A stretch of 40,899 bases of DNA from a virus, in IMG/VR virus record IMGVR_UViG_3300002835_000412, positions 1 to 40,899 of that record; one strand, 5' to 3'. Positions within the stretch are counted from its first letter, which is position 1. Each line of letters starts with the position of its first letter. The notes under the pieces are model-generated. The model saw only the letters and a list, made by a program, of their open reading frames with translations, had not been told where the DNA came from and did not search any database. The translations under genes and the position numbers were made by a program. Shown piece after piece: positions 1 to 40,899 of this stretch.

Positions 1-36
1 GCAGCTACGTCAGTGCAGATTGTTTGCGAATACGAA

Positions 37-60
37 TTTTTTTTTGGGGGTTGGTTGGTT
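37..60 (+). other. T-tract followed by G-rich GGTTGG repeats
   Basis: Nine Ts (37-45) are followed by GGGGG and two TTGG units (46-58), just before the small terminase gene. Four GG runs with short loops could form a two-tier G-quadruplex on the + strand. Packaging sites often lie next to small-terminase genes, so this could be part of one, but nothing here identifies a pac or cos site. Confidence 0.25.
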
Positions 61-81
61 GTCACTTTTCACTGGTAACAG

Positions 82-588
82 ATGCAACAGCGGAGACCAA
101 AAAAGAAAGCCAAACACAAGACCGGAACGGCCAAGAAACCGAGAAATCTGACAATCAAGGCCATCGCGGAGGGGATCGGGGTATCAACGGTAACAATTGA
201 TAAGTACGTAGCTCGAGGCTGTCCGCGGAATTCAATTGAGGCTGTGCAAAAATGGCGAGCGCAAAACATAAAAGCCGTAGCCGAAGAGACGGAGGATTCA
301 GATCTTGGGATCGAGTTCAAGCGGGCTGAGTTAATTGACAAACTTGAGTCAGCCAGAACGCGGCAGATGAAAAATGATCTGATGGAGGGGCGGTTGATTC
401 GCAAAGATGAATACGAACTGAGTTTGAGAACCGGAATCAGCAGGCTAATGAATCGCCTGCAGTCCTTGGGGACAAAATGTGCCAACATTTGCCCGGCAGA
501 ACTAAAGGTGCCCGTTAAGGAAGCGGTTGAGGAAACCGTGCGAATCGCCCTCAAAGAGCTTTGCGACGATCTAAGGACATCGCCTTGA
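82..588 (+). CDS. Terminase small subunit (Nu1-like, HTH)
   Basis: A 168-residue protein with a very basic N-terminus (KKKAKHK), then a helix-turn-helix at about residues 28-60 (IKAIAEGIGVSTVTIDKYVARG) and a helical C-terminal half. This matches DNA-recognising small terminase subunits of the Nu1 type, which bind the packaging site and recruit the large subunit. The assignment rests on the HTH, the size and the position directly before a GpA-type large terminase. Its TGA stop overlaps a TTG start candidate of the next gene. Confidence 0.75.
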   Translation: MQQRRPKKKAKHKTGTAKKPRNLTIKAIAEGIGVSTVTIDKYVARGCPRNSIEAVQKWRAQNIKAVAEETEDSDLGIEFKRAELIDKLESARTRQMKNDLMEGRLIRKDEYELSLRTGISRLMNRLQSLGTKCANICPAELKVPVKEAVEETVRIALKELCDDLRTSP

Positions 589-2525
589 GTTTTGTTTGTG
601 ACATCATGGCGGACGCCCTGCAGCCGAGAATCATTGAATCGTCGGCAGACTGGCTTCGCATGTACTTTTACAGCCACACAGGAGAGGCATTCTCAGAGCA
701 GCAGTCTCCATGGGTGACAGCTCCACATGGTCCGTGTTGGGCCTGGGATTCAATCCAGTTCCGCACGATCTGGCTGCAGTGGGCGGCAAGAATGTTCAAG
801 ACGAACTTTGGGCTCGCCATGCTTCAACGGTCTATGGACCAGCGGCCTGAGGAAACAATGTTCGCCACGCCGGACGAAACCAACTGCAAGTCGGTTTTCG
901 GTCGACTCTGGAAGATGATCGAACACTGTCCGCGGCTGCGACACGAGGCCCCGCTAAGGGTGCGTCAGAGTAAAACGCAGATCAAGTTGAAGCGGTCGAT
1001 CTGTCACGGTGCCTGGCCTCGTGGAAAGTCGCGACTGGCAGACAAGTCAATCCGAGTCGGTCACGGCAACGAAATCAGCAAATGGAAGGACGAAAGCACG
1101 TCAACGGAAGGTGATCCGATCGCACGTTTTAGAAAACGTGGAGCGGAATTTCCCGACCGCAAGTTCTGCTTGGAATCAACGCCGAGCATTACTGGCAAGT
1201 GTGCTGTTGAAGCGGGCCGGCTTCAGTCGACAAATCACCGGTATCACGTCCCATGCCCGCACTGTTGCAAGTTCCAGACGATCGAATTCGGAGACGGAAC
1301 GGGGCCCGGAATGATTCACTACGAGAAGGATCCGAGCGGAAACACCGACAGACAACTGGCCCGCCGCACAGCTCACTATATCTGTCTTCACTGCAGGGGC
1401 CGCATAGATGACATTCACAGACCATGGATGATGAACAAGGGCGTTTGGGTTCCTGCTGGCTGTAAAGTCGATCACGAGCGGGCCATGGATGCCAGAAACC
1501 TGCCGCCAGATGACATGTCTTGGCTGATTGGGACGCCGCGAATGTGGGGCTCAGATTACGGGTCACAAATCAGCGTGTTTTATGCTCTTTACCATGGCTG
1601 GGGCGACATCGTTGACGACTTTTTGGCTAAGTGCAAAAAGCCTAGGACGCTACAGCAGTGGATCAATGAAGACAAGGGCGAAACGTGGGCGGTTAAAAAA
1701 TCGAAATCAACACCGGAAATCGTCGGCGAGCGGCTCTGCGGACTATGCCCGCGGGGAATCGTTCCGGATGGAACAAGATTCATCACCTGCACTATCGATC
1801 GGCAGGCGGCTGACGGTGGTTTCGTGAAGTATGTCGTGCTTGGTCATGATCTTGAGGAGCGAAGCTGGCTCATTGACAAGGGTTTCGGGCTGACACTTGG
1901 AGAAATCTGGGAGCCGGTTGTGCGTCGGCAATATCAACGCCAAAGCGGCGGGGCTCCCATGGTGGCGATTCTTTCCGCTGCTGACTCTGGCTGGGACACA
2001 AAAGGCACCTACGACTTCTGCAATGAGCATCCGTCTATTTTTCCGTGCAAAGGATCATCAACGGACATGGGCGGAAAGCCATTCAAGCTCGCAGAAACGC
2101 AGAGTGGTAAATATCAAGGCCAGATGCTGTTTGAGGTCAACACAGACTTCTGGGAAACAGATCTTCAAGCCTGCTTAGATGAGCGACTACCGGGCGAACA
2201 TGGATCTCTCACGCTCAATTCTGACGATGCTAAGGACATTGATTTTCTGATCGAGCTTTGCAACGGAACACTAGCGGACAAGGTTGACCAGAGGGGCAAC
2301 GCACGGCTGCAGTGGATTAAAAAAGAAGAGTCCGACCCAAACGATTGGCGAGATGCGATCCGGTATGGCCGTGCTTTGGCGGCCTTGGTCGTTGAATCAG
2401 GTGGCGTTCCACCGGAAACGATTGTGGCACAAAATCCGAAGCCAGTTGAGAAGCAAGCTCCGTCTTATGTTCGCCAGCCTGAAAGCGAAAGTTCCGGCGG
2501 ATGGATTCGCAGGAGATCATCTTGA
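585..2525 (+). CDS. Terminase large subunit (GpA family)
   Basis: Packaging motor ATPase-nuclease of about 646 residues. Near residue 67 is a deviant Walker A (AARMFKT) of the kind seen in lambda gpA. In the middle are two Cys pairs (CPHC and CLHC, about residues 226-270) typical of GpA proteins. The C-terminal RNase H-like nuclease region shows TIDRQAADGG and SAADSGWDTKG. The start is uncertain: TTG at 585 overlaps the upstream stop (TTGA) and has AAGGA 7 bases before it; ATG at 606 and TTG at 561 are alternatives. It follows the small terminase as in lambda Nu1-A. Confidence 0.9.
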   Translation: MSFVCDIMADALQPRIIESSADWLRMYFYSHTGEAFSEQQSPWVTAPHGPCWAWDSIQFRTIWLQWAARMFKTNFGLAMLQRSMDQRPEETMFATPDETNCKSVFGRLWKMIEHCPRLRHEAPLRVRQSKTQIKLKRSICHGAWPRGKSRLADKSIRVGHGNEISKWKDESTSTEGDPIARFRKRGAEFPDRKFCLESTPSITGKCAVEAGRLQSTNHRYHVPCPHCCKFQTIEFGDGTGPGMIHYEKDPSGNTDRQLARRTAHYICLHCRGRIDDIHRPWMMNKGVWVPAGCKVDHERAMDARNLPPDDMSWLIGTPRMWGSDYGSQISVFYALYHGWGDIVDDFLAKCKKPRTLQQWINEDKGETWAVKKSKSTPEIVGERLCGLCPRGIVPDGTRFITCTIDRQAADGGFVKYVVLGHDLEERSWLIDKGFGLTLGEIWEPVVRRQYQRQSGGAPMVAILSAADSGWDTKGTYDFCNEHPSIFPCKGSSTDMGGKPFKLAETQSGKYQGQMLFEVNTDFWETDLQACLDERLPGEHGSLTLNSDDAKDIDFLIELCNGTLADKVDQRGNARLQWIKKEESDPNDWRDAIRYGRALAALVVESGGVPPETIVAQNPKPVEKQAPSYVRQPESESSGGWIRRRSS

Positions 2526-2791
2526 CTCAGTTGGAACTGACGCGACTGGTAAGAACTCGAGCAGACGGGCCGCTTCCTGGCGATCGTTGTCCGTGCGATG
2601 GATGCTCGGGGAAAATCGGCGTGCATACAACACGACTCATCGGCGGCGGTTGGCGTGTTCGGTATTTGCATTGCAAGGTGTGTCGGTTCACACCTGAAAA
2701 CAACAAGTGGTTGACGGCGGAAAACGAGGAAGACAATGGGAAGCTTGAGGGAGAGGATGCTGGAGGAAGAACACAATCGCGAGCTGAATAG
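2501..2791 (+). CDS. Small zinc-ribbon-like protein
   Basis: Up to 96 residues, with CPCDGC near residue 31 and CKVC near residue 58, a four-Cys arrangement that suggests a zinc ribbon, followed by an acidic tail. ATG at 2501 lies inside the terminase gene. TTG at 2522 overlaps the terminase stop and has AGGAG 6 bases upstream, so the shorter form is at least as likely. Function is unknown; the position between terminase and gpW suggests a packaging or head role. Confidence 0.6.
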   Translation: MDSQEIILTQLELTRLVRTRADGPLPGDRCPCDGCSGKIGVHTTRLIGGGWRVRYLHCKVCRFTPENNKWLTAENEEDNGKLEGEDAGGRTQSRAE

Positions 2792-3119
2792 GCTGCAAGC
2801 AAATTCGGAACTCCCGCTTTTGTCGTTTACGGAAACGATTTCCAGTAGAGACAGAACAATAACGAGAACGGCAGCTGTGACAGTGCTGCCTAACGCTAAT
2901 CATGAGCAGCTAATGGAATTTTTGAAGCGATCAGTAAGAAACGAAAGCAGCGATGCTGCAACGCGAGGAACGCCGTGGATAGCAAAAGCCGCAGAAGTTA
3001 TGCCTCGTTGCGATTCGCCACCCGTCGGATGTTCATGCGATCCGTTTGCTCCGCATGGGCGAGGAGCTAAACACTGCGACTTCGCAGAAACTGTCGCTGA
3101 TACTAATCCTACGCCATAG
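2736..3119 (+). CDS. Hypothetical protein in head module
   Basis: 127 residues, overlapping the previous gene by 56 bases, with GAGGAAG just before the ATG. The first 30 residues are charged and helical; the rest has no motif I recognise beyond a Cys-containing C-terminal third (CDSPPVGCSCDP). It sits in the interval between terminase and gpW. No function can be assigned. Confidence 0.5.
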   Translation: MGSLRERMLEEEHNRELNRLQANSELPLLSFTETISSRDRTITRTAAVTVLPNANHEQLMEFLKRSVRNESSDAATRGTPWIAKAAEVMPRCDSPPVGCSCDPFAPHGRGAKHCDFAETVADTNPTP

Positions 3120-3174
3120 GACACAGGCCGCAAAACTTCTTTAGCATTCGCAACCGTGCCGCTAATCTCCCGGC

Positions 3175-3408
3175 ATGGTCACAAAAGTCACAACCGCAAA
3201 CAGCTATTCAGACGCAGAGCTTCTGGCTCTGTTTCGCGAGGGCGTTGCGTTGATCGCTGCGACTGGCCAGAGTTATCAGATTGCAGGCCGCACATACAAC
3301 GCGGCCTCTCTGCCAGCAATGCGAGACACTATTGACTGGCTTGAAGGTCGGATCTCCGCGGAGTCGAACGGCATCGTCACCAACTATGCAAGGTTGGTGC
3401 GATCATGA
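3175..3408 (+). CDS. gpW-like head-tail connector protein
   Basis: 77 residues: an N-terminal helix starting YSDAELLALFREG, a short beta region (YQIAGRTYN), then a helix ending DWLEGRI. Size, helix-beta-helix layout and position directly before the portal match lambda gpW, which closes the filled head and provides the tail joining surface. The stop overlaps the portal start as ATGA. No strong Shine-Dalgarno is visible upstream. Confidence 0.65.
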   Translation: MVTKVTTANSYSDAELLALFREGVALIAATGQSYQIAGRTYNAASLPAMRDTIDWLEGRISAESNGIVTNYARLVRS

Positions 3409-4967
3409 GTCTGACATCATTTATCGACTCAGCAATTTTGACTGTGGCACCAGTTTGGGGGGCTCAGCGAATTGCCGCGCGTCGCCAGTTCGACGTGTCG
3501 CAAAAGTATTTCGGCCGGGCCCTGGAAGCCGCTGAATCAGACCGGCACCGCGAAGGAAAATGGATCGGATCTCGCCTGTCTACGGATGCGTTTCTTGAGG
3601 AAGATCTCGAAACTGCACGCCAGCGAAGCCGCGAACTCTATAAGAACGACTTCGTTGGTGGAGCAATTGACAGCCGAGTTGAGCACGTTGTTGGGACTGG
3701 ATTTAAGCCGCAGGCCCGCATTCGCGAAAAGGCTGGAGTCATCTCAAAGGCACAAGCCAAGGCACTGAATCAGCAGCTCGAGGACGTCTACGAGCAGTTT
3801 GAACCGACAGCCTGCAGGACGCGAAAGAAATCTTTGTGGGAAAAGGTTTCTTTGGGCTGCCGATGCGTCGATTCGGATGGCGAAACGTTCATTGTGATGA
3901 GCGATTCGGGGACAGCAGATTCCGCGATTCCGCTTTGCGTTGAAGTCGTCGACTGTGATCGTGTCGAAACGCCTCCAGAAATGATCATGGACCCGACAGT
4001 CCGAATGGGCATCAAGTACGGCAAGAGCAAAGAGATTCTCGGCTACTACATCCGCGACAATCATCCGAACGACAACAAAGAATTCAGCCTTGCATACACA
4101 TTCGTTCCAGCGTGGCGAGTTCTGCACGTCTTTGTTGAGTGGTTCGCAGGTCAGTCGCGCGGTTTGCCGTGGATGACTCGGGCACTCAATCGAGCTAAAG
4201 ATGGGAAAGACCTGACCGAAGCCGGAATTATCGGGGCTCAGGTTGAGGCGTGTTTTGCCGGATTCGTTAAATCAAAAACCAATCCAGTCGCCAAGGCAAT
4301 TGGGGCTGCAACTGCAACAAGCGGAAGAGATCGTCTCCAGGACGTTCGCCCGGGATCAGTCAACTACATCGGCCCAGATGATGACATTGTTTTCTCAACG
4401 CCGAATAAGGCCAACGCAGTTGGAACTCTTCAGGAGTACAACAACCGCACGATTGCAGCTGCCTTAAACTGGCCATATGAAATGTTGATGAAGGACTGGC
4501 GAGGCGTTTCCTTTGCTGGCGGTCGTATCATCCTGAACGGTGCGAAGATCTCGTGCAAAGTTCGGCAAAAGCTGATCATCATGTCCATCCTGCGGCCTAT
4601 CTGGAACCGCATCGTTGAAGAGGCTGTCATCGTTGGGGCTGTCGATCTCGACGCACGAACGTATCGCGACAATCGGCACCACTTTAACAAACACAACTGG
4701 TCAGCTCCAAAGTGGTCTTATGCAATCAATCCGGCGGAAGAAGTCAAAGCAACGATTCTGGAACTGGATAACAACCTGACAACGCTGGAGGAAGAACTCG
4801 GAGAGCGTCAACGCGACCTTGAAGAAACCTTCGCACAGCGTGAAATTGAACGGGCGATGGCTCGCCAGATGGGAATCAAGCCGAACGATACGGCGGATTC
4901 TGAAGCTCCGGAGCCAACGCCGATGGAAACAGCACAGCAGACGGAGGCAGCCAATGCCAGCAATTGA
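3405..4967 (+). CDS. Portal protein (lambda gpB family)
   Basis: 520 residues, the usual size for lambda-type portals, which form the dodecameric ring through which DNA enters the head and to which tails attach. Supporting segments are TARQRSRELYKNDFVGGAID near the N-terminus, the central FAGQSRGLPWMTRALNRAKD, and LNWPYEMLMKDWRGVSFAGG in the C-terminal half, where the family usually has a conserved SYS-like segment. The C-terminus is a charged coiled coil (LEEELGERQRDLEETF). Translation is probably coupled to gpW through ATGA. Confidence 0.9.
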   Translation: MSLTSFIDSAILTVAPVWGAQRIAARRQFDVSQKYFGRALEAAESDRHREGKWIGSRLSTDAFLEEDLETARQRSRELYKNDFVGGAIDSRVEHVVGTGFKPQARIREKAGVISKAQAKALNQQLEDVYEQFEPTACRTRKKSLWEKVSLGCRCVDSDGETFIVMSDSGTADSAIPLCVEVVDCDRVETPPEMIMDPTVRMGIKYGKSKEILGYYIRDNHPNDNKEFSLAYTFVPAWRVLHVFVEWFAGQSRGLPWMTRALNRAKDGKDLTEAGIIGAQVEACFAGFVKSKTNPVAKAIGAATATSGRDRLQDVRPGSVNYIGPDDDIVFSTPNKANAVGTLQEYNNRTIAAALNWPYEMLMKDWRGVSFAGGRIILNGAKISCKVRQKLIIMSILRPIWNRIVEEAVIVGAVDLDARTYRDNRHHFNKHNWSAPKWSYAINPAEEVKATILELDNNLTTLEEELGERQRDLEETFAQREIERAMARQMGIKPNDTADSEAPEPTPMETAQQTEAANASN

Positions 4968-6060
4968 CACGCCACCGCAGGCAGACATGTTTCGCACGTC
5001 TGTGTTGAATAGCTCTCCACGGGTTGACCGGAAAGCCAAGATTATTTTCGGTGCAAACCTGATGCAGTTGGGCGACATCAACGACGAACGCCCGTGGACT
5101 GTAGATGAAGGCACACTGGCCAATGCGAAAGAGCTAATGAGCCGCGGCAACAACGGTGCAAAAGCTCGATTCACTCACCCAAACATGAGTGCTGACGGCA
5201 TGGGATCGTTTTTAGGCCGATGGAAAGACGTTCGCGTCGAAGGCGAAAAGCTTGTTGGTGATTTGCATCTGGCAGAACAGGCTTTCAAGTCGCCGCAAGG
5301 CGACCTCGGAACGTATGTCATGGACATGGCTGAAGACGATCCGGACATGTTCGGAGTCAGTTTGGCCACAAAGATCAACGACGCTGAAATGGAAAAACTG
5401 AGGCTTGAAAAGCGGTCGGCAGATCCAGAATGGAAAGGTCGGACTCCTCTAAGGTTTCGTGCTGTTCATGCTGCCGACGTAGTTGATGAACCTGCTGCGA
5501 CTCGTGGCGGTTTTTTCAGTGCAGAGGTCGATAATCGAAATCTACCAGCCCAAGCAACGATGCTGCTGGATGCTTATTTCTCAGATGCAGAGCCGGAAGT
5601 CGTCACCGCTCGTATCAACGGATTTTTGGCGACTTACTTCAAAGCGAAAGGGCATTCAATGTCCGGAGTTTCAGCACCTGAAAAGCCAGTCGAAACAACG
5701 CAGATTGATCTGGCAGCAGAACGCAAGACCGCAGCAGATCTGGCCCGCCAGGAAGAACGTGAGCGAGTCACGAAAATCACAGCACTTTGCAAGCAGGCCG
5801 GCAAAGACGACTTGGCCGCAGGCTTCTGTGAGAAGGGATCGAGTGTCGCAGAAGTGCAGAGCGAGTTGTTTAACGTTCTTTGCAAATCGAACACTCCAGT
5901 TGGTGACGGCGGAGGCTCCGCAGCCGACGAAACACCAGACGAGAATGCCAAGTACAAGGCCGAATTTAAGGCCGGAAAGTACAGCATGACGGAAGAGCAG
6001 TATGTGTCGCTCCGACGTGCCGAAGATGGGCTGGAAGATTTCGTTCCAGCGAAAAAGTAA
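4954..6060 (+). CDS. Prohead maturation protease / scaffold
   Basis: 368 residues from ATG 4954, chosen because GGAGG lies 7 bases upstream and it overlaps the portal end. The N-terminal 200 residues (KARFTHPNMSADGMGSFLGR, DLHLAEQAFKSPQGD, FGVSLATKI) resemble prohead protease domains of mosaic lambda/Mu-type heads. The region after about residue 230 is charged and helical, as expected of a scaffold part. Position between portal and decoration protein fits the lambda C/Nu3 slot. Catalytic residues cannot be assigned by eye. Confidence 0.7.
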   Translation: MPAIDTPPQADMFRTSVLNSSPRVDRKAKIIFGANLMQLGDINDERPWTVDEGTLANAKELMSRGNNGAKARFTHPNMSADGMGSFLGRWKDVRVEGEKLVGDLHLAEQAFKSPQGDLGTYVMDMAEDDPDMFGVSLATKINDAEMEKLRLEKRSADPEWKGRTPLRFRAVHAADVVDEPAATRGGFFSAEVDNRNLPAQATMLLDAYFSDAEPEVVTARINGFLATYFKAKGHSMSGVSAPEKPVETTQIDLAAERKTAADLARQEERERVTKITALCKQAGKDDLAAGFCEKGSSVAEVQSELFNVLCKSNTPVGDGGGSAADETPDENAKYKAEFKAGKYSMTEEQYVSLRRAEDGLEDFVPAKK

Positions 6061-6111
6061 CACGCTCCGCAAGGGCGATTCTTCATAGTCAGTTTTTGAG
6101 GAGCTTTAATC

Positions 6112-6858
6112 ATGGCAGTGACTGCCAATCAACTCACAAAGCGGCAGGAAGGCGACCGACAGTCATTCCCTGTCGCTGCATCGACGACGATTTATGAGGG
6201 CACCCTCAGTTTCGTCAACGTAACCGGTTACCTGGACGATGACACCGCAACCGGTGCAAACAGATTCGCAGGGATCGCGGTGGCCTACGTCGACAATTCA
6301 TCCGGAGCAAACGGAGCATTGCAGGGTGAAGTCTACGCAGAAGGCGTTTTTGAGCTTGTCGGGACTGGATTCAGCCAAGCCAGCGTCGGGCAACCAGTGT
6401 TTGCAACTGACAACTACACAATCACGACGTCCCCGTCAGCTTCTGGCGTGTATATCGGCGAATGTGTTGGCTATGTCAGCAGCACTAAGATTCTGGTCTG
6501 CATTGACCCTGACGGAATGTCACCCGTCAGTGCGACCGTCGTTAAAACGGCCGACTACACAGTGACGGTTGGCGATTCGGGCCGAACATTTACAAACACT
6601 GGAGCCGCAGGCGCAGTGACATTTGCTCTGCCCGCAGCAGTGGCCGGCCTGAAGTACCGGTTTCGCGTGGGTGTTGCCCAGCAGTTGCGAATCGATCCGA
6701 ATGGAACGGAAACGATTTCGCTTCCGTCCACCGGGGTGCCGTCCGCCGCAGGTGCTTACATCGTAGCCGACGCGATCGGTGAAACTGTTGATATCCAGTG
6801 TGTCGAAGCTGGCTCATGGTCGGTCTTCGGATTCACTGGAACATGGACTGCCGTCTAA
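6112..6858 (+). CDS. Capsid decoration protein with added beta domain
   Basis: 248 residues. Residues 1-135 look like a DUF2190-type head decoration protein: a predominantly beta, Gly/Ala/Thr-rich chain with FAGIAVAYVDN and GEVYAEGVFELVGTG, of the kind that stabilises capsids at their three-fold axes. Residues 140-248 form a second beta-rich unit (TVTVGDSGRTFTNTG, GLKYRFRVGV) seen as an add-on in phage surface proteins. AGGAG lies 8 bases before the ATG. The fusion implies an exposed domain on the capsid surface. Confidence 0.7.
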   Translation: MAVTANQLTKRQEGDRQSFPVAASTTIYEGTLSFVNVTGYLDDDTATGANRFAGIAVAYVDNSSGANGALQGEVYAEGVFELVGTGFSQASVGQPVFATDNYTITTSPSASGVYIGECVGYVSSTKILVCIDPDGMSPVSATVVKTADYTVTVGDSGRTFTNTGAAGAVTFALPAAVAGLKYRFRVGVAQQLRIDPNGTETISLPSTGVPSAAGAYIVADAIGETVDIQCVEAGSWSVFGFTGTWTAV

Positions 6859-6865
6859 TTTGTGT

Positions 6866-6976
6866 CTCCGTTGTGGGAGGTGGGACCGCTGGATAGCTAC
6901 CAGCCCCCACTTACCTCCCGCAGCTGAGTTGATTTTTCAATTGTTACCACAACGGAGCTTTCGAAAGGAAAGCTCC
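6866..6976 (+). promoter_or_regulatory. Structured capsid-gene leader with SD-sequestering hairpin
   Basis: An 11-bp perfect stem pairs 6866-6876 (CTCCGTTGTGG) with 6947-6957 (CCACAACGGAG). It encloses a second stem, GAGGT 6877-6881 with ACCTC 6913-6917. Immediately downstream, GGAGCTTTC (6954-6962) pairs perfectly with GAAAGCTCC (6968-6976) around the loop GAAAG, burying the Shine-Dalgarno and ending two bases before the ATG. The two structures share 6954-6957 and cannot both form completely. Confidence 0.6.
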
Positions 6977-6978
6977 CA

Positions 6979-7902
6979 ATGTCTCTGAATACTGCGAAGT
7001 ATATCTCGGTTCAGCGAGACCTCACTCAGAAGTTTCGCGAAGCCGTAGTGGCGGCAACGCCATTTTATCCGACGCTCTGTGCGGAAGTGCAAAGCAACGG
7101 AGCCGATGAAAAGTATGGGATGCTTGGCTCAATGCCGGGCGTCAGGGAATGGCTGGGCGATCGCCAGTTCAAGAAGCTGCGTGCGGCTGACTTCACGATC
7201 AGCAACCGCAAGTGGGAGAACTCTGTCGAGTTTGAGAAGGACGACATTGACGATGATCGTCTTGGCCTGATGTCGACGGTCATGGCAGACTTCGGTAACG
7301 AAGCCGCTTTGCACCCAGACGATTTGCTGTTTGAAACGTTGGTTGCTGGTGAAACCACACCATGTTTCGATGGGCAGTATTTCTTTGACACTGACCACAG
7401 TTGGGGCGATTCCGGCACTCAGGACAACGACCTGACCGCGACCGCAGCAAACGGAACTACACCGACTGCGGCAGAGTTTCGAACGGCGTTTCATGCGGCA
7501 CGAACTGCAATGTTGAAGTTCACTAACGATCAGGGCAAAAAGCTGAATCGTCCGGTGTCGACAAGCATGTCAAGTTTGCTGGTGATTGTTCCGCCGGAGC
7601 TTGAGCTGGTTGCTTATGAAGGGCTGTATGCCGCCCTGAACAGCAACGGGGCCACGAACGTTGTTATTGATCGTCCTCGCATCATTGTGAGTCCGATCCT
7701 CACGGACGCAACGAAGTTCTACACGTTCAATCTCGGTGGAGCACTGAAGCCGTTTGTGTTTCAGAAGCGAAAGCCGATTCAGACGCCAACGTGGAAGGGT
7801 GCCGACGACCCTGAATACAAGGTGCTGAAGATGATGACCGACGCTCGGTACAACCTCGGTTATCTGGCTTGGTGGAAAGCCGTTTTGACCACGTTCACTT
7901 AA
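6979..7902 (+). CDS. Major capsid protein (Mu gpT family)
   Basis: 307 residues. Mu gpT-family hallmarks are visible: an N-terminal helix region, REWLGDRQFKKLRAADFTI near residue 54, the VEFEKDDIDDDRLG segment near 83, and the C-terminal TDARYNLGYLAWWKAV. gpT-type proteins form the icosahedral shell with the HK97 fold. The ribosome-binding site (AAAGGAAAG) lies in a 9-bp hairpin, and the gene is followed by a strong stem-loop, so this is probably a separately controlled, highly expressed transcript segment. Confidence 0.9.
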   Translation: MSLNTAKYISVQRDLTQKFREAVVAATPFYPTLCAEVQSNGADEKYGMLGSMPGVREWLGDRQFKKLRAADFTISNRKWENSVEFEKDDIDDDRLGLMSTVMADFGNEAALHPDDLLFETLVAGETTPCFDGQYFFDTDHSWGDSGTQDNDLTATAANGTTPTAAEFRTAFHAARTAMLKFTNDQGKKLNRPVSTSMSSLLVIVPPELELVAYEGLYAALNSNGATNVVIDRPRIIVSPILTDATKFYTFNLGGALKPFVFQKRKPIQTPTWKGADDPEYKVLKMMTDARYNLGYLAWWKAVLTTFT

Positions 7903-7916
7903 TCCATTCTTTGCCG

Positions 7917-7950
7917 AACAGACGCCATCATTTCGGTGGTGGCGTCTGTT
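7917..7950 (+). terminator. Stem-loop after the capsid gene
   Basis: A 14-bp stem with one G-U pair: AACAGACGCCATCA (7917-7930) and TGGTGGCGTCTGTT (7937-7950), loop TTTCGG. Only a short T-run follows, so it may act as a weak terminator, a 3' stabilising element or a processing site that raises capsid mRNA over downstream tail mRNA. Confidence 0.65.
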
Positions 7951-7967
7951 TCTGAAAGTCGCTGTTT

Positions 7968-8240
7968 ATGCCCTGGGTAATGCTGAAAAAAAACTGGCCT
8001 GCAAACTTTCGCCGAACAATCACGACAGGGAAAAGGAGCAAGGAAGTCAAGTCGACGCTTGAGTTCTCTCCTGGCGTTCCTGTCGATTTGTCGGCAGCCG
8101 AGGTTGAGGCATTGCGGTCGGATATCGGCGTGGCGTTAGTGCCTGTCGACTTCGATGAAAAAGCCAGGCCTCGTGTGATCACAGACGAAGTTGTTCCAGA
8201 AGAAACGGAACCAGCCAATGAGCTTAAACCGGCTAATTGA
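7968..8240 (+). CDS. Small head-tail region protein
   Basis: 90 residues, basic at the N-terminus (MLKKNWPANFRR) and acidic toward the C-terminus. ATG at 7980 would remove four residues. There is no clear Shine-Dalgarno at either start. The segment PVDLSAAEVEALRSDIGVAL resembles the small head or neck proteins found after capsid genes, but I cannot name a family. It overlaps the next gene by 23 bases. Confidence 0.5.
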   Translation: MPWVMLKKNWPANFRRTITTGKRSKEVKSTLEFSPGVPVDLSAAEVEALRSDIGVALVPVDFDEKARPRVITDEVVPEETEPANELKPAN

Positions 8241-8616
8241 GGAACACGTTTCGACTGTGTTTCTGAACACGGAGCACTTTGCGGAATCAGTGTGTTTTCA
8301 TTGCCAGCACTCCACAATCAGTCTCAATGGGATCGTCACGATCGATGAACCAGTGAGAGACGATAGCGGAGAAGAAATGACGACATACACGGGACAGGTT
8401 GAAATAGCTGAAGTTGACGTGTCTAAGCTTAGTTATGGAGGCCAGTTTCCGTTGACGGCAACCATCAAGGGTAACCTCTGGCACCTTTCAGACAGCGGCG
8501 ATTCTGTTCACGGAATGAGAACGATCGGAATCAGGCGTCAGGAGCGAAGGCTGTCAAATGCCGTCACGCTGGACGGAAAGCAAAAACGGTATGGCAGACT
8601 TTCGCCAAATCCTTGA
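8218..8616 (+). CDS. Head-tail joining protein, gpFII-like (tentative)
   Basis: 132 residues from ATG 8218. Opening helix SLNRLIEEHVSTVF, then a beta-rich body with SYGGQFPLTATIKGNLWHL followed by MRTIGIRRQE. The pattern of short helix, beta barrel and a conserved YxGQ-like segment resembles lambda gpFII-type joining proteins that seal the head-tail interface. The position after the capsid and before a gpZ-like gene is as expected. The sequence match is by eye only. Confidence 0.5.
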   Translation: MSLNRLIEEHVSTVFLNTEHFAESVCFHCQHSTISLNGIVTIDEPVRDDSGEEMTTYTGQVEIAEVDVSKLSYGGQFPLTATIKGNLWHLSDSGDSVHGMRTIGIRRQERRLSNAVTLDGKQKRYGRLSPNP

Positions 8617-8950
8617 CGAGTGTTCGGAGAGCATGCGAGCGGTGGTATCCGAAGCCGTCGGATCTGGCGCAGAACTGTTCAAGAAATCGCTGCGTTCAAA
8701 AACACCCGCAAGCAGAACAAAAACGCGACGGTACACAACGTCGATTCATCGCAAAGGAGATTTGAGAGCCGTTGCTGGAGTCATCTTTCCTGCAAACTCT
8801 CGTTACGAAACTTCAGGAACAGACACGCGACAGCGAGTCGAACAAGTTTACCGAGAAGAGTCAAAAGCAATTCTCGAGCACATTGCAAGTCAAATAGGTT
8901 CTGCGGTTGGAAACCAGCCGTCCACGAAAATTGAAATACGAAAGGGTTAG
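8591..8950 (+). CDS. Tail terminator or minor tail protein, gpZ-like (tentative)
   Basis: 119 residues from ATG 8591, overlapping the previous gene by 26 bases. An N-terminal amphipathic helix (ADFRQILDECSESMRAVVSEA) precedes a basic stretch, SLRSKTPASRTKTRR, and a C-terminal helix, YREESKAILEHIASQIG. gpZ and HK97 gp10-like tail completion proteins have this order and length. The assignment relies mostly on position between the joining protein and the tail tube. Confidence 0.45.
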   Translation: MADFRQILDECSESMRAVVSEAVGSGAELFKKSLRSKTPASRTKTRRYTTSIHRKGDLRAVAGVIFPANSRYETSGTDTRQRVEQVYREESKAILEHIASQIGSAVGNQPSTKIEIRKG

Positions 8951-8952
8951 CC

Positions 8953-9381
8953 ATGCCACTGGTATCAAAGGGCACAGTTTTGCAGATGGACGTTGCGGGA
9001 TCGCTGGCGGCAATCGCAGAAGTGATTTCGGTGGAAATCTCTGGTGCCAAGTCGGAAACATACGACGGAACGACGTTGAGTCAGTCTGCAAGCGGAATGG
9101 TTCGCCTTGCAAACGGCTACTCAACGCCTCCAGACATTTCGGCAGAACTGTTCTGGTTGCCGACGAACTCTGGACACCAAGCAATCACTGACGAGATCAC
9201 GACGCCAACAGTGGCGGCGGCAAGTCAGCTTGATGGCAAAATCCTGTATGCGGATTCGCCGGCAACTGAATTGCCATACAAGATTGCTGGTATCGAGGTT
9301 GGTCAAACCATCAACAAAGATGACGGCGTGAAAGCTAACGTCACGTTTACCCTCAACGGCCAGCCAACGTGGCCCACATAA
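8953..9381 (+). CDS. Major tail tube protein
   Basis: 142 residues, beta-rich, beginning PLVSKGTVLQMDVAG and containing EISGAKSETYDGTTLSQS, which resembles the lambda gpV/TTP-type tube fold where the first strand and a conserved ISG segment form the inner beta barrel. It ends KANVTFTLNGQPTW, typical of the last strand pair. AAAGGG lies 6 bases before the ATG. Position before the chaperone and tape measure genes supports the call. Confidence 0.8.
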   Translation: MPLVSKGTVLQMDVAGSLAAIAEVISVEISGAKSETYDGTTLSQSASGMVRLANGYSTPPDISAELFWLPTNSGHQAITDEITTPTVAAASQLDGKILYADSPATELPYKIAGIEVGQTINKDDGVKANVTFTLNGQPTWPT

Positions 9382-9395
9382 TCTGAGGTGATCCA

Positions 9396-9734
9396 TTGAA
9401 AGTCAAAGTTACATTCGAGCATGAGGCCAGCTCGCAGGCTCCGGAAGGCACGTTCATTTTGCGTGATGCAATTGTGAACGGACTGCCAGTTAAAAAGCGG
9501 ATCCGCGAAGTTGGCCGCATTCTTGAAGGGCCGGAAGTCTATCGGCTTGTCGGGTGCGGAATTGCAGAGCCTGCCGACGAGGAATGCGCAGCGTTGTTTA
9601 CTGTAGATCAAATCGCGAAAGCAAAGGCTACTGGACATCCAATGCTGATGAACCAACTGGCTGAGCGAGTCGCGGAAGAAAAAGACGCGGCCATGGTTGC
9701 CGAAATCGCCGGGGATGATGACCACGAGGATTGA
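9396..9734 (+). CDS. Hypothetical tail-region protein
   Basis: 112 residues, TTG start with GAGGTGA 5 bases upstream. An N-terminal beta part (KVKVTFEHEASS) is followed by a helical acidic C-terminus ending DDDHED. The middle segment VYRLVGCGIAEPADEECAALF has two Cys. It sits between tail tube and chaperone genes. Tail assembly is the likely theme; no family recognised. Confidence 0.55.
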   Translation: MKVKVTFEHEASSQAPEGTFILRDAIVNGLPVKKRIREVGRILEGPEVYRLVGCGIAEPADEECAALFTVDQIAKAKATGHPMLMNQLAERVAEEKDAAMVAEIAGDDDHED

Positions 9735-9739
9735 TTGAA

Positions 9740-9979
9740 ATGGTGAGAGTCAGAGCGACATCTGAATTGTTCTGCGAACTTCGAAAGATCATTCCACAGA
9801 TTCCGGAGAGAACTCGCAGCCTTTCGATTCATTTGGCTCATGATTTGGCACCGCTCGTCAAATGTGAGTTCTTCGTCTCCGGCGACGGATGTCCCGAACT
9901 ATTGCGTAGAACGTTTGAACTTGTTGAAAAGGAACAAAATGGCACTGAATGTCCGCGAGCTGTTGCTGAAGCCGATTGA
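9740..9979 (+). CDS. Small hypothetical protein before the tail chaperone
   Basis: 79 residues from ATG 9740 (MVRVRATSELF), with GAGGA 9 bases upstream. TTG at 9731 would overlap the previous stop as TTGA. It is mixed helical with three Cys and no family I recognise. Its last 41 bases overlap the start of the chaperone gene, which has its own AAAAGGAA, so coupling is possible. Confidence 0.45.
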   Translation: MVRVRATSELFCELRKIIPQIPERTRSLSIHLAHDLAPLVKCEFFVSGDGCPELLRRTFELVEKEQNGTECPRAVAEAD

Positions 9980-10316
9980 GACGCCAACGGAAGTCGTACC
10001 ACTCCCGGAACTTGGCGAGGGTGTTTCCGTCACCGTCAAAGGCATGAACGCGAAAGAAAAAGGCGCGTTTGACATGCAGTTCGTCAAAAAGGGCGAACAC
10101 GATGTGGCCCGTCAACGGCAGATGCGGGAACGAATGCTTGTGGCCTGCTGCATCGACGACAGCGGAAACCGACTGTTTGCACCGGAAGACGTGGCAGCGT
10201 TAGGCCTGCAAAGCGTGTTTATCATCGACCGAATCTTTGCCGCATGTCAGCGAGTGAACGGGGACAACGACAAGGATGAAGCGGAAAAAAAATCAGGGCC
10301 GACAGACGCTACCTGA
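9939..10316 (+). CDS. Tail assembly chaperone, gpG-like
   Basis: 125 residues from ATG 9939, with AAAAGGAA upstream. It contains LPELGEGVSVTVKGMNAKEKGAFDM, typical of tail chaperones, which coat the tape measure before tube polymerisation. Near its 3' end the zero-frame codons GAA-AAA-AAA-TCA form an eight-A run (10285-10292). A -1 slip there joins it to the following open frame, exactly as in lambda G/GT. The unshifted product stops at 10316. Confidence 0.75.
   Translation: MALNVRELLLKPIETPTEVVPLPELGEGVSVTVKGMNAKEKGAFDMQFVKKGEHDVARQRQMRERMLVACCIDDSGNRLFAPEDVAALGLQSVFIIDRIFAACQRVNGDNDKDEAEKKSGPTDAT
10285..10292 (+). promoter_or_regulatory. -1 programmed frameshift slippery site
   Basis: Eight As include the heptamer A-AAA-AAA in the chaperone reading frame. 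After a -1 slip the ribosome reads ATC-AGG-GCC and continues without a stop to 10630. The downstream frame has no well-placed start of its own. Confidence 0.7.
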
Positions 10317-10630
10317 TTGCCTGCGAACTCGCAGAGATCTGGGGTGTTCCGTCGGTCGACAAGCTCTTGGAATCAATGTCGCCAGGTGATCTTGATGTCT
10401 GGGTGGCCAAGGATGCAATCAGCCCGATCGGAAATGCCGGGGTTGTGGAATTACTGGCAGTCCTCGGGGCGGCGATGTTATCCACGAAGGATGAACCGAA
10501 GACGCCAAATGACATCAAAAAAGCGTGCATCGTTCATGGTGTGAACTGGCGACCGGATGAAGTGGAAGAAAAGCCAGCCACAGCCGCCCAAATTGGGGCG
10601 ATGATGGCAATGGCAGGAGTCAAGCAATAA
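10292..10630 (+). CDS. Frameshift extension of tail chaperone, gpGT-like
   Basis: About 112 residues reached by the -1 slip at 10285-10292, giving a roughly 230-residue fusion beginning at 9939. It contains RRYLIACELAEIWGVPSV and LDVWVAKDAISPIG, resembling C-terminal parts of chaperone fusions that bind the tube protein. Internal starts (TTG 10367, ATG 10376) lack good ribosome-binding sites and would truncate the conserved start. The TAA overlaps the tape measure ATG. Confidence 0.7.
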   Translation: MRADRRYLIACELAEIWGVPSVDKLLESMSPGDLDVWVAKDAISPIGNAGVVELLAVLGAAMLSTKDEPKTPNDIKKACIVHGVNWRPDEVEEKPATAAQIGAMMAMAGVKQ

Positions 10631-13077
10631 TGAAGACGATTGGTGATCTTGTTGTCCGGCTGAGCGCTAACACAAAGGCGTTCGAGGGCGGCATTGCCAA
10701 AAGTCAAATCGCATTGAACCATTTGACGCAAACAGCCAGCAAAACGGTGAACGCGGTCAGCAATTTGAACTCTCTGCGGATTGGTCCCGGACTCGAAAAC
10801 GGACTAATCGATACGGCAGATTCGATGAATGATCTGCAGGAAGCAACGATTGAGATTGACAAGAATCTCCGCACGCTCGAGCAGACGCTGGACCTGACCG
10901 CATCAGGAGCAAGCCTGCTTTCCGGCAGCATCAAAATGGCGACCGGCACCAGCGGCGTTATGGTCGCTTCAACGGCGGCTCTCTCAAAGGGGCTCACGTC
11001 TGCCTTGATCGGTGCGGTTGCCCTCCGACAGACCACGACGACGCTGGCCTATGCCTTTGGGCTTGCTGCCGACGGGGCCAGAGTTCTGCTAATGCCGCTC
11101 CGTATGATTGGCAGTGCGTTCATGATGGTCGGTTCGCTGGCGATAAAAACTGCGAAATTGATCCTCGGGCCTTTTCGTTTGGTGTTTTCAGCCTTGAAGC
11201 TCGCGGCGTCTGCGGCGTGGTCGCTTATTTCACCGTTTATGGGGCTCGCCGGCGGTGCGGTTCGTCTTTACATCACGTTCAAAGCGTTTCAGTTGCAACT
11301 CAAGATTCTGTCGAAGCTGTTCAGCTTTCTGCCGCCAAAGGTCAAGGTGATCTTTGTTGCTCTCATGGGACTCGGGGCAGCGTCTCGGGTTGCGGGAGCT
11401 GCGTTGGCATCGCTCGGGGTTGTCGGACGTGTCGCGGCCAAAGCAATCAGCTTGTTGACACTGCCGATCAGGGCTCTAATCAATCCGGTGGGCACCGCTA
11501 CGGCGGTGGTCAAAGGGCTCAACAAAACGCTGGAAAAGACGGCTCAGGTGAGCGTCAAGGCCGCATCAGCAGTTGGCAGCGGATTCATTGGCGGCATTAA
11601 GTCAATGGGTCGTTCCGTGCTCAATGCAGGACAAGGAATTCTTAGCCTCGGCACCTCGGCTCTGCCATTTGCTGCACTGGGAGCGGTTAAGCTCGCCGCC
11701 GATGCCGAAACACTCGGCATTAAGTTGAAGGTTCTGACAGGAAGTGCGGAGACTGCGAACAGCGTCATGAGGAAAATGGACGCATTCGCAGCCGATACAC
11801 CGTTCCAGAAGATGGAAATCGGCGACGCTGTTCAGAAGCTGATTTCGTTCGGATCTGCATCCGAAACGGTATTCGATGAACTTCGCATGATCGGCGACAT
11901 TGCAGCAGCGACTGGTACGCCAATCGGCGAGTTGGCTGAACTTTACGGCAAAGCTCAGGTTCAGGGCCGTCTATTCGGCGAAGACATTAATCAACTGACA
12001 GGCCGCGGAATCCCGATCGTTGCCGAACTGGCCAAACAGTTTGGCGTCGCCGAAAGCCAGGTTAAAGAGTTGGTATCTGACGGCAAGGTTGGCTTTCCAG
12101 AGATGCAGAAGGCCATGGCCGCAATGGTCGGGCCCACAGGTAAGTTTGGCGGCATGATGTCGGAGTTGAGTCAGACCACTGCCGGAAAGTTTTCGACGTT
12201 TGTTGACCGCGTTTTGTTGTTGGGAACTGCAATCGGTGAGCAACTGTTGCCGCACGCTAACAAGTTGCTTGACTGGGCGTCAGGCATGGTGCCACAAGTC
12301 GATGGAGTTGGCACAGCGTTCGGGACAGCTACCAGTTTCGCACTGAAGTGGTTCACTGATACACAGAATTTCTTGATTGATATTGGCACGATTGCAGGTG
12401 TCGTTGTTGGCAACTTCGACAACGTTTGGCGGGGTGTTTTTGAATCTATGATCGAATACGCTCGGGCCGCGTTTTCTTGGATCAAAGACAATTCCGAGAT
12501 CATGTATAAGAACCTGAAAGCCAGTGCTGATAAGGCTGTTGGCCTCGCATCTGAAGTGGCCATGGCTCCGATGGACTTGCTCATGAATCCATTTCAGGCT
12601 GGCAATTTAGCGGCCGGGCTTGGTCAACAGGCGGCTGGATTAGGTGCCGACATCACAAAAGGTACCACTGAATTCAAAATGCCAGAAAACAAACGACTGA
12701 ACGATGTTCTGAGCGACATAAATGAGGCATTAAGAATCAACGCGATGAATCGCGCGTCCGGAGCCGGGGTTTCTGCGGCACAGAAAACTGACATCACTAA
12801 GCCGTCACCGCTTAACACGTCGTTCATCAAGGGCGGTTCAACGGCGGACATGACCGGCGGCGACAAAAAGGGCAAAGAACTGGCGGGAGCAACGAAGGCC
12901 GGAAGCCAGGAAGCCTATTCGCTGCTGGCACAGGCTTTCGTTCGCTCGAAAGATCCGGCGGTAAAGGCCACGCAGGAGCAGACGAAACAACTGATGAAGC
13001 CACTAACCCAAATGGCGGCGGCTGCAGTCGGGGGGCTCGGAGGATTCGGCGGCATCATGCTTGTGGAGTCAATCTGA
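10630..13077 (+). CDS. Tape measure protein
   Basis: 815 residues. Residues 1-110 are helical. Residues 110-330 contain many hydrophobic Ala/Leu/Val segments likely to insert in the host membrane during injection. Around residues 360-530 is a TIGR02675-like tape measure domain (AFAADTPFQKMEIGDAVQK, GEDINQLTGRGIPIVAEL). At the common 0.15 nm per residue this predicts a tail near 120 nm. It starts within the stop of the GT frame and ends in TGATGA with the next gene. Confidence 0.92.
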   Translation: MKTIGDLVVRLSANTKAFEGGIAKSQIALNHLTQTASKTVNAVSNLNSLRIGPGLENGLIDTADSMNDLQEATIEIDKNLRTLEQTLDLTASGASLLSGSIKMATGTSGVMVASTAALSKGLTSALIGAVALRQTTTTLAYAFGLAADGARVLLMPLRMIGSAFMMVGSLAIKTAKLILGPFRLVFSALKLAASAAWSLISPFMGLAGGAVRLYITFKAFQLQLKILSKLFSFLPPKVKVIFVALMGLGAASRVAGAALASLGVVGRVAAKAISLLTLPIRALINPVGTATAVVKGLNKTLEKTAQVSVKAASAVGSGFIGGIKSMGRSVLNAGQGILSLGTSALPFAALGAVKLAADAETLGIKLKVLTGSAETANSVMRKMDAFAADTPFQKMEIGDAVQKLISFGSASETVFDELRMIGDIAAATGTPIGELAELYGKAQVQGRLFGEDINQLTGRGIPIVAELAKQFGVAESQVKELVSDGKVGFPEMQKAMAAMVGPTGKFGGMMSELSQTTAGKFSTFVDRVLLLGTAIGEQLLPHANKLLDWASGMVPQVDGVGTAFGTATSFALKWFTDTQNFLIDIGTIAGVVVGNFDNVWRGVFESMIEYARAAFSWIKDNSEIMYKNLKASADKAVGLASEVAMAPMDLLMNPFQAGNLAAGLGQQAAGLGADITKGTTEFKMPENKRLNDVLSDINEALRINAMNRASGAGVSAAQKTDITKPSPLNTSFIKGGSTADMTGGDKKGKELAGATKAGSQEAYSLLAQAFVRSKDPAVKATQEQTKQLMKPLTQMAAAAVGGLGGFGGIMLVESI

Positions 13078-13316
13078 TGATTCGAGTGTTTTCAACAGAA
13101 AAGATTGTCGAAGACATCACGAAATGGCCAGAAGAAAAACGAGCCACAGTGAAGTTCGCGCGTGAAGAAGAAATTGACGGAAACAAGAAACTGTTCGCAG
13201 TCTATCCGAAGGGCACCGAGTTTTTCGGCAAGCAGGCTGATCAGTTGATTGCGTTGGGCAAAGCGAGAATTGTCGACGACACGCCACGGATTGAGAACGC
13301 TGAGGTGGCAGAATGA
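13077..13316 (+). CDS. Small tail-region protein
   Basis: 79 residues, charged, beginning MIRVFSTEKIVEDITKWPEEK, with a beta segment KKLFAVYPKGTEFFG. It starts in the tape measure stop (TGATGA) and ends in ATGA with the next gene, so it is translated as part of the tail operon. Probably a small tail-tip or baseplate-like component; function unknown. Confidence 0.6.
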   Translation: MIRVFSTEKIVEDITKWPEEKRATVKFAREEEIDGNKKLFAVYPKGTEFFGKQADQLIALGKARIVDDTPRIENAEVAE

Positions 13317-14203
13317 CAATTGTAATGCAGGGAGTGCTTCCAGAGACTCGGGAAGCGGCCAACGAAAAAGGGATTCGCACTTACTCAGAAACTTACTGGC
13401 TGACGACAAACCAAAAGACTGACGGAACATATGAGGTCGGTTCGCATCCAGATCTTCCGACGGTCGGCTCGGTTCACCACACAGACACCGGCGCGTGGTG
13501 CACTGCAGTTCGGCCGAAGTGCGTTTCTGGCTATGTGCATTTTCATGTGACGTGCACATTCTCAAGTGAGCGTGAATTGGCAGAAGATCCAACGGATGAG
13601 CCAGCATTAACAGAGTGGGACGGCGAACAATTCCAGCGCCCGCTCGTGATTGATGAGGACGGCAATATCGTGTGCAACTCCGCGGGGGATCCGTTTGACC
13701 CCCCGGAAATGATTGATGACAGTAGGCTGATCTCAGTCACGACGAAGAATCTTGCCAGTGTTCCAATATGGATTATGGAATACAGCAACGCGGTGAATAG
13801 TGACACTTTCACTATCGACGGTTTTGCTGTCGGTGTTGGTCAGGCAAAAATGCAGACACCAAAAGTGTCGAAGCCAATGAGCCGGAACGGAACAACTTAT
13901 CGTGAAGTGCAAATCACGATTCATTACCGCGAAGAGGGTTGGGTTTCGAATATCCTTGACGCAGGATTTCGAGAGCTTGTTGATGGTTCTGGGTCCGGAT
14001 CTGGTTCCGGGTCGGGGTCGGGCGGAACCTCGCTAAGAAACATCAAGGTCGAAAATGAGGACGGCGAGTTAGAGGACATTTCCGCGCCGGTTCCGCTTGA
14101 CGGTTCAGGCCAAGCTTTGAGCAATCCATCGCCGTTAAATAATGTTGCTTTACAGTTTCGCGGCTATCGCAGATTGCCGTTTTCCGCACTTCCTTTGACG
14201 TAG
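13313..14203 (+). CDS. Minor tail protein with Gly-Ser linker
   Basis: 296 residues. Residues 1-220 form a beta-rich body (EVGSHPDLPTVGSVHHTDTG, TTYREVQITIHYREEGW). Around residues 225-240 is a pure Gly-Ser linker of six GS repeats. The C-terminal 50 residues (LRNIKVENEDGELEDISAPV) form a small domain that suits a tail-tip attachment. GS codons vary (GGT/GGG/GGA with TCT/TCC/TCG), so the linker is maintained as protein, not as a DNA repeat. Likely a virion surface protein. Confidence 0.65.
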   Translation: MTIVMQGVLPETREAANEKGIRTYSETYWLTTNQKTDGTYEVGSHPDLPTVGSVHHTDTGAWCTAVRPKCVSGYVHFHVTCTFSSERELAEDPTDEPALTEWDGEQFQRPLVIDEDGNIVCNSAGDPFDPPEMIDDSRLISVTTKNLASVPIWIMEYSNAVNSDTFTIDGFAVGVGQAKMQTPKVSKPMSRNGTTYREVQITIHYREEGWVSNILDAGFRELVDGSGSGSGSGSGSGGTSLRNIKVENEDGELEDISAPVPLDGSGQALSNPSPLNNVALQFRGYRRLPFSALPLT

Positions 14204-14210
14204 GTGTCGT

Positions 14211-14861
14211 ATGCCTGAAAAGGGAGTAGTGTTTGGCCAGACAGCATCAAAGCAGATTGCAAAGACTGTTCGTGAGGTCGCGCGGCGAACAGTCAACGAA
14301 ATGCCGCAACGGGCCAGATGGCAAGGGAAAAAACACGGCGGTAGCGTTCAGGTCGCATGGGGCATACTTGGTCAAAACACTGGCAAAGACGACAGCATTC
14401 TCTCAGTCTCGCTCTATCGCGGGGCATCGCTTGAAGAGTTTGTGCCTTTTCTTTGCGGACCATGCACAGATGGCAGCGGCTCTGGCTCTGGTTCCGGAAG
14501 CGGCTCCGGCGGCGATTGCGATTTTCTTGACATGGATTTGAGTCTGTGCAATTCGCTCGGGAGTGTGACGGCGCTTGTGCCTGCTGGCTACAAAGCGGGG
14601 CCCGTCGGGCTCATTAAGATGCCGACATGCGGAACATCCGGCAGCGGTTCAGGTTCGGGATCAGGATCTGCCAGCGGCGCGACGTGGAAGGGCTGGACCG
14701 TAATTGTTGGGCGGCGGCTTCGATGTGTCGCAGAAATTCCGAACAAAATCGAATGTTGTCCAGTCGAAGGTCTAAAGATCACGGAATGGAATCGAATTTG
14801 GTTCTTTGGTGAGGCACTGTCGCAGCGTCTTGATCCGTGCAGCACTGGGAGCGGAAGTTAA
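14211..14861 (+). CDS. Tail protein with two Gly-Ser linkers
   Basis: 216 residues. A basic helical start (ASKQIAKTVREVARRTVNEM) is followed by a CGPC motif at about residue 82, a Gly-Ser linker at about 88-101, a Cys-containing middle, a second Gly-Ser linker near residue 143, and a last domain ending GSGS at the stop codon. The C-terminal GSGS looks like a linker cut off at its end. TAGGTG lies before the ATG. Likely a modular surface-exposed tail component. Confidence 0.6.
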   Translation: MPEKGVVFGQTASKQIAKTVREVARRTVNEMPQRARWQGKKHGGSVQVAWGILGQNTGKDDSILSVSLYRGASLEEFVPFLCGPCTDGSGSGSGSGSGSGGDCDFLDMDLSLCNSLGSVTALVPAGYKAGPVGLIKMPTCGTSGSGSGSGSGSASGATWKGWTVIVGRRLRCVAEIPNKIECCPVEGLKITEWNRIWFFGEALSQRLDPCSTGSGS

Positions 14862-15388
14862 TGGCTGATGCGTCTGCAGATTGCTGTTGTGGAAAGCCGT
14901 GTTGCGGGAGGTCTAATCTGCCAAATACGCTCTACGCGACGATCACAAAAGTCACGAACTGCAACTGTACAGACTGGCTGGGACTTGTAATTCCGATCAC
15001 AAAAGCGTTCTGGTATCCGGAAACAGCAGGCACGGTGAATTGGGGCGCGTCGATCATTGGGCCTTGTACTGTGATCAATGGCGTCGATACAGCCCAGCGA
15101 TTCGCAATCAAACTGGAGTGTACGAAGGGGCCTATTGGGCAGATCGGTATCCCTTCAGACCTGCAGTTATACACGGGCGATTGTGGCGGAGTAAATGCAG
15201 ACGGTCCCTGTGACCCGAATGATCCAGTTGAGGCACTGGCAGCAAACAACACGGCGACAATCAAGCCTCTCGAATCGCAGTGCAATCCTCTGATTCTCGT
15301 TTACACAGTCGCGGCATTTGAGCCTCGATGTCAAGACCCGATGAATCCTTTGGGGGCTTTGGATGTCGAGATCACGATCACGGAGTAG
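14861..15388 (+). CDS. Cys-rich tail-end protein
   Basis: 175 residues starting in the stop of the previous gene (TTAATGG). The N-terminus is strikingly Cys-rich (CCCGKPCCG at about residues 8-16, then TNCNC near 34). The rest is a beta-rich domain (WGASIIGPCTVINGVDTAQR, ITITE at the end). It may be disulfide-stabilised or metal-binding on the virion surface. No named family recognised. Confidence 0.6.
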   Translation: MADASADCCCGKPCCGRSNLPNTLYATITKVTNCNCTDWLGLVIPITKAFWYPETAGTVNWGASIIGPCTVINGVDTAQRFAIKLECTKGPIGQIGIPSDLQLYTGDCGGVNADGPCDPNDPVEALAANNTATIKPLESQCNPLILVYTVAAFEPRCQDPMNPLGALDVEITITE

Positions 15389-15391
15389 ACC

Positions 15392-15580
15392 ATGCAAGAA
15401 CTGTTCACAGTCGCACTAATCGGGCTTCTCTCTTTCCCTGGTGCCTACGCCGCATCCTATGTGGTCAATGGACGTGAGGCATTAGAGGAAGCAATGGTTA
15501 AGGCGATGCAGGAGCAGGCAAGAGAGCAAGAGCAAGCTATTTTCGACTCCATAAAGCCAGAAAACAGGTGGCAGCAGTGA
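15392..15580 (+). CDS. Small membrane-anchored protein
   Basis: 62 residues. Residues 2-22 (QELFTVALIGLLSFPGAYAA) are a hydrophobic segment resembling a signal peptide or N-terminal anchor; the rest is a charged helix (EQAREQEQAIFDSIKPENR). GGAG is 7 bases upstream of the ATG, and the stop overlaps the next gene as GTGA. Function unknown; its place at the tail module's end suggests a membrane or host-interaction role. Confidence 0.55.
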   Translation: MQELFTVALIGLLSFPGAYAASYVVNGREALEEAMVKAMQEQAREQEQAIFDSIKPENRWQQ

Positions 15581-17718
15581 AAGCACTCGTCGGCAGAATG
15601 CACGACATAGCATCTGGCGCGGCCGGGCTCTCGGTCGAAACAGCCCAGCGTTATCGAGAACAGTGGTCGGCAGAAGGCTACACGCTTCCGGAATACGACG
15701 AGACCGCAGCGGCCAGAGTGATCGATCCACAGAACAGGCCTGGCGATGTCCTACATGGAATTCTGCGAGAAGAACACGGGTTCAAGGTCGCTTCCTGCAG
15801 GTGCCAGGAATGGATCGACCGAATGAACGCCTGGGGGCCGGTCGGATGCAGGGAGCATCTGACGGAAATCGTTGATCACCTCTACGACGAAGCCTCAACA
15901 AATCCACAAGTCAGCCATGCGATTCGGCTCGGGCTGCAAGTTCCGATCATTGGCCCGATGGAAGGCAGGCGAAGAATCACGGCAATTGTCAGGAGAGCGA
16001 TAGAGATGGCAGAGACCGCCCCGAACCAGAGAATGAGTGTCGAAGAGATTGCGATTCGTTTGGCGTCTCCTGCTCACAAGTGGCCAGAGGGCTGGAGGAA
16101 CTGGCCGAACGTTATCGAGTATCACCGGGAGCTGCTGAAGGCTGAACTCGGAAGAAAGTCAGAAGAAAGTCGGATCGAGGGCAATCCATCCCGAGCGATC
16201 CTGATTCCGGCCGGTGGTCGCTGCCAGATCTACGACAAGAACGCCCCTCAGTTCTACTTCTGGGGAGCCTATGCTGCAGCCTGGGTTCTTCGCTCTTACG
16301 GCTGCACTTTGCCGATCCAGTTCTGGTTCCTTCCAGGCGAGATGGAAGAGATTGAGTTCTGCGAGCTTCACGCGCGACGAGTCGCGGCAACCTGCCATGT
16401 GGTCGATACAAGCGGGATGCGTTGCGTTCACGGTTGGCAGATCAAGATTAACGCGATTCTGCAGAGCGAGTATCAGCAGATCATACATTTGGACGCTGAC
16501 AACATTGTGACCCGTGACCCGTCGTATCTGTTCGACTGCGAAGCCTTCCAGCAAAACGCGGCCCTTTTCTGGATGGACAATCCGAACGTGAACGACTTTC
16601 ACGGGCGGATAATTGAAGACCAATGGAAGAGAGTTGGTTCCAATCGGCGGGACCGGATTAACGACATCGAAACCGGCCAAATGGTGATCGACAAGATCCG
16701 AGGGGCCAAAGCACTGCAGATCGTGAAGCACTTCGCAGATCGGGCGGACTATTGGGAAGGCTTCAACGGAGGGGAGCGAGGAGTCTGGTACGGAGACAAA
16801 ACCTCGTTTCACATGGGGTTTAAGCTGACAGAGACGCCGCATCACATCCAGCCATGGAACCGGTGGAACGCCGGCGGGTTTTATGAGCACTGCGATTCCG
16901 ACGGCAATGTGATCTTTCAGCACGCCTGCCATCGGAAGGGCCATCTAAATAATGGCCATGCGATCCAGAACTTGAAAGGGAATCAGCTGATCGAGGAAGC
17001 GGCCGCATTCAAAGGCCCGTTGGCGTTTCTGGACGGCACAATCGAAGATGCTCTCCGCTGCATTGCTCCGGAGCGATGCTTTGCGATCGAGCCCGATCGG
17101 ATCAGCCGGGAAACGTGGCTGGATGTCCTCGGCCGGAACGAATACCTACTGGCCCCGACAATCCCGGCCGATGCTGTCGTGATCGACATCGGGGCAAACT
17201 CCGGGGCGTTCAGTTATGCCTGCCTAAGACGCGGGGCCGGGAACGTTCTTGCATTCGAGCCGGGCCCAGTTGCTGAGTTAGCCGAAAAGAACTGTGCGGA
17301 GTTCGGTAATCGATTCCAGCTCATAAGGAAGGCCGTCTGGCGATCAGATCAGGCGGAGAAGATGCTGATGCTGGCTCCCTCGCATCGAGAGAGGCACTCC
17401 GGATCTGTCTCGGCTGTTCTTCCGAAAAACGGGCCGTCGATTACAGCCTCGGTGATCGATCTCGATTCGGTTCTCAGAAGGTTCGACCAGATCCACATTC
17501 TGAAGCTCGACTGCGAGGGCTCAGAGTATCCGATCCTGATGACATGCACGGAACTGCATCGCGTCGAACACATTCTCGGCGAATGGCATCACGTCAACGA
17601 TCAATGGTCGATCGAATCGCTGAAGCGGCATCTGGAGGGAATCGGCTTCGAGGTTTACCGAATCATTGCGCACGAGAAGACTCACGGCAATTTTTGGGCA
17701 CGAAGGAAATCACAATGA
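15577..17718 (+). CDS. Glycosyltransferase-FkbM methyltransferase fusion
   Basis: 713 residues from GTG 15577 (GGTGG upstream, GTGA overlap). Residues 65-105 hold a small Cys/His motif region (CRCQEWIDRMNAWGPVGC). Residues 205-400 resemble an alpha-mannosyltransferase-type GT domain with a DxD metal site, HLDADN, near residue 305. Residues 525-700 are an FkbM-type SAM methyltransferase: VIDIGANSGAF near 534 and LKLDCEGSEYPIL near 640. It probably attaches a sugar and O-methylates it; the neighbouring Gly-Ser-rich tail proteins are attractive substrates, but that is inference. Confidence 0.8.
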   Translation: MKALVGRMHDIASGAAGLSVETAQRYREQWSAEGYTLPEYDETAAARVIDPQNRPGDVLHGILREEHGFKVASCRCQEWIDRMNAWGPVGCREHLTEIVDHLYDEASTNPQVSHAIRLGLQVPIIGPMEGRRRITAIVRRAIEMAETAPNQRMSVEEIAIRLASPAHKWPEGWRNWPNVIEYHRELLKAELGRKSEESRIEGNPSRAILIPAGGRCQIYDKNAPQFYFWGAYAAAWVLRSYGCTLPIQFWFLPGEMEEIEFCELHARRVAATCHVVDTSGMRCVHGWQIKINAILQSEYQQIIHLDADNIVTRDPSYLFDCEAFQQNAALFWMDNPNVNDFHGRIIEDQWKRVGSNRRDRINDIETGQMVIDKIRGAKALQIVKHFADRADYWEGFNGGERGVWYGDKTSFHMGFKLTETPHHIQPWNRWNAGGFYEHCDSDGNVIFQHACHRKGHLNNGHAIQNLKGNQLIEEAAAFKGPLAFLDGTIEDALRCIAPERCFAIEPDRISRETWLDVLGRNEYLLAPTIPADAVVIDIGANSGAFSYACLRRGAGNVLAFEPGPVAELAEKNCAEFGNRFQLIRKAVWRSDQAEKMLMLAPSHRERHSGSVSAVLPKNGPSITASVIDLDSVLRRFDQIHILKLDCEGSEYPILMTCTELHRVEHILGEWHHVNDQWSIESLKRHLEGIGFEVYRIIAHEKTHGNFWARRKSQ

Positions 17719-17802
17719 TTGGCACTAGCGGATAAAAAGCGAAGCCGATCAGCACAGCACTGGGAGACGGCTGCAGGGCTACCGGCAGTCGTCGCTGTGT
17801 TT

Positions 17803-17988
17803 CTATTTGCCACCACAAACCGTGCAGCGAAATCCTGGAGTGAAGATCCACCGCACTGGAACCCAAAGGCCCAAGGTCAATAAGACCATAAACAGGTCTC
17901 CGCATCCCATTGCAGTGACGTGCCGTTCAAACTTCGTGACGCGTCGGCATCGTCGGCAATGTTTCTGCTTGATAGCCGTTCTCTGCAT
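17803..17988 (-). CDS. Small zinc-ribbon membrane protein
   Basis: 61 residues from ATG at 17988, with GAGAGG upstream. An N-terminal CRRC and C-terminal CTVC form two Cys pairs of a split zinc ribbon, flanking a hydrophobic stretch (LFMVLLTLGLWVPVRWIF) long enough for one membrane span. This is a recognisable small-protein type in phages and bacteria, function unknown. It is on the opposite strand to the structural genes, at the border of the lysogeny region. Confidence 0.6.
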   Translation of the reverse strand: MQRTAIKQKHCRRCRRVTKFERHVTAMGCGDLFMVLLTLGLWVPVRWIFTPGFRCTVCGGK

Positions 17989-18410
17989 CACCCACACCCT
18001 CTCAGCACCCACATCAGCAGCAGAATCGGGCCTGCGACAAGGCAGGCTTTCAGGTCACGAGCGATTCGGCGGGACGGGTCCATGGGTGGGGAGGATTGTC
18101 ACGGAAGGAACAAAAGTCAAATCAGTTGAGTGATACCGCACGGGAATTCCGGACGGGTGACAGGCCATTGCAGAGCCATGTTTTCCCGCTCGGTGTCAGC
18201 AAAAAAGGGGGCAAAAATTCTGAGACATGGAGTGTTGACACAAGGTGTCAACAAAGGCAGAATTACCCCCTCATCAAACGCACGCGACAGCCGGAACCGA
18301 TCGGGCCGGTGACATACTCAGGAACATCTCATGCTCTCAACTGACACTCACTGGAATGCCATCGCGCTGGCTCGTGAGTTTGCTGGCTTCAGTTGGTCGA
18401 GCCTGCCCGG
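17989..18410. other. Intergenic region with operator-like palindrome
   Basis: About 420 bases between two minus-strand genes. Apart from a 27-codon candidate reading frame at its right end and the palindrome at 18234-18252, I see only a CCTGC/GCAGG hairpin near 18035 and no convincing protein gene. Confidence 0.4.
18234..18252. promoter_or_regulatory. Perfect palindrome, operator candidate
   Basis: GTTGACAC, spacer AAG, GTGTCAAC: 8-bp perfect arms with a 3-base spacer. The size and symmetry suit a dimeric repressor. It embeds TTGACA-like hexamers on both strands, but no good -10 at proper spacing is visible. Confidence 0.45.
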
Positions 18411-18414
18411 TTAG
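18331..18414 (+). CDS. Possible 27-residue peptide
   Basis: ATG preceded by AGGAA at 7 bases. It encodes LSTDTHWNAIALAREFAG and a short tail, with a helical middle. The stop overlaps the end of the convergent minus-strand gene by four bases. There is no homology clue and such frames occur by chance, so confidence is low. Confidence 0.25.
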   Translation: MLSTDTHWNAIALAREFAGFSWSSLPG

Positions 18415-18671
18415 TCGTCCATCTGTGGCCCCTCGTAGGTCCGCAGGACGTCGTCTTTCGTCGCCATTCGCTTCTGGATGTCAACGACCACGTTTTCGAT
18501 TAAATCGATTTGACGGCGAGATTCTTCGGTTCCAGCTACGTATCGACGTACAGCAGCAATCATCCACGGAGCAAGATCCTGAAAGCCTTCGCTGCGCATC
18601 GCGGCGGTGAATTCCTTAACGTCCTCTGGCGTTAAATTTACGGTTTTCTTGATCGATTTGGCTTCTGACAT
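18411..18671 (-). CDS. Small RHH-like DNA-binding protein candidate
   Basis: 86 residues from ATG 18671 (MSEAKSIKKTVNLTPEDVKEF). The opening strand KKTVNL followed by helices PEDVKEFTAAMRSEGF and LAPWMIAAVRRYV is compatible with a ribbon-helix-helix repressor fold; the C-terminal half is a helix (RRQIDLIENVVVDIQKRMA). A leftward-transcribed regulator beside the integration genes could control lysogeny. The Shine-Dalgarno is weak, and no CI-type repressor is otherwise visible in the window. Confidence 0.5.
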   Translation of the reverse strand: MSEAKSIKKTVNLTPEDVKEFTAAMRSEGFQDLAPWMIAAVRRYVAGTEESRRQIDLIENVVVDIQKRMATKDDVLRTYEGPQMDD

Positions 18672-18855
18672 TGCATTGGAATACCCAATAAAAAAACTGT
18701 TATCAACCAACGATCACAATTCATGCCGCACTGCAGCCCAAAAAACTCCAAAGCCCGCCTTGACCATCCATTGGATGTTGATAGATTTCCAGCTGCAAGG
18801 ACAGCCCTGCGTAACGGCAATGAGGGAGGTCAGTGCCAAAATACAATTGAATCAC

Positions 18856-18909
18856 AAAGCCTGAGTCTTCTGCGCGGACCGTTACCCGTAATGAGGACTC
18901 AGGCTTTTT
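18856..18909 (+). terminator. Hairpin with T-tail
   Basis: A 12-bp perfect stem AAAGCCTGAGTC (18856-18867) with GACTCAGGCTTT (18896-18907), a 28-base loop, and two further Ts. It is terminator-like for rightward transcription; the long loop is unusual. Confidence 0.55.
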
Positions 18910-18923
18910 CGTTGACCGTAGCA

Positions 18924-18962
18924 AATAAAAAAAGCCTTTGAAGTTTGGCGACTTAAAAGGCT
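18924..18962 (-). terminator. Minus-strand intrinsic terminator, loop TTGGCG
   Basis: Stem AGCCTTTGAAGT (18933-18944) with ACTTAAAAGGCT (18951-18962), one mismatch, loop TTGGCG. Read leftwards it is followed by seven Ts, a standard intrinsic terminator. Its loop is identical to that of the hairpin at 18997-19028. Confidence 0.55.
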
Positions 18963-18996
18963 CGTGATTCTGTGGGCCTCGTTGCCCGTTGTTCGT

Positions 18997-19028
18997 GCCT
19001 GATCGAACTTTGGCGAGTCCGATCAGGC
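18997..19028. repeat. 13-bp hairpin, loop TTGGCG
   Basis: GCCTGATCGAACT (18997-19009) pairs with AGTCCGATCAGGC (19016-19028) with one mismatch around loop TTGGCG. It repeats the architecture of the hairpin 35 bases upstream with a different stem sequence. Confidence 0.5.
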
Positions 19029-19083
19029 GGTTTGTCCCTCAAAAATCCCGCGCCGGGAAATCTTTGGAACGCAGGTAGTCTGC

Positions 19084-19383
19084 GTGGCGGATCGATTTAT
19101 GTCCACATCGCAAGCAAAAAAAACTACGGTTCTTGATCAGAAAGACGTTATCCCCGGTGATGCAACCACCACAATATGGCGGCTTTGCATTGCTAACAGG
19201 TGGTCATTCGTCCCTGATTTGTCGGGTGGAGAGCCTTTTGTCGACCTTGAGTGCGTCGCTTATTTGCTCGGAGTCGCAAAGAAGACGCTGCAGACAGACT
19301 ACATGGACGGTGTTCCAAAGTACGGCAATGGTCTCGTGCGGGTTTCCGAGGTAATGAAGCGCAAGGAACCATCTGACTTGTAG
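19084..19383 (+). CDS. Excisionase-like small HTH protein
   Basis: 99 residues from GTG 19084 (AGG 8 bases upstream); ATG 19099 is an alternative. Residues 55-90 (VDLECVAYLLGVAKKTLQTDYMDGVPKYG) look like the winged HTH of excisionases and MerR-like proteins, ending in a basic helix (RVSEVMKRKEP). It lies directly before the integrase on the same strand, the usual place for a recombination directionality factor. A strong terminator separates it from the integrase. Confidence 0.55.
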   Translation: MADRFMSTSQAKKTTVLDQKDVIPGDATTTIWRLCIANRWSFVPDLSGGEPFVDLECVAYLLGVAKKTLQTDYMDGVPKYGNGLVRVSEVMKRKEPSDL

Positions 19384-19409
19384 AAATAGCGTCCGAATCA
19401 CATCCAAAC

Positions 19410-19443
19410 AAAAGAGCCAGCCCCAAAAAGGCTGGCTCTTTTT
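19410..19443. terminator. Strong bidirectional terminator
   Basis: A 13-bp perfect stem AAAAGAGCCAGCC (19410-19422) with GGCTGGCTCTTTT (19430-19442), loop CCAAAAA, flanked by As and Ts. It insulates the excisionase-like gene from the integrase. Confidence 0.85.
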
Positions 19444-19581
19444 GTAAATCCCGGAAGCAGCGAATTTCATGGGTATGCTTTTTCGCTACGTTTCCAGTGT
19501 GACGATATTTGGAAAAGACTGGCGTTTTGCTGTAATTGGCGGACCCTCTGCGCCTATCGTGTGACGTGCGTTACAGAAATC

Positions 19582-19603
19582 GCGTCCAAATGAGCGTCCA
19601 AAT
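19582..19603. repeat. Direct repeat GCGTCCAAAT x2 before the integrase
   Basis: Two exact copies of GCGTCCAAAT (19582-19591 and 19594-19603), the second abutting the integrase ATG. A one-mismatch copy, GCGTCCGAAT, is at 19389-19398. Short direct repeats beside an integrase gene are candidate arm-type or autoregulatory binding sites. No tRNA-derived attachment core is visible. Confidence 0.45.
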
Positions 19604-20722
19604 ATGTCCGACAACCACTTCAAGTTCAGTCCGTCATTGCTGGCAAAGTTGAAACCCGGACCAGCAGAAAAATTGCTGTACGACGATGGATGTCCAGGGC
19701 TTGGATTAAGACTATCGCCAAAAGGCAAGATTCGTTTTTTTGTGCGGCTCGGCTCGGCTCGGAAGTCGCTAACGGCGACAACTCTGGACGCGGCACGAAA
19801 GCAAGTTCGCGAGATGCAAAATCAGCATCAGGCGCTTAGCTCGGCTGATGAATGGACGCTGCAAAAATGCTTTGATGTTTGGCTGGAGAACAAAGCAAAG
19901 CCGCACAAACGCACTTGGGAGCGTGATTTGTCGCGATGGGATGAGCATTTGAAAAAACAGCTCGGGTCACGAAAGCTCCGCGCAATTACCCCAATTGCGA
20001 TTATGGAGATGCACAACAGGATCCGCGTCGACTCTGGCCCTTATGCCGCCAACGACACGCTGGCATTTGTCAGCAGCTTGTATCGATACGCAGAGCGGTT
20101 CGATTACTCTGGCCGGAACCCATGCCGCAACATTGATCGTTTCCCAGAGCAGGAGCGAGAGCGATACCTTCAGCCGGAAGAGTTTCCACGATGGCACGCA
20201 GCTGTTCTCGCACTGGCAGTACCAGAGGCTAGAGACTTTTTTCTGCTGGCTCTCTGGACTGGCGTGCGGCGTGAATCTGTTCTTGCAATGCGATGGGATC
20301 AAATCGATTTAGAAGCGAAGCTTTGGAGACTGCCAAAAGAGGGCAACAAGAATAAACAGGATCTGATTGTTTATCTGTCCGACGAGGCCGTTGCGATTCT
20401 TCAGCAGCGCCGTGTTTACGTTCGTTCGGAGTGGGTTCTCCCATCGCGAAACGGATCAAAGTCAGGGCACTACGCAGACCCAAAAGCCAGTTGGGCGAAG
20501 GTGCTTAAGGAATCAGGAATCAAGGATCTTCGCGTTCACGATTTACGCCGGACGCTTGGATCGTGGATGGCTGAAGGTGGCACCAGTCTGCACATTATTG
20601 GGCAAACACTTGGGCACAAATCTCTTCAAAGCACCAGAATTTACGCCCGTTTGGGATCTGGAGCAATCCGCAACGCAGTAAATGCGGCCAGCGCCGCAAT
20701 GAAAAAAACGCTTGAAGACTGA
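19604..20722 (+). CDS. int: Tyrosine-type site-specific integrase
   Basis: 372 residues. The N-terminal arm-binding part contains CPGLGLRLSPKGKIRFFVR, and a core-binding SAM-like domain follows (about 80-170). The catalytic domain shows Arg in WTGVRRESVLAMRW, Lys near KEGNKNK, HDLRRTLGSW, LGHKSL and the nucleophile Tyr in STRIYARLG, so the R-K-H-R-H-Y set looks complete. No Shine-Dalgarno is visible before the ATG; direct repeats touch it, so expression may be low or autoregulated. It indicates a temperate life cycle. Confidence 0.95.
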   Translation: MSDNHFKFSPSLLAKLKPGPAEKLLYDDGCPGLGLRLSPKGKIRFFVRLGSARKSLTATTLDAARKQVREMQNQHQALSSADEWTLQKCFDVWLENKAKPHKRTWERDLSRWDEHLKKQLGSRKLRAITPIAIMEMHNRIRVDSGPYAANDTLAFVSSLYRYAERFDYSGRNPCRNIDRFPEQERERYLQPEEFPRWHAAVLALAVPEARDFFLLALWTGVRRESVLAMRWDQIDLEAKLWRLPKEGNKNKQDLIVYLSDEAVAILQQRRVYVRSEWVLPSRNGSKSGHYADPKASWAKVLKESGIKDLRVHDLRRTLGSWMAEGGTSLHIIGQTLGHKSLQSTRIYARLGSGAIRNAVNAASAAMKKTLED

Positions 20723-20828
20723 TCGCCGTGGAATCGTGTTTTTCCGGATGCAGAATTTTGTGAAAGTTTTCTTTTGCGGTCGCCAATCGGCTCGATTGCA
20801 GGTTACGAAAAAAAAGGCTGAAGCGATT

Positions 20829-20866
20829 TTCCGGATACTGTCAGTGATGTTCCGGAAACAGTCAGT
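20829..20866. promoter_or_regulatory. Two 17-bp direct repeats, operator candidate
   Basis: TTCCGGATACTGTCAGT (20829-20845) and TTCCGGAAACAGTCAGT (20850-20866) differ at two positions and are spaced exactly 21 bp, two helical turns. A further TTCCGGA occurs at 20742-20748. They lie upstream of the early + strand genes and suit cooperative repressor binding. Confidence 0.5.
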
Positions 20867-20900
20867 TGCACGAAATCGACGCAAAATCGCGTGTTTAAAG

Positions 20901-20928
20901 TTCCCCTCGTCACACAAACACAGGGGAA
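20901..20928 (+). promoter_or_regulatory. Hairpin covering the ribosome-binding site
   Basis: TTCCCCT (20901-20907) pairs with AGGGGAA (20922-20928). The 3' arm is the Shine-Dalgarno for the ATG at 20933, so the stem would hide it. Confidence 0.45.
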
Positions 20929-20932
20929 TGAC

Positions 20933-21190
20933 ATGCGAAACAAAACGGAGTCGAAAGAAGCAGACAGCGATCTGCCGTTCATCGACGCAACGGCCTTTTA
21001 CGACACTCGTGGTGCTGCATCCGTTCTTGGCCTGAGTGAAGGCCAGTTGCGTCAGTGGCGACATAGAGGCGTTGGCCCAAAGTATCAGCAGTCTGCAGAG
21101 GGCGGACGTTGCCAGTATCTTGGAGCTTGGCTTATTGCGTTTCGAAAATCGATCATTGTTGAGCCCGCATTGACTGGCGGTGCGAAATGA
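20933..21190 (+). CDS. Small HTH protein (excisionase/MerR-like)
   Basis: 85 residues from ATG 20933, chosen because AGGGGAA is 5 bases upstream. Residues 25-60 (TRGAASVLGLSEGQLRQWRHRGVGPKYQQ) are an HTH of the MerR/excisionase helix-turn-helix type. Its stop overlaps the next start as ATGA. As the first gene of the replication/modification operon it may be a regulator or a second excisionase-like protein. Confidence 0.65.
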   Translation: MRNKTESKEADSDLPFIDATAFYDTRGAASVLGLSEGQLRQWRHRGVGPKYQQSAEGGRCQYLGAWLIAFRKSIIVEPALTGGAK

Positions 21191-22590
21191 GCGGTAAGAG
21201 TCAGCATACAGGCTCAGCGACGCAACTTGCTTGGCATCCAGCGGCCTGCATTTTTCCGATGATGCCGGATGACGAGCTTCAGTCTCTGGCGGACGACATC
21301 GCAAAGCACGGACTCCGTGAGCCTGTCGTCATGTTTGACGGCAAGGTTTTGGACGGGCGAAACCGCAGTGCTGCTTGTGCGATTGCTCAAGTAAAGCCAA
21401 AGACAATCGAGTTCAACGGGACGGCTGCAGATGCCTTGGCGTTTGTTTGGTCGAAGAATCGGACTCGCAGGCATCTCACATCAAGCCAGGCGGCTATTGC
21501 GGACGCAAAGCGGGCTCAACTCGACGAGGAGTATCAGAAGGCGATTGCAGCAACCGCGAAGGCACAACCTAAGAATCATCACGAGAAATCAAAAACTACT
21601 GGCGGAAAAAATTCCGCAGGTAAGCGAGACGAGTCAACGAATACCGAATCACAAAGGGCAGCTGCGGCTGGCACGAATCGCAAGTATATAAAGCCCGCGG
21701 AAAAGATTGTCGCGACTCGCCCGGACCTTGCCGAGAAGATCGAACAGGGCAAGCTCACGATTCCCCAGGCAACGGCAGAAATCAAGCGAACTGAAAAGGC
21801 TGCAGAGATCAAGCAGAAGGCTGAAGCGGTCGCGGAACTCAGTAATGATCAGCCTTTGTGGACTTTGATCAATGACGACGTGATGACCGGTCTGGAGTCG
21901 GTTCGCGACAATCACGGGCCTGCCCGTCTCATCTTCACAGATCCACCGTACAACATTGGCGTCGATTACGGCGACGGCGCTGAGGCAGATTCAATTCCTC
22001 ATGACAAGTTTATCGGCTGGTGCAAAGACTGGCTTGCACTGTGCAAGGAATGCTTGACCGATGATGGCAGTCTCTGGCTGATGACCTGCGATGAGGTTGC
22101 TGCAGAGTCCTGTCTGATCTTGAAGGATCTCGGGTTCAACATTCGGAACTGGATCAAGTGGTACGAGACGTTCGGCGTCAACTGCTCTGGGAAGTTTAAT
22201 CGAACCAGTCGCCACATCTTCTATGCAACGATGCACAAACGGGCGATGGTTTGGAATGCCGAGCCGGTCTCAAGGCCGTCCGATCGGCAAATGAAGTACA
22301 ACGACAAGCGAGCGGCATCAGGCGGAAAGATTTGGGACGACGTTTGGCAAATTCCGCGACTGACAGGCACATGCGAAGAGCGTATTCCGACGTTTCCGAC
22401 TCAGCTTCCTTTGGCACTCGTGGAACCGATCGTTCTCTGTGCGAGTGAGCCCGGCGACTTGGTCGTGGATCCGTTCAACGGCAGCGGGACAACGGGAGTC
22501 GCTGCAATTCGCAACGGTCGGAAATATATCGGCATCGACAAGAGCGAAGCGTTTATCGATCTCGCTCAGAAACGGCTGGTGATCTCATGA
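21187..22590 (+). CDS. ParB-like domain fused to DNA methyltransferase
   Basis: 467 residues. Residues 10-105 are a ParB/Srx-type domain (LADDIAKHGLREPVVMF, LDGRNRSAACA); residues 105-210 are helical and Lys-rich. From about 215 is an N4/N6-methyltransferase with DPPY near residue 252 (FTDPPYNIG) and the SAM-binding FNGSGTTG near 430. Motif order (DPPY first) is that of beta-class enzymes. It probably methylates phage DNA to evade host restriction. No restriction enzyme partner is adjacent, so an orphan methylase is likeliest. Confidence 0.88.
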   Translation: MSGKSQHTGSATQLAWHPAACIFPMMPDDELQSLADDIAKHGLREPVVMFDGKVLDGRNRSAACAIAQVKPKTIEFNGTAADALAFVWSKNRTRRHLTSSQAAIADAKRAQLDEEYQKAIAATAKAQPKNHHEKSKTTGGKNSAGKRDESTNTESQRAAAAGTNRKYIKPAEKIVATRPDLAEKIEQGKLTIPQATAEIKRTEKAAEIKQKAEAVAELSNDQPLWTLINDDVMTGLESVRDNHGPARLIFTDPPYNIGVDYGDGAEADSIPHDKFIGWCKDWLALCKECLTDDGSLWLMTCDEVAAESCLILKDLGFNIRNWIKWYETFGVNCSGKFNRTSRHIFYATMHKRAMVWNAEPVSRPSDRQMKYNDKRAASGGKIWDDVWQIPRLTGTCEERIPTFPTQLPLALVEPIVLCASEPGDLVVDPFNGSGTTGVAAIRNGRKYIGIDKSEAFIDLAQKRLVIS

Positions 22591-23030
22591 CGTTTAACGA
22601 AGTGAAGCTGGCCATTGCGATACAGAAAGCTCAACTCGGCGGTCGTGATCTTGTGACCGATCGCGAACGCAAAGAGGCAGCTTGCCTGATCTATGCGGAA
22701 TGGGTCATGCACTTCGACGAAACGGTGTTTCCGTTTACTCCGGATGACATTGACCGTATGCGGTTGAGCGTTCGAAAGAACACCAACACAAAAACAAAAG
22801 TTGAGGTCGCAATTGCTCATGGCGTTCGATGCTTTTTCAGCAATCGCGGCAAAGGTCCGTGCTGCTCAGAGGCTGAATGCGGGCATCTTGTGCCACGTTC
22901 GCGAGGTGGCGAAGTCACAGTCCAGAACTGCCAGATTGAGTGTCGAGCCCACAACAACCAGCGGCGCGAGATGCTGATTGAAGAGTACTTGCAAAGCGAA
23001 CTGACTACAGAGCAGGAGGCCACCAGATGA
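22587..23030 (+). CDS. HNH endonuclease
   Basis: 147 residues, starting in the methyltransferase stop (ATGA). The C-terminal part carries an HNH core: CGHLVPRSRGGEVTVQNCQ then ECRAHNNQRRE, with Cys residues (CCSEAEC) for a structural zinc. The N-terminal half is helical. Position after the methyltransferase could suggest restriction or DNA processing, but phages commonly carry such HNH proteins near replication or packaging. Substrate unknown. Confidence 0.7.
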   Translation: MTFNEVKLAIAIQKAQLGGRDLVTDRERKEAACLIYAEWVMHFDETVFPFTPDDIDRMRLSVRKNTNTKTKVEVAIAHGVRCFFSNRGKGPCCSEAECGHLVPRSRGGEVTVQNCQIECRAHNNQRREMLIEEYLQSELTTEQEATR

Positions 23031-23266
23031 GCAGCGACCGCACCGAAATCCAAAGTCTCATGGCCCGCTGGCGAAAGAAAAACGGGCATCCAATGCCGAT
23101 TGAGATCGCACGGCTGCCAATCGAAAAGATCCGGAAGGCTGTGCGACTGACAGAAGCTGGAACAGTTGTTTGTGTTCCTCCTGGGCTTTCACTCGGTGAG
23201 GCGCGGACACCAATCGACATGACAGACGATTCGCTGATGGACTGGGACTATCACAAGGAGCACTGA
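23027..23266 (+). CDS. Small hypothetical protein
   Basis: 79 residues, ATGA overlap with the HNH gene. Basic start (MSSDRTEIQSLMARWRKKNG), then ARLPIEKIRKAVRL and an acidic end (MTDDSLMDWDYHKEH). No family recognised. The stop is followed after 1 base by the GTG of a tiny membrane protein whose AAGGAG lies within this gene. Confidence 0.55.
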   Translation: MSSDRTEIQSLMARWRKKNGHPMPIEIARLPIEKIRKAVRLTEAGTVVCVPPGLSLGEARTPIDMTDDSLMDWDYHKEH

Positions 23267-23267
23267 C

Positions 23268-23351
23268 GTGGATTTGTGCCTTGCTCTTTTGTGCGTTGTG
23301 CTGGCTGGAATTTTTGCAGCCGGTGCCATTGAAGCAAATATCTGGAAGTGA
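23268..23351 (+). CDS. 27-residue single-span membrane peptide
   Basis: GTG start with AAGGAG 7 bases upstream. It encodes DLCLALLCVVLAGIFAAGAI and then EANIWK: one hydrophobic helix with a short polar tail. The excellent ribosome-binding site and coupling to the upstream gene argue that it is real. Roles of such peptides vary (membrane modulators, toxins, regulators); none can be inferred here. Confidence 0.55.
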   Translation: MDLCLALLCVVLAGIFAAGAIEANIWK

Positions 23352-23364
23352 TGCGTTGCGTCAC

Positions 23365-23562
23365 AGAGGCGATGAACTGACGTCATCACGGTTACGCGCC
23401 CGGTGCGAATGAATCGCAGCCTCTTTGTTACTCCTGCGGACAGTCGCCAGAGGTCGGCGTTTTTACGGGTTACGCCGAGACTGTTCGCAGGTTTTTTCTC
23501 CCCCAGTGAGCGGCCTTCCAGTTGAGTGGATGGCCGTCGTAAGTGCCAAGGTCGCTCACTGG
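23365..23562 (+). ncRNA. Multi-hairpin structured region before an HNH/AP2 gene
   Basis: Ordered stems: AGAGGC (23365-23370) with GCCTCT (23419-23424), enclosing GATGA/TCATC (23371-23375, 23383-23387). Then CCTGCGGACAGTC (23433-23445) with GACTGTTCGCAGG (23479-23491), enclosing TCGGCGT/ACGCCGA, followed by six Ts. Then CCAGTGAGCGGCCTT (23503-23517) with AAGGTCGCTCACTGG (23548-23562). The T-run suggests a terminator at 23497; the rest suggests a structured leader or small RNA. Confidence 0.5.
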
Positions 23563-23586
23563 TTTCAACTAATGAAAGTCGGGCCA

Positions 23587-24198
23587 ATGGCAAAGGCATC
23601 AAGACAGTGTGTTGGATGCGGGGAGATGTTTTTTACCCCTCCGTCATCCAACAAAAGAGCATGTGGGAAAGCGGAGTGCATTAGTGTTTCACGTCGAATG
23701 ATGGGCAAAAGACACGGTGAATCATGCACAAGATTGCACAACATTTGGTGCGGAATGAAAGCACGAGGTGCCGGAACAAAGTCAAAGTTGGTAGTCAAAT
23801 ACTACAAGCATGTATCCGTGTGTGATGAATGGCAATCGTATGAGCCTTTCAGAGACTGGGCTCTAGCCAATGGGTACAGAGACGATCTTGAAATAGATCG
23901 AATAGACGTGACTGGTGATTACTGTCCATCGAATTGTCGGTGGGCTACCAGAACACAGCAGATGATGAACACACGAACGCGAACGGTTAAGAACAAAACG
24001 TCGCGATACAAGGGTGTTCAATACATGCCACATTGCAAGAAAAAGTGGAGAGCTATTGCGACCGTAAACAAGAAACCGTTTCACATTGGTCTTTTCGAAA
24101 CTGAAGAAGAAGCCGCAAAGGCATACGACAATTTTGTCATTCAGCGTCATGGTGAGTTTTGCAATCCTAATTTCAAACATGGAGGTGTGTCATTTTAG
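23587..24198 (+). CDS. HNH/AP2-type homing endonuclease
   Basis: 203 residues from ATG 23587 (ATG 23572 possible). The N-terminal zinc-binding segment (CVGCGEMFF, CGKAEC) is followed by an HNH-like core around residue 100 (LEIDRIDVTGDYCPSNCRWAT) and a C-terminal AP2-like DNA-binding part (KTSRYKGVQYMPHCKKKWRA, IGLFETEEEAAKAYD). This is the standard architecture of free-standing phage homing endonucleases. Its base use is AT-richer than its neighbours, consistent with a mobile gene. Its last codons overlap the csrA ribosome-binding site and start. Confidence 0.8.
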   Translation: MAKASRQCVGCGEMFFTPPSSNKRACGKAECISVSRRMMGKRHGESCTRLHNIWCGMKARGAGTKSKLVVKYYKHVSVCDEWQSYEPFRDWALANGYRDDLEIDRIDVTGDYCPSNCRWATRTQQMMNTRTRTVKNKTSRYKGVQYMPHCKKKWRAIATVNKKPFHIGLFETEEEAAKAYDNFVIQRHGEFCNPNFKHGGVSF

Positions 24199-24371
24199 TG
24201 CTCAGCCGGAAAACTGAAGAAGACATTCTGATCGGTGATTCAGTCGTTGTGAAAATTGTGGAGATCCGAGGCGACAAAGTTCGCATTGGAATCGAAGCGC
24301 CAAAGGATGTTCCCGTTCATCGCAGAGAAATTGCGGAGGCGATTGCGAGAGATGGCAAAAAGAAACTCTAA
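24192..24371 (+). CDS. csrA: CsrA-family RNA-binding regulator
   Basis: From an ATT codon at 24192 the protein begins MLVLSRK, the canonical CsrA N-terminus, and continues IGDSVVVKIVEIRGDKVRIG and EAPKDVPVHRREIAEAI: 59 residues with the strand-1 Leu/Arg and the VHR Arg that bind GGA in RNA. GGAGG lies 6 bases before the ATT. The usual alternative start, GTG at 24198, would lose two residues of strand 1. CsrA dimers block or alter translation of GGA-hairpin mRNAs; here it could redirect host metabolism or regulate phage mRNAs. Confidence 0.88.
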   Translation: MLVLSRKTEEDILIGDSVVVKIVEIRGDKVRIGIEAPKDVPVHRREIAEAIARDGKKKL

Positions 24372-24540
24372 GCGGATGCACATGCCAACGGGACACAAGC
24401 CACTGACACCAGATCCAACGTTAGAAGAGATCTGGGGACCGGGCGGACTGGCAGAACAAGAACGCATGAAGCGACCAGCAAACGAAAGGTATCAGCGTGA
24501 TCTCACGGAGCAAGTACGGCGCAAAAAAAACAGTCGTTGA
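24352..24540 (+). CDS. Small basic hypothetical protein
   Basis: 62 residues from ATG 24352, overlapping the csrA 3' end. Very basic ends (AKRNSKRMH and TEQVRRKKNSR) flank PLTPDPTLEEIWGPGGLAEQER. No family recognised. It overlaps the next gene by 44 bases. GGAGG is about 12 bases upstream, rather far. Confidence 0.45.
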   Translation: MAKRNSKRMHMPTGHKPLTPDPTLEEIWGPGGLAEQERMKRPANERYQRDLTEQVRRKKNSR

Positions 24541-24841
24541 CGGGATCACGTTTGACTCACAGGCCGAAGCGACACGGTACGGCGTTTTGAAAGTGATTCA
24601 GGCGTCTGGGCTGATAACAGGATTGCGCCTGCAGGTTCCGTATCAGATCACAGTTAACGGAAAGAAGGTCTGCCGATATGTGGCGGACTTCGTCTACATC
24701 GAGAATGGCAAAGAGGTTGTTGAAGACGTGAAAGGCATGAAAACGCCAGTCTACAACCTGAAGAAAAAATTGATGGAAGCAGTGTTTGGTGTGGTGATTT
24801 TTGAGAGTGGATTGAGGAAGAAAAAGAAGAGGAAGAAATGA
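24497..24841 (+). CDS. DUF1064-type PD-(D/E)xK nuclease
   Basis: 114 residues, GTG start with AAAGG upstream. It begins SRSKYGAKKTVVDGITFDSQ, then AEATRY, YVADFVYIENG and VVEDVKGMKTPVYNLKKK: the order typical of DUF1064 phage proteins, with a D...ExK-like core (ADF, VEDVKG). Such small nucleases are thought to act in recombination or replication intermediates. It ends in a Lys-rich tail and overlaps the ATPase gene (ATGA). Confidence 0.8.
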   Translation: MISRSKYGAKKTVVDGITFDSQAEATRYGVLKVIQASGLITGLRLQVPYQITVNGKKVCRYVADFVYIENGKEVVEDVKGMKTPVYNLKKKLMEAVFGVVIFESGLRKKKKRKK

Positions 24842-25563
24842 AGATCCTAAGCGGAAAAACAAAGGCTCCAAGAAAGTGCATGCTGTACGGGACGCATGGC
24901 ATTGGGAAAAGCACATGGGCGGCGGGTGCTCCCGGTGCTGTGATCGTAAATCTTGAAGATGGACTGAACAACATTGACTGCCAACGAACTCCGCATCTGA
25001 CAACGTTTGGTCAGGTGATGGAGGCGCTGTTGTGGATCGGAACACAGAAGCATGAGTTCTTTACTGTGGTCATCGACTCAATGGACTGGCTGGAGTCTCT
25101 CATCCATCACGAGGTGGCAACAGCGGCCGGAAAGGATTCCATTGCGGACATCGGTTATGGAGCTGGCTACAAGCAAGCTTTGCGATATTGGGACAAGGTT
25201 ATGCTGGCCTTAGAGCATTGCCGAAGCGAACGCAACATGGCAATCGTGTTGCTCGCTCATGCTCAGGTCAAACGTTTTGAGAGCCCCGACCAAGACAGTT
25301 ACGACCGCTATCAGCCTGCGATGCACGACGCGGCAAGTGCTATGTGGGCTGAATGGACAGATGAATTGTTGTTCGCCTCCTATCGCGTTGCGGTCCGCAA
25401 AGAGGATCAGGGATTCAATCGAGAGCGAAACGTTGCCATTGATCTCAATGAGCGATACGTGCGAACGCAGGAAACGGCAGCAGTCAGGGCAAAGAACCGA
25501 TTGGCGATGCCTCCGGAAATTGAATTTAGTTGGGCGGCTTATCAGAGCTATTGGCCTAAGTGA
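24838..25563 (+). CDS. RecA-like ATPase (AAA_24/Sak4-type)
   Basis: 241 residues. Walker A near residue 18 (YGTHGIGKSTWA), Walker B-like VVIDSMDWLE near 80, then IVLLAHAQVKRFESPD near 140, a sensor-like segment. The size and motifs fit phage nucleotide-binding proteins of the AAA_24 group, which includes Sak4-type single-strand annealing recombinases. The next gene encodes a DUF669 protein, a common ssDNA-binding partner, and the previous one a nuclease, making a recombination module. Confidence 0.82.
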   Translation: MKILSGKTKAPRKCMLYGTHGIGKSTWAAGAPGAVIVNLEDGLNNIDCQRTPHLTTFGQVMEALLWIGTQKHEFFTVVIDSMDWLESLIHHEVATAAGKDSIADIGYGAGYKQALRYWDKVMLALEHCRSERNMAIVLLAHAQVKRFESPDQDSYDRYQPAMHDAASAMWAEWTDELLFASYRVAVRKEDQGFNRERNVAIDLNERYVRTQETAAVRAKNRLAMPPEIEFSWAAYQSYWPK

Positions 25564-25618
25564 TCACAGTTTGTGAGTGGTGTTTGAGTTTCATTTTTTT
25601 TGAGTGGAGAAGTGCGTT

Positions 25619-26095
25619 ATGGCAAATCTTGGTGACCTGAATTTGAAGGACGTTAAAGCAAATGACTTTCAAGTGATTGAGCCAGGGGAATATCCGGCAG
25701 TGATCACGAAGTCAGAAATGAAGCCGACGAAGGACGGCAGCGGACAGAGGTTGAATTTGACGCTGCAGATTCTTTCTGGCAAGTATCAAAACCGAACGCT
25801 GTTCGATGGCTTGAACGTCAAAAATAAGTCACAGCAAGCGGAACAGATTGGTCGGTCGCAACTGAAGGCCGTCTGCGTTGCTGTCAACGTTCCCGACCCG
25901 AAAGTCAGCGAGGAACTGCACAACAAACCGCTGATGATCAAAGTGGCTGTTGGCAAGGATCAGAACGGCAATCCTCGGAACGAGATTAAGGGCTACAAGG
26001 CTCGTTTGCCACAGCAAGCCGCCCCGCAACAGCCAGCGGCCAATCTTGTAGAGCAGGCATTTGAAGAAGCCGCGCCAGCAAAATCGCCCTGGTAG
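25619..26095 (+). CDS. DUF669 family ssDNA-binding-like protein
   Basis: 158 residues from ATG 25619 (GGAGAAG upstream). Beginning NLGDLNLKDVKAND, it has the DUF669 pattern EPGEYPAVITKSEMKPTKDG, LNLTLQILSGKYQNRTLF and the C-terminal NEIKGYKARLPQQ, ending in an acidic tail with the last residues PW, as in SSB-like proteins. DUF669 proteins are regarded as OB-fold ssDNA binders and are usually next to AAA_24 ATPases, as here. A terminator follows. Confidence 0.8.
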   Translation: MANLGDLNLKDVKANDFQVIEPGEYPAVITKSEMKPTKDGSGQRLNLTLQILSGKYQNRTLFDGLNVKNKSQQAEQIGRSQLKAVCVAVNVPDPKVSEELHNKPLMIKVAVGKDQNGNPRNEIKGYKARLPQQAAPQQPAANLVEQAFEEAAPAKSPW

Positions 26096-26113
26096 TCTGT
26101 CGTTTTCGCACGA

Positions 26114-26139
26114 AGCCCGGTCGATGGCCGGGCTGTTTT
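26114..26139 (+). terminator. Intrinsic terminator
   Basis: AGCCCGG (26114-26120) with CCGGGCT (26128-26134), loop TCGATGG, followed by GTTTTT. GC-rich stem plus T-run after the DUF669 gene. Confidence 0.75.
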
Positions 26140-26154
26140 TATCGAGGTTTTGCG

Positions 26155-26649
26155 ATGGGTTTTGTCACCGACGTGGAACAGTGGGCTGATCGTGTAATTG
26201 CCGATCCGCAATGGACCGCAGATTGTCTTCAGCGGCTTTATCGCTTTGGCGGTCAGCATCCAGAAAGCACAGTGCTGCGGCATTCGGTCCACGTTTGGCA
26301 TCTCTGCAAAGACCTGTCACCGCAGGAACAGATTTGGGCGTTGGTCCACGATGCTCACGAAATTTTGAGCGGTGAAATTCCTCGTGAGTTCAAGTGTGAA
26401 TTCACCCGGAAGAAGCAGGAAGAAGCCGACGCGATTTTGAAAACGAAGCTCGGTCTGAAATGGATCGACACAACAAGAGTTCACACGGCTGACATCTTGC
26501 ATGGTGCACAGGAGTTTGCATCGCTCAACAAGTATTTGGCCGGTCAGTTGAACTCAACAAAATTTGCCTCCGAGAACTATTGCTGCGCGTGGTACGCAGC
26601 TCCAGCGGAATTTGTTTACCAGTTTGAAAGATTGAAAGCAGAAATATGA
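26155..26649 (+). CDS. HD-domain phosphohydrolase
   Basis: 164 residues, GAGG upstream of ATG. Motifs: RHSVHVWHLC near residue 43, ALVHDAHEILSGEIPREFK near 62 (the HD pair), and THVADIL-like TRVHTADILHG near 117. This resembles small HD nucleotidases of the YfbR/HDDC2 type, which dephosphorylate deoxynucleoside monophosphates and would shape the nucleotide pool during replication. It is coupled by ATGA to the coiled-coil gene. Confidence 0.78.
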   Translation: MGFVTDVEQWADRVIADPQWTADCLQRLYRFGGQHPESTVLRHSVHVWHLCKDLSPQEQIWALVHDAHEILSGEIPREFKCEFTRKKQEEADAILKTKLGLKWIDTTRVHTADILHGAQEFASLNKYLAGQLNSTKFASENYCCAWYAAPAEFVYQFERLKAEI

Positions 26650-27569
26650 ACGTCATTGAATCACAACCGCAGTCATTGACTGAGCAGGCGTTGATTGCCC
26701 TGCAATCGTTTGAGCCGATGGTTGATCAGGTTTTGAGCTATGCCAACCTGACCGTAGCTGAGGACGGTATCGGCAAAGTCGAAGAAGCTCACAAGGCAGT
26801 CAAGCGGCTGCGAATTGACCTGGACAAGAAACGCAAGGAACTGAACGAAGGGGCTTTGTCTTATCAGCGGACAGTGAATGACACTGCAAAAAAACTAACC
26901 GCACGAATCTCCGCAGTTGAATCCCGTTTGGAAGGCGAACGCGAAACGTTTGAAGAAGCCAAACGCAAAGAGAAAGCCGCAAAGGACGCAGAGAAGGCAG
27001 CGGTTCTTAATGAGCGAGTGAAGCGATTGACAGAGGCCGGTGTTGTCGTGAGCGATGTGCAGACCATTGGCGCGATGGATGCCACCGACTTTGAGTTTTA
27101 CTTTGCGCGGGAAAGCCGGATCGCTGAAGAGGCAAAAGCTGAACTGAAGCGGCAGGCAGAGGAACTGGCGTTGCGTCAGGAAGAGTTGCGAATTCAGCGA
27201 CAGCAACAGGACGCGGAGCGAGCTGCGGAAATTGAAAAGATTCGCATTGAACGCGAAGCGATGGAAGCTGAACGGGCTGAGATGAGACGTCAGCAGGAAG
27301 CCATTAACCGCCACAACGAAGAACTGCGAGCCAAGGCAGAAGCCGAAGCGGCTGAGAAACGACGTCAGGAACGTGAAGCGGAAGAGGCCCTGAAGTTGGC
27401 TCTTGCTGCTCCGGAGCTGGAAAAGTTGCAGACAGTTTTGCGGGCAATGAATGAAGCCATGATCGGCAAGGTTATTGAAGTCGGAGAGCCGTCATGGAAA
27501 GACGAGTTGCGCGATAGTTTTCGTGGGTTTGCTGAAACGATGCGTTTGGTTGTTCGTCAGAGTGTTTGA
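26646..27569 (+). CDS. Long coiled-coil protein
   Basis: 307 residues dominated by heptads (about 55-260), rich in Glu, Arg, Ala and Gln (AEIEKIRIEREAMEAERAEM). N-terminal helices contain KAVKRLRIDLDKKRKELNEG, resembling DUF1351-type phage proteins linked to recombination and replication. The C-terminal 50 residues (WKDELRDSFRGFAETMRLVV) are less repetitive. Probably an accessory structural partner for the ATPase/ssDNA-binding pair. Confidence 0.65.
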   Translation: MNVIESQPQSLTEQALIALQSFEPMVDQVLSYANLTVAEDGIGKVEEAHKAVKRLRIDLDKKRKELNEGALSYQRTVNDTAKKLTARISAVESRLEGERETFEEAKRKEKAAKDAEKAAVLNERVKRLTEAGVVVSDVQTIGAMDATDFEFYFARESRIAEEAKAELKRQAEELALRQEELRIQRQQQDAERAAEIEKIRIEREAMEAERAEMRRQQEAINRHNEELRAKAEAEAAEKRRQEREAEEALKLALAAPELEKLQTVLRAMNEAMIGKVIEVGEPSWKDELRDSFRGFAETMRLVVRQSV

Positions 27570-27588
27570 TTCTTGAAAGGCATTGACC

Positions 27589-28122
27589 GTGGAAAAGCCA
27601 ATTCAAATCGGAGCTGCGTTTTATGGCGTCGAAGGATTCATAAGGAGAGGCGATAAAAAGCTGATTGATAAACGCAAATACGCTGTTTTTCAGTGCGGCT
27701 GTTCGAAGCGATTTATTTGCAAAATTAAACACATCAACAACGGCAACACAAAAAGCTGTGGCTGCCACAACGACCGTGCCAGAGCAGAACGCGGAAGGGC
27801 TCAGTTAACGACACACGGAATGACACGGACTCGCGAGTTCAGAAGCTGGGAGGGCATGCAGCAGCGTTGCTACAACAAAAACGCAAATGGGTATGAGCGT
27901 TGGGGAGGTGCTGGTGTAACTGTTTGCGATCGATGGCGGGAAAGCTTTCAGAATTTTTTAAATGACATGGGTCCGCGACCACCCAAAACATCGCTCGACA
28001 GAATTGACCCGTTTGGGAACTACGAACCGTCGAATTGCAGATGGGCTGACGCTTCAACACAGAACAGAAACATTAGGAAGAACAAGAAGCATGAAACCGA
28101 GATGGTATCAAACGGCTGCTAA
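27589..28122 (+). CDS. HNH-type homing endonuclease (zinc-ribbon N-terminus)
   Basis: 177 residues from GTG 27589 with AAAGG upstream. The N-terminal domain has a four-Cys ribbon (QCGCSKRF, SCGC). The C-terminal domain has the homing-nuclease signature: YERWGGAGVTVCDRW, SLDRIDPFGNYEPSNCRWAD. The last 32 bases overlap the helicase gene, so it sits exactly at the helicase 5' end. It is closely similar in plan to the gene at 29799-30332. Confidence 0.75.
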   Translation: MEKPIQIGAAFYGVEGFIRRGDKKLIDKRKYAVFQCGCSKRFICKIKHINNGNTKSCGCHNDRARAERGRAQLTTHGMTRTREFRSWEGMQQRCYNKNANGYERWGGAGVTVCDRWRESFQNFLNDMGPRPPKTSLDRIDPFGNYEPSNCRWADASTQNRNIRKNKKHETEMVSNGC

Positions 28123-29788
28123 TGCTGCCGTGTGGCACTATATGGCAAACAACGATGGTAACTGCATCGTTGTTTTGCCAACGGGTGCAGGGAAAAGCCT
28201 TCTTGCAGCCATGCTGATTGAGCAGGCTATTAAGTTTAATGGCCGCGTTGTGATTCTCGCACATCGCAAAGAGTTGCTTGAACAAAATGCTGAGGAGATT
28301 CGCGGATTGATTTCGGGTGTAGATGTTGGAATTTACTCAGCAGGTTTGAAAAGCAGAAATGTAACAAGCACTGTGATCGTTGGAGGAATCCAATCGATTT
28401 ACAGGAAAGCAAACGAACTCGGTGACCGCCATTTAATCATTGTTGACGAATGCCATCTTTGCTCAGAGAACGATGAGTCAATGTATGGTCAATTCATCCG
28501 CGACATGAAGATAAACAATCCTCGTCTTCGCATCGTTGGAATGAGCGCCACGCCGTTCCGTACTGGTGAAGGGCCGTTATGTGGCCGTCATCGTCTGTTC
28601 CAGCGGATCGTCTATGAGGCACAGACTGGGCGATTGATTGAAGAGGGTTTTCTTTGCCCGATTACGAACAAACCTGCAGACGCTGAAGTCAACACTGAAG
28701 GCATTAAGCTGCGAGGCGGGGAGTTTATCGAATCGGAAATGCAGGCCGTGTTTGTCGACAATGTTGTCGCTGCTTGCCTTGAAACAATCGAAAAGTGCAA
28801 CGATCGAAAGTCGATCCTGATTTTTGCCTCTGGAGTTAGACACGCTGAAGACGTCGCGGCATTCATCGAAAAGACGACGGGCGACCGGGTTGGCCTTGTC
28901 ACTGGCGATACGTTGGCAATTGAACGGGCCGGATTGTTGGCCGCGTTCAAATCTCAGGAGCTTCGCTGGTTGGTCAACTGCGACGTTTTGACGACTGGCT
29001 TCAATGCGAAGTGTGTTGACGCGATCGCAATTATGCGGGCGACAATGTCCCCTGGGCTGTTCTGCCAGATGGTTGGGCGTGGGCTCCGGTTGCATCCGTC
29101 AAAGGTCAATACGCTGATTTTGGATTTTGGCGAAAACATTAAGCGACACGGAAGCATTGACGACGCGAGCTTTGGCCGCGCGTCGGAAGCAAAACGCGGA
29201 CAGGCGGCACGAGCTGCGTTGAACGGACGCGGAAAACCTTGTCCAGCCTGCGGGATCGATGTTGCTGCCAACACTCGTGAATGCGAATGCGGCTATTTGT
29301 TTCCAGTCAATGTCGAGGGAACTGCAGATGGATCTTCGCAACTGACGGGCCAGATTCCGCCGGAAATTTGGACTGTGGTGTCCTGCGGTTGGGGCAAACA
29401 TATCAAGCGAGGCGACAACGAAGCCCCGCCGACTCTGCGGATTGATTATGAGTGCAGACTGGTTGAGAGCGAAGGGGGTTTACTTACCACGAAGATATCA
29501 GAGTGGGTCTGCCTAAGTCACCCTCCCGGATTTGCGAGACTGAAAGCTCAGGGCTGGTGGCAAAACAGATCCATAGCACAGGTGCCAGATTCTGTAGAGG
29601 AAGCATTGTCTCTTCTCAACCGTGGTGCATGTCGAATGGCTTCACAAATAACAACGATAAAAGACGGAAAATATTTTCGAATTCAATCATGTGAATTCGT
29701 TGATGAGATCCCAACGGAGTGGGAGGAAGAAATTGAGGAAGAATCGTTCGGTGAATTTTCAGGCGTCGGAGATGACGTGCCATTTTAG
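28091..29788 (+). CDS. SF2 DNA helicase with zinc ribbon
   Basis: 565 residues from ATG 28091. Helicase motifs in order: MKPRWYQTAA (Q-like), LPTGAGKSLLA (I), AHRKELLEQN (Ia), IIVDECH (II, DECH box), GMSATPFRTG (III), ILIFASGVRH (IV), TTGFNAKCVDA (V), QMVGRGLRLHP (VI). After these is a zinc ribbon (CPACG ... CECGYLF) near residue 385. Likely a replicative or recombination helicase. HNH-like genes abut both its ends. Confidence 0.92.
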   Translation: MKPRWYQTAANAAVWHYMANNDGNCIVVLPTGAGKSLLAAMLIEQAIKFNGRVVILAHRKELLEQNAEEIRGLISGVDVGIYSAGLKSRNVTSTVIVGGIQSIYRKANELGDRHLIIVDECHLCSENDESMYGQFIRDMKINNPRLRIVGMSATPFRTGEGPLCGRHRLFQRIVYEAQTGRLIEEGFLCPITNKPADAEVNTEGIKLRGGEFIESEMQAVFVDNVVAACLETIEKCNDRKSILIFASGVRHAEDVAAFIEKTTGDRVGLVTGDTLAIERAGLLAAFKSQELRWLVNCDVLTTGFNAKCVDAIAIMRATMSPGLFCQMVGRGLRLHPSKVNTLILDFGENIKRHGSIDDASFGRASEAKRGQAARAALNGRGKPCPACGIDVAANTRECECGYLFPVNVEGTADGSSQLTGQIPPEIWTVVSCGWGKHIKRGDNEAPPTLRIDYECRLVESEGGLLTTKISEWVCLSHPPGFARLKAQGWWQNRSIAQVPDSVEEALSLLNRGACRMASQITTIKDGKYFRIQSCEFVDEIPTEWEEEIEEESFGEFSGVGDDVPF

Positions 29789-29798
29789 GAGTTAAGTC

Positions 29799-30332
29799 GT
29801 GGCAACACCAAAAATGAAAACATATGAGGCTGGAACAATCTTCGGAAGGCTAACCGTCATAGGGGCTTCCGAGCCGAGGGTAACAAAGGATGGAAGAAAA
29901 CAAGCAATGAGCTTATGCCGTTGCGAGTGCGGTAAGGAAATCACAACTAGAAATGCTGAACTTCAAAGAGGAGGAAGCAAATCATGCGGTTGCCTTACAG
30001 TTGAAAAATCAAGGACAAGATTGCTGAAACATGGATTGAGTACATCGCTGACTGGTCGCTCTGTTCAAGCAGCGAACGCGCGGTGCAATAACAAAAAACA
30101 CGTCGCTTTCGAAAACTATGGTGGAAGAGGAATCAAAATAAATCCTGAATGGGTAAAGAACCCGCAGTTGCTCATTGATGAAATAGGGCCACGCCCATCA
30201 AGTGATTACACGCTCGACAGAATCAACAACGACGGAAATTATGAATCAGGAAACGTGAGATGGGCTACAAAATCTGAGCAGGCGAAAAACAAAAGGAGAT
30301 CACAAAAACAACTAAGCAATCAACGCGATTGA
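29799..30332 (+). CDS. HNH-type homing endonuclease, second copy type
   Basis: 177 residues, GTG start with AGGAG overlapping the helicase stop. N-terminal zinc ribbon (CRCECGKEITTRN, SCGC) and C-terminal homing nuclease signature (YGGRGIKINPEW, TLDRINNDGNYESGNVRWAT). It parallels the 27589 gene domain for domain, but sequence divergence suggests separate acquisition. Base use is AT-richer than the neighbours. Sited exactly after the helicase gene. Confidence 0.75.
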   Translation: MATPKMKTYEAGTIFGRLTVIGASEPRVTKDGRKQAMSLCRCECGKEITTRNAELQRGGSKSCGCLTVEKSRTRLLKHGLSTSLTGRSVQAANARCNNKKHVAFENYGGRGIKINPEWVKNPQLLIDEIGPRPSSDYTLDRINNDGNYESGNVRWATKSEQAKNKRRSQKQLSNQRD

Positions 30333-30345
30333 GTTTTTTAACCTG

Positions 30346-30549
30346 ATGAAACCGCTACCAACAAAAAACGCTGACTTGGAATTGATTGAGCACAACGGGG
30401 CCACATGCCTCCTGCGTTGCAAGTGCGGAAAAGAATGGTCGGTCAAAACGAAACGCTGGAAACACCGCACTATCAAGTCGTGCGGATGTGAACGAAGACG
30501 AATCCACGAATCAATAGTTCAGCGGGCGTTCTGGAGTAGAGGGAATTGA
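30346..30549 (+). CDS. Zinc-ribbon remnant or truncated homing nuclease
   Basis: 67 residues. The core CLLRCKCGKEWSVKTKRW and SCGCERRR matches the N-terminal zinc ribbon of the two homing nucleases but lacks the HNH/AP2 part. It may be a degraded homing endonuclease, or a free-standing DNA-binding module. It starts 13 bases after the 29799 gene ends. Confidence 0.5.
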   Translation: MKPLPTKNADLELIEHNGATCLLRCKCGKEWSVKTKRWKHRTIKSCGCERRRIHESIVQRAFWSRGN

Positions 30550-30553
30550 AGCG

Positions 30554-32698
30554 ATGTACGAACGGACTCCGGAAGAACTCAAGGCCGTCAATCAGTGGCA
30601 TTGCTGGAAGCTTGTCGGAGACACAAAGATCCCGTGCCAGATCGACGGGAAGGCGGCAAAATCAAACGACCAATCGACTTGGACAACATTTGAGGCGGCT
30701 GAGGATGCGAGCCAGTTTCATGGTGGTCTGGCTTTTGAGTTGTCGGAGCCGTGGACTGGCATCGACCTTGATAATTGCATCAACGATCAGGGAATCATGC
30801 CGTGGTGTCTTGAGATCCTTTGCAGGTTTGACGGGATTGCATTTGCCGAGGTCAGCCCGTCCGGAAACGGAATCAAGTTGATCACTCGCGCTAGAAAACC
30901 CGCCGGGGCTCGATGTCTGCATAAGGGCGACGGATGGCAAATTGAATGCTACGACAACCGAAGATTCTGGACGATCACAGGCGACGTCTATAACGGTCAG
31001 GATGAAATTGGAGACGGTCAAGACGCAGTGAATTGGCTGTGCGAAAAATTTCTTTCGATTGAAAAGAAAACCGCACCAGCGCCGGTTCAGATCCCTGTTA
31101 TCCCCTCTGGAAAATCTACTCTTGAAACGAGGGTGCTTTCTTATCTTCAGTCAGTTCCGCAGGCCGGTGAAGGCGAACGCAATCAATGTGCGTTCAAACT
31201 GGCTGGCCATCTCCGAAGCTTCGAGCATGATGGCGAGACTCTGAGCGAGGATAGAATTCTGGATTTTGTGCGCGACTGGAATTCCAGAAATGCAAAGCCA
31301 TTGCCGGACAATGAACTGAAGTCGGCAATCAGTTCCAGCGGCCGGAACGGAACAGCCCGTGAAGCTAAGCCGAATCGGCCAATGATCCCGGTTCATTATC
31401 CGGACGTCGATCTGTCGAAGCTTCTCGGTGAAGAACGCGGGGAAGATTTTGACGACGAAAAGTTTTGTGCGGACTCGGTCCCAGAATCAGGACTGTTGCG
31501 GCATGTCTTTGATTACTACTGCCAGACGTCTCATCGCACCAGCTGCGTTATGGGGTTGGCGGTCGCTGTCAGTTTGTGTGAAACGATTTTTGGCCGCCGG
31601 ATCGCAAGTCACACGGACATGCGGACCAATGATTACAACGTGGTAATGGCTCCAACAGCATCCGGGAAGGAAGCCTGCGAAACTGTTATATCAAAGATTC
31701 TGCAGGCGTCTGGATTCACTCCAATTCTTCCGCCGGACGTCCAGAGCGGCAACGGGCTGTTGAAGGCTGTCCATGAGATCCCCTGCGGGATTTGGATCTG
31801 CGACGAATTCGGCAAGACGCTGGAAGCGATTATTGACCGCAAGAGCAACAACGGACACGCGAAACAGATCGGGACGCATCTCCTGAAACTGTACTCAAAG
31901 TCTTCCGGAGTCTACGGAGGCGCGGCACATGCTGACGGGATTCGGAACCAGGTTGAACAGCCACATCTGGTTTTGCTTGGACTGACGACGGGACAGATGT
32001 TTGAGACCATCGATAGCCGTCAGATTCAGGATGGACTTTTTGGCCGAATCGCTTTCTGGCCGGTCCAGAATCGGCCAAAGCGAAAGACCGCAAGAGCCTT
32101 GCCAGTTCCGGAAAAGGTTTCGAACGTTGTCAGATCATGGCTTCAGTGGGAACCGACTGCAGGACTTCTGCAAAAACCATCTCCGGAAGTTGTGGAAATG
32201 TCCGGTGAGAGCCTTCTGCGATGGGATCACCATGCGGACGCAATTGACGAACGCATGGAACATGAGAGCGAAAGCCGGGCAGCTATCTGGGGGCGAGTCG
32301 CGGCCAGAGCAATGAAACTGGCGATGATCCACAGGGCCGCTCGGATTGAAGACGATCCGGGGCGAATTGATTGGCAGTTTGTTCTGATTGAAAAGCAAGA
32401 TATGGATTGGGGGATCCGGCTGGCAAACTGGCTGGCCAGAGTTGCGTGCGGGCTCATTCGCGAAAACGTCGTTGATTCCCAGGCTGCGCGAGCTCGGCAT
32501 GTTCTGGAATCGGTTGTGCTGAAACTCGGTAGCGTTTCACGTCGGGATCTGATGCGTGAGTATCGGTCGATCAGCGGAAGTGAGTTTACAGCAGCGGCTG
32601 AGAGTCTACAGGCTGAAGGCAGGATTGAGATTGCAAACGAGGAAACATCAGGAAGGCCGCGAGTGATTTACAAGAGAACGGAAACCCAGATTGCATAG
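30554..32698 (+). CDS. Primase-like/DUF3987-type ATPase replication protein
   Basis: 714 residues. Residues 1-170: AEP-type primase-polymerase features (GIDLDNCI near 73; SPSGNGIKLI near 104). Residues 180-280: a linker helical region. Residues 300-540: ATPase with APTASGKEAC near 375 (a Walker A ending GKE rather than GKS/T) and GIWICDEFGK near 418 (Walker B), like DUF3987/helicase-like proteins of phages and plasmids. The C-terminal region is helical with a winged-helix-like end (SRRDLMREY). Likely the primase-helicase loading at the nearby repeat cluster. Confidence 0.8.
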   Translation: MYERTPEELKAVNQWHCWKLVGDTKIPCQIDGKAAKSNDQSTWTTFEAAEDASQFHGGLAFELSEPWTGIDLDNCINDQGIMPWCLEILCRFDGIAFAEVSPSGNGIKLITRARKPAGARCLHKGDGWQIECYDNRRFWTITGDVYNGQDEIGDGQDAVNWLCEKFLSIEKKTAPAPVQIPVIPSGKSTLETRVLSYLQSVPQAGEGERNQCAFKLAGHLRSFEHDGETLSEDRILDFVRDWNSRNAKPLPDNELKSAISSSGRNGTAREAKPNRPMIPVHYPDVDLSKLLGEERGEDFDDEKFCADSVPESGLLRHVFDYYCQTSHRTSCVMGLAVAVSLCETIFGRRIASHTDMRTNDYNVVMAPTASGKEACETVISKILQASGFTPILPPDVQSGNGLLKAVHEIPCGIWICDEFGKTLEAIIDRKSNNGHAKQIGTHLLKLYSKSSGVYGGAAHADGIRNQVEQPHLVLLGLTTGQMFETIDSRQIQDGLFGRIAFWPVQNRPKRKTARALPVPEKVSNVVRSWLQWEPTAGLLQKPSPEVVEMSGESLLRWDHHADAIDERMEHESESRAAIWGRVAARAMKLAMIHRAARIEDDPGRIDWQFVLIEKQDMDWGIRLANWLARVACGLIRENVVDSQAARARHVLESVVLKLGSVSRRDLMREYRSISGSEFTAAAESLQAEGRIEIANEETSGRPRVIYKRTETQIA

Positions 32699-32710
32699 TG
32701 TACAAGACTG

Positions 32711-32997
32711 TTCGGGACAAAAGCCCGGACAAAACCTTCTGTCCCGCGCATCTGTGTAGACATGTCGGAACAATCCTACACATCAGCGCGGGACAGAAGG
32801 GTAAAAAAGGGGGCTTCTGTCCCGAACATGCGGGACAGAAGGTAAGGGAAGAAAACAGCATAAAAGACTATATAAACTTTAAAAAACACTATTGTTAATA
32901 CCTTCTGTCCATTCTTTCCATTGGTGGGGGTATCAGTCGGTTTTCTTCTCTGGTGATTTGGCTTTCTCTTTTGGGTCGGGACAGAAGGACAGAAGGG
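32711..32997. repeat. GGACAGAAG repeat cluster, replication origin candidate
   Basis: Seven exact GGACAGAAG copies occur: minus orientation at 32736, 32814 and 32902; plus at 32791, 32833, 32979 and 32987. Degenerate copies lie at 32715 and 32727. Two perfect inverted pairs stand out: 15 bp (32735-32749 with 32786-32800) and 11 bp (32814-32824 with 32831-32841, loop AACATG). An AT-rich stretch, 32843-32900, lies between copies. This directly follows the primase gene and is typical of an iteron-type origin; an operator cluster is the alternative. Confidence 0.55.
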
Positions 32998-33103
32998 TCG
33001 GCGGCAAGTGTACAAGGAGCAATTCCAACAACTCGAAATTCCGTATACAATAAGTGTTGACGCGATCAATTCGCCCGTTAATATTCGCATACGGAAAACC
33101 ACA

Positions 33104-33271
33104 ATGAAGAAAAAACCAAAAGGCCGACCAAGGAAAAAGAAGACTGAGGTTCTTGTGAACGTCAATGTGCGAGTGTCGCAGGCCGTGAAGAAGATTGTGG
33201 AGAGCTGGAAGAAGAAAAAACGCGAACGGCTTGAGAGGGCAATCAAGGTCGAAGAAGAAAACGAAGAGTAG
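33104..33271 (+). CDS. Small AT-hook/ribbon-like DNA-binding protein
   Basis: 55 residues from ATG 33104: an AT-hook-like KPKGRPRKKK, then a strand-helix pattern VNVNVRVSQAVKKIVESWKKKK resembling a ribbon-helix-helix. GTG 33008 would add 32 residues. It lies right after the repeat cluster and could bind it. The stop codon TAG is part of a terminator hairpin, the first of the 17 intergenic tags. Confidence 0.5.
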   Translation: MKKKPKGRPRKKKTEVLVNVNVRVSQAVKKIVESWKKKKRERLERAIKVEEENEE

Positions 33272-33300
33272 CGGAGTGGAACATCCGCTGTTGTTTTTTT
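33270..33300 (+). terminator. Intrinsic terminator overlapping a stop codon
   Basis: AGCGGA (33270-33275) pairs with TCCGCT (33284-33289), loop of 8, followed by GTTG and seven Ts. The stem includes the last two bases of the TAG stop. It is tag 1 of the repeat family. Confidence 0.65.
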
Positions 33301-33327
33301 AGTCCAAAAACAAAGGGAAAATAAATC

Positions 33328-33666
33328 ATGGCCATGAAACCAACCGAAGCTCCAGCCGGATACACGGGAGATCCGGCATTGCGTCCGACCAGTCCGCCGC
33401 CTCCACGCAGGACAGGGGCGATTGATCCACTGGAATCAGCCTACGCAATGATTCGCGATCTTCGCGAGGCGTTGAGGACTGCAGACCAATGGAAAGCAAT
33501 GCTGCAGAAGGCGAACGATGATTTGCGAAAGCAGGTCAGAGAATTGCGTTGCGAACTTGGGAAACACGAGTGCCCATCCTGCGGCGAAACGGACATTGGC
33601 GAGTACCGATATTTCGATGATCGAGGCGAGTCCATGTGCCGTGCGTGCGGTAAGGAATGGGAATGA
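33328..33666 (+). CDS. Small zinc-ribbon protein with Pro-rich N-terminus
   Basis: 112 residues: Pro-rich first 35 residues, a coiled coil (about 45-75: MLQKANDDLRKQVRELRCEL), then a zinc ribbon CPSCGETD ... CRACGKEW. AAAGGGAAA lies upstream. A DNA- or protein-binding small early protein; specific role unknown. Confidence 0.6.
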   Translation: MAMKPTEAPAGYTGDPALRPTSPPPPRRTGAIDPLESAYAMIRDLREALRTADQWKAMLQKANDDLRKQVRELRCELGKHECPSCGETDIGEYRYFDDRGESMCRACGKEWE

Positions 33667-33725
33667 TCAACAGAGGTAATTGCATCCGCTAGGCGCGCGG
33701 AAATCTAAAAACATTGGGGAGTTCG

Positions 33726-34421
33726 ATGAACGTAAATTGCTTGAGTTACTGGTATCCATTGATAAAGGGGTTTGTTCCGACTCCGCGAACGGAGATTGTC
33801 CGGAGCGGGGATCTGTCGGCACTGTTCGACAACAAACTCCCGGAATGTTGGGATAGCTTTCAGGCTGAAATAGACGGTGCCAGGGCAAACATCGGCGGCG
33901 ATTGTTTTCTGAGAACCGGACAAGGATCAGGAAAACACAACTGGTCGAAGACCTGTTTTCTTCCAAAGAACGACAGCGTGATATCACACGTCGCGGCACT
34001 GATCGACTGGTCAATGCTGGTGGATTTCATGGGGCTTCCGTTCGACGTGTGGTGCGTTCGGGAGATGCTTCCGACCTCTCCAATCGGAACATGCCCTAGA
34101 TATGGCGGGATGCCGGTCTGTCGTGAGTTTCGATTCTTCGCCGGGTCCGGAAACGTCATGTGTTTCCATCCATACTGGCCATTGGAAGCACTACAGGAAG
34201 GTGGCTTTGTGGGAGACGTTTCAGATGGCTGGTACGAAGAGTTTTGCAGGCTTGATGACACAGAGCCGAAACGGCTGGCTCAATTAGCCAGCTTGGCGGT
34301 TCCGGGAGCGTGGTCGATCGACATTCTGGAAACAAAACGCGGCTGGTTTGTGACCGACATGGCAGTTGCGGCACAGTCGTATCATTGGCCGGAATGCCCA
34401 TTGATTAACGAACAAAAGTAA
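33726..34421 (+). CDS. ATP-grasp-like (R2K-type) phage protein, tentative
   Basis: 231 residues from ATG 33726 (GGGGAG upstream). The order DCFLRTGQGSGKHNWSKTCF, VWCVREMLPT, GMPVCREFRFFAG and CFHPYWPLEA matches a phage family with the layout of ATP-grasp ligases of the R2K clade (RT..SGKH..W; REF.F...). These are predicted to ligate peptides or amino acids to unknown targets. The call is by motif memory and not certain. It is the longest gene in the small-gene block. Confidence 0.5.
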   Translation: MNVNCLSYWYPLIKGFVPTPRTEIVRSGDLSALFDNKLPECWDSFQAEIDGARANIGGDCFLRTGQGSGKHNWSKTCFLPKNDSVISHVAALIDWSMLVDFMGLPFDVWCVREMLPTSPIGTCPRYGGMPVCREFRFFAGSGNVMCFHPYWPLEALQEGGFVGDVSDGWYEEFCRLDDTEPKRLAQLASLAVPGAWSIDILETKRGWFVTDMAVAAQSYHWPECPLINEQK

Positions 34422-34466
34422 CAGCGGAACTTGTATGCTCTGTTGCCGCTTGGAGGAGTTTTCGAG

Positions 34467-34886
34467 ATGTGTTTTTACTACGACGATCAACCAAAAATGG
34501 CCGAAACGCGGCAAGTGAAATGCCGCAAAGATCACCCGTGTGAAGGCTGCTGCAAGACGATCAAGAAGGGGCAGCGAGCTGAACACAATACCGGCTTGTT
34601 TGACGGTTCGTGGTTCTCATACTACGTCTGCGATCGGTGCCAGCGAGTCATCATGGGGATCGCTGTGAAGGAAATGCTTGAGGGCTGTCCGTGGCATACC
34701 GCTTGGTGTTCACCTTGCGATCTGTATGAGTATGTCAATGAGCGTGAATATCACTATGACGAAGAGATCAGGCCGCTTGGGCTCCGCACCCTGGAAGACT
34801 GTCGCAGGTATGTCGACCAGATTGCCGTGAGGACTGGACAGCACTGGTGGCTCGAAGAAAAGATGATTCCGCTGGAATCGTTTTGA
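34467..34886 (+). CDS. Cys-rich zinc-binding protein
   Basis: 139 residues from ATG 34467 (GGAGGAG 9 bases upstream). Cys pairs CRKDHPCEGCCKTI and CDRCQRV suggest a metal-binding domain at about 22-65; the rest has WCSPCDLYEYVNER and DWW-like aromatic content. Such anti-host or regulatory small phage proteins are common; no family recognised. Confidence 0.55.
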   Translation: MCFYYDDQPKMAETRQVKCRKDHPCEGCCKTIKKGQRAEHNTGLFDGSWFSYYVCDRCQRVIMGIAVKEMLEGCPWHTAWCSPCDLYEYVNEREYHYDEEIRPLGLRTLEDCRRYVDQIAVRTGQHWWLEEKMIPLESF

Positions 34887-34924
34887 ACAGCGGTATTCCG
34901 TTCCGATAGGTAAAGGGGATTGGC

Positions 34925-35173
34925 GTGTCTGAATTCGTTTACTTGGTTAATTTGTGTCACTCGATGGACGACATTCCGATGCGGCTATTTGCTGAGGTCG
35001 ACGCTGCTTTTGAATACGCGAAGCTGATCGACTGGGAGGTTCCAGACGAGATGTACAAGAGGCTTGAATTACCAGCGTGTTCAACGCCGGTATGTGTCAC
35101 CGTGACCACGTTTTGTAACGGAGTCCCGATGAGTCGGGTGGTTGTTCGGTCGTTTGATGAAGATGATGAGTAA
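34925..35173 (+). CDS. Small hypothetical protein
   Basis: 82 residues, GTG start, AAAGGGG upstream. A mixed alpha-beta protein (VYLVNLCHSMDD, RLFAEVDAAFEYA, VCVTVTTFCNGV) with an acidic end. It resembles small early phage proteins; no specific family. Tag 5 with an extra hairpin follows it. Confidence 0.55.
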   Translation: MSEFVYLVNLCHSMDDIPMRLFAEVDAAFEYAKLIDWEVPDEMYKRLELPACSTPVCVTVTTFCNGVPMSRVVVRSFDEDDE

Positions 35174-35276
35174 CAGCGGATGTGGGTTCCGCTCGTCAAC
35201 TGTCAAGAATGGCTTGACGGTTTGAAAACATTGGGTTTTGTTCTGAAAAACGTATCCGCTGCTCGTGAGGTGTGTG

Positions 35277-35651
35277 ATGGGTGTAGCTCAGCAACATAGA
35301 GTGCAAAAACTCAATTCCCAGATGATCGACAGGCAGCTCGCTGAGTTGCCACGGAGCCTTCACAATTTGATTGAAGAGCGTAAGGATCATGCGGAGAAGC
35401 AGGATGCTCTGCGTCGTGAGATTGCGGCGTTGAAGGATGTGGTGGCTGGCCATGCACTGCAGGTCGAAGCCTTGGAGTCGGAAGTGCGAGCGGAGAAAGC
35501 TCGTGGAGACGCATGGAAAGCCCGTTGTAAAGCCGCACGGAAGTCGGCTGATATGTTCTTGGAGAACTGGAATAGAGCGTCCGAGTTACTCCGACTTGCG
35601 GGAACCGAGGCGGTAAGTCGGCTGCGAGAACTTCGAGACATGCACAAGTGA
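35277..35651 (+). CDS. Small coiled-coil protein
   Basis: 124 residues from ATG 35277 (GAGGTG upstream), nearly all heptad coiled coil (KQDALRREIAALKDVVAG, EVRAEKARGD). Function unknown; probably a dimeric adaptor or structural accessory protein. Confidence 0.55.
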   Translation: MGVAQQHRVQKLNSQMIDRQLAELPRSLHNLIEERKDHAEKQDALRREIAALKDVVAGHALQVEALESEVRAEKARGDAWKARCKAARKSADMFLENWNRASELLRLAGTEAVSRLRELRDMHK

Positions 35652-35691
35652 AATCAACAGCGGGCTGGAAATCCGATAACAGGAGCGACTG

Positions 35692-35853
35692 ATGGTGTTT
35701 TGTATGATGTGGGTCAATGCGTGGTTTTCCGGCATCAACTGGCAGTGCTACATACAAAGGTCGCATGGGCCTACGCAGGCATGGCCATTCGCCCCATCGG
35801 ATCACCAGATCGTAATGAGGTTTCCGGACCCGCTTGTGTGTCAGGCTGAATGA
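35692..35853 (+). CDS. 53-residue hypothetical protein
   Basis: AGGAG 6 bases upstream of ATG. Trp-rich (VFCMMWVNAWFSGINWQCY) with a polar C-terminal half. It fits exactly between tags 6 and 7, like its neighbours, which supports it as a gene. Confidence 0.5.
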   Translation: MVFCMMWVNAWFSGINWQCYIQRSHGPTQAWPFAPSDHQIVMRFPDPLVCQAE

Positions 35854-35889
35854 GCAGCGGTCATTTCATCCGGTAGTCGAGGGTTGATC

Positions 35890-36048
35890 ATGTTAAATCG
35901 AAAGCAGAAACGAGACGCTAAAAACGCACGGCACCGAAGGAATGAGCGTCGCCGCGAAGTGCTGAAGATTTTGAAGCGGTCGCCGGAATTGTGGAAAGCA
36001 ATTGGTGAGGCTGCTGAGATTGCTAAACAGATTCGGGCGTGGCGTTAA
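35890..36048 (+). CDS. 52-residue basic helical protein
   Basis: Begins LNRKQKRDAKNARHRRNERR, strongly basic, then a helix (LWKAIGEAAEIAKQIRAW). GAGGG lies upstream. A nucleic-acid-binding helix is plausible. It lies between tags 7 and 8. Confidence 0.5.
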   Translation: MLNRKQKRDAKNARHRRNERRREVLKILKRSPELWKAIGEAAEIAKQIRAWR

Positions 36049-36093
36049 GTAAACGCGGTTCTGCACTCCGCGAGGCGCGAGAGGGAAAGAAAA

Positions 36094-36357
36094 ATGGCGA
36101 CAATAGACGCAGCAAGGCGAATGCTTGACCCGAAGGATTACGGCGACGATCCAATGGATGACGCTCACCACGTCGCTAGGGCATTGCTTCGAGCCTTGGA
36201 ATTGCTGAAGCAATGCTATGACGCAGGGCATCGGAACGGTTGGGAAAATGGAGTGACAAACGAAGAAGTGTTCGGGGCAGTGAACGACTTTTTAGCGGAA
36301 ACAGATCCGCTGAAATGGGAGCAGCAACTGCATGATGATATTTGCGCGGAAGAATGA
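36094..36357 (+). CDS. Small helical hypothetical protein
   Basis: 87 residues, GAGGG upstream. Helices with His/Asp-rich segment DPMDDAHHVARALLRALELL, then GWENGVTNEEVFGAVNDFL. No family recognised. Confidence 0.55.
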   Translation: MATIDAARRMLDPKDYGDDPMDDAHHVARALLRALELLKQCYDAGHRNGWENGVTNEEVFGAVNDFLAETDPLKWEQQLHDDICAEE

Positions 36358-36405
36358 GGAGCGGAGCACACTAGCTCTGTTGGTTCTGAAAAACGAAAGT
36401 CACAA

Positions 36406-36687
36406 ATGAGCAGGCCGCTTTTCATCCCTCTCAAGTCAGAGTTTTACGACGCATTCCTGAGCGGTTCGAAAACTGTTGAGTATCGCCGATACGGTCGCGG
36501 CTGGAATGAGACGACGTGTGGCATCGGTCGAGCGGTCGTTTTGTCAAAGGGGTACGGCAAACAGAATCGCCTGACAGGCCGAGTGGTCGGCTTTGAAGTC
36601 AAGGTGATGGATTCACCGGACTGGATTGCGTGCTACGGTGAGCCAGGGCAAGCGGCTTGTATTGAGATCGAGTTGACGAGAGGTTGA
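36406..36687 (+). CDS. ASCH/PUA-like domain protein
   Basis: 93 residues: PLFIPLKSEFYDAFLSGSKT, VEYRRYGRGWNETTC, GRAVVLSKGYGKQ, LTGRVVGFEV: the small beta-barrel pattern of ASCH/PUA-like domains, which bind RNA or modified nucleosides. The arm of tag 10 lies inside its last codons. Confidence 0.7.
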   Translation: MSRPLFIPLKSEFYDAFLSGSKTVEYRRYGRGWNETTCGIGRAVVLSKGYGKQNRLTGRVVGFEVKVMDSPDWIACYGEPGQAACIEIELTRG

Positions 36688-36715
36688 GCGTTCCTCTAGG
36701 CGCAGTGGTGCAAAC

Positions 36716-36943
36716 ATGATGGCAGATCTGAAATGGATTCAGCCGGGATACGTTGTGGAACTGCATCCGGGATGCTGGTTAAAGCAGGCTGGTATCAATC
36801 ACACAACAACACTGGAACTGAAGTGGGCAACGCGTTGGCCGACTGAACGTTCCGCCAAAAGAGCATTGAGCCGGACTCGGAAAGCCTCGATGAAGAAGCT
36901 GGCAACGGCAAAGATTTACGGTACTGATATGGATAAAGAGTAA
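36716..36943 (+). CDS. Small basic hypothetical protein
   Basis: 75 residues, beginning MADLKWIQPGYVVELHPGCW, with a basic C-terminal half (RSAKRALSRTRKASMKKL). No clear Shine-Dalgarno apart from GGTG. Unknown function. Confidence 0.5.
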   Translation: MMADLKWIQPGYVVELHPGCWLKQAGINHTTTLELKWATRWPTERSAKRALSRTRKASMKKLATAKIYGTDMDKE

Positions 36944-37033
36944 ACGCGGATCGTGGTTCCTCTAGTCAACTTGTAAGAACGGCTTACAGGTTGAAAACAT
37001 TGGTGAAATGCGGCGGCGATTGGAGTATTAGTC

Positions 37034-37261
37034 ATGCCTGTGGTGCAAAGCGGTTATGTTGTGCGTTCTGGTTATGGGTTCCTCAAAGACCCAGCAACCG
37101 GCGAGATGGTTGCAAATCGATCAAACCCAGATGCCGCCGTGTTTGAGGCAAAGCGTTATGCGACTGAATCGGAAGCAGAGTCTGATGCAGCGGTGATGCG
37201 AGAACGTGGACTGGAAGCGATCGTTGTGAGTGTTGAGAAGGTTCCGTACACGTCCGCATAA
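37034..37261 (+). CDS. Small hypothetical protein
   Basis: 75 residues, TGGAG upstream. Beta-rich start (VVQSGYVVRSGYGFLKDPAT) and a helix, ESDAAVMRERGLEAIVVSVE. It resembles small single-domain phage proteins of unknown role. Confidence 0.55.
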   Translation: MPVVQSGYVVRSGYGFLKDPATGEMVANRSNPDAAVFEAKRYATESEAESDAAVMRERGLEAIVVSVEKVPYTSA

Positions 37262-37310
37262 CAACAGAGGTCTGGTACTCCGATCGCATCGAAAACATTG
37301 GGGAAAATCA

Positions 37311-37580
37311 ATGAGGCCGGAAGTAGCAAAGACTTTGATAAGACGATTGGACAACGCTGAGCGGCGACTTCTGGCAACTGCGCCACAGCGAAGGGTTGAC
37401 GCAATTCAGCGATACGGCGAGCCTCTTGTCGCGTGGATGTGGAAGCCGGAGCTGACAATGGAGTTCGACCACATCAAGCGAGCAAAGGGCCGGGCAAGAC
37501 GCTTGTGTGATCACTCCTGCGGGTTCAGCGATCAGGGCTATTGTCGTGCGTGTGAGGCGAATCGGTTGTTCGTTAAGTAA
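37311..37580 (+). CDS. Small protein with C-terminal Cys/His motif
   Basis: 89 residues from ATG 37311 (GGGGA upstream). N-terminal helices (VAKTLIRRLDNAERRLLA) and a C-terminal CDHSCGFSDQGYCRAC motif that could bind zinc. Unknown function. Confidence 0.55.
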   Translation: MRPEVAKTLIRRLDNAERRLLATAPQRRVDAIQRYGEPLVAWMWKPELTMEFDHIKRAKGRARRLCDHSCGFSDQGYCRACEANRLFVK

Positions 37581-37610
37581 CAGAGGTGTGACGCTACCTC
37601 TAGTCTTTTT
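37579..37610 (+). terminator. Tag 13 hairpin with T-run
   Basis: AGAGGT (37582-37587) pairs with ACCTCT (37596-37601), loop of 8, then AGTC and five Ts. A weak intrinsic terminator, also a copy of the tag family. Confidence 0.5.
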
Positions 37611-37624
37611 GTAAAGCGAAACAG

Positions 37625-37948
37625 ATGGCACAAGACAAACAGAACGCATTCGCGGTGATGGTCGGACGTATTGAGGACCAACTGGCTGTGATCCCAATAC
37701 TCACGCAAAACGTTCTGGAGCCAGAGTCGGCTGAGTGGCTCAAAAGGTTCGCGGCCAATGTGGCGGAATTGATCAAGGCGTCCGAACGTGCCATTGCTGA
37801 GGCGAAGGCAGAAGCGGATCATCCTGAATCCGTCTACGATGCCGTCAGCCGGTTGCGGTCGTGGATAAGGGACTACGGCGACCAAAAGCAGCCGTACTTT
37901 ATTGCGGATCTGAAGACGGTCCTGAATCTGATTTCAACAGAGGAATAA
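37625..37948 (+). CDS. Helical hypothetical protein
   Basis: 107 residues, all helical (FAVMVGRIEDQLAVIPILTQ, AANVAELIKASERAIAEAKA). The last codons and stop lie inside tag 14. Unknown function. Confidence 0.55.
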   Translation: MAQDKQNAFAVMVGRIEDQLAVIPILTQNVLEPESAEWLKRFAANVAELIKASERAIAEAKAEADHPESVYDAVSRLRSWIRDYGDQKQPYFIADLKTVLNLISTEE

Positions 37949-37979
37949 CTGTGCTCTGTTGGTCTGGAAAGGCCGTAAC

Positions 37980-38207
37980 ATGCTGGATAAATCATTCCGA
38001 ACGATTGCGGTGGAGGTGGATACAACCATCGAGCGGAAGTGTGAAACGTGCGTGCTCTGGCAACCTGATGTGCCCAATCCGTGGAACCCGGAGCGTCGTC
38101 GCTGCATGTGTGCGGTTCCGGCATCGGTGCAGAGAGGCACAAGATATTCAGGATACACGCGGTCATCAGATGGATCGCATTGTTTGTTCTGGAATCCAAA
38201 GAAATAA
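37980..38207 (+). CDS. Small Cys-rich protein
   Basis: 75 residues from ATG 37980 (GGAAAGG upstream). CETCVLWQPDVPNPW, RRCMCAVP and HCLFWNPKK give five Cys and one His, consistent with a metal site. It resembles small zinc-binding phage proteins. Unknown function. Confidence 0.6.
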   Translation: MLDKSFRTIAVEVDTTIERKCETCVLWQPDVPNPWNPERRRCMCAVPASVQRGTRYSGYTRSSDGSHCLFWNPKK

Positions 38208-38237
38208 CAGCGGATAACCATTCCGAGAGGCGCAAAA

Positions 38238-38480
38238 ATGACGAAGGAAAACGAAAAGTGCTTCGCGTATCAGGACAGCACTGGACAACTCGATTTGGAT
38301 TCGATTGCGGAATCCGTTGACCGCGTGCGAAATAAGATGCTCGCAGATAGCATGGGCTGGAGATATGAATATCCGGACGGGCACGACGCACAATGGAATC
38401 TGCTTTTGCAGCATGGAAAAGTGGTTGAGGTGGTCGTCTTGATTGTTCCGGAATCAGCAGCGGATCTCGGAAACCGATAA
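38238..38480 (+). CDS. Small hypothetical protein
   Basis: 80 residues, GAGAGGCG upstream. Begins TKENEKCFAYQDSTGQLDL and has a central helix (SIAESVDRVRNKMLADSMGW) and a hydrophobic beta segment (VVEVVVLIVP). Unknown function. Confidence 0.55.
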   Translation: MTKENEKCFAYQDSTGQLDLDSIAESVDRVRNKMLADSMGWRYEYPDGHDAQWNLLLQHGKVVEVVVLIVPESAADLGNR

Positions 38481-38482
38481 CA

Positions 38483-38578
38483 CGGCTGGCGGTGTGGACA
38501 GTGACACATGGTGGTAAAGGCCCGAAAGGATGACGGCCACCGGCGACGGCCCAGCAGGTGCGATTCCTGCCCAGTCGA
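38483..38578 (+). ncRNA. tRNA-like RNA element
   Basis: CGGCTGG (38483-38489) pairs with CCAGTCG (38571-38577), 7 bp with one G-U. The 3' acceptor strand directly follows a 5-bp T-arm GCAGG/CCTGC (38554-38570) with 7-base loop TGCGATT, which nearly matches TTCGATT. The central 64 bases do not fold into a normal anticodon arm; a GTGT/ACAC stem and GGTGG/CCACC pairing are possible. A tRNA-like or degenerate tRNA is the best description. Confidence 0.5.
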
Positions 38579-38627
38579 ATCAATCAACAGCGAACAGCAC
38601 GTCCGATAGTCTTTTGAGGATGCGTAA

Positions 38628-38996
38628 ATGAGTGATATGGAAACTGGGTACGCTAACGCGGCCCAATGTGCACAGTTGCTATCTGAGGCACGAAAAGACG
38701 GATGCCTTTTCTGCAAGTGGTTTGCCATGCACGAAGAGGCGACAGCAACTAAATCTGCAACCTTCAAACATATAACGCTGCTTGAAGTGCACGGAGACTG
38801 CAGGAGGCGTGCGCCGATTGTCCAGTTGCACGAAGAAGATCCGGATAGCAATCTGACGGTGTGGCCAGAGGTCACGCAAAAGGAATGGTGCGGAGAATTC
38901 GAGAAAACGACTGAGATCATAGACGTTGATTACATTTGCTCACCGACGACTGACCCCGGTTTCAGAGAATGGATCACGGAACAGGCGATGAAGTAA
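38628..38996 (+). CDS. Hypothetical protein with Cys motif
   Basis: 122 residues, GAGGA upstream. An early CLFCKWFAMHEEAT motif, then CRRRAP and WCGEFE, suggest a metal-binding Cys/His cluster. Tag 17 begins in its stop codon. Unknown function. Confidence 0.55.
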   Translation: MSDMETGYANAAQCAQLLSEARKDGCLFCKWFAMHEEATATKSATFKHITLLEVHGDCRRRAPIVQLHEEDPDSNLTVWPEVTQKEWCGEFEKTTEIIDVDYICSPTTDPGFREWITEQAMK

Positions 38997-39029
38997 CATC
39001 GGTTCAGAACTCCGATAGTCGCGAAGGCA

Positions 39030-39057
39030 TTGACAGCGGCCAGAACCCTGGTAAGAT
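39030..39057 (+). promoter_or_regulatory. Sigma-70-like promoter for the lysis-like operon
   Basis: TTGACA (39030-39035), a 16-base spacer and TAAGAT (39052-39057), about 85 bases before the holin-like gene. A GC-rich hairpin ACCCGC/GCGGGT (39098-39103, 39114-39119) lies in the leader. Confidence 0.55.
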
Positions 39058-39142
39058 CAGGGCACCTCTTGGCATTTAACCAAAAACCCTACTGACCACC
39101 CGCCTCAGCGTGCGCGGGTCGCGTTCCGTCGTGGGGTGAGCT

Positions 39143-39331
39143 GTGCTAAAGCTGATTGGGGAAATCCTGACAAGCAAAAAAGCCATCGCGACAATGGCGG
39201 GCGTTTTGATCGTGGCCACGAATAAGATTGGCCTGCAACTGCCAGAGGAAGCCGTCACGCAGATCATTGGGGCAATCGCGGCTTATGTCGTTTCGCAGGG
39301 TCTTGCCGATTTCGGAAAGGCTGCGAAGTGA
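39143..39331 (+). CDS. Holin-like small membrane protein
   Basis: 62 residues, GTG start, GGGGTGAG upstream. Begins LKLIGEILTSKKAIATMAG, with two hydrophobic segments (about 14-28 and 38-53: IIGAIAAYVVSQGLADF). Size, membrane character and position first in an operon with a peptidase suggest a holin, but no family match is certain. Confidence 0.5.
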   Translation: MLKLIGEILTSKKAIATMAGVLIVATNKIGLQLPEEAVTQIIGAIAAYVVSQGLADFGKAAK

Positions 39332-39627
39332 TTTCCATCGACTGGCAGCAGGTTATCGGCTCAATTCTGATTGGTGGCTCCGGCATTGGTGGAGCCATCT
39401 GGGCTGCGATTGCAGGCTGGAAGAAATTCCGCCCGGTCAGATCAGGCGAGGAAACGCCACGTCCTGCCGATGAGCCTGCCCCAGCTGGTGCGGTCGATTG
39501 GGCTGTAGACATTTGCGAAGCGATGGGAGCAGCGTCAGCAGAAACAAAGCTCAAAGCAATTCTTGGCGGTGCAACAAGAGACGACGCCCGCAAATTGCGT
39601 ATTGCAGAACTGGAGGCAAAGCCGTGA
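39328..39627 (+). CDS. Membrane-anchored protein in lysis-like operon
   Basis: 99 residues, GTG start in GTGA overlap. One hydrophobic segment (QVIGSILIGGSGIGGAIWAA, about 8-30) followed by a Pro-rich and then helical soluble tail. May be a second holin or spanin-like component. Confidence 0.5.
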   Translation: MISIDWQQVIGSILIGGSGIGGAIWAAIAGWKKFRPVRSGEETPRPADEPAPAGAVDWAVDICEAMGAASAETKLKAILGGATRDDARKLRIAELEAKP

Positions 39628-39965
39628 AGCTGCCTCTTGCACTGATTGCCAGCGGATTGATTGGCGGGCTTTTGCTGCTGTATGGCGGCAAGGGTGCTCC
39701 GGGGCCGTCGCCATCCGATGCGGTTTCCGCAGTGTTTGACGCACAGGAAGCCACGTTCCGCAAACTGTCCGGAGAGCGAGCCAAAGCACTCCGCGCGGGC
39801 GAAATCACCAGCGAAGCGGCATCGGTCGCATGGATGCAATCACGCTGGCTTCCGGCATTTGAGGCGGAGTGGGCGAAACTGCTGACTCAGGAAGCGGCGG
39901 CATTTGGTGGCGAGCAATGGACGGCAGAGAAAGAAGCCGCTTGGATTGAGAGGTACGTGCGATGA
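39624..39965 (+). CDS. Secreted or anchored helical protein
   Basis: 113 residues, GTG start with GGAGG upstream and GTGA overlap. N-terminal hydrophobic segment (LPLALIASGLIGGLLLLYGG) like a signal anchor, then charged helices (FRKLSGERAKALRAGEITSE). Likely acts at the membrane in lysis or entry; function unknown. Confidence 0.5.
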   Translation: MKLPLALIASGLIGGLLLLYGGKGAPGPSPSDAVSAVFDAQEATFRKLSGERAKALRAGEITSEAASVAWMQSRWLPAFEAEWAKLLTQEAAAFGGEQWTAEKEAAWIERYVR

Positions 39966-40828
39966 CACACGCTTTGAAAATCCCGACAGCAGCCGAGTGG
40001 AAAGAACTGGAAGTCACTGCAAAAGTGTCTGCCCCGCGTGCGGAGGATTACGCCGAATGGGAAGAACGATTGCGGGCACATTCCGCGATTTTGCTGGCAG
40101 AAATGAGAGACCAGCGGCAGACGCAAAACGACTGCCAGGGCAACGCGACTGCAAACGGGACTGAGGCGAGGCATCGCTATTGTGTTGGAAAAATGGTTCA
40201 GTTCTCGGATACCTACGCATATAACGCTAGCGAGTATGTGAGCAGCCCGAACGACGTTGGCCGTGATTCTGGAACATCAATGCAGTCCGGCGTGAAGCTG
40301 CTGACAAAAGGCATTCCAGACATCGGAGTAAAGCCTGGACTATGTCTTGAGTCCGAATGGAAGTACGGCACCTACGAAACCAAAGCCAGTCGTTTTGTTG
40401 AGCGAGCCAAGGGGCTGACGATTGAGGATAGTTACGTCGCTGAGCACGGCCCGATGCCTCCGTGGGATCAGATGTTGATTGCATTGTCGGCCGGTGGCAC
40501 AGGGCACATCGGAGTCTATTGGGCTCCTTCGTTCGTAAAGTTGCAAAACAAATACTCTTGCTGGTCGAAGAATGCAAACAGCGGCGGCGGTCATGCAGTG
40601 GAAATCATTGCGGCGATTGAGCTGAGCGGCATTTGGTATCTGGTCGTCTGGAACTCGCACGGCAACGGATTTAAGTTGATGCCTCGGGCAAATTACGAAG
40701 CGTATCAACGCAATCAGTTTGCACCGTTTGGCGGCTATTTGCTGATGCCTGATAAGCCGGTCGAGCGTTATCACAATCGCGTCGTCAGTGGCGGTGGATA
40801 CTTCAGCCCAAGCAAGGGGGTGGCGTGA
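39962..40828 (+). CDS. Papain-like (C1A) cysteine peptidase
   Basis: 288 residues, ATGA overlap. The catalytic Cys lies in QTQNDCQGNATANGTEAR near residue 59, with Gln upstream as in papain's oxyanion hole. The His is in GGGHAVEIIAAIE near 218 and the Asn in VVWNSHGNGF near 236 (papain NSWG-like). It could be an endolysin-like peptidase that cuts peptide crosslinks in the host wall, or a virion peptidase. No signal peptide is visible. Confidence 0.7.
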   Translation: MTHALKIPTAAEWKELEVTAKVSAPRAEDYAEWEERLRAHSAILLAEMRDQRQTQNDCQGNATANGTEARHRYCVGKMVQFSDTYAYNASEYVSSPNDVGRDSGTSMQSGVKLLTKGIPDIGVKPGLCLESEWKYGTYETKASRFVERAKGLTIEDSYVAEHGPMPPWDQMLIALSAGGTGHIGVYWAPSFVKLQNKYSCWSKNANSGGGHAVEIIAAIELSGIWYLVVWNSHGNGFKLMPRANYEAYQRNQFAPFGGYLLMPDKPVERYHNRVVSGGGYFSPSKGVA

Positions 40829-40899
40829 TGAATACAATCAAAGATGACGCTCCGAATCACGGCGGCGTAGAAGTCGTGGCAACGTGGACCGTGTCAGCG
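40828..40899 (+). CDS. Start of a gene cut by the window edge
   Basis: ATG overlaps the peptidase stop (TGATGA). 24 codons are visible (NTIKDDAPNHGGVEVVATWT...), with no stop before the edge. Product unknown. Confidence 0.55.
   Translation, partial: MNTIKDDAPNHGGVEVVATWTVSA

Follow-up and report, generated by a model that had tools for sequence, protein, structure and literature searches.

An ordered address code at the gene ends of related phages, with a possible role in the exchange of single genes

The window analysed here (the whole stretch of 40,899 nucleotides of IMG/VR virus record IMGVR_UViG_3300002835_000412) contains a block in which all 17 genes between 33104 and 38996 end in a tag at or beside the stop codon, as a reading of the sequence alone had reported. 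The main point was invisible to that reading, which had a single sequence before it: ordered addresses in the tag centres are common to a group of uncultured phages. We think it somewhat probable, on the basis of these comparisons, that the block is an array of cassettes coded by address, and that these cassettes are swapped between phages by a site-specific tyrosine recombinase acting at tags with equal cores.

The tags are about 25 letters long and are built as arm, core and arm, with the window consensus (A)A(A/G)CA(G/T)(C/A)GG, 9-10 nt, CC(G/T)(A/C)T(A/G)(G/T). Over the window and the related arrays the arms read AACAGCGG / CCGMTRKT. The middle 7-8 letters are the slot number, or address. 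The features of the window are the following.

19604..20722, + strand, phage tyrosine integrase (Pfam Phage_integrase)
33104..33271, + strand, cassette 1, small basic protein, the gene before K01
33266..33292, + strand, tag 1, address K01 agtggaacat, core gtggaaca, arms TAGCGG / CCGCTGTT; address class in 17 other contigs
33328..36048, + strand, cassettes 2-8 (genes 33328-33666, 33726-34421, 34467-34886, 34925-35173, 35277-35651, 35692-35853, 35890-36048)
33668..33693, + strand, tag 2, address K02 taattgcat; 26 contigs
34419..34444, + strand, tag 3, address K03 aacttgtat; 21 contigs
34885..34910, + strand, tag 4, address K04 tattccgtt; 23 contigs
35171..35196, + strand, tag 5, address atgtgggtt, window only; occupies the place of K05 in contig G043
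35655..35680, + strand, tag 6, address gctggaaat, window only
35852..35877, + strand, tag 7, address tcatttcat, window only
36050..36075, + strand, tag 8, address K09 ttctgcact
36094..38480, + strand, cassettes 9-16 (genes 36094-36357, 36406-36687, 36716-36943, 37034-37261, 37311-37580, 37625-37948, 37980-38207, 38238-38480)
36356..36381, + strand, tag 9, address K10 agcacacta
36675..36700, + strand, tag 10, address K11 ttgagcgtt
36941..36966, + strand, tag 11, address K13 atcgtggtt; 16 contigs
37262..37287, + strand, tag 12, address K14 tctggtact; 14 contigs
37578..37604, + strand, tag 13, address K15 tgtgacgcta; 10 contigs
37935..37960, + strand, tag 14, address K16 aataactgt
38205..38230, + strand, tag 15, address K17 ataaccatt
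38455..38481, + strand, tag 16, address K18 atctcggaaa
38482..38584, + strand, tRNA-like non-coding segment between two tags, T-arm-like CAGGTGCGATTCCTG
38585..38610, + strand, 18th tag, address K19 acagcacgt, core cagcacg, left arm AACAGCGA
38586..39020, + strand, complete tag-to-tag cassette with gene 38628-38996, common to the window and contig G031
38994..39019, + strand, last tag of the block, address K20 ttcagaact

The 18th tag (CAACAGCGA acagcacgt CCGATAGT) had been overlooked by the sequence-only reading. It closes the tRNA-like segment, for which neither ARAGORN nor Rfam made a call; the Rfam search gave nothing relevant. The stop codon mostly overlaps the left arm, at an offset of -1 or 0 in 103 of 173 genes from all related arrays. 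Within such blocks the tag density is 1.99 per kb, against 0.048 per kb elsewhere, and all reversed sequences together gave one match. The products of cassettes 2-8 are mostly without assigned function, and that of gene 36406 matches PHROG 625, a family without known function.

That the nine central bases differ from copy to copy is correct within one phage and fails between phages, where the centre is conserved as one of about 22 addresses (the comparison set comprised about 40 related IMG/VR contigs). In 28 arrays with 184 tags the order of addresses was concordant in 726 pairs and discordant in 2, counted after ten far-off matches outside the blocks, most of them from a relaxed scan, had been removed by hand; the raw scan contained 30 discordant pairs. 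Shuffling the addresses of the 28 arrays gave a mean of 364 concordant pairs and 447 at best. The hand-filtered count is supported by an independent set of contigs, found via other addresses, in which the order was 123:0 (shuffles: mean 61, best 88). When K21 and K22 were included the count was 1045:4, two of the four discordant pairs coming from G037, whose K22 is situated at the contig start. All 177 tags with a known address lie on one strand. Bias from the address classes is small: a listed address was present in 172 of 175 tags found by their arms alone.

Among the 173 genes that end at tags there are 122 families, 94 of which are singletons. Genes enclosed by the same two addresses in different phages are mostly unrelated, genes closed by one address can be unrelated to each other, and members of some families stand at different addresses; tRNA genes also serve as cassettes. 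Stretches of homology between phages tend to break off at tags: 138 of 185 segment ends lie no more than 25 nt from a tag centre, compared with 25% of random positions. The cassette at 38586-39020 is 99.8% identical to its counterpart in G031 over 435 bp, and this identity breaks off at tags on both sides. The comparison of related phages, by order, gene replacement and homology ends, strongly supports one half of the earlier interpretation, a recombination boundary permitting the exchange of small genes; the other half, which assumed an RNA element whose stems covary, is not borne out. At the head of the array, the gene preceding K01 belongs in 14 of 16 arrays to one of three families of small basic proteins, for which no similarity to one another was detected. 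Members of one of them, F0, look RHH-like, their best PF01402 bits being under the Pfam cut-off.

Slot-specific conservation is restricted to the core of 7-8 bp. In same-slot pairs without flank homology the core showed an excess identity of 0.6-0.9; that of the arms was about 0.2 at most, and outside it was near zero. Inner core positions are conserved to 99.3% and the first base to 75.6%; some slots have a core of 8 bp, and core length varies within K01, K06 and K18. The arms are dyad-symmetric half-sites, degenerate inverted repeats of approximately AACAGCGGW common to all tags, and the tags match the layout of a tyrosine recombinase core site, in which a 6-8 bp overlap lies between inverted half-sites. 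A different repeat in L023 may belong to another arm family. The two arms of a tag are not linked to each other: in 187 tags 441 Watson-Crick pairs were counted, against 483 after free shuffling of arms and 448 after shuffling within addresses, which contradicts the covariation that had been claimed for them. In the clearest cases the arms travel with the gene while the addresses stay. At the K16 junction of the window (37935) and the K15 junction of G041 (5679) the genes on either side are homologous and the arms identical, yet the addresses differ; the same is true of G034 and G040. Over all pairs the linkage of arm and gene is partial; where flanks are at least 95% alike the arms are identical in about one half to two thirds. 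Core-only slot conservation, degenerate inverted arms that do not covary and the movement of arms with genes together make the tag look like half-site, crossover core and half-site. It looks as if core identity sets compatibility, as in the dif modules of Acinetobacter or in engineered cassette exchange.

Tyrosine recombinase core sites allow variation in the half-sites but demand a matching overlap. From the similar anatomy of the tags we infer a site-specific tyrosine recombinase as the crossover enzyme. Each tag would consist of two degenerate inverted half-sites of general use flanking a 7-8 bp core unique to its slot, and the unit of exchange would be one gene or tRNA with a half-site on either side. 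If two such phages met in the same cell, crossing over at two tags with matching cores would swap the intervening DNA. Because all cores within one phage differ the array would not delete itself, and because they match between phages the order would be kept. Some phages could encode the enzyme themselves, at the head of the array, and others could obtain it from the host or the partner. For the fuller proposal, a natural ordered set of heterospecific sites with about 22 shared addresses, a dedicated tyrosine recombinase and slot-by-slot swaps of single genes in co-infection, we see the chances as evenly balanced. Several observations count against a site-specific model: the variable core length in K01, K06 and K18, which a strict overlap would not tolerate, the movement of some genes to other slots, the lack of a recombinase common to all array contigs, the weak fold model of the candidate enzyme and the partial linkage of arms and genes.

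A candidate enzyme is a divergent tyrosine recombinase of 408 aa present in 7 contigs. It is encoded directly upstream of K01/K02 in G028, G037, G043, G045 and L177; in G046 and L175 the gene lies farther off, 3-4 kb before K02. It matches PHROG_1 (E=3.8e-5), and the top Foldseek matches of its weak fold model (mean pLDDT 56) were Cre, lambda Int and XerA. A recombinase of 297 aa encoded in G003 is a further candidate. No recombinase common to every array contig was found: three tyrosine recombinase profiles had no match in G033, G039 and G041 (39-43 kb, perhaps incomplete contigs), and the PF00239 profile matched in 0 of 27 array contigs. The window integrase was also considered as a common tag enzyme. 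Since a clear relative was found only in G043 among 30 array contigs searched, it probably serves in lysogeny rather than at the tags. Relatives of the terminase and of gene 36406, tried as tag carriers, had scarcely any tags, and the loose motif occurred there at chance level. Among GenBank phages the block had no nucleotide match and the neighbouring gene 39962-40828 no protein match. The planctomycete host suggested earlier was not confirmed. A primase scan of GTDB genomes found no relative, and the K02 pattern gave 3 GTDB matches, in unrelated genomes and none with a second good tag. As these are taken as chance, no host is named.

The main rival to site-specific exchange is recombination through short homology. 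Tags would be short shared boundaries at which phage recombinases swap genes by ordinary homologous or annealing recombination, the arms being kept for some other reason. A Sak4-like annealing protein is encoded in the window and several relatives (relatives of it occur in 10 contigs), phage recombinases work with short, diverged homologies (PMC3945230; likewise the abstract of PMC2327257), the exact run through same-address tags is at least 23 bp in 16% of pairs, and occasional slot changes fit microhomology in the arms. However, the median exact run is 16 bp, short of the shared tract of about 23-34 bp that minimal efficient pairing takes (RecA 31-34 bp, Red-beta 23-27; PMC3945230). A linker kept by homology should also conserve core and adjacent arms alike, whereas within a slot only 7-8 bp are conserved and the arms are hardly slot-specific. 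Inverted half-sites common to all linkers are left unexplained, the two junctions described above differ in the core alone between homologous genes, and the array contigs carry at least two replication gene sets. We regard recombination through short homology as possible and on the unlikely side.

It is improbable that the tags are regulatory sites at which the mosaic joints merely happen to lie. They would then be stoperator-like operators of a dimeric protein, perhaps the small basic one whose gene precedes K01. The dyad symmetry of the half-sites, the small basic protein gene at the head of most arrays with its one weakly RHH-like family, and the multi-site repressors known from phages (stoperators, PMC9283540; Cluster O repeats, PMC4351075) would agree with this, but an operator gives no reason for a spacer that is specific to its slot and ordered alike across dozens of phages, and the first gene belongs to three families without detected similarity, with PF01402 bits below the cut-off. 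These arguments leave room for protein binding beside exchange. A stem-loop acting in termination, processing or reinitiation after each gene would explain the position at the stop codon, and the window copies at 33267-33292 and 37582-37601 are terminator-like on the + strand. Only these two are, however; most copies have no T-run, tRNA genes are cassettes too, and ordered addresses are beyond the reach of such an element. As the arms do not covary, with pairs at or below the shuffled numbers and no compensatory change keeping a stem, the hairpin reading fails and we consider it very improbable. The idea of a phage-borne integron with the tags as attC sites draws on the single small gene per site, the site at the gene end, the tyrosine recombinase adjoining the array head in 5 contigs and the existence of phage integrons (PMC9892861). 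It is hardly credible: the tags measure only about 25 bp, none of 231 has both an RYYYAAC and a GTTRRRY box, the arms lack the pairing that an attC hairpin needs, and the order of addresses is fixed.

It has long been asked how phages can trade single genes and still keep their genomes in order, and the answers offered have been illegitimate recombination followed by selection, or linkers. Because the joints described here bear a readable position code, exchange becomes countable, predictable and testable with respect to matching slots, the destination of a gene and the enzyme. If the slot-by-slot swap reading is true, accessory genes could be traded without breaking genome order. The arrays further provide an inventory of small accessory genes of phages, for the most part of no known function, with limits that are legible from the DNA alone. 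In engineered cassette exchange with heterospecific lox or FRT sites, common half-sites carry unlike spacers, exchange occurs only at equal spacers, and the cassette is swapped between two unlike sites. That system is man-made, whereas the tag arrays are natural and have about 20 unlike sites in series. If site-specific, they would be its natural counterpart, with about 20 distinct cores coexisting in one molecule, and the cores would be a ready set of orthogonal sites.

To our knowledge integron cassettes are not slot-coded. Phage linkers and the PeSLs of T4 are thought to act through homology, and we know of no common inverted half-sites or ordered core set in them. Like the tags, they are short, conserved stretches between genes, at the points where mosaic joints occur (Arbiol et al. 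2010, as cited in PMC3797505). Integron arrays, also found in phages (PMC9892861), are likewise rows of single-gene cassettes with a site at the 3' end, and a tyrosine recombinase at the head is found in some tag-array contigs too; the tag arrays differ in having no attC boxes, length or hairpin. In the dif modules of Acinetobacter (pdif, XerC/XerD; PMC13141974) genes are similarly bounded by half-site, short spacer and half-site. Recombination there takes place at sites whose 6-bp spacers are identical or nearly so (PMC13141974); spacer identity picks the recombining sites, and single modules are replaceable between partners matching on both sides. A similar limit may hold for the arrays, to judge by the comparative evidence of address order and of exchange between equal cores. 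Unlike the arrays, dif modules are located on plasmids, with asymmetric XerC and XerD half-sites of unrelated sequence, 6-bp spacers and alternating orientation. The arrays have symmetric half-sites in one orientation, cores of 7-8 bp and about 22 addresses in one order across diverse phages. The published pdif half-sites (for example ATTTCGTATAA / TTATGTTAAAT) differ from the arm consensus, and instead of alternating as C and D modules do, tags with known addresses all point one way. Many short repeats at gene junctions also occur in mycobacteriophages, as stoperators, Cluster K SAS/ESAS (PMC3203893) and Cluster O 17-bp palindromes (PMC4351075). Slot-specific cores are not reported for them in the available parts of these two sources, according to which SAS, unlike tags, are located at gene starts (PMC3203893) and the Cluster O repeats, unlike tag cores, have nearly uniform centres (PMC4351075). 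Deletions in Cluster O likewise run between repeats, according to the same part of PMC4351075.

The small-gene block lies in a 40.9 kb IMG/VR virus contig that carries terminase, portal, head and tail genes. A tyrosine integrase and a Sak4-like annealing protein are also encoded, along with one helicase-like and one primase-like gene. Searches turned up no related isolate: in 50,697 GenBank phage records there was no nucleotide match to the block and no match to the protein encoded at 39962-40828, and the window primase gave distant matches only (<60% identity). HNH/AP2-type endonuclease-like genes, so named by reading the sequence and not by family search, occur among the replication genes (22587-30332) at 22587, 23425, 27583 and 29799. 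The features needed here are:

33104-38996, small-gene block of 17 genes, after the primase-like gene and before the lysis-side genes
38482-38584, tRNA-like non-coding segment with a T-arm-like CAGGTGCGATTCCTG

The sequence-only reading had placed a tag behind every gene of the block, and this was borne out: an arm, a centre of 9-10 nt and a second arm follow 17/17 genes. The tRNA-like segment, for which neither ARAGORN nor Rfam made a call, is closed by an 18th copy whose left arm is slightly degenerate. Across all relatives the commonest arrangement is an overlap of stop codon and left arm. Tag density was 1.99 per kb within blocks versus 0.048 per kb outside, and all reversed contigs together yielded 1 hit. 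Another tRNA-like non-coding segment is present in the compared contig L051 (1-100). In some cassettes a second small repeat, AAAACATTGG, separates the tag from the start codon (33708, 35224, 36993 and 37291); at 35173 and 36943 a short inverted repeat comes before it (GTCAAG...CTTGAC and TGTAAG...CTTACA). The small protein of unknown function encoded at 36406-36687 (PHROG 625) also occurs in phages L023-L028, which lack these tags.

Queries with the primase, gene 39962-40828 and the K02 tag, followed by queries with the K16 and K04 tags, brought together approximately 40 contigs from many metagenomes. The centres had been described as variable; this does not hold between phages, since the same centres recur in relatives, as was evident already in the first contigs collected. 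Within the block they fall into about 20 classes or addresses (K01-K20), and two further classes, K21 (atcgttgat/atctgttgat) and K22 ((a/t)actggact), are located downstream, in most contigs about 3-6 kb past K20. Because 172/175 tags found by their arms alone within blocks carried a listed address (the 3 exceptions all being in the window), the classes are not a product of the search.

These addresses follow one order. In 28 arrays 726 pairs were concordant and 2 discordant (random order: mean 364, best 447), after ten far-off hits outside blocks had been removed by hand from a raw set of 753:30. Both discordant pairs are K13-K10, in G021 and G003. Contigs found later via other addresses gave 123:0 for the same order, and addition of K21 and K22 gave 1045:4. 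G037 accounts for two of these four; its K22 is situated 105 nt into the contig, as it would be had the genome been opened elsewhere. Slots may be absent, and others hold next to nothing: 34 nt separate K01 from K02 in G035 and G047, and 33 nt separate K02 from K03 in G038.

The genes between the tags are by no means fixed. Those ending at tags (n=173) formed 122 families, of which 94 were singletons; in front of K03 alone, 15 genes represented 13 families, and several families were present at more than one address. Cassette 38586-39020 is 99.8% identical to its counterpart in G031 from tag to tag, with differing neighbours on both sides, and G034 and G041 share an identical 748 bp up to K02 and are unrelated beyond. 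Serine tRNA genes also serve as cassettes:

L050 11910-11979 and L045 14901-14970, tRNA-Ser (anticodon AGA) after a tag, which is K04 in one of the two phages and K05 in the second

Where homology between two contigs broke off, 138/185 segment ends lay no more than 25 nt from the centre of a tag (random positions 25%). Since tags mark almost all gene boundaries of the block, this count does not tell a preference for tags from one for gene boundaries as such. Comparison with the relatives strongly supports the earlier suggestion of a recombination boundary.

Which part of the tag belongs to the slot? In same-slot tags flanked by non-homologous genes, excess identity was 0.6-0.9 over 7-8 inner positions, partly a consequence of core-defined classes, versus no more than about 0.2 for the arms, which played no part in class definition, and about 0 outside the tag. 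The covariation previously claimed for the arms was not found. Both arms repeat a single degenerate half-site, in inverted orientation; this and the lack of covariation make them look like half-sites for binding rather than a stem. The clearest cases show arms that travel with the gene and an address that stays with the slot: at window 37935 and G041 5679 both flanking genes are homologous and the arms equal, but the addresses are K16 and K15; likewise G034 15369 and G040 20301 carry K04 and K03. Over all pairs this linkage is partial: an arm was identical in 52-67% of same-address pairs if the flank next to it was 95% or more alike, and in 13-21% if flanks were unrelated.

Such an anatomy is that of a tyrosine-recombinase site, with two half-sites and a short core needing a match, for which lax arms and a strict core are predicted. 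Cores unique within one phage would prevent self-deletion, and equal cores between phages, presumably meeting in co-infection, would let whatever lies between two matched sites be replaced, as has been proposed for single dif modules (PMC13141974). The small basic product of the first gene might bind as well. The main rival is homologous recombination in which phage annealing proteins use the tag as a linker. Sak4-like proteins are indeed present and slot changes do occur, but the exact run common to same-address tags has a median of 16 bp and reaches 23 bp or more in 16% of pairs, so that most fall short of the 23-34 bp that Red-beta and RecA require (PMC3945230), and it is the core, not the whole tract, that is conserved.

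Candidates for a site-specific enzyme are:

G028, G037, G043, G045 and L177, directly upstream of the array, divergent tyrosine recombinase of 408 aa
G046 and L175, a few kb upstream of the array, the same recombinase

The 408-aa protein was matched by PHROG_1 (E=3.8e-5), and a Foldseek search with its model, which is of low confidence (pLDDT 56), pointed to Cre, lambda Int and XerA. G037, G043 and G045 encode it in addition to another integrase. No tyrosine recombinase was found in G033, G039 and G041 (39-43 kb; the contigs may be incomplete), where host or partner would need to supply the enzyme, unless it is too divergent to detect. Given these three contigs and a case built on sequence, we put the action of a site-specific tyrosine recombinase at the tags at about even odds. 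A second divergent tyrosine recombinase family, with members of about 300 aa and weak matches in Pfam and PHROGs, occurs in G003, G019, G024, G032, G037, G044 and G045; in G024 it sits between K21 and K22.

In its way of working the array is like dif modules and engineered cassette exchange. It is not a dif module, whose half-sites and alternating orientation are absent here, nor an integron, attC boxes being found in 0/231 tags. In the openly accessible papers that were read, no case came up of many addresses kept in one order by phages whose gene sets differ, and there is a good chance that the array deserves more than the status of a variant of known systems. In L023 (IMGVR_UViG_3300042554_001993, about 9150-10300) small genes are followed by a repeat of another kind, about 90 nt long and with the ends GACGAACG ... 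TTGTTCGTCG; it is somewhat attC-like and possibly marks another cassette array in another phage.
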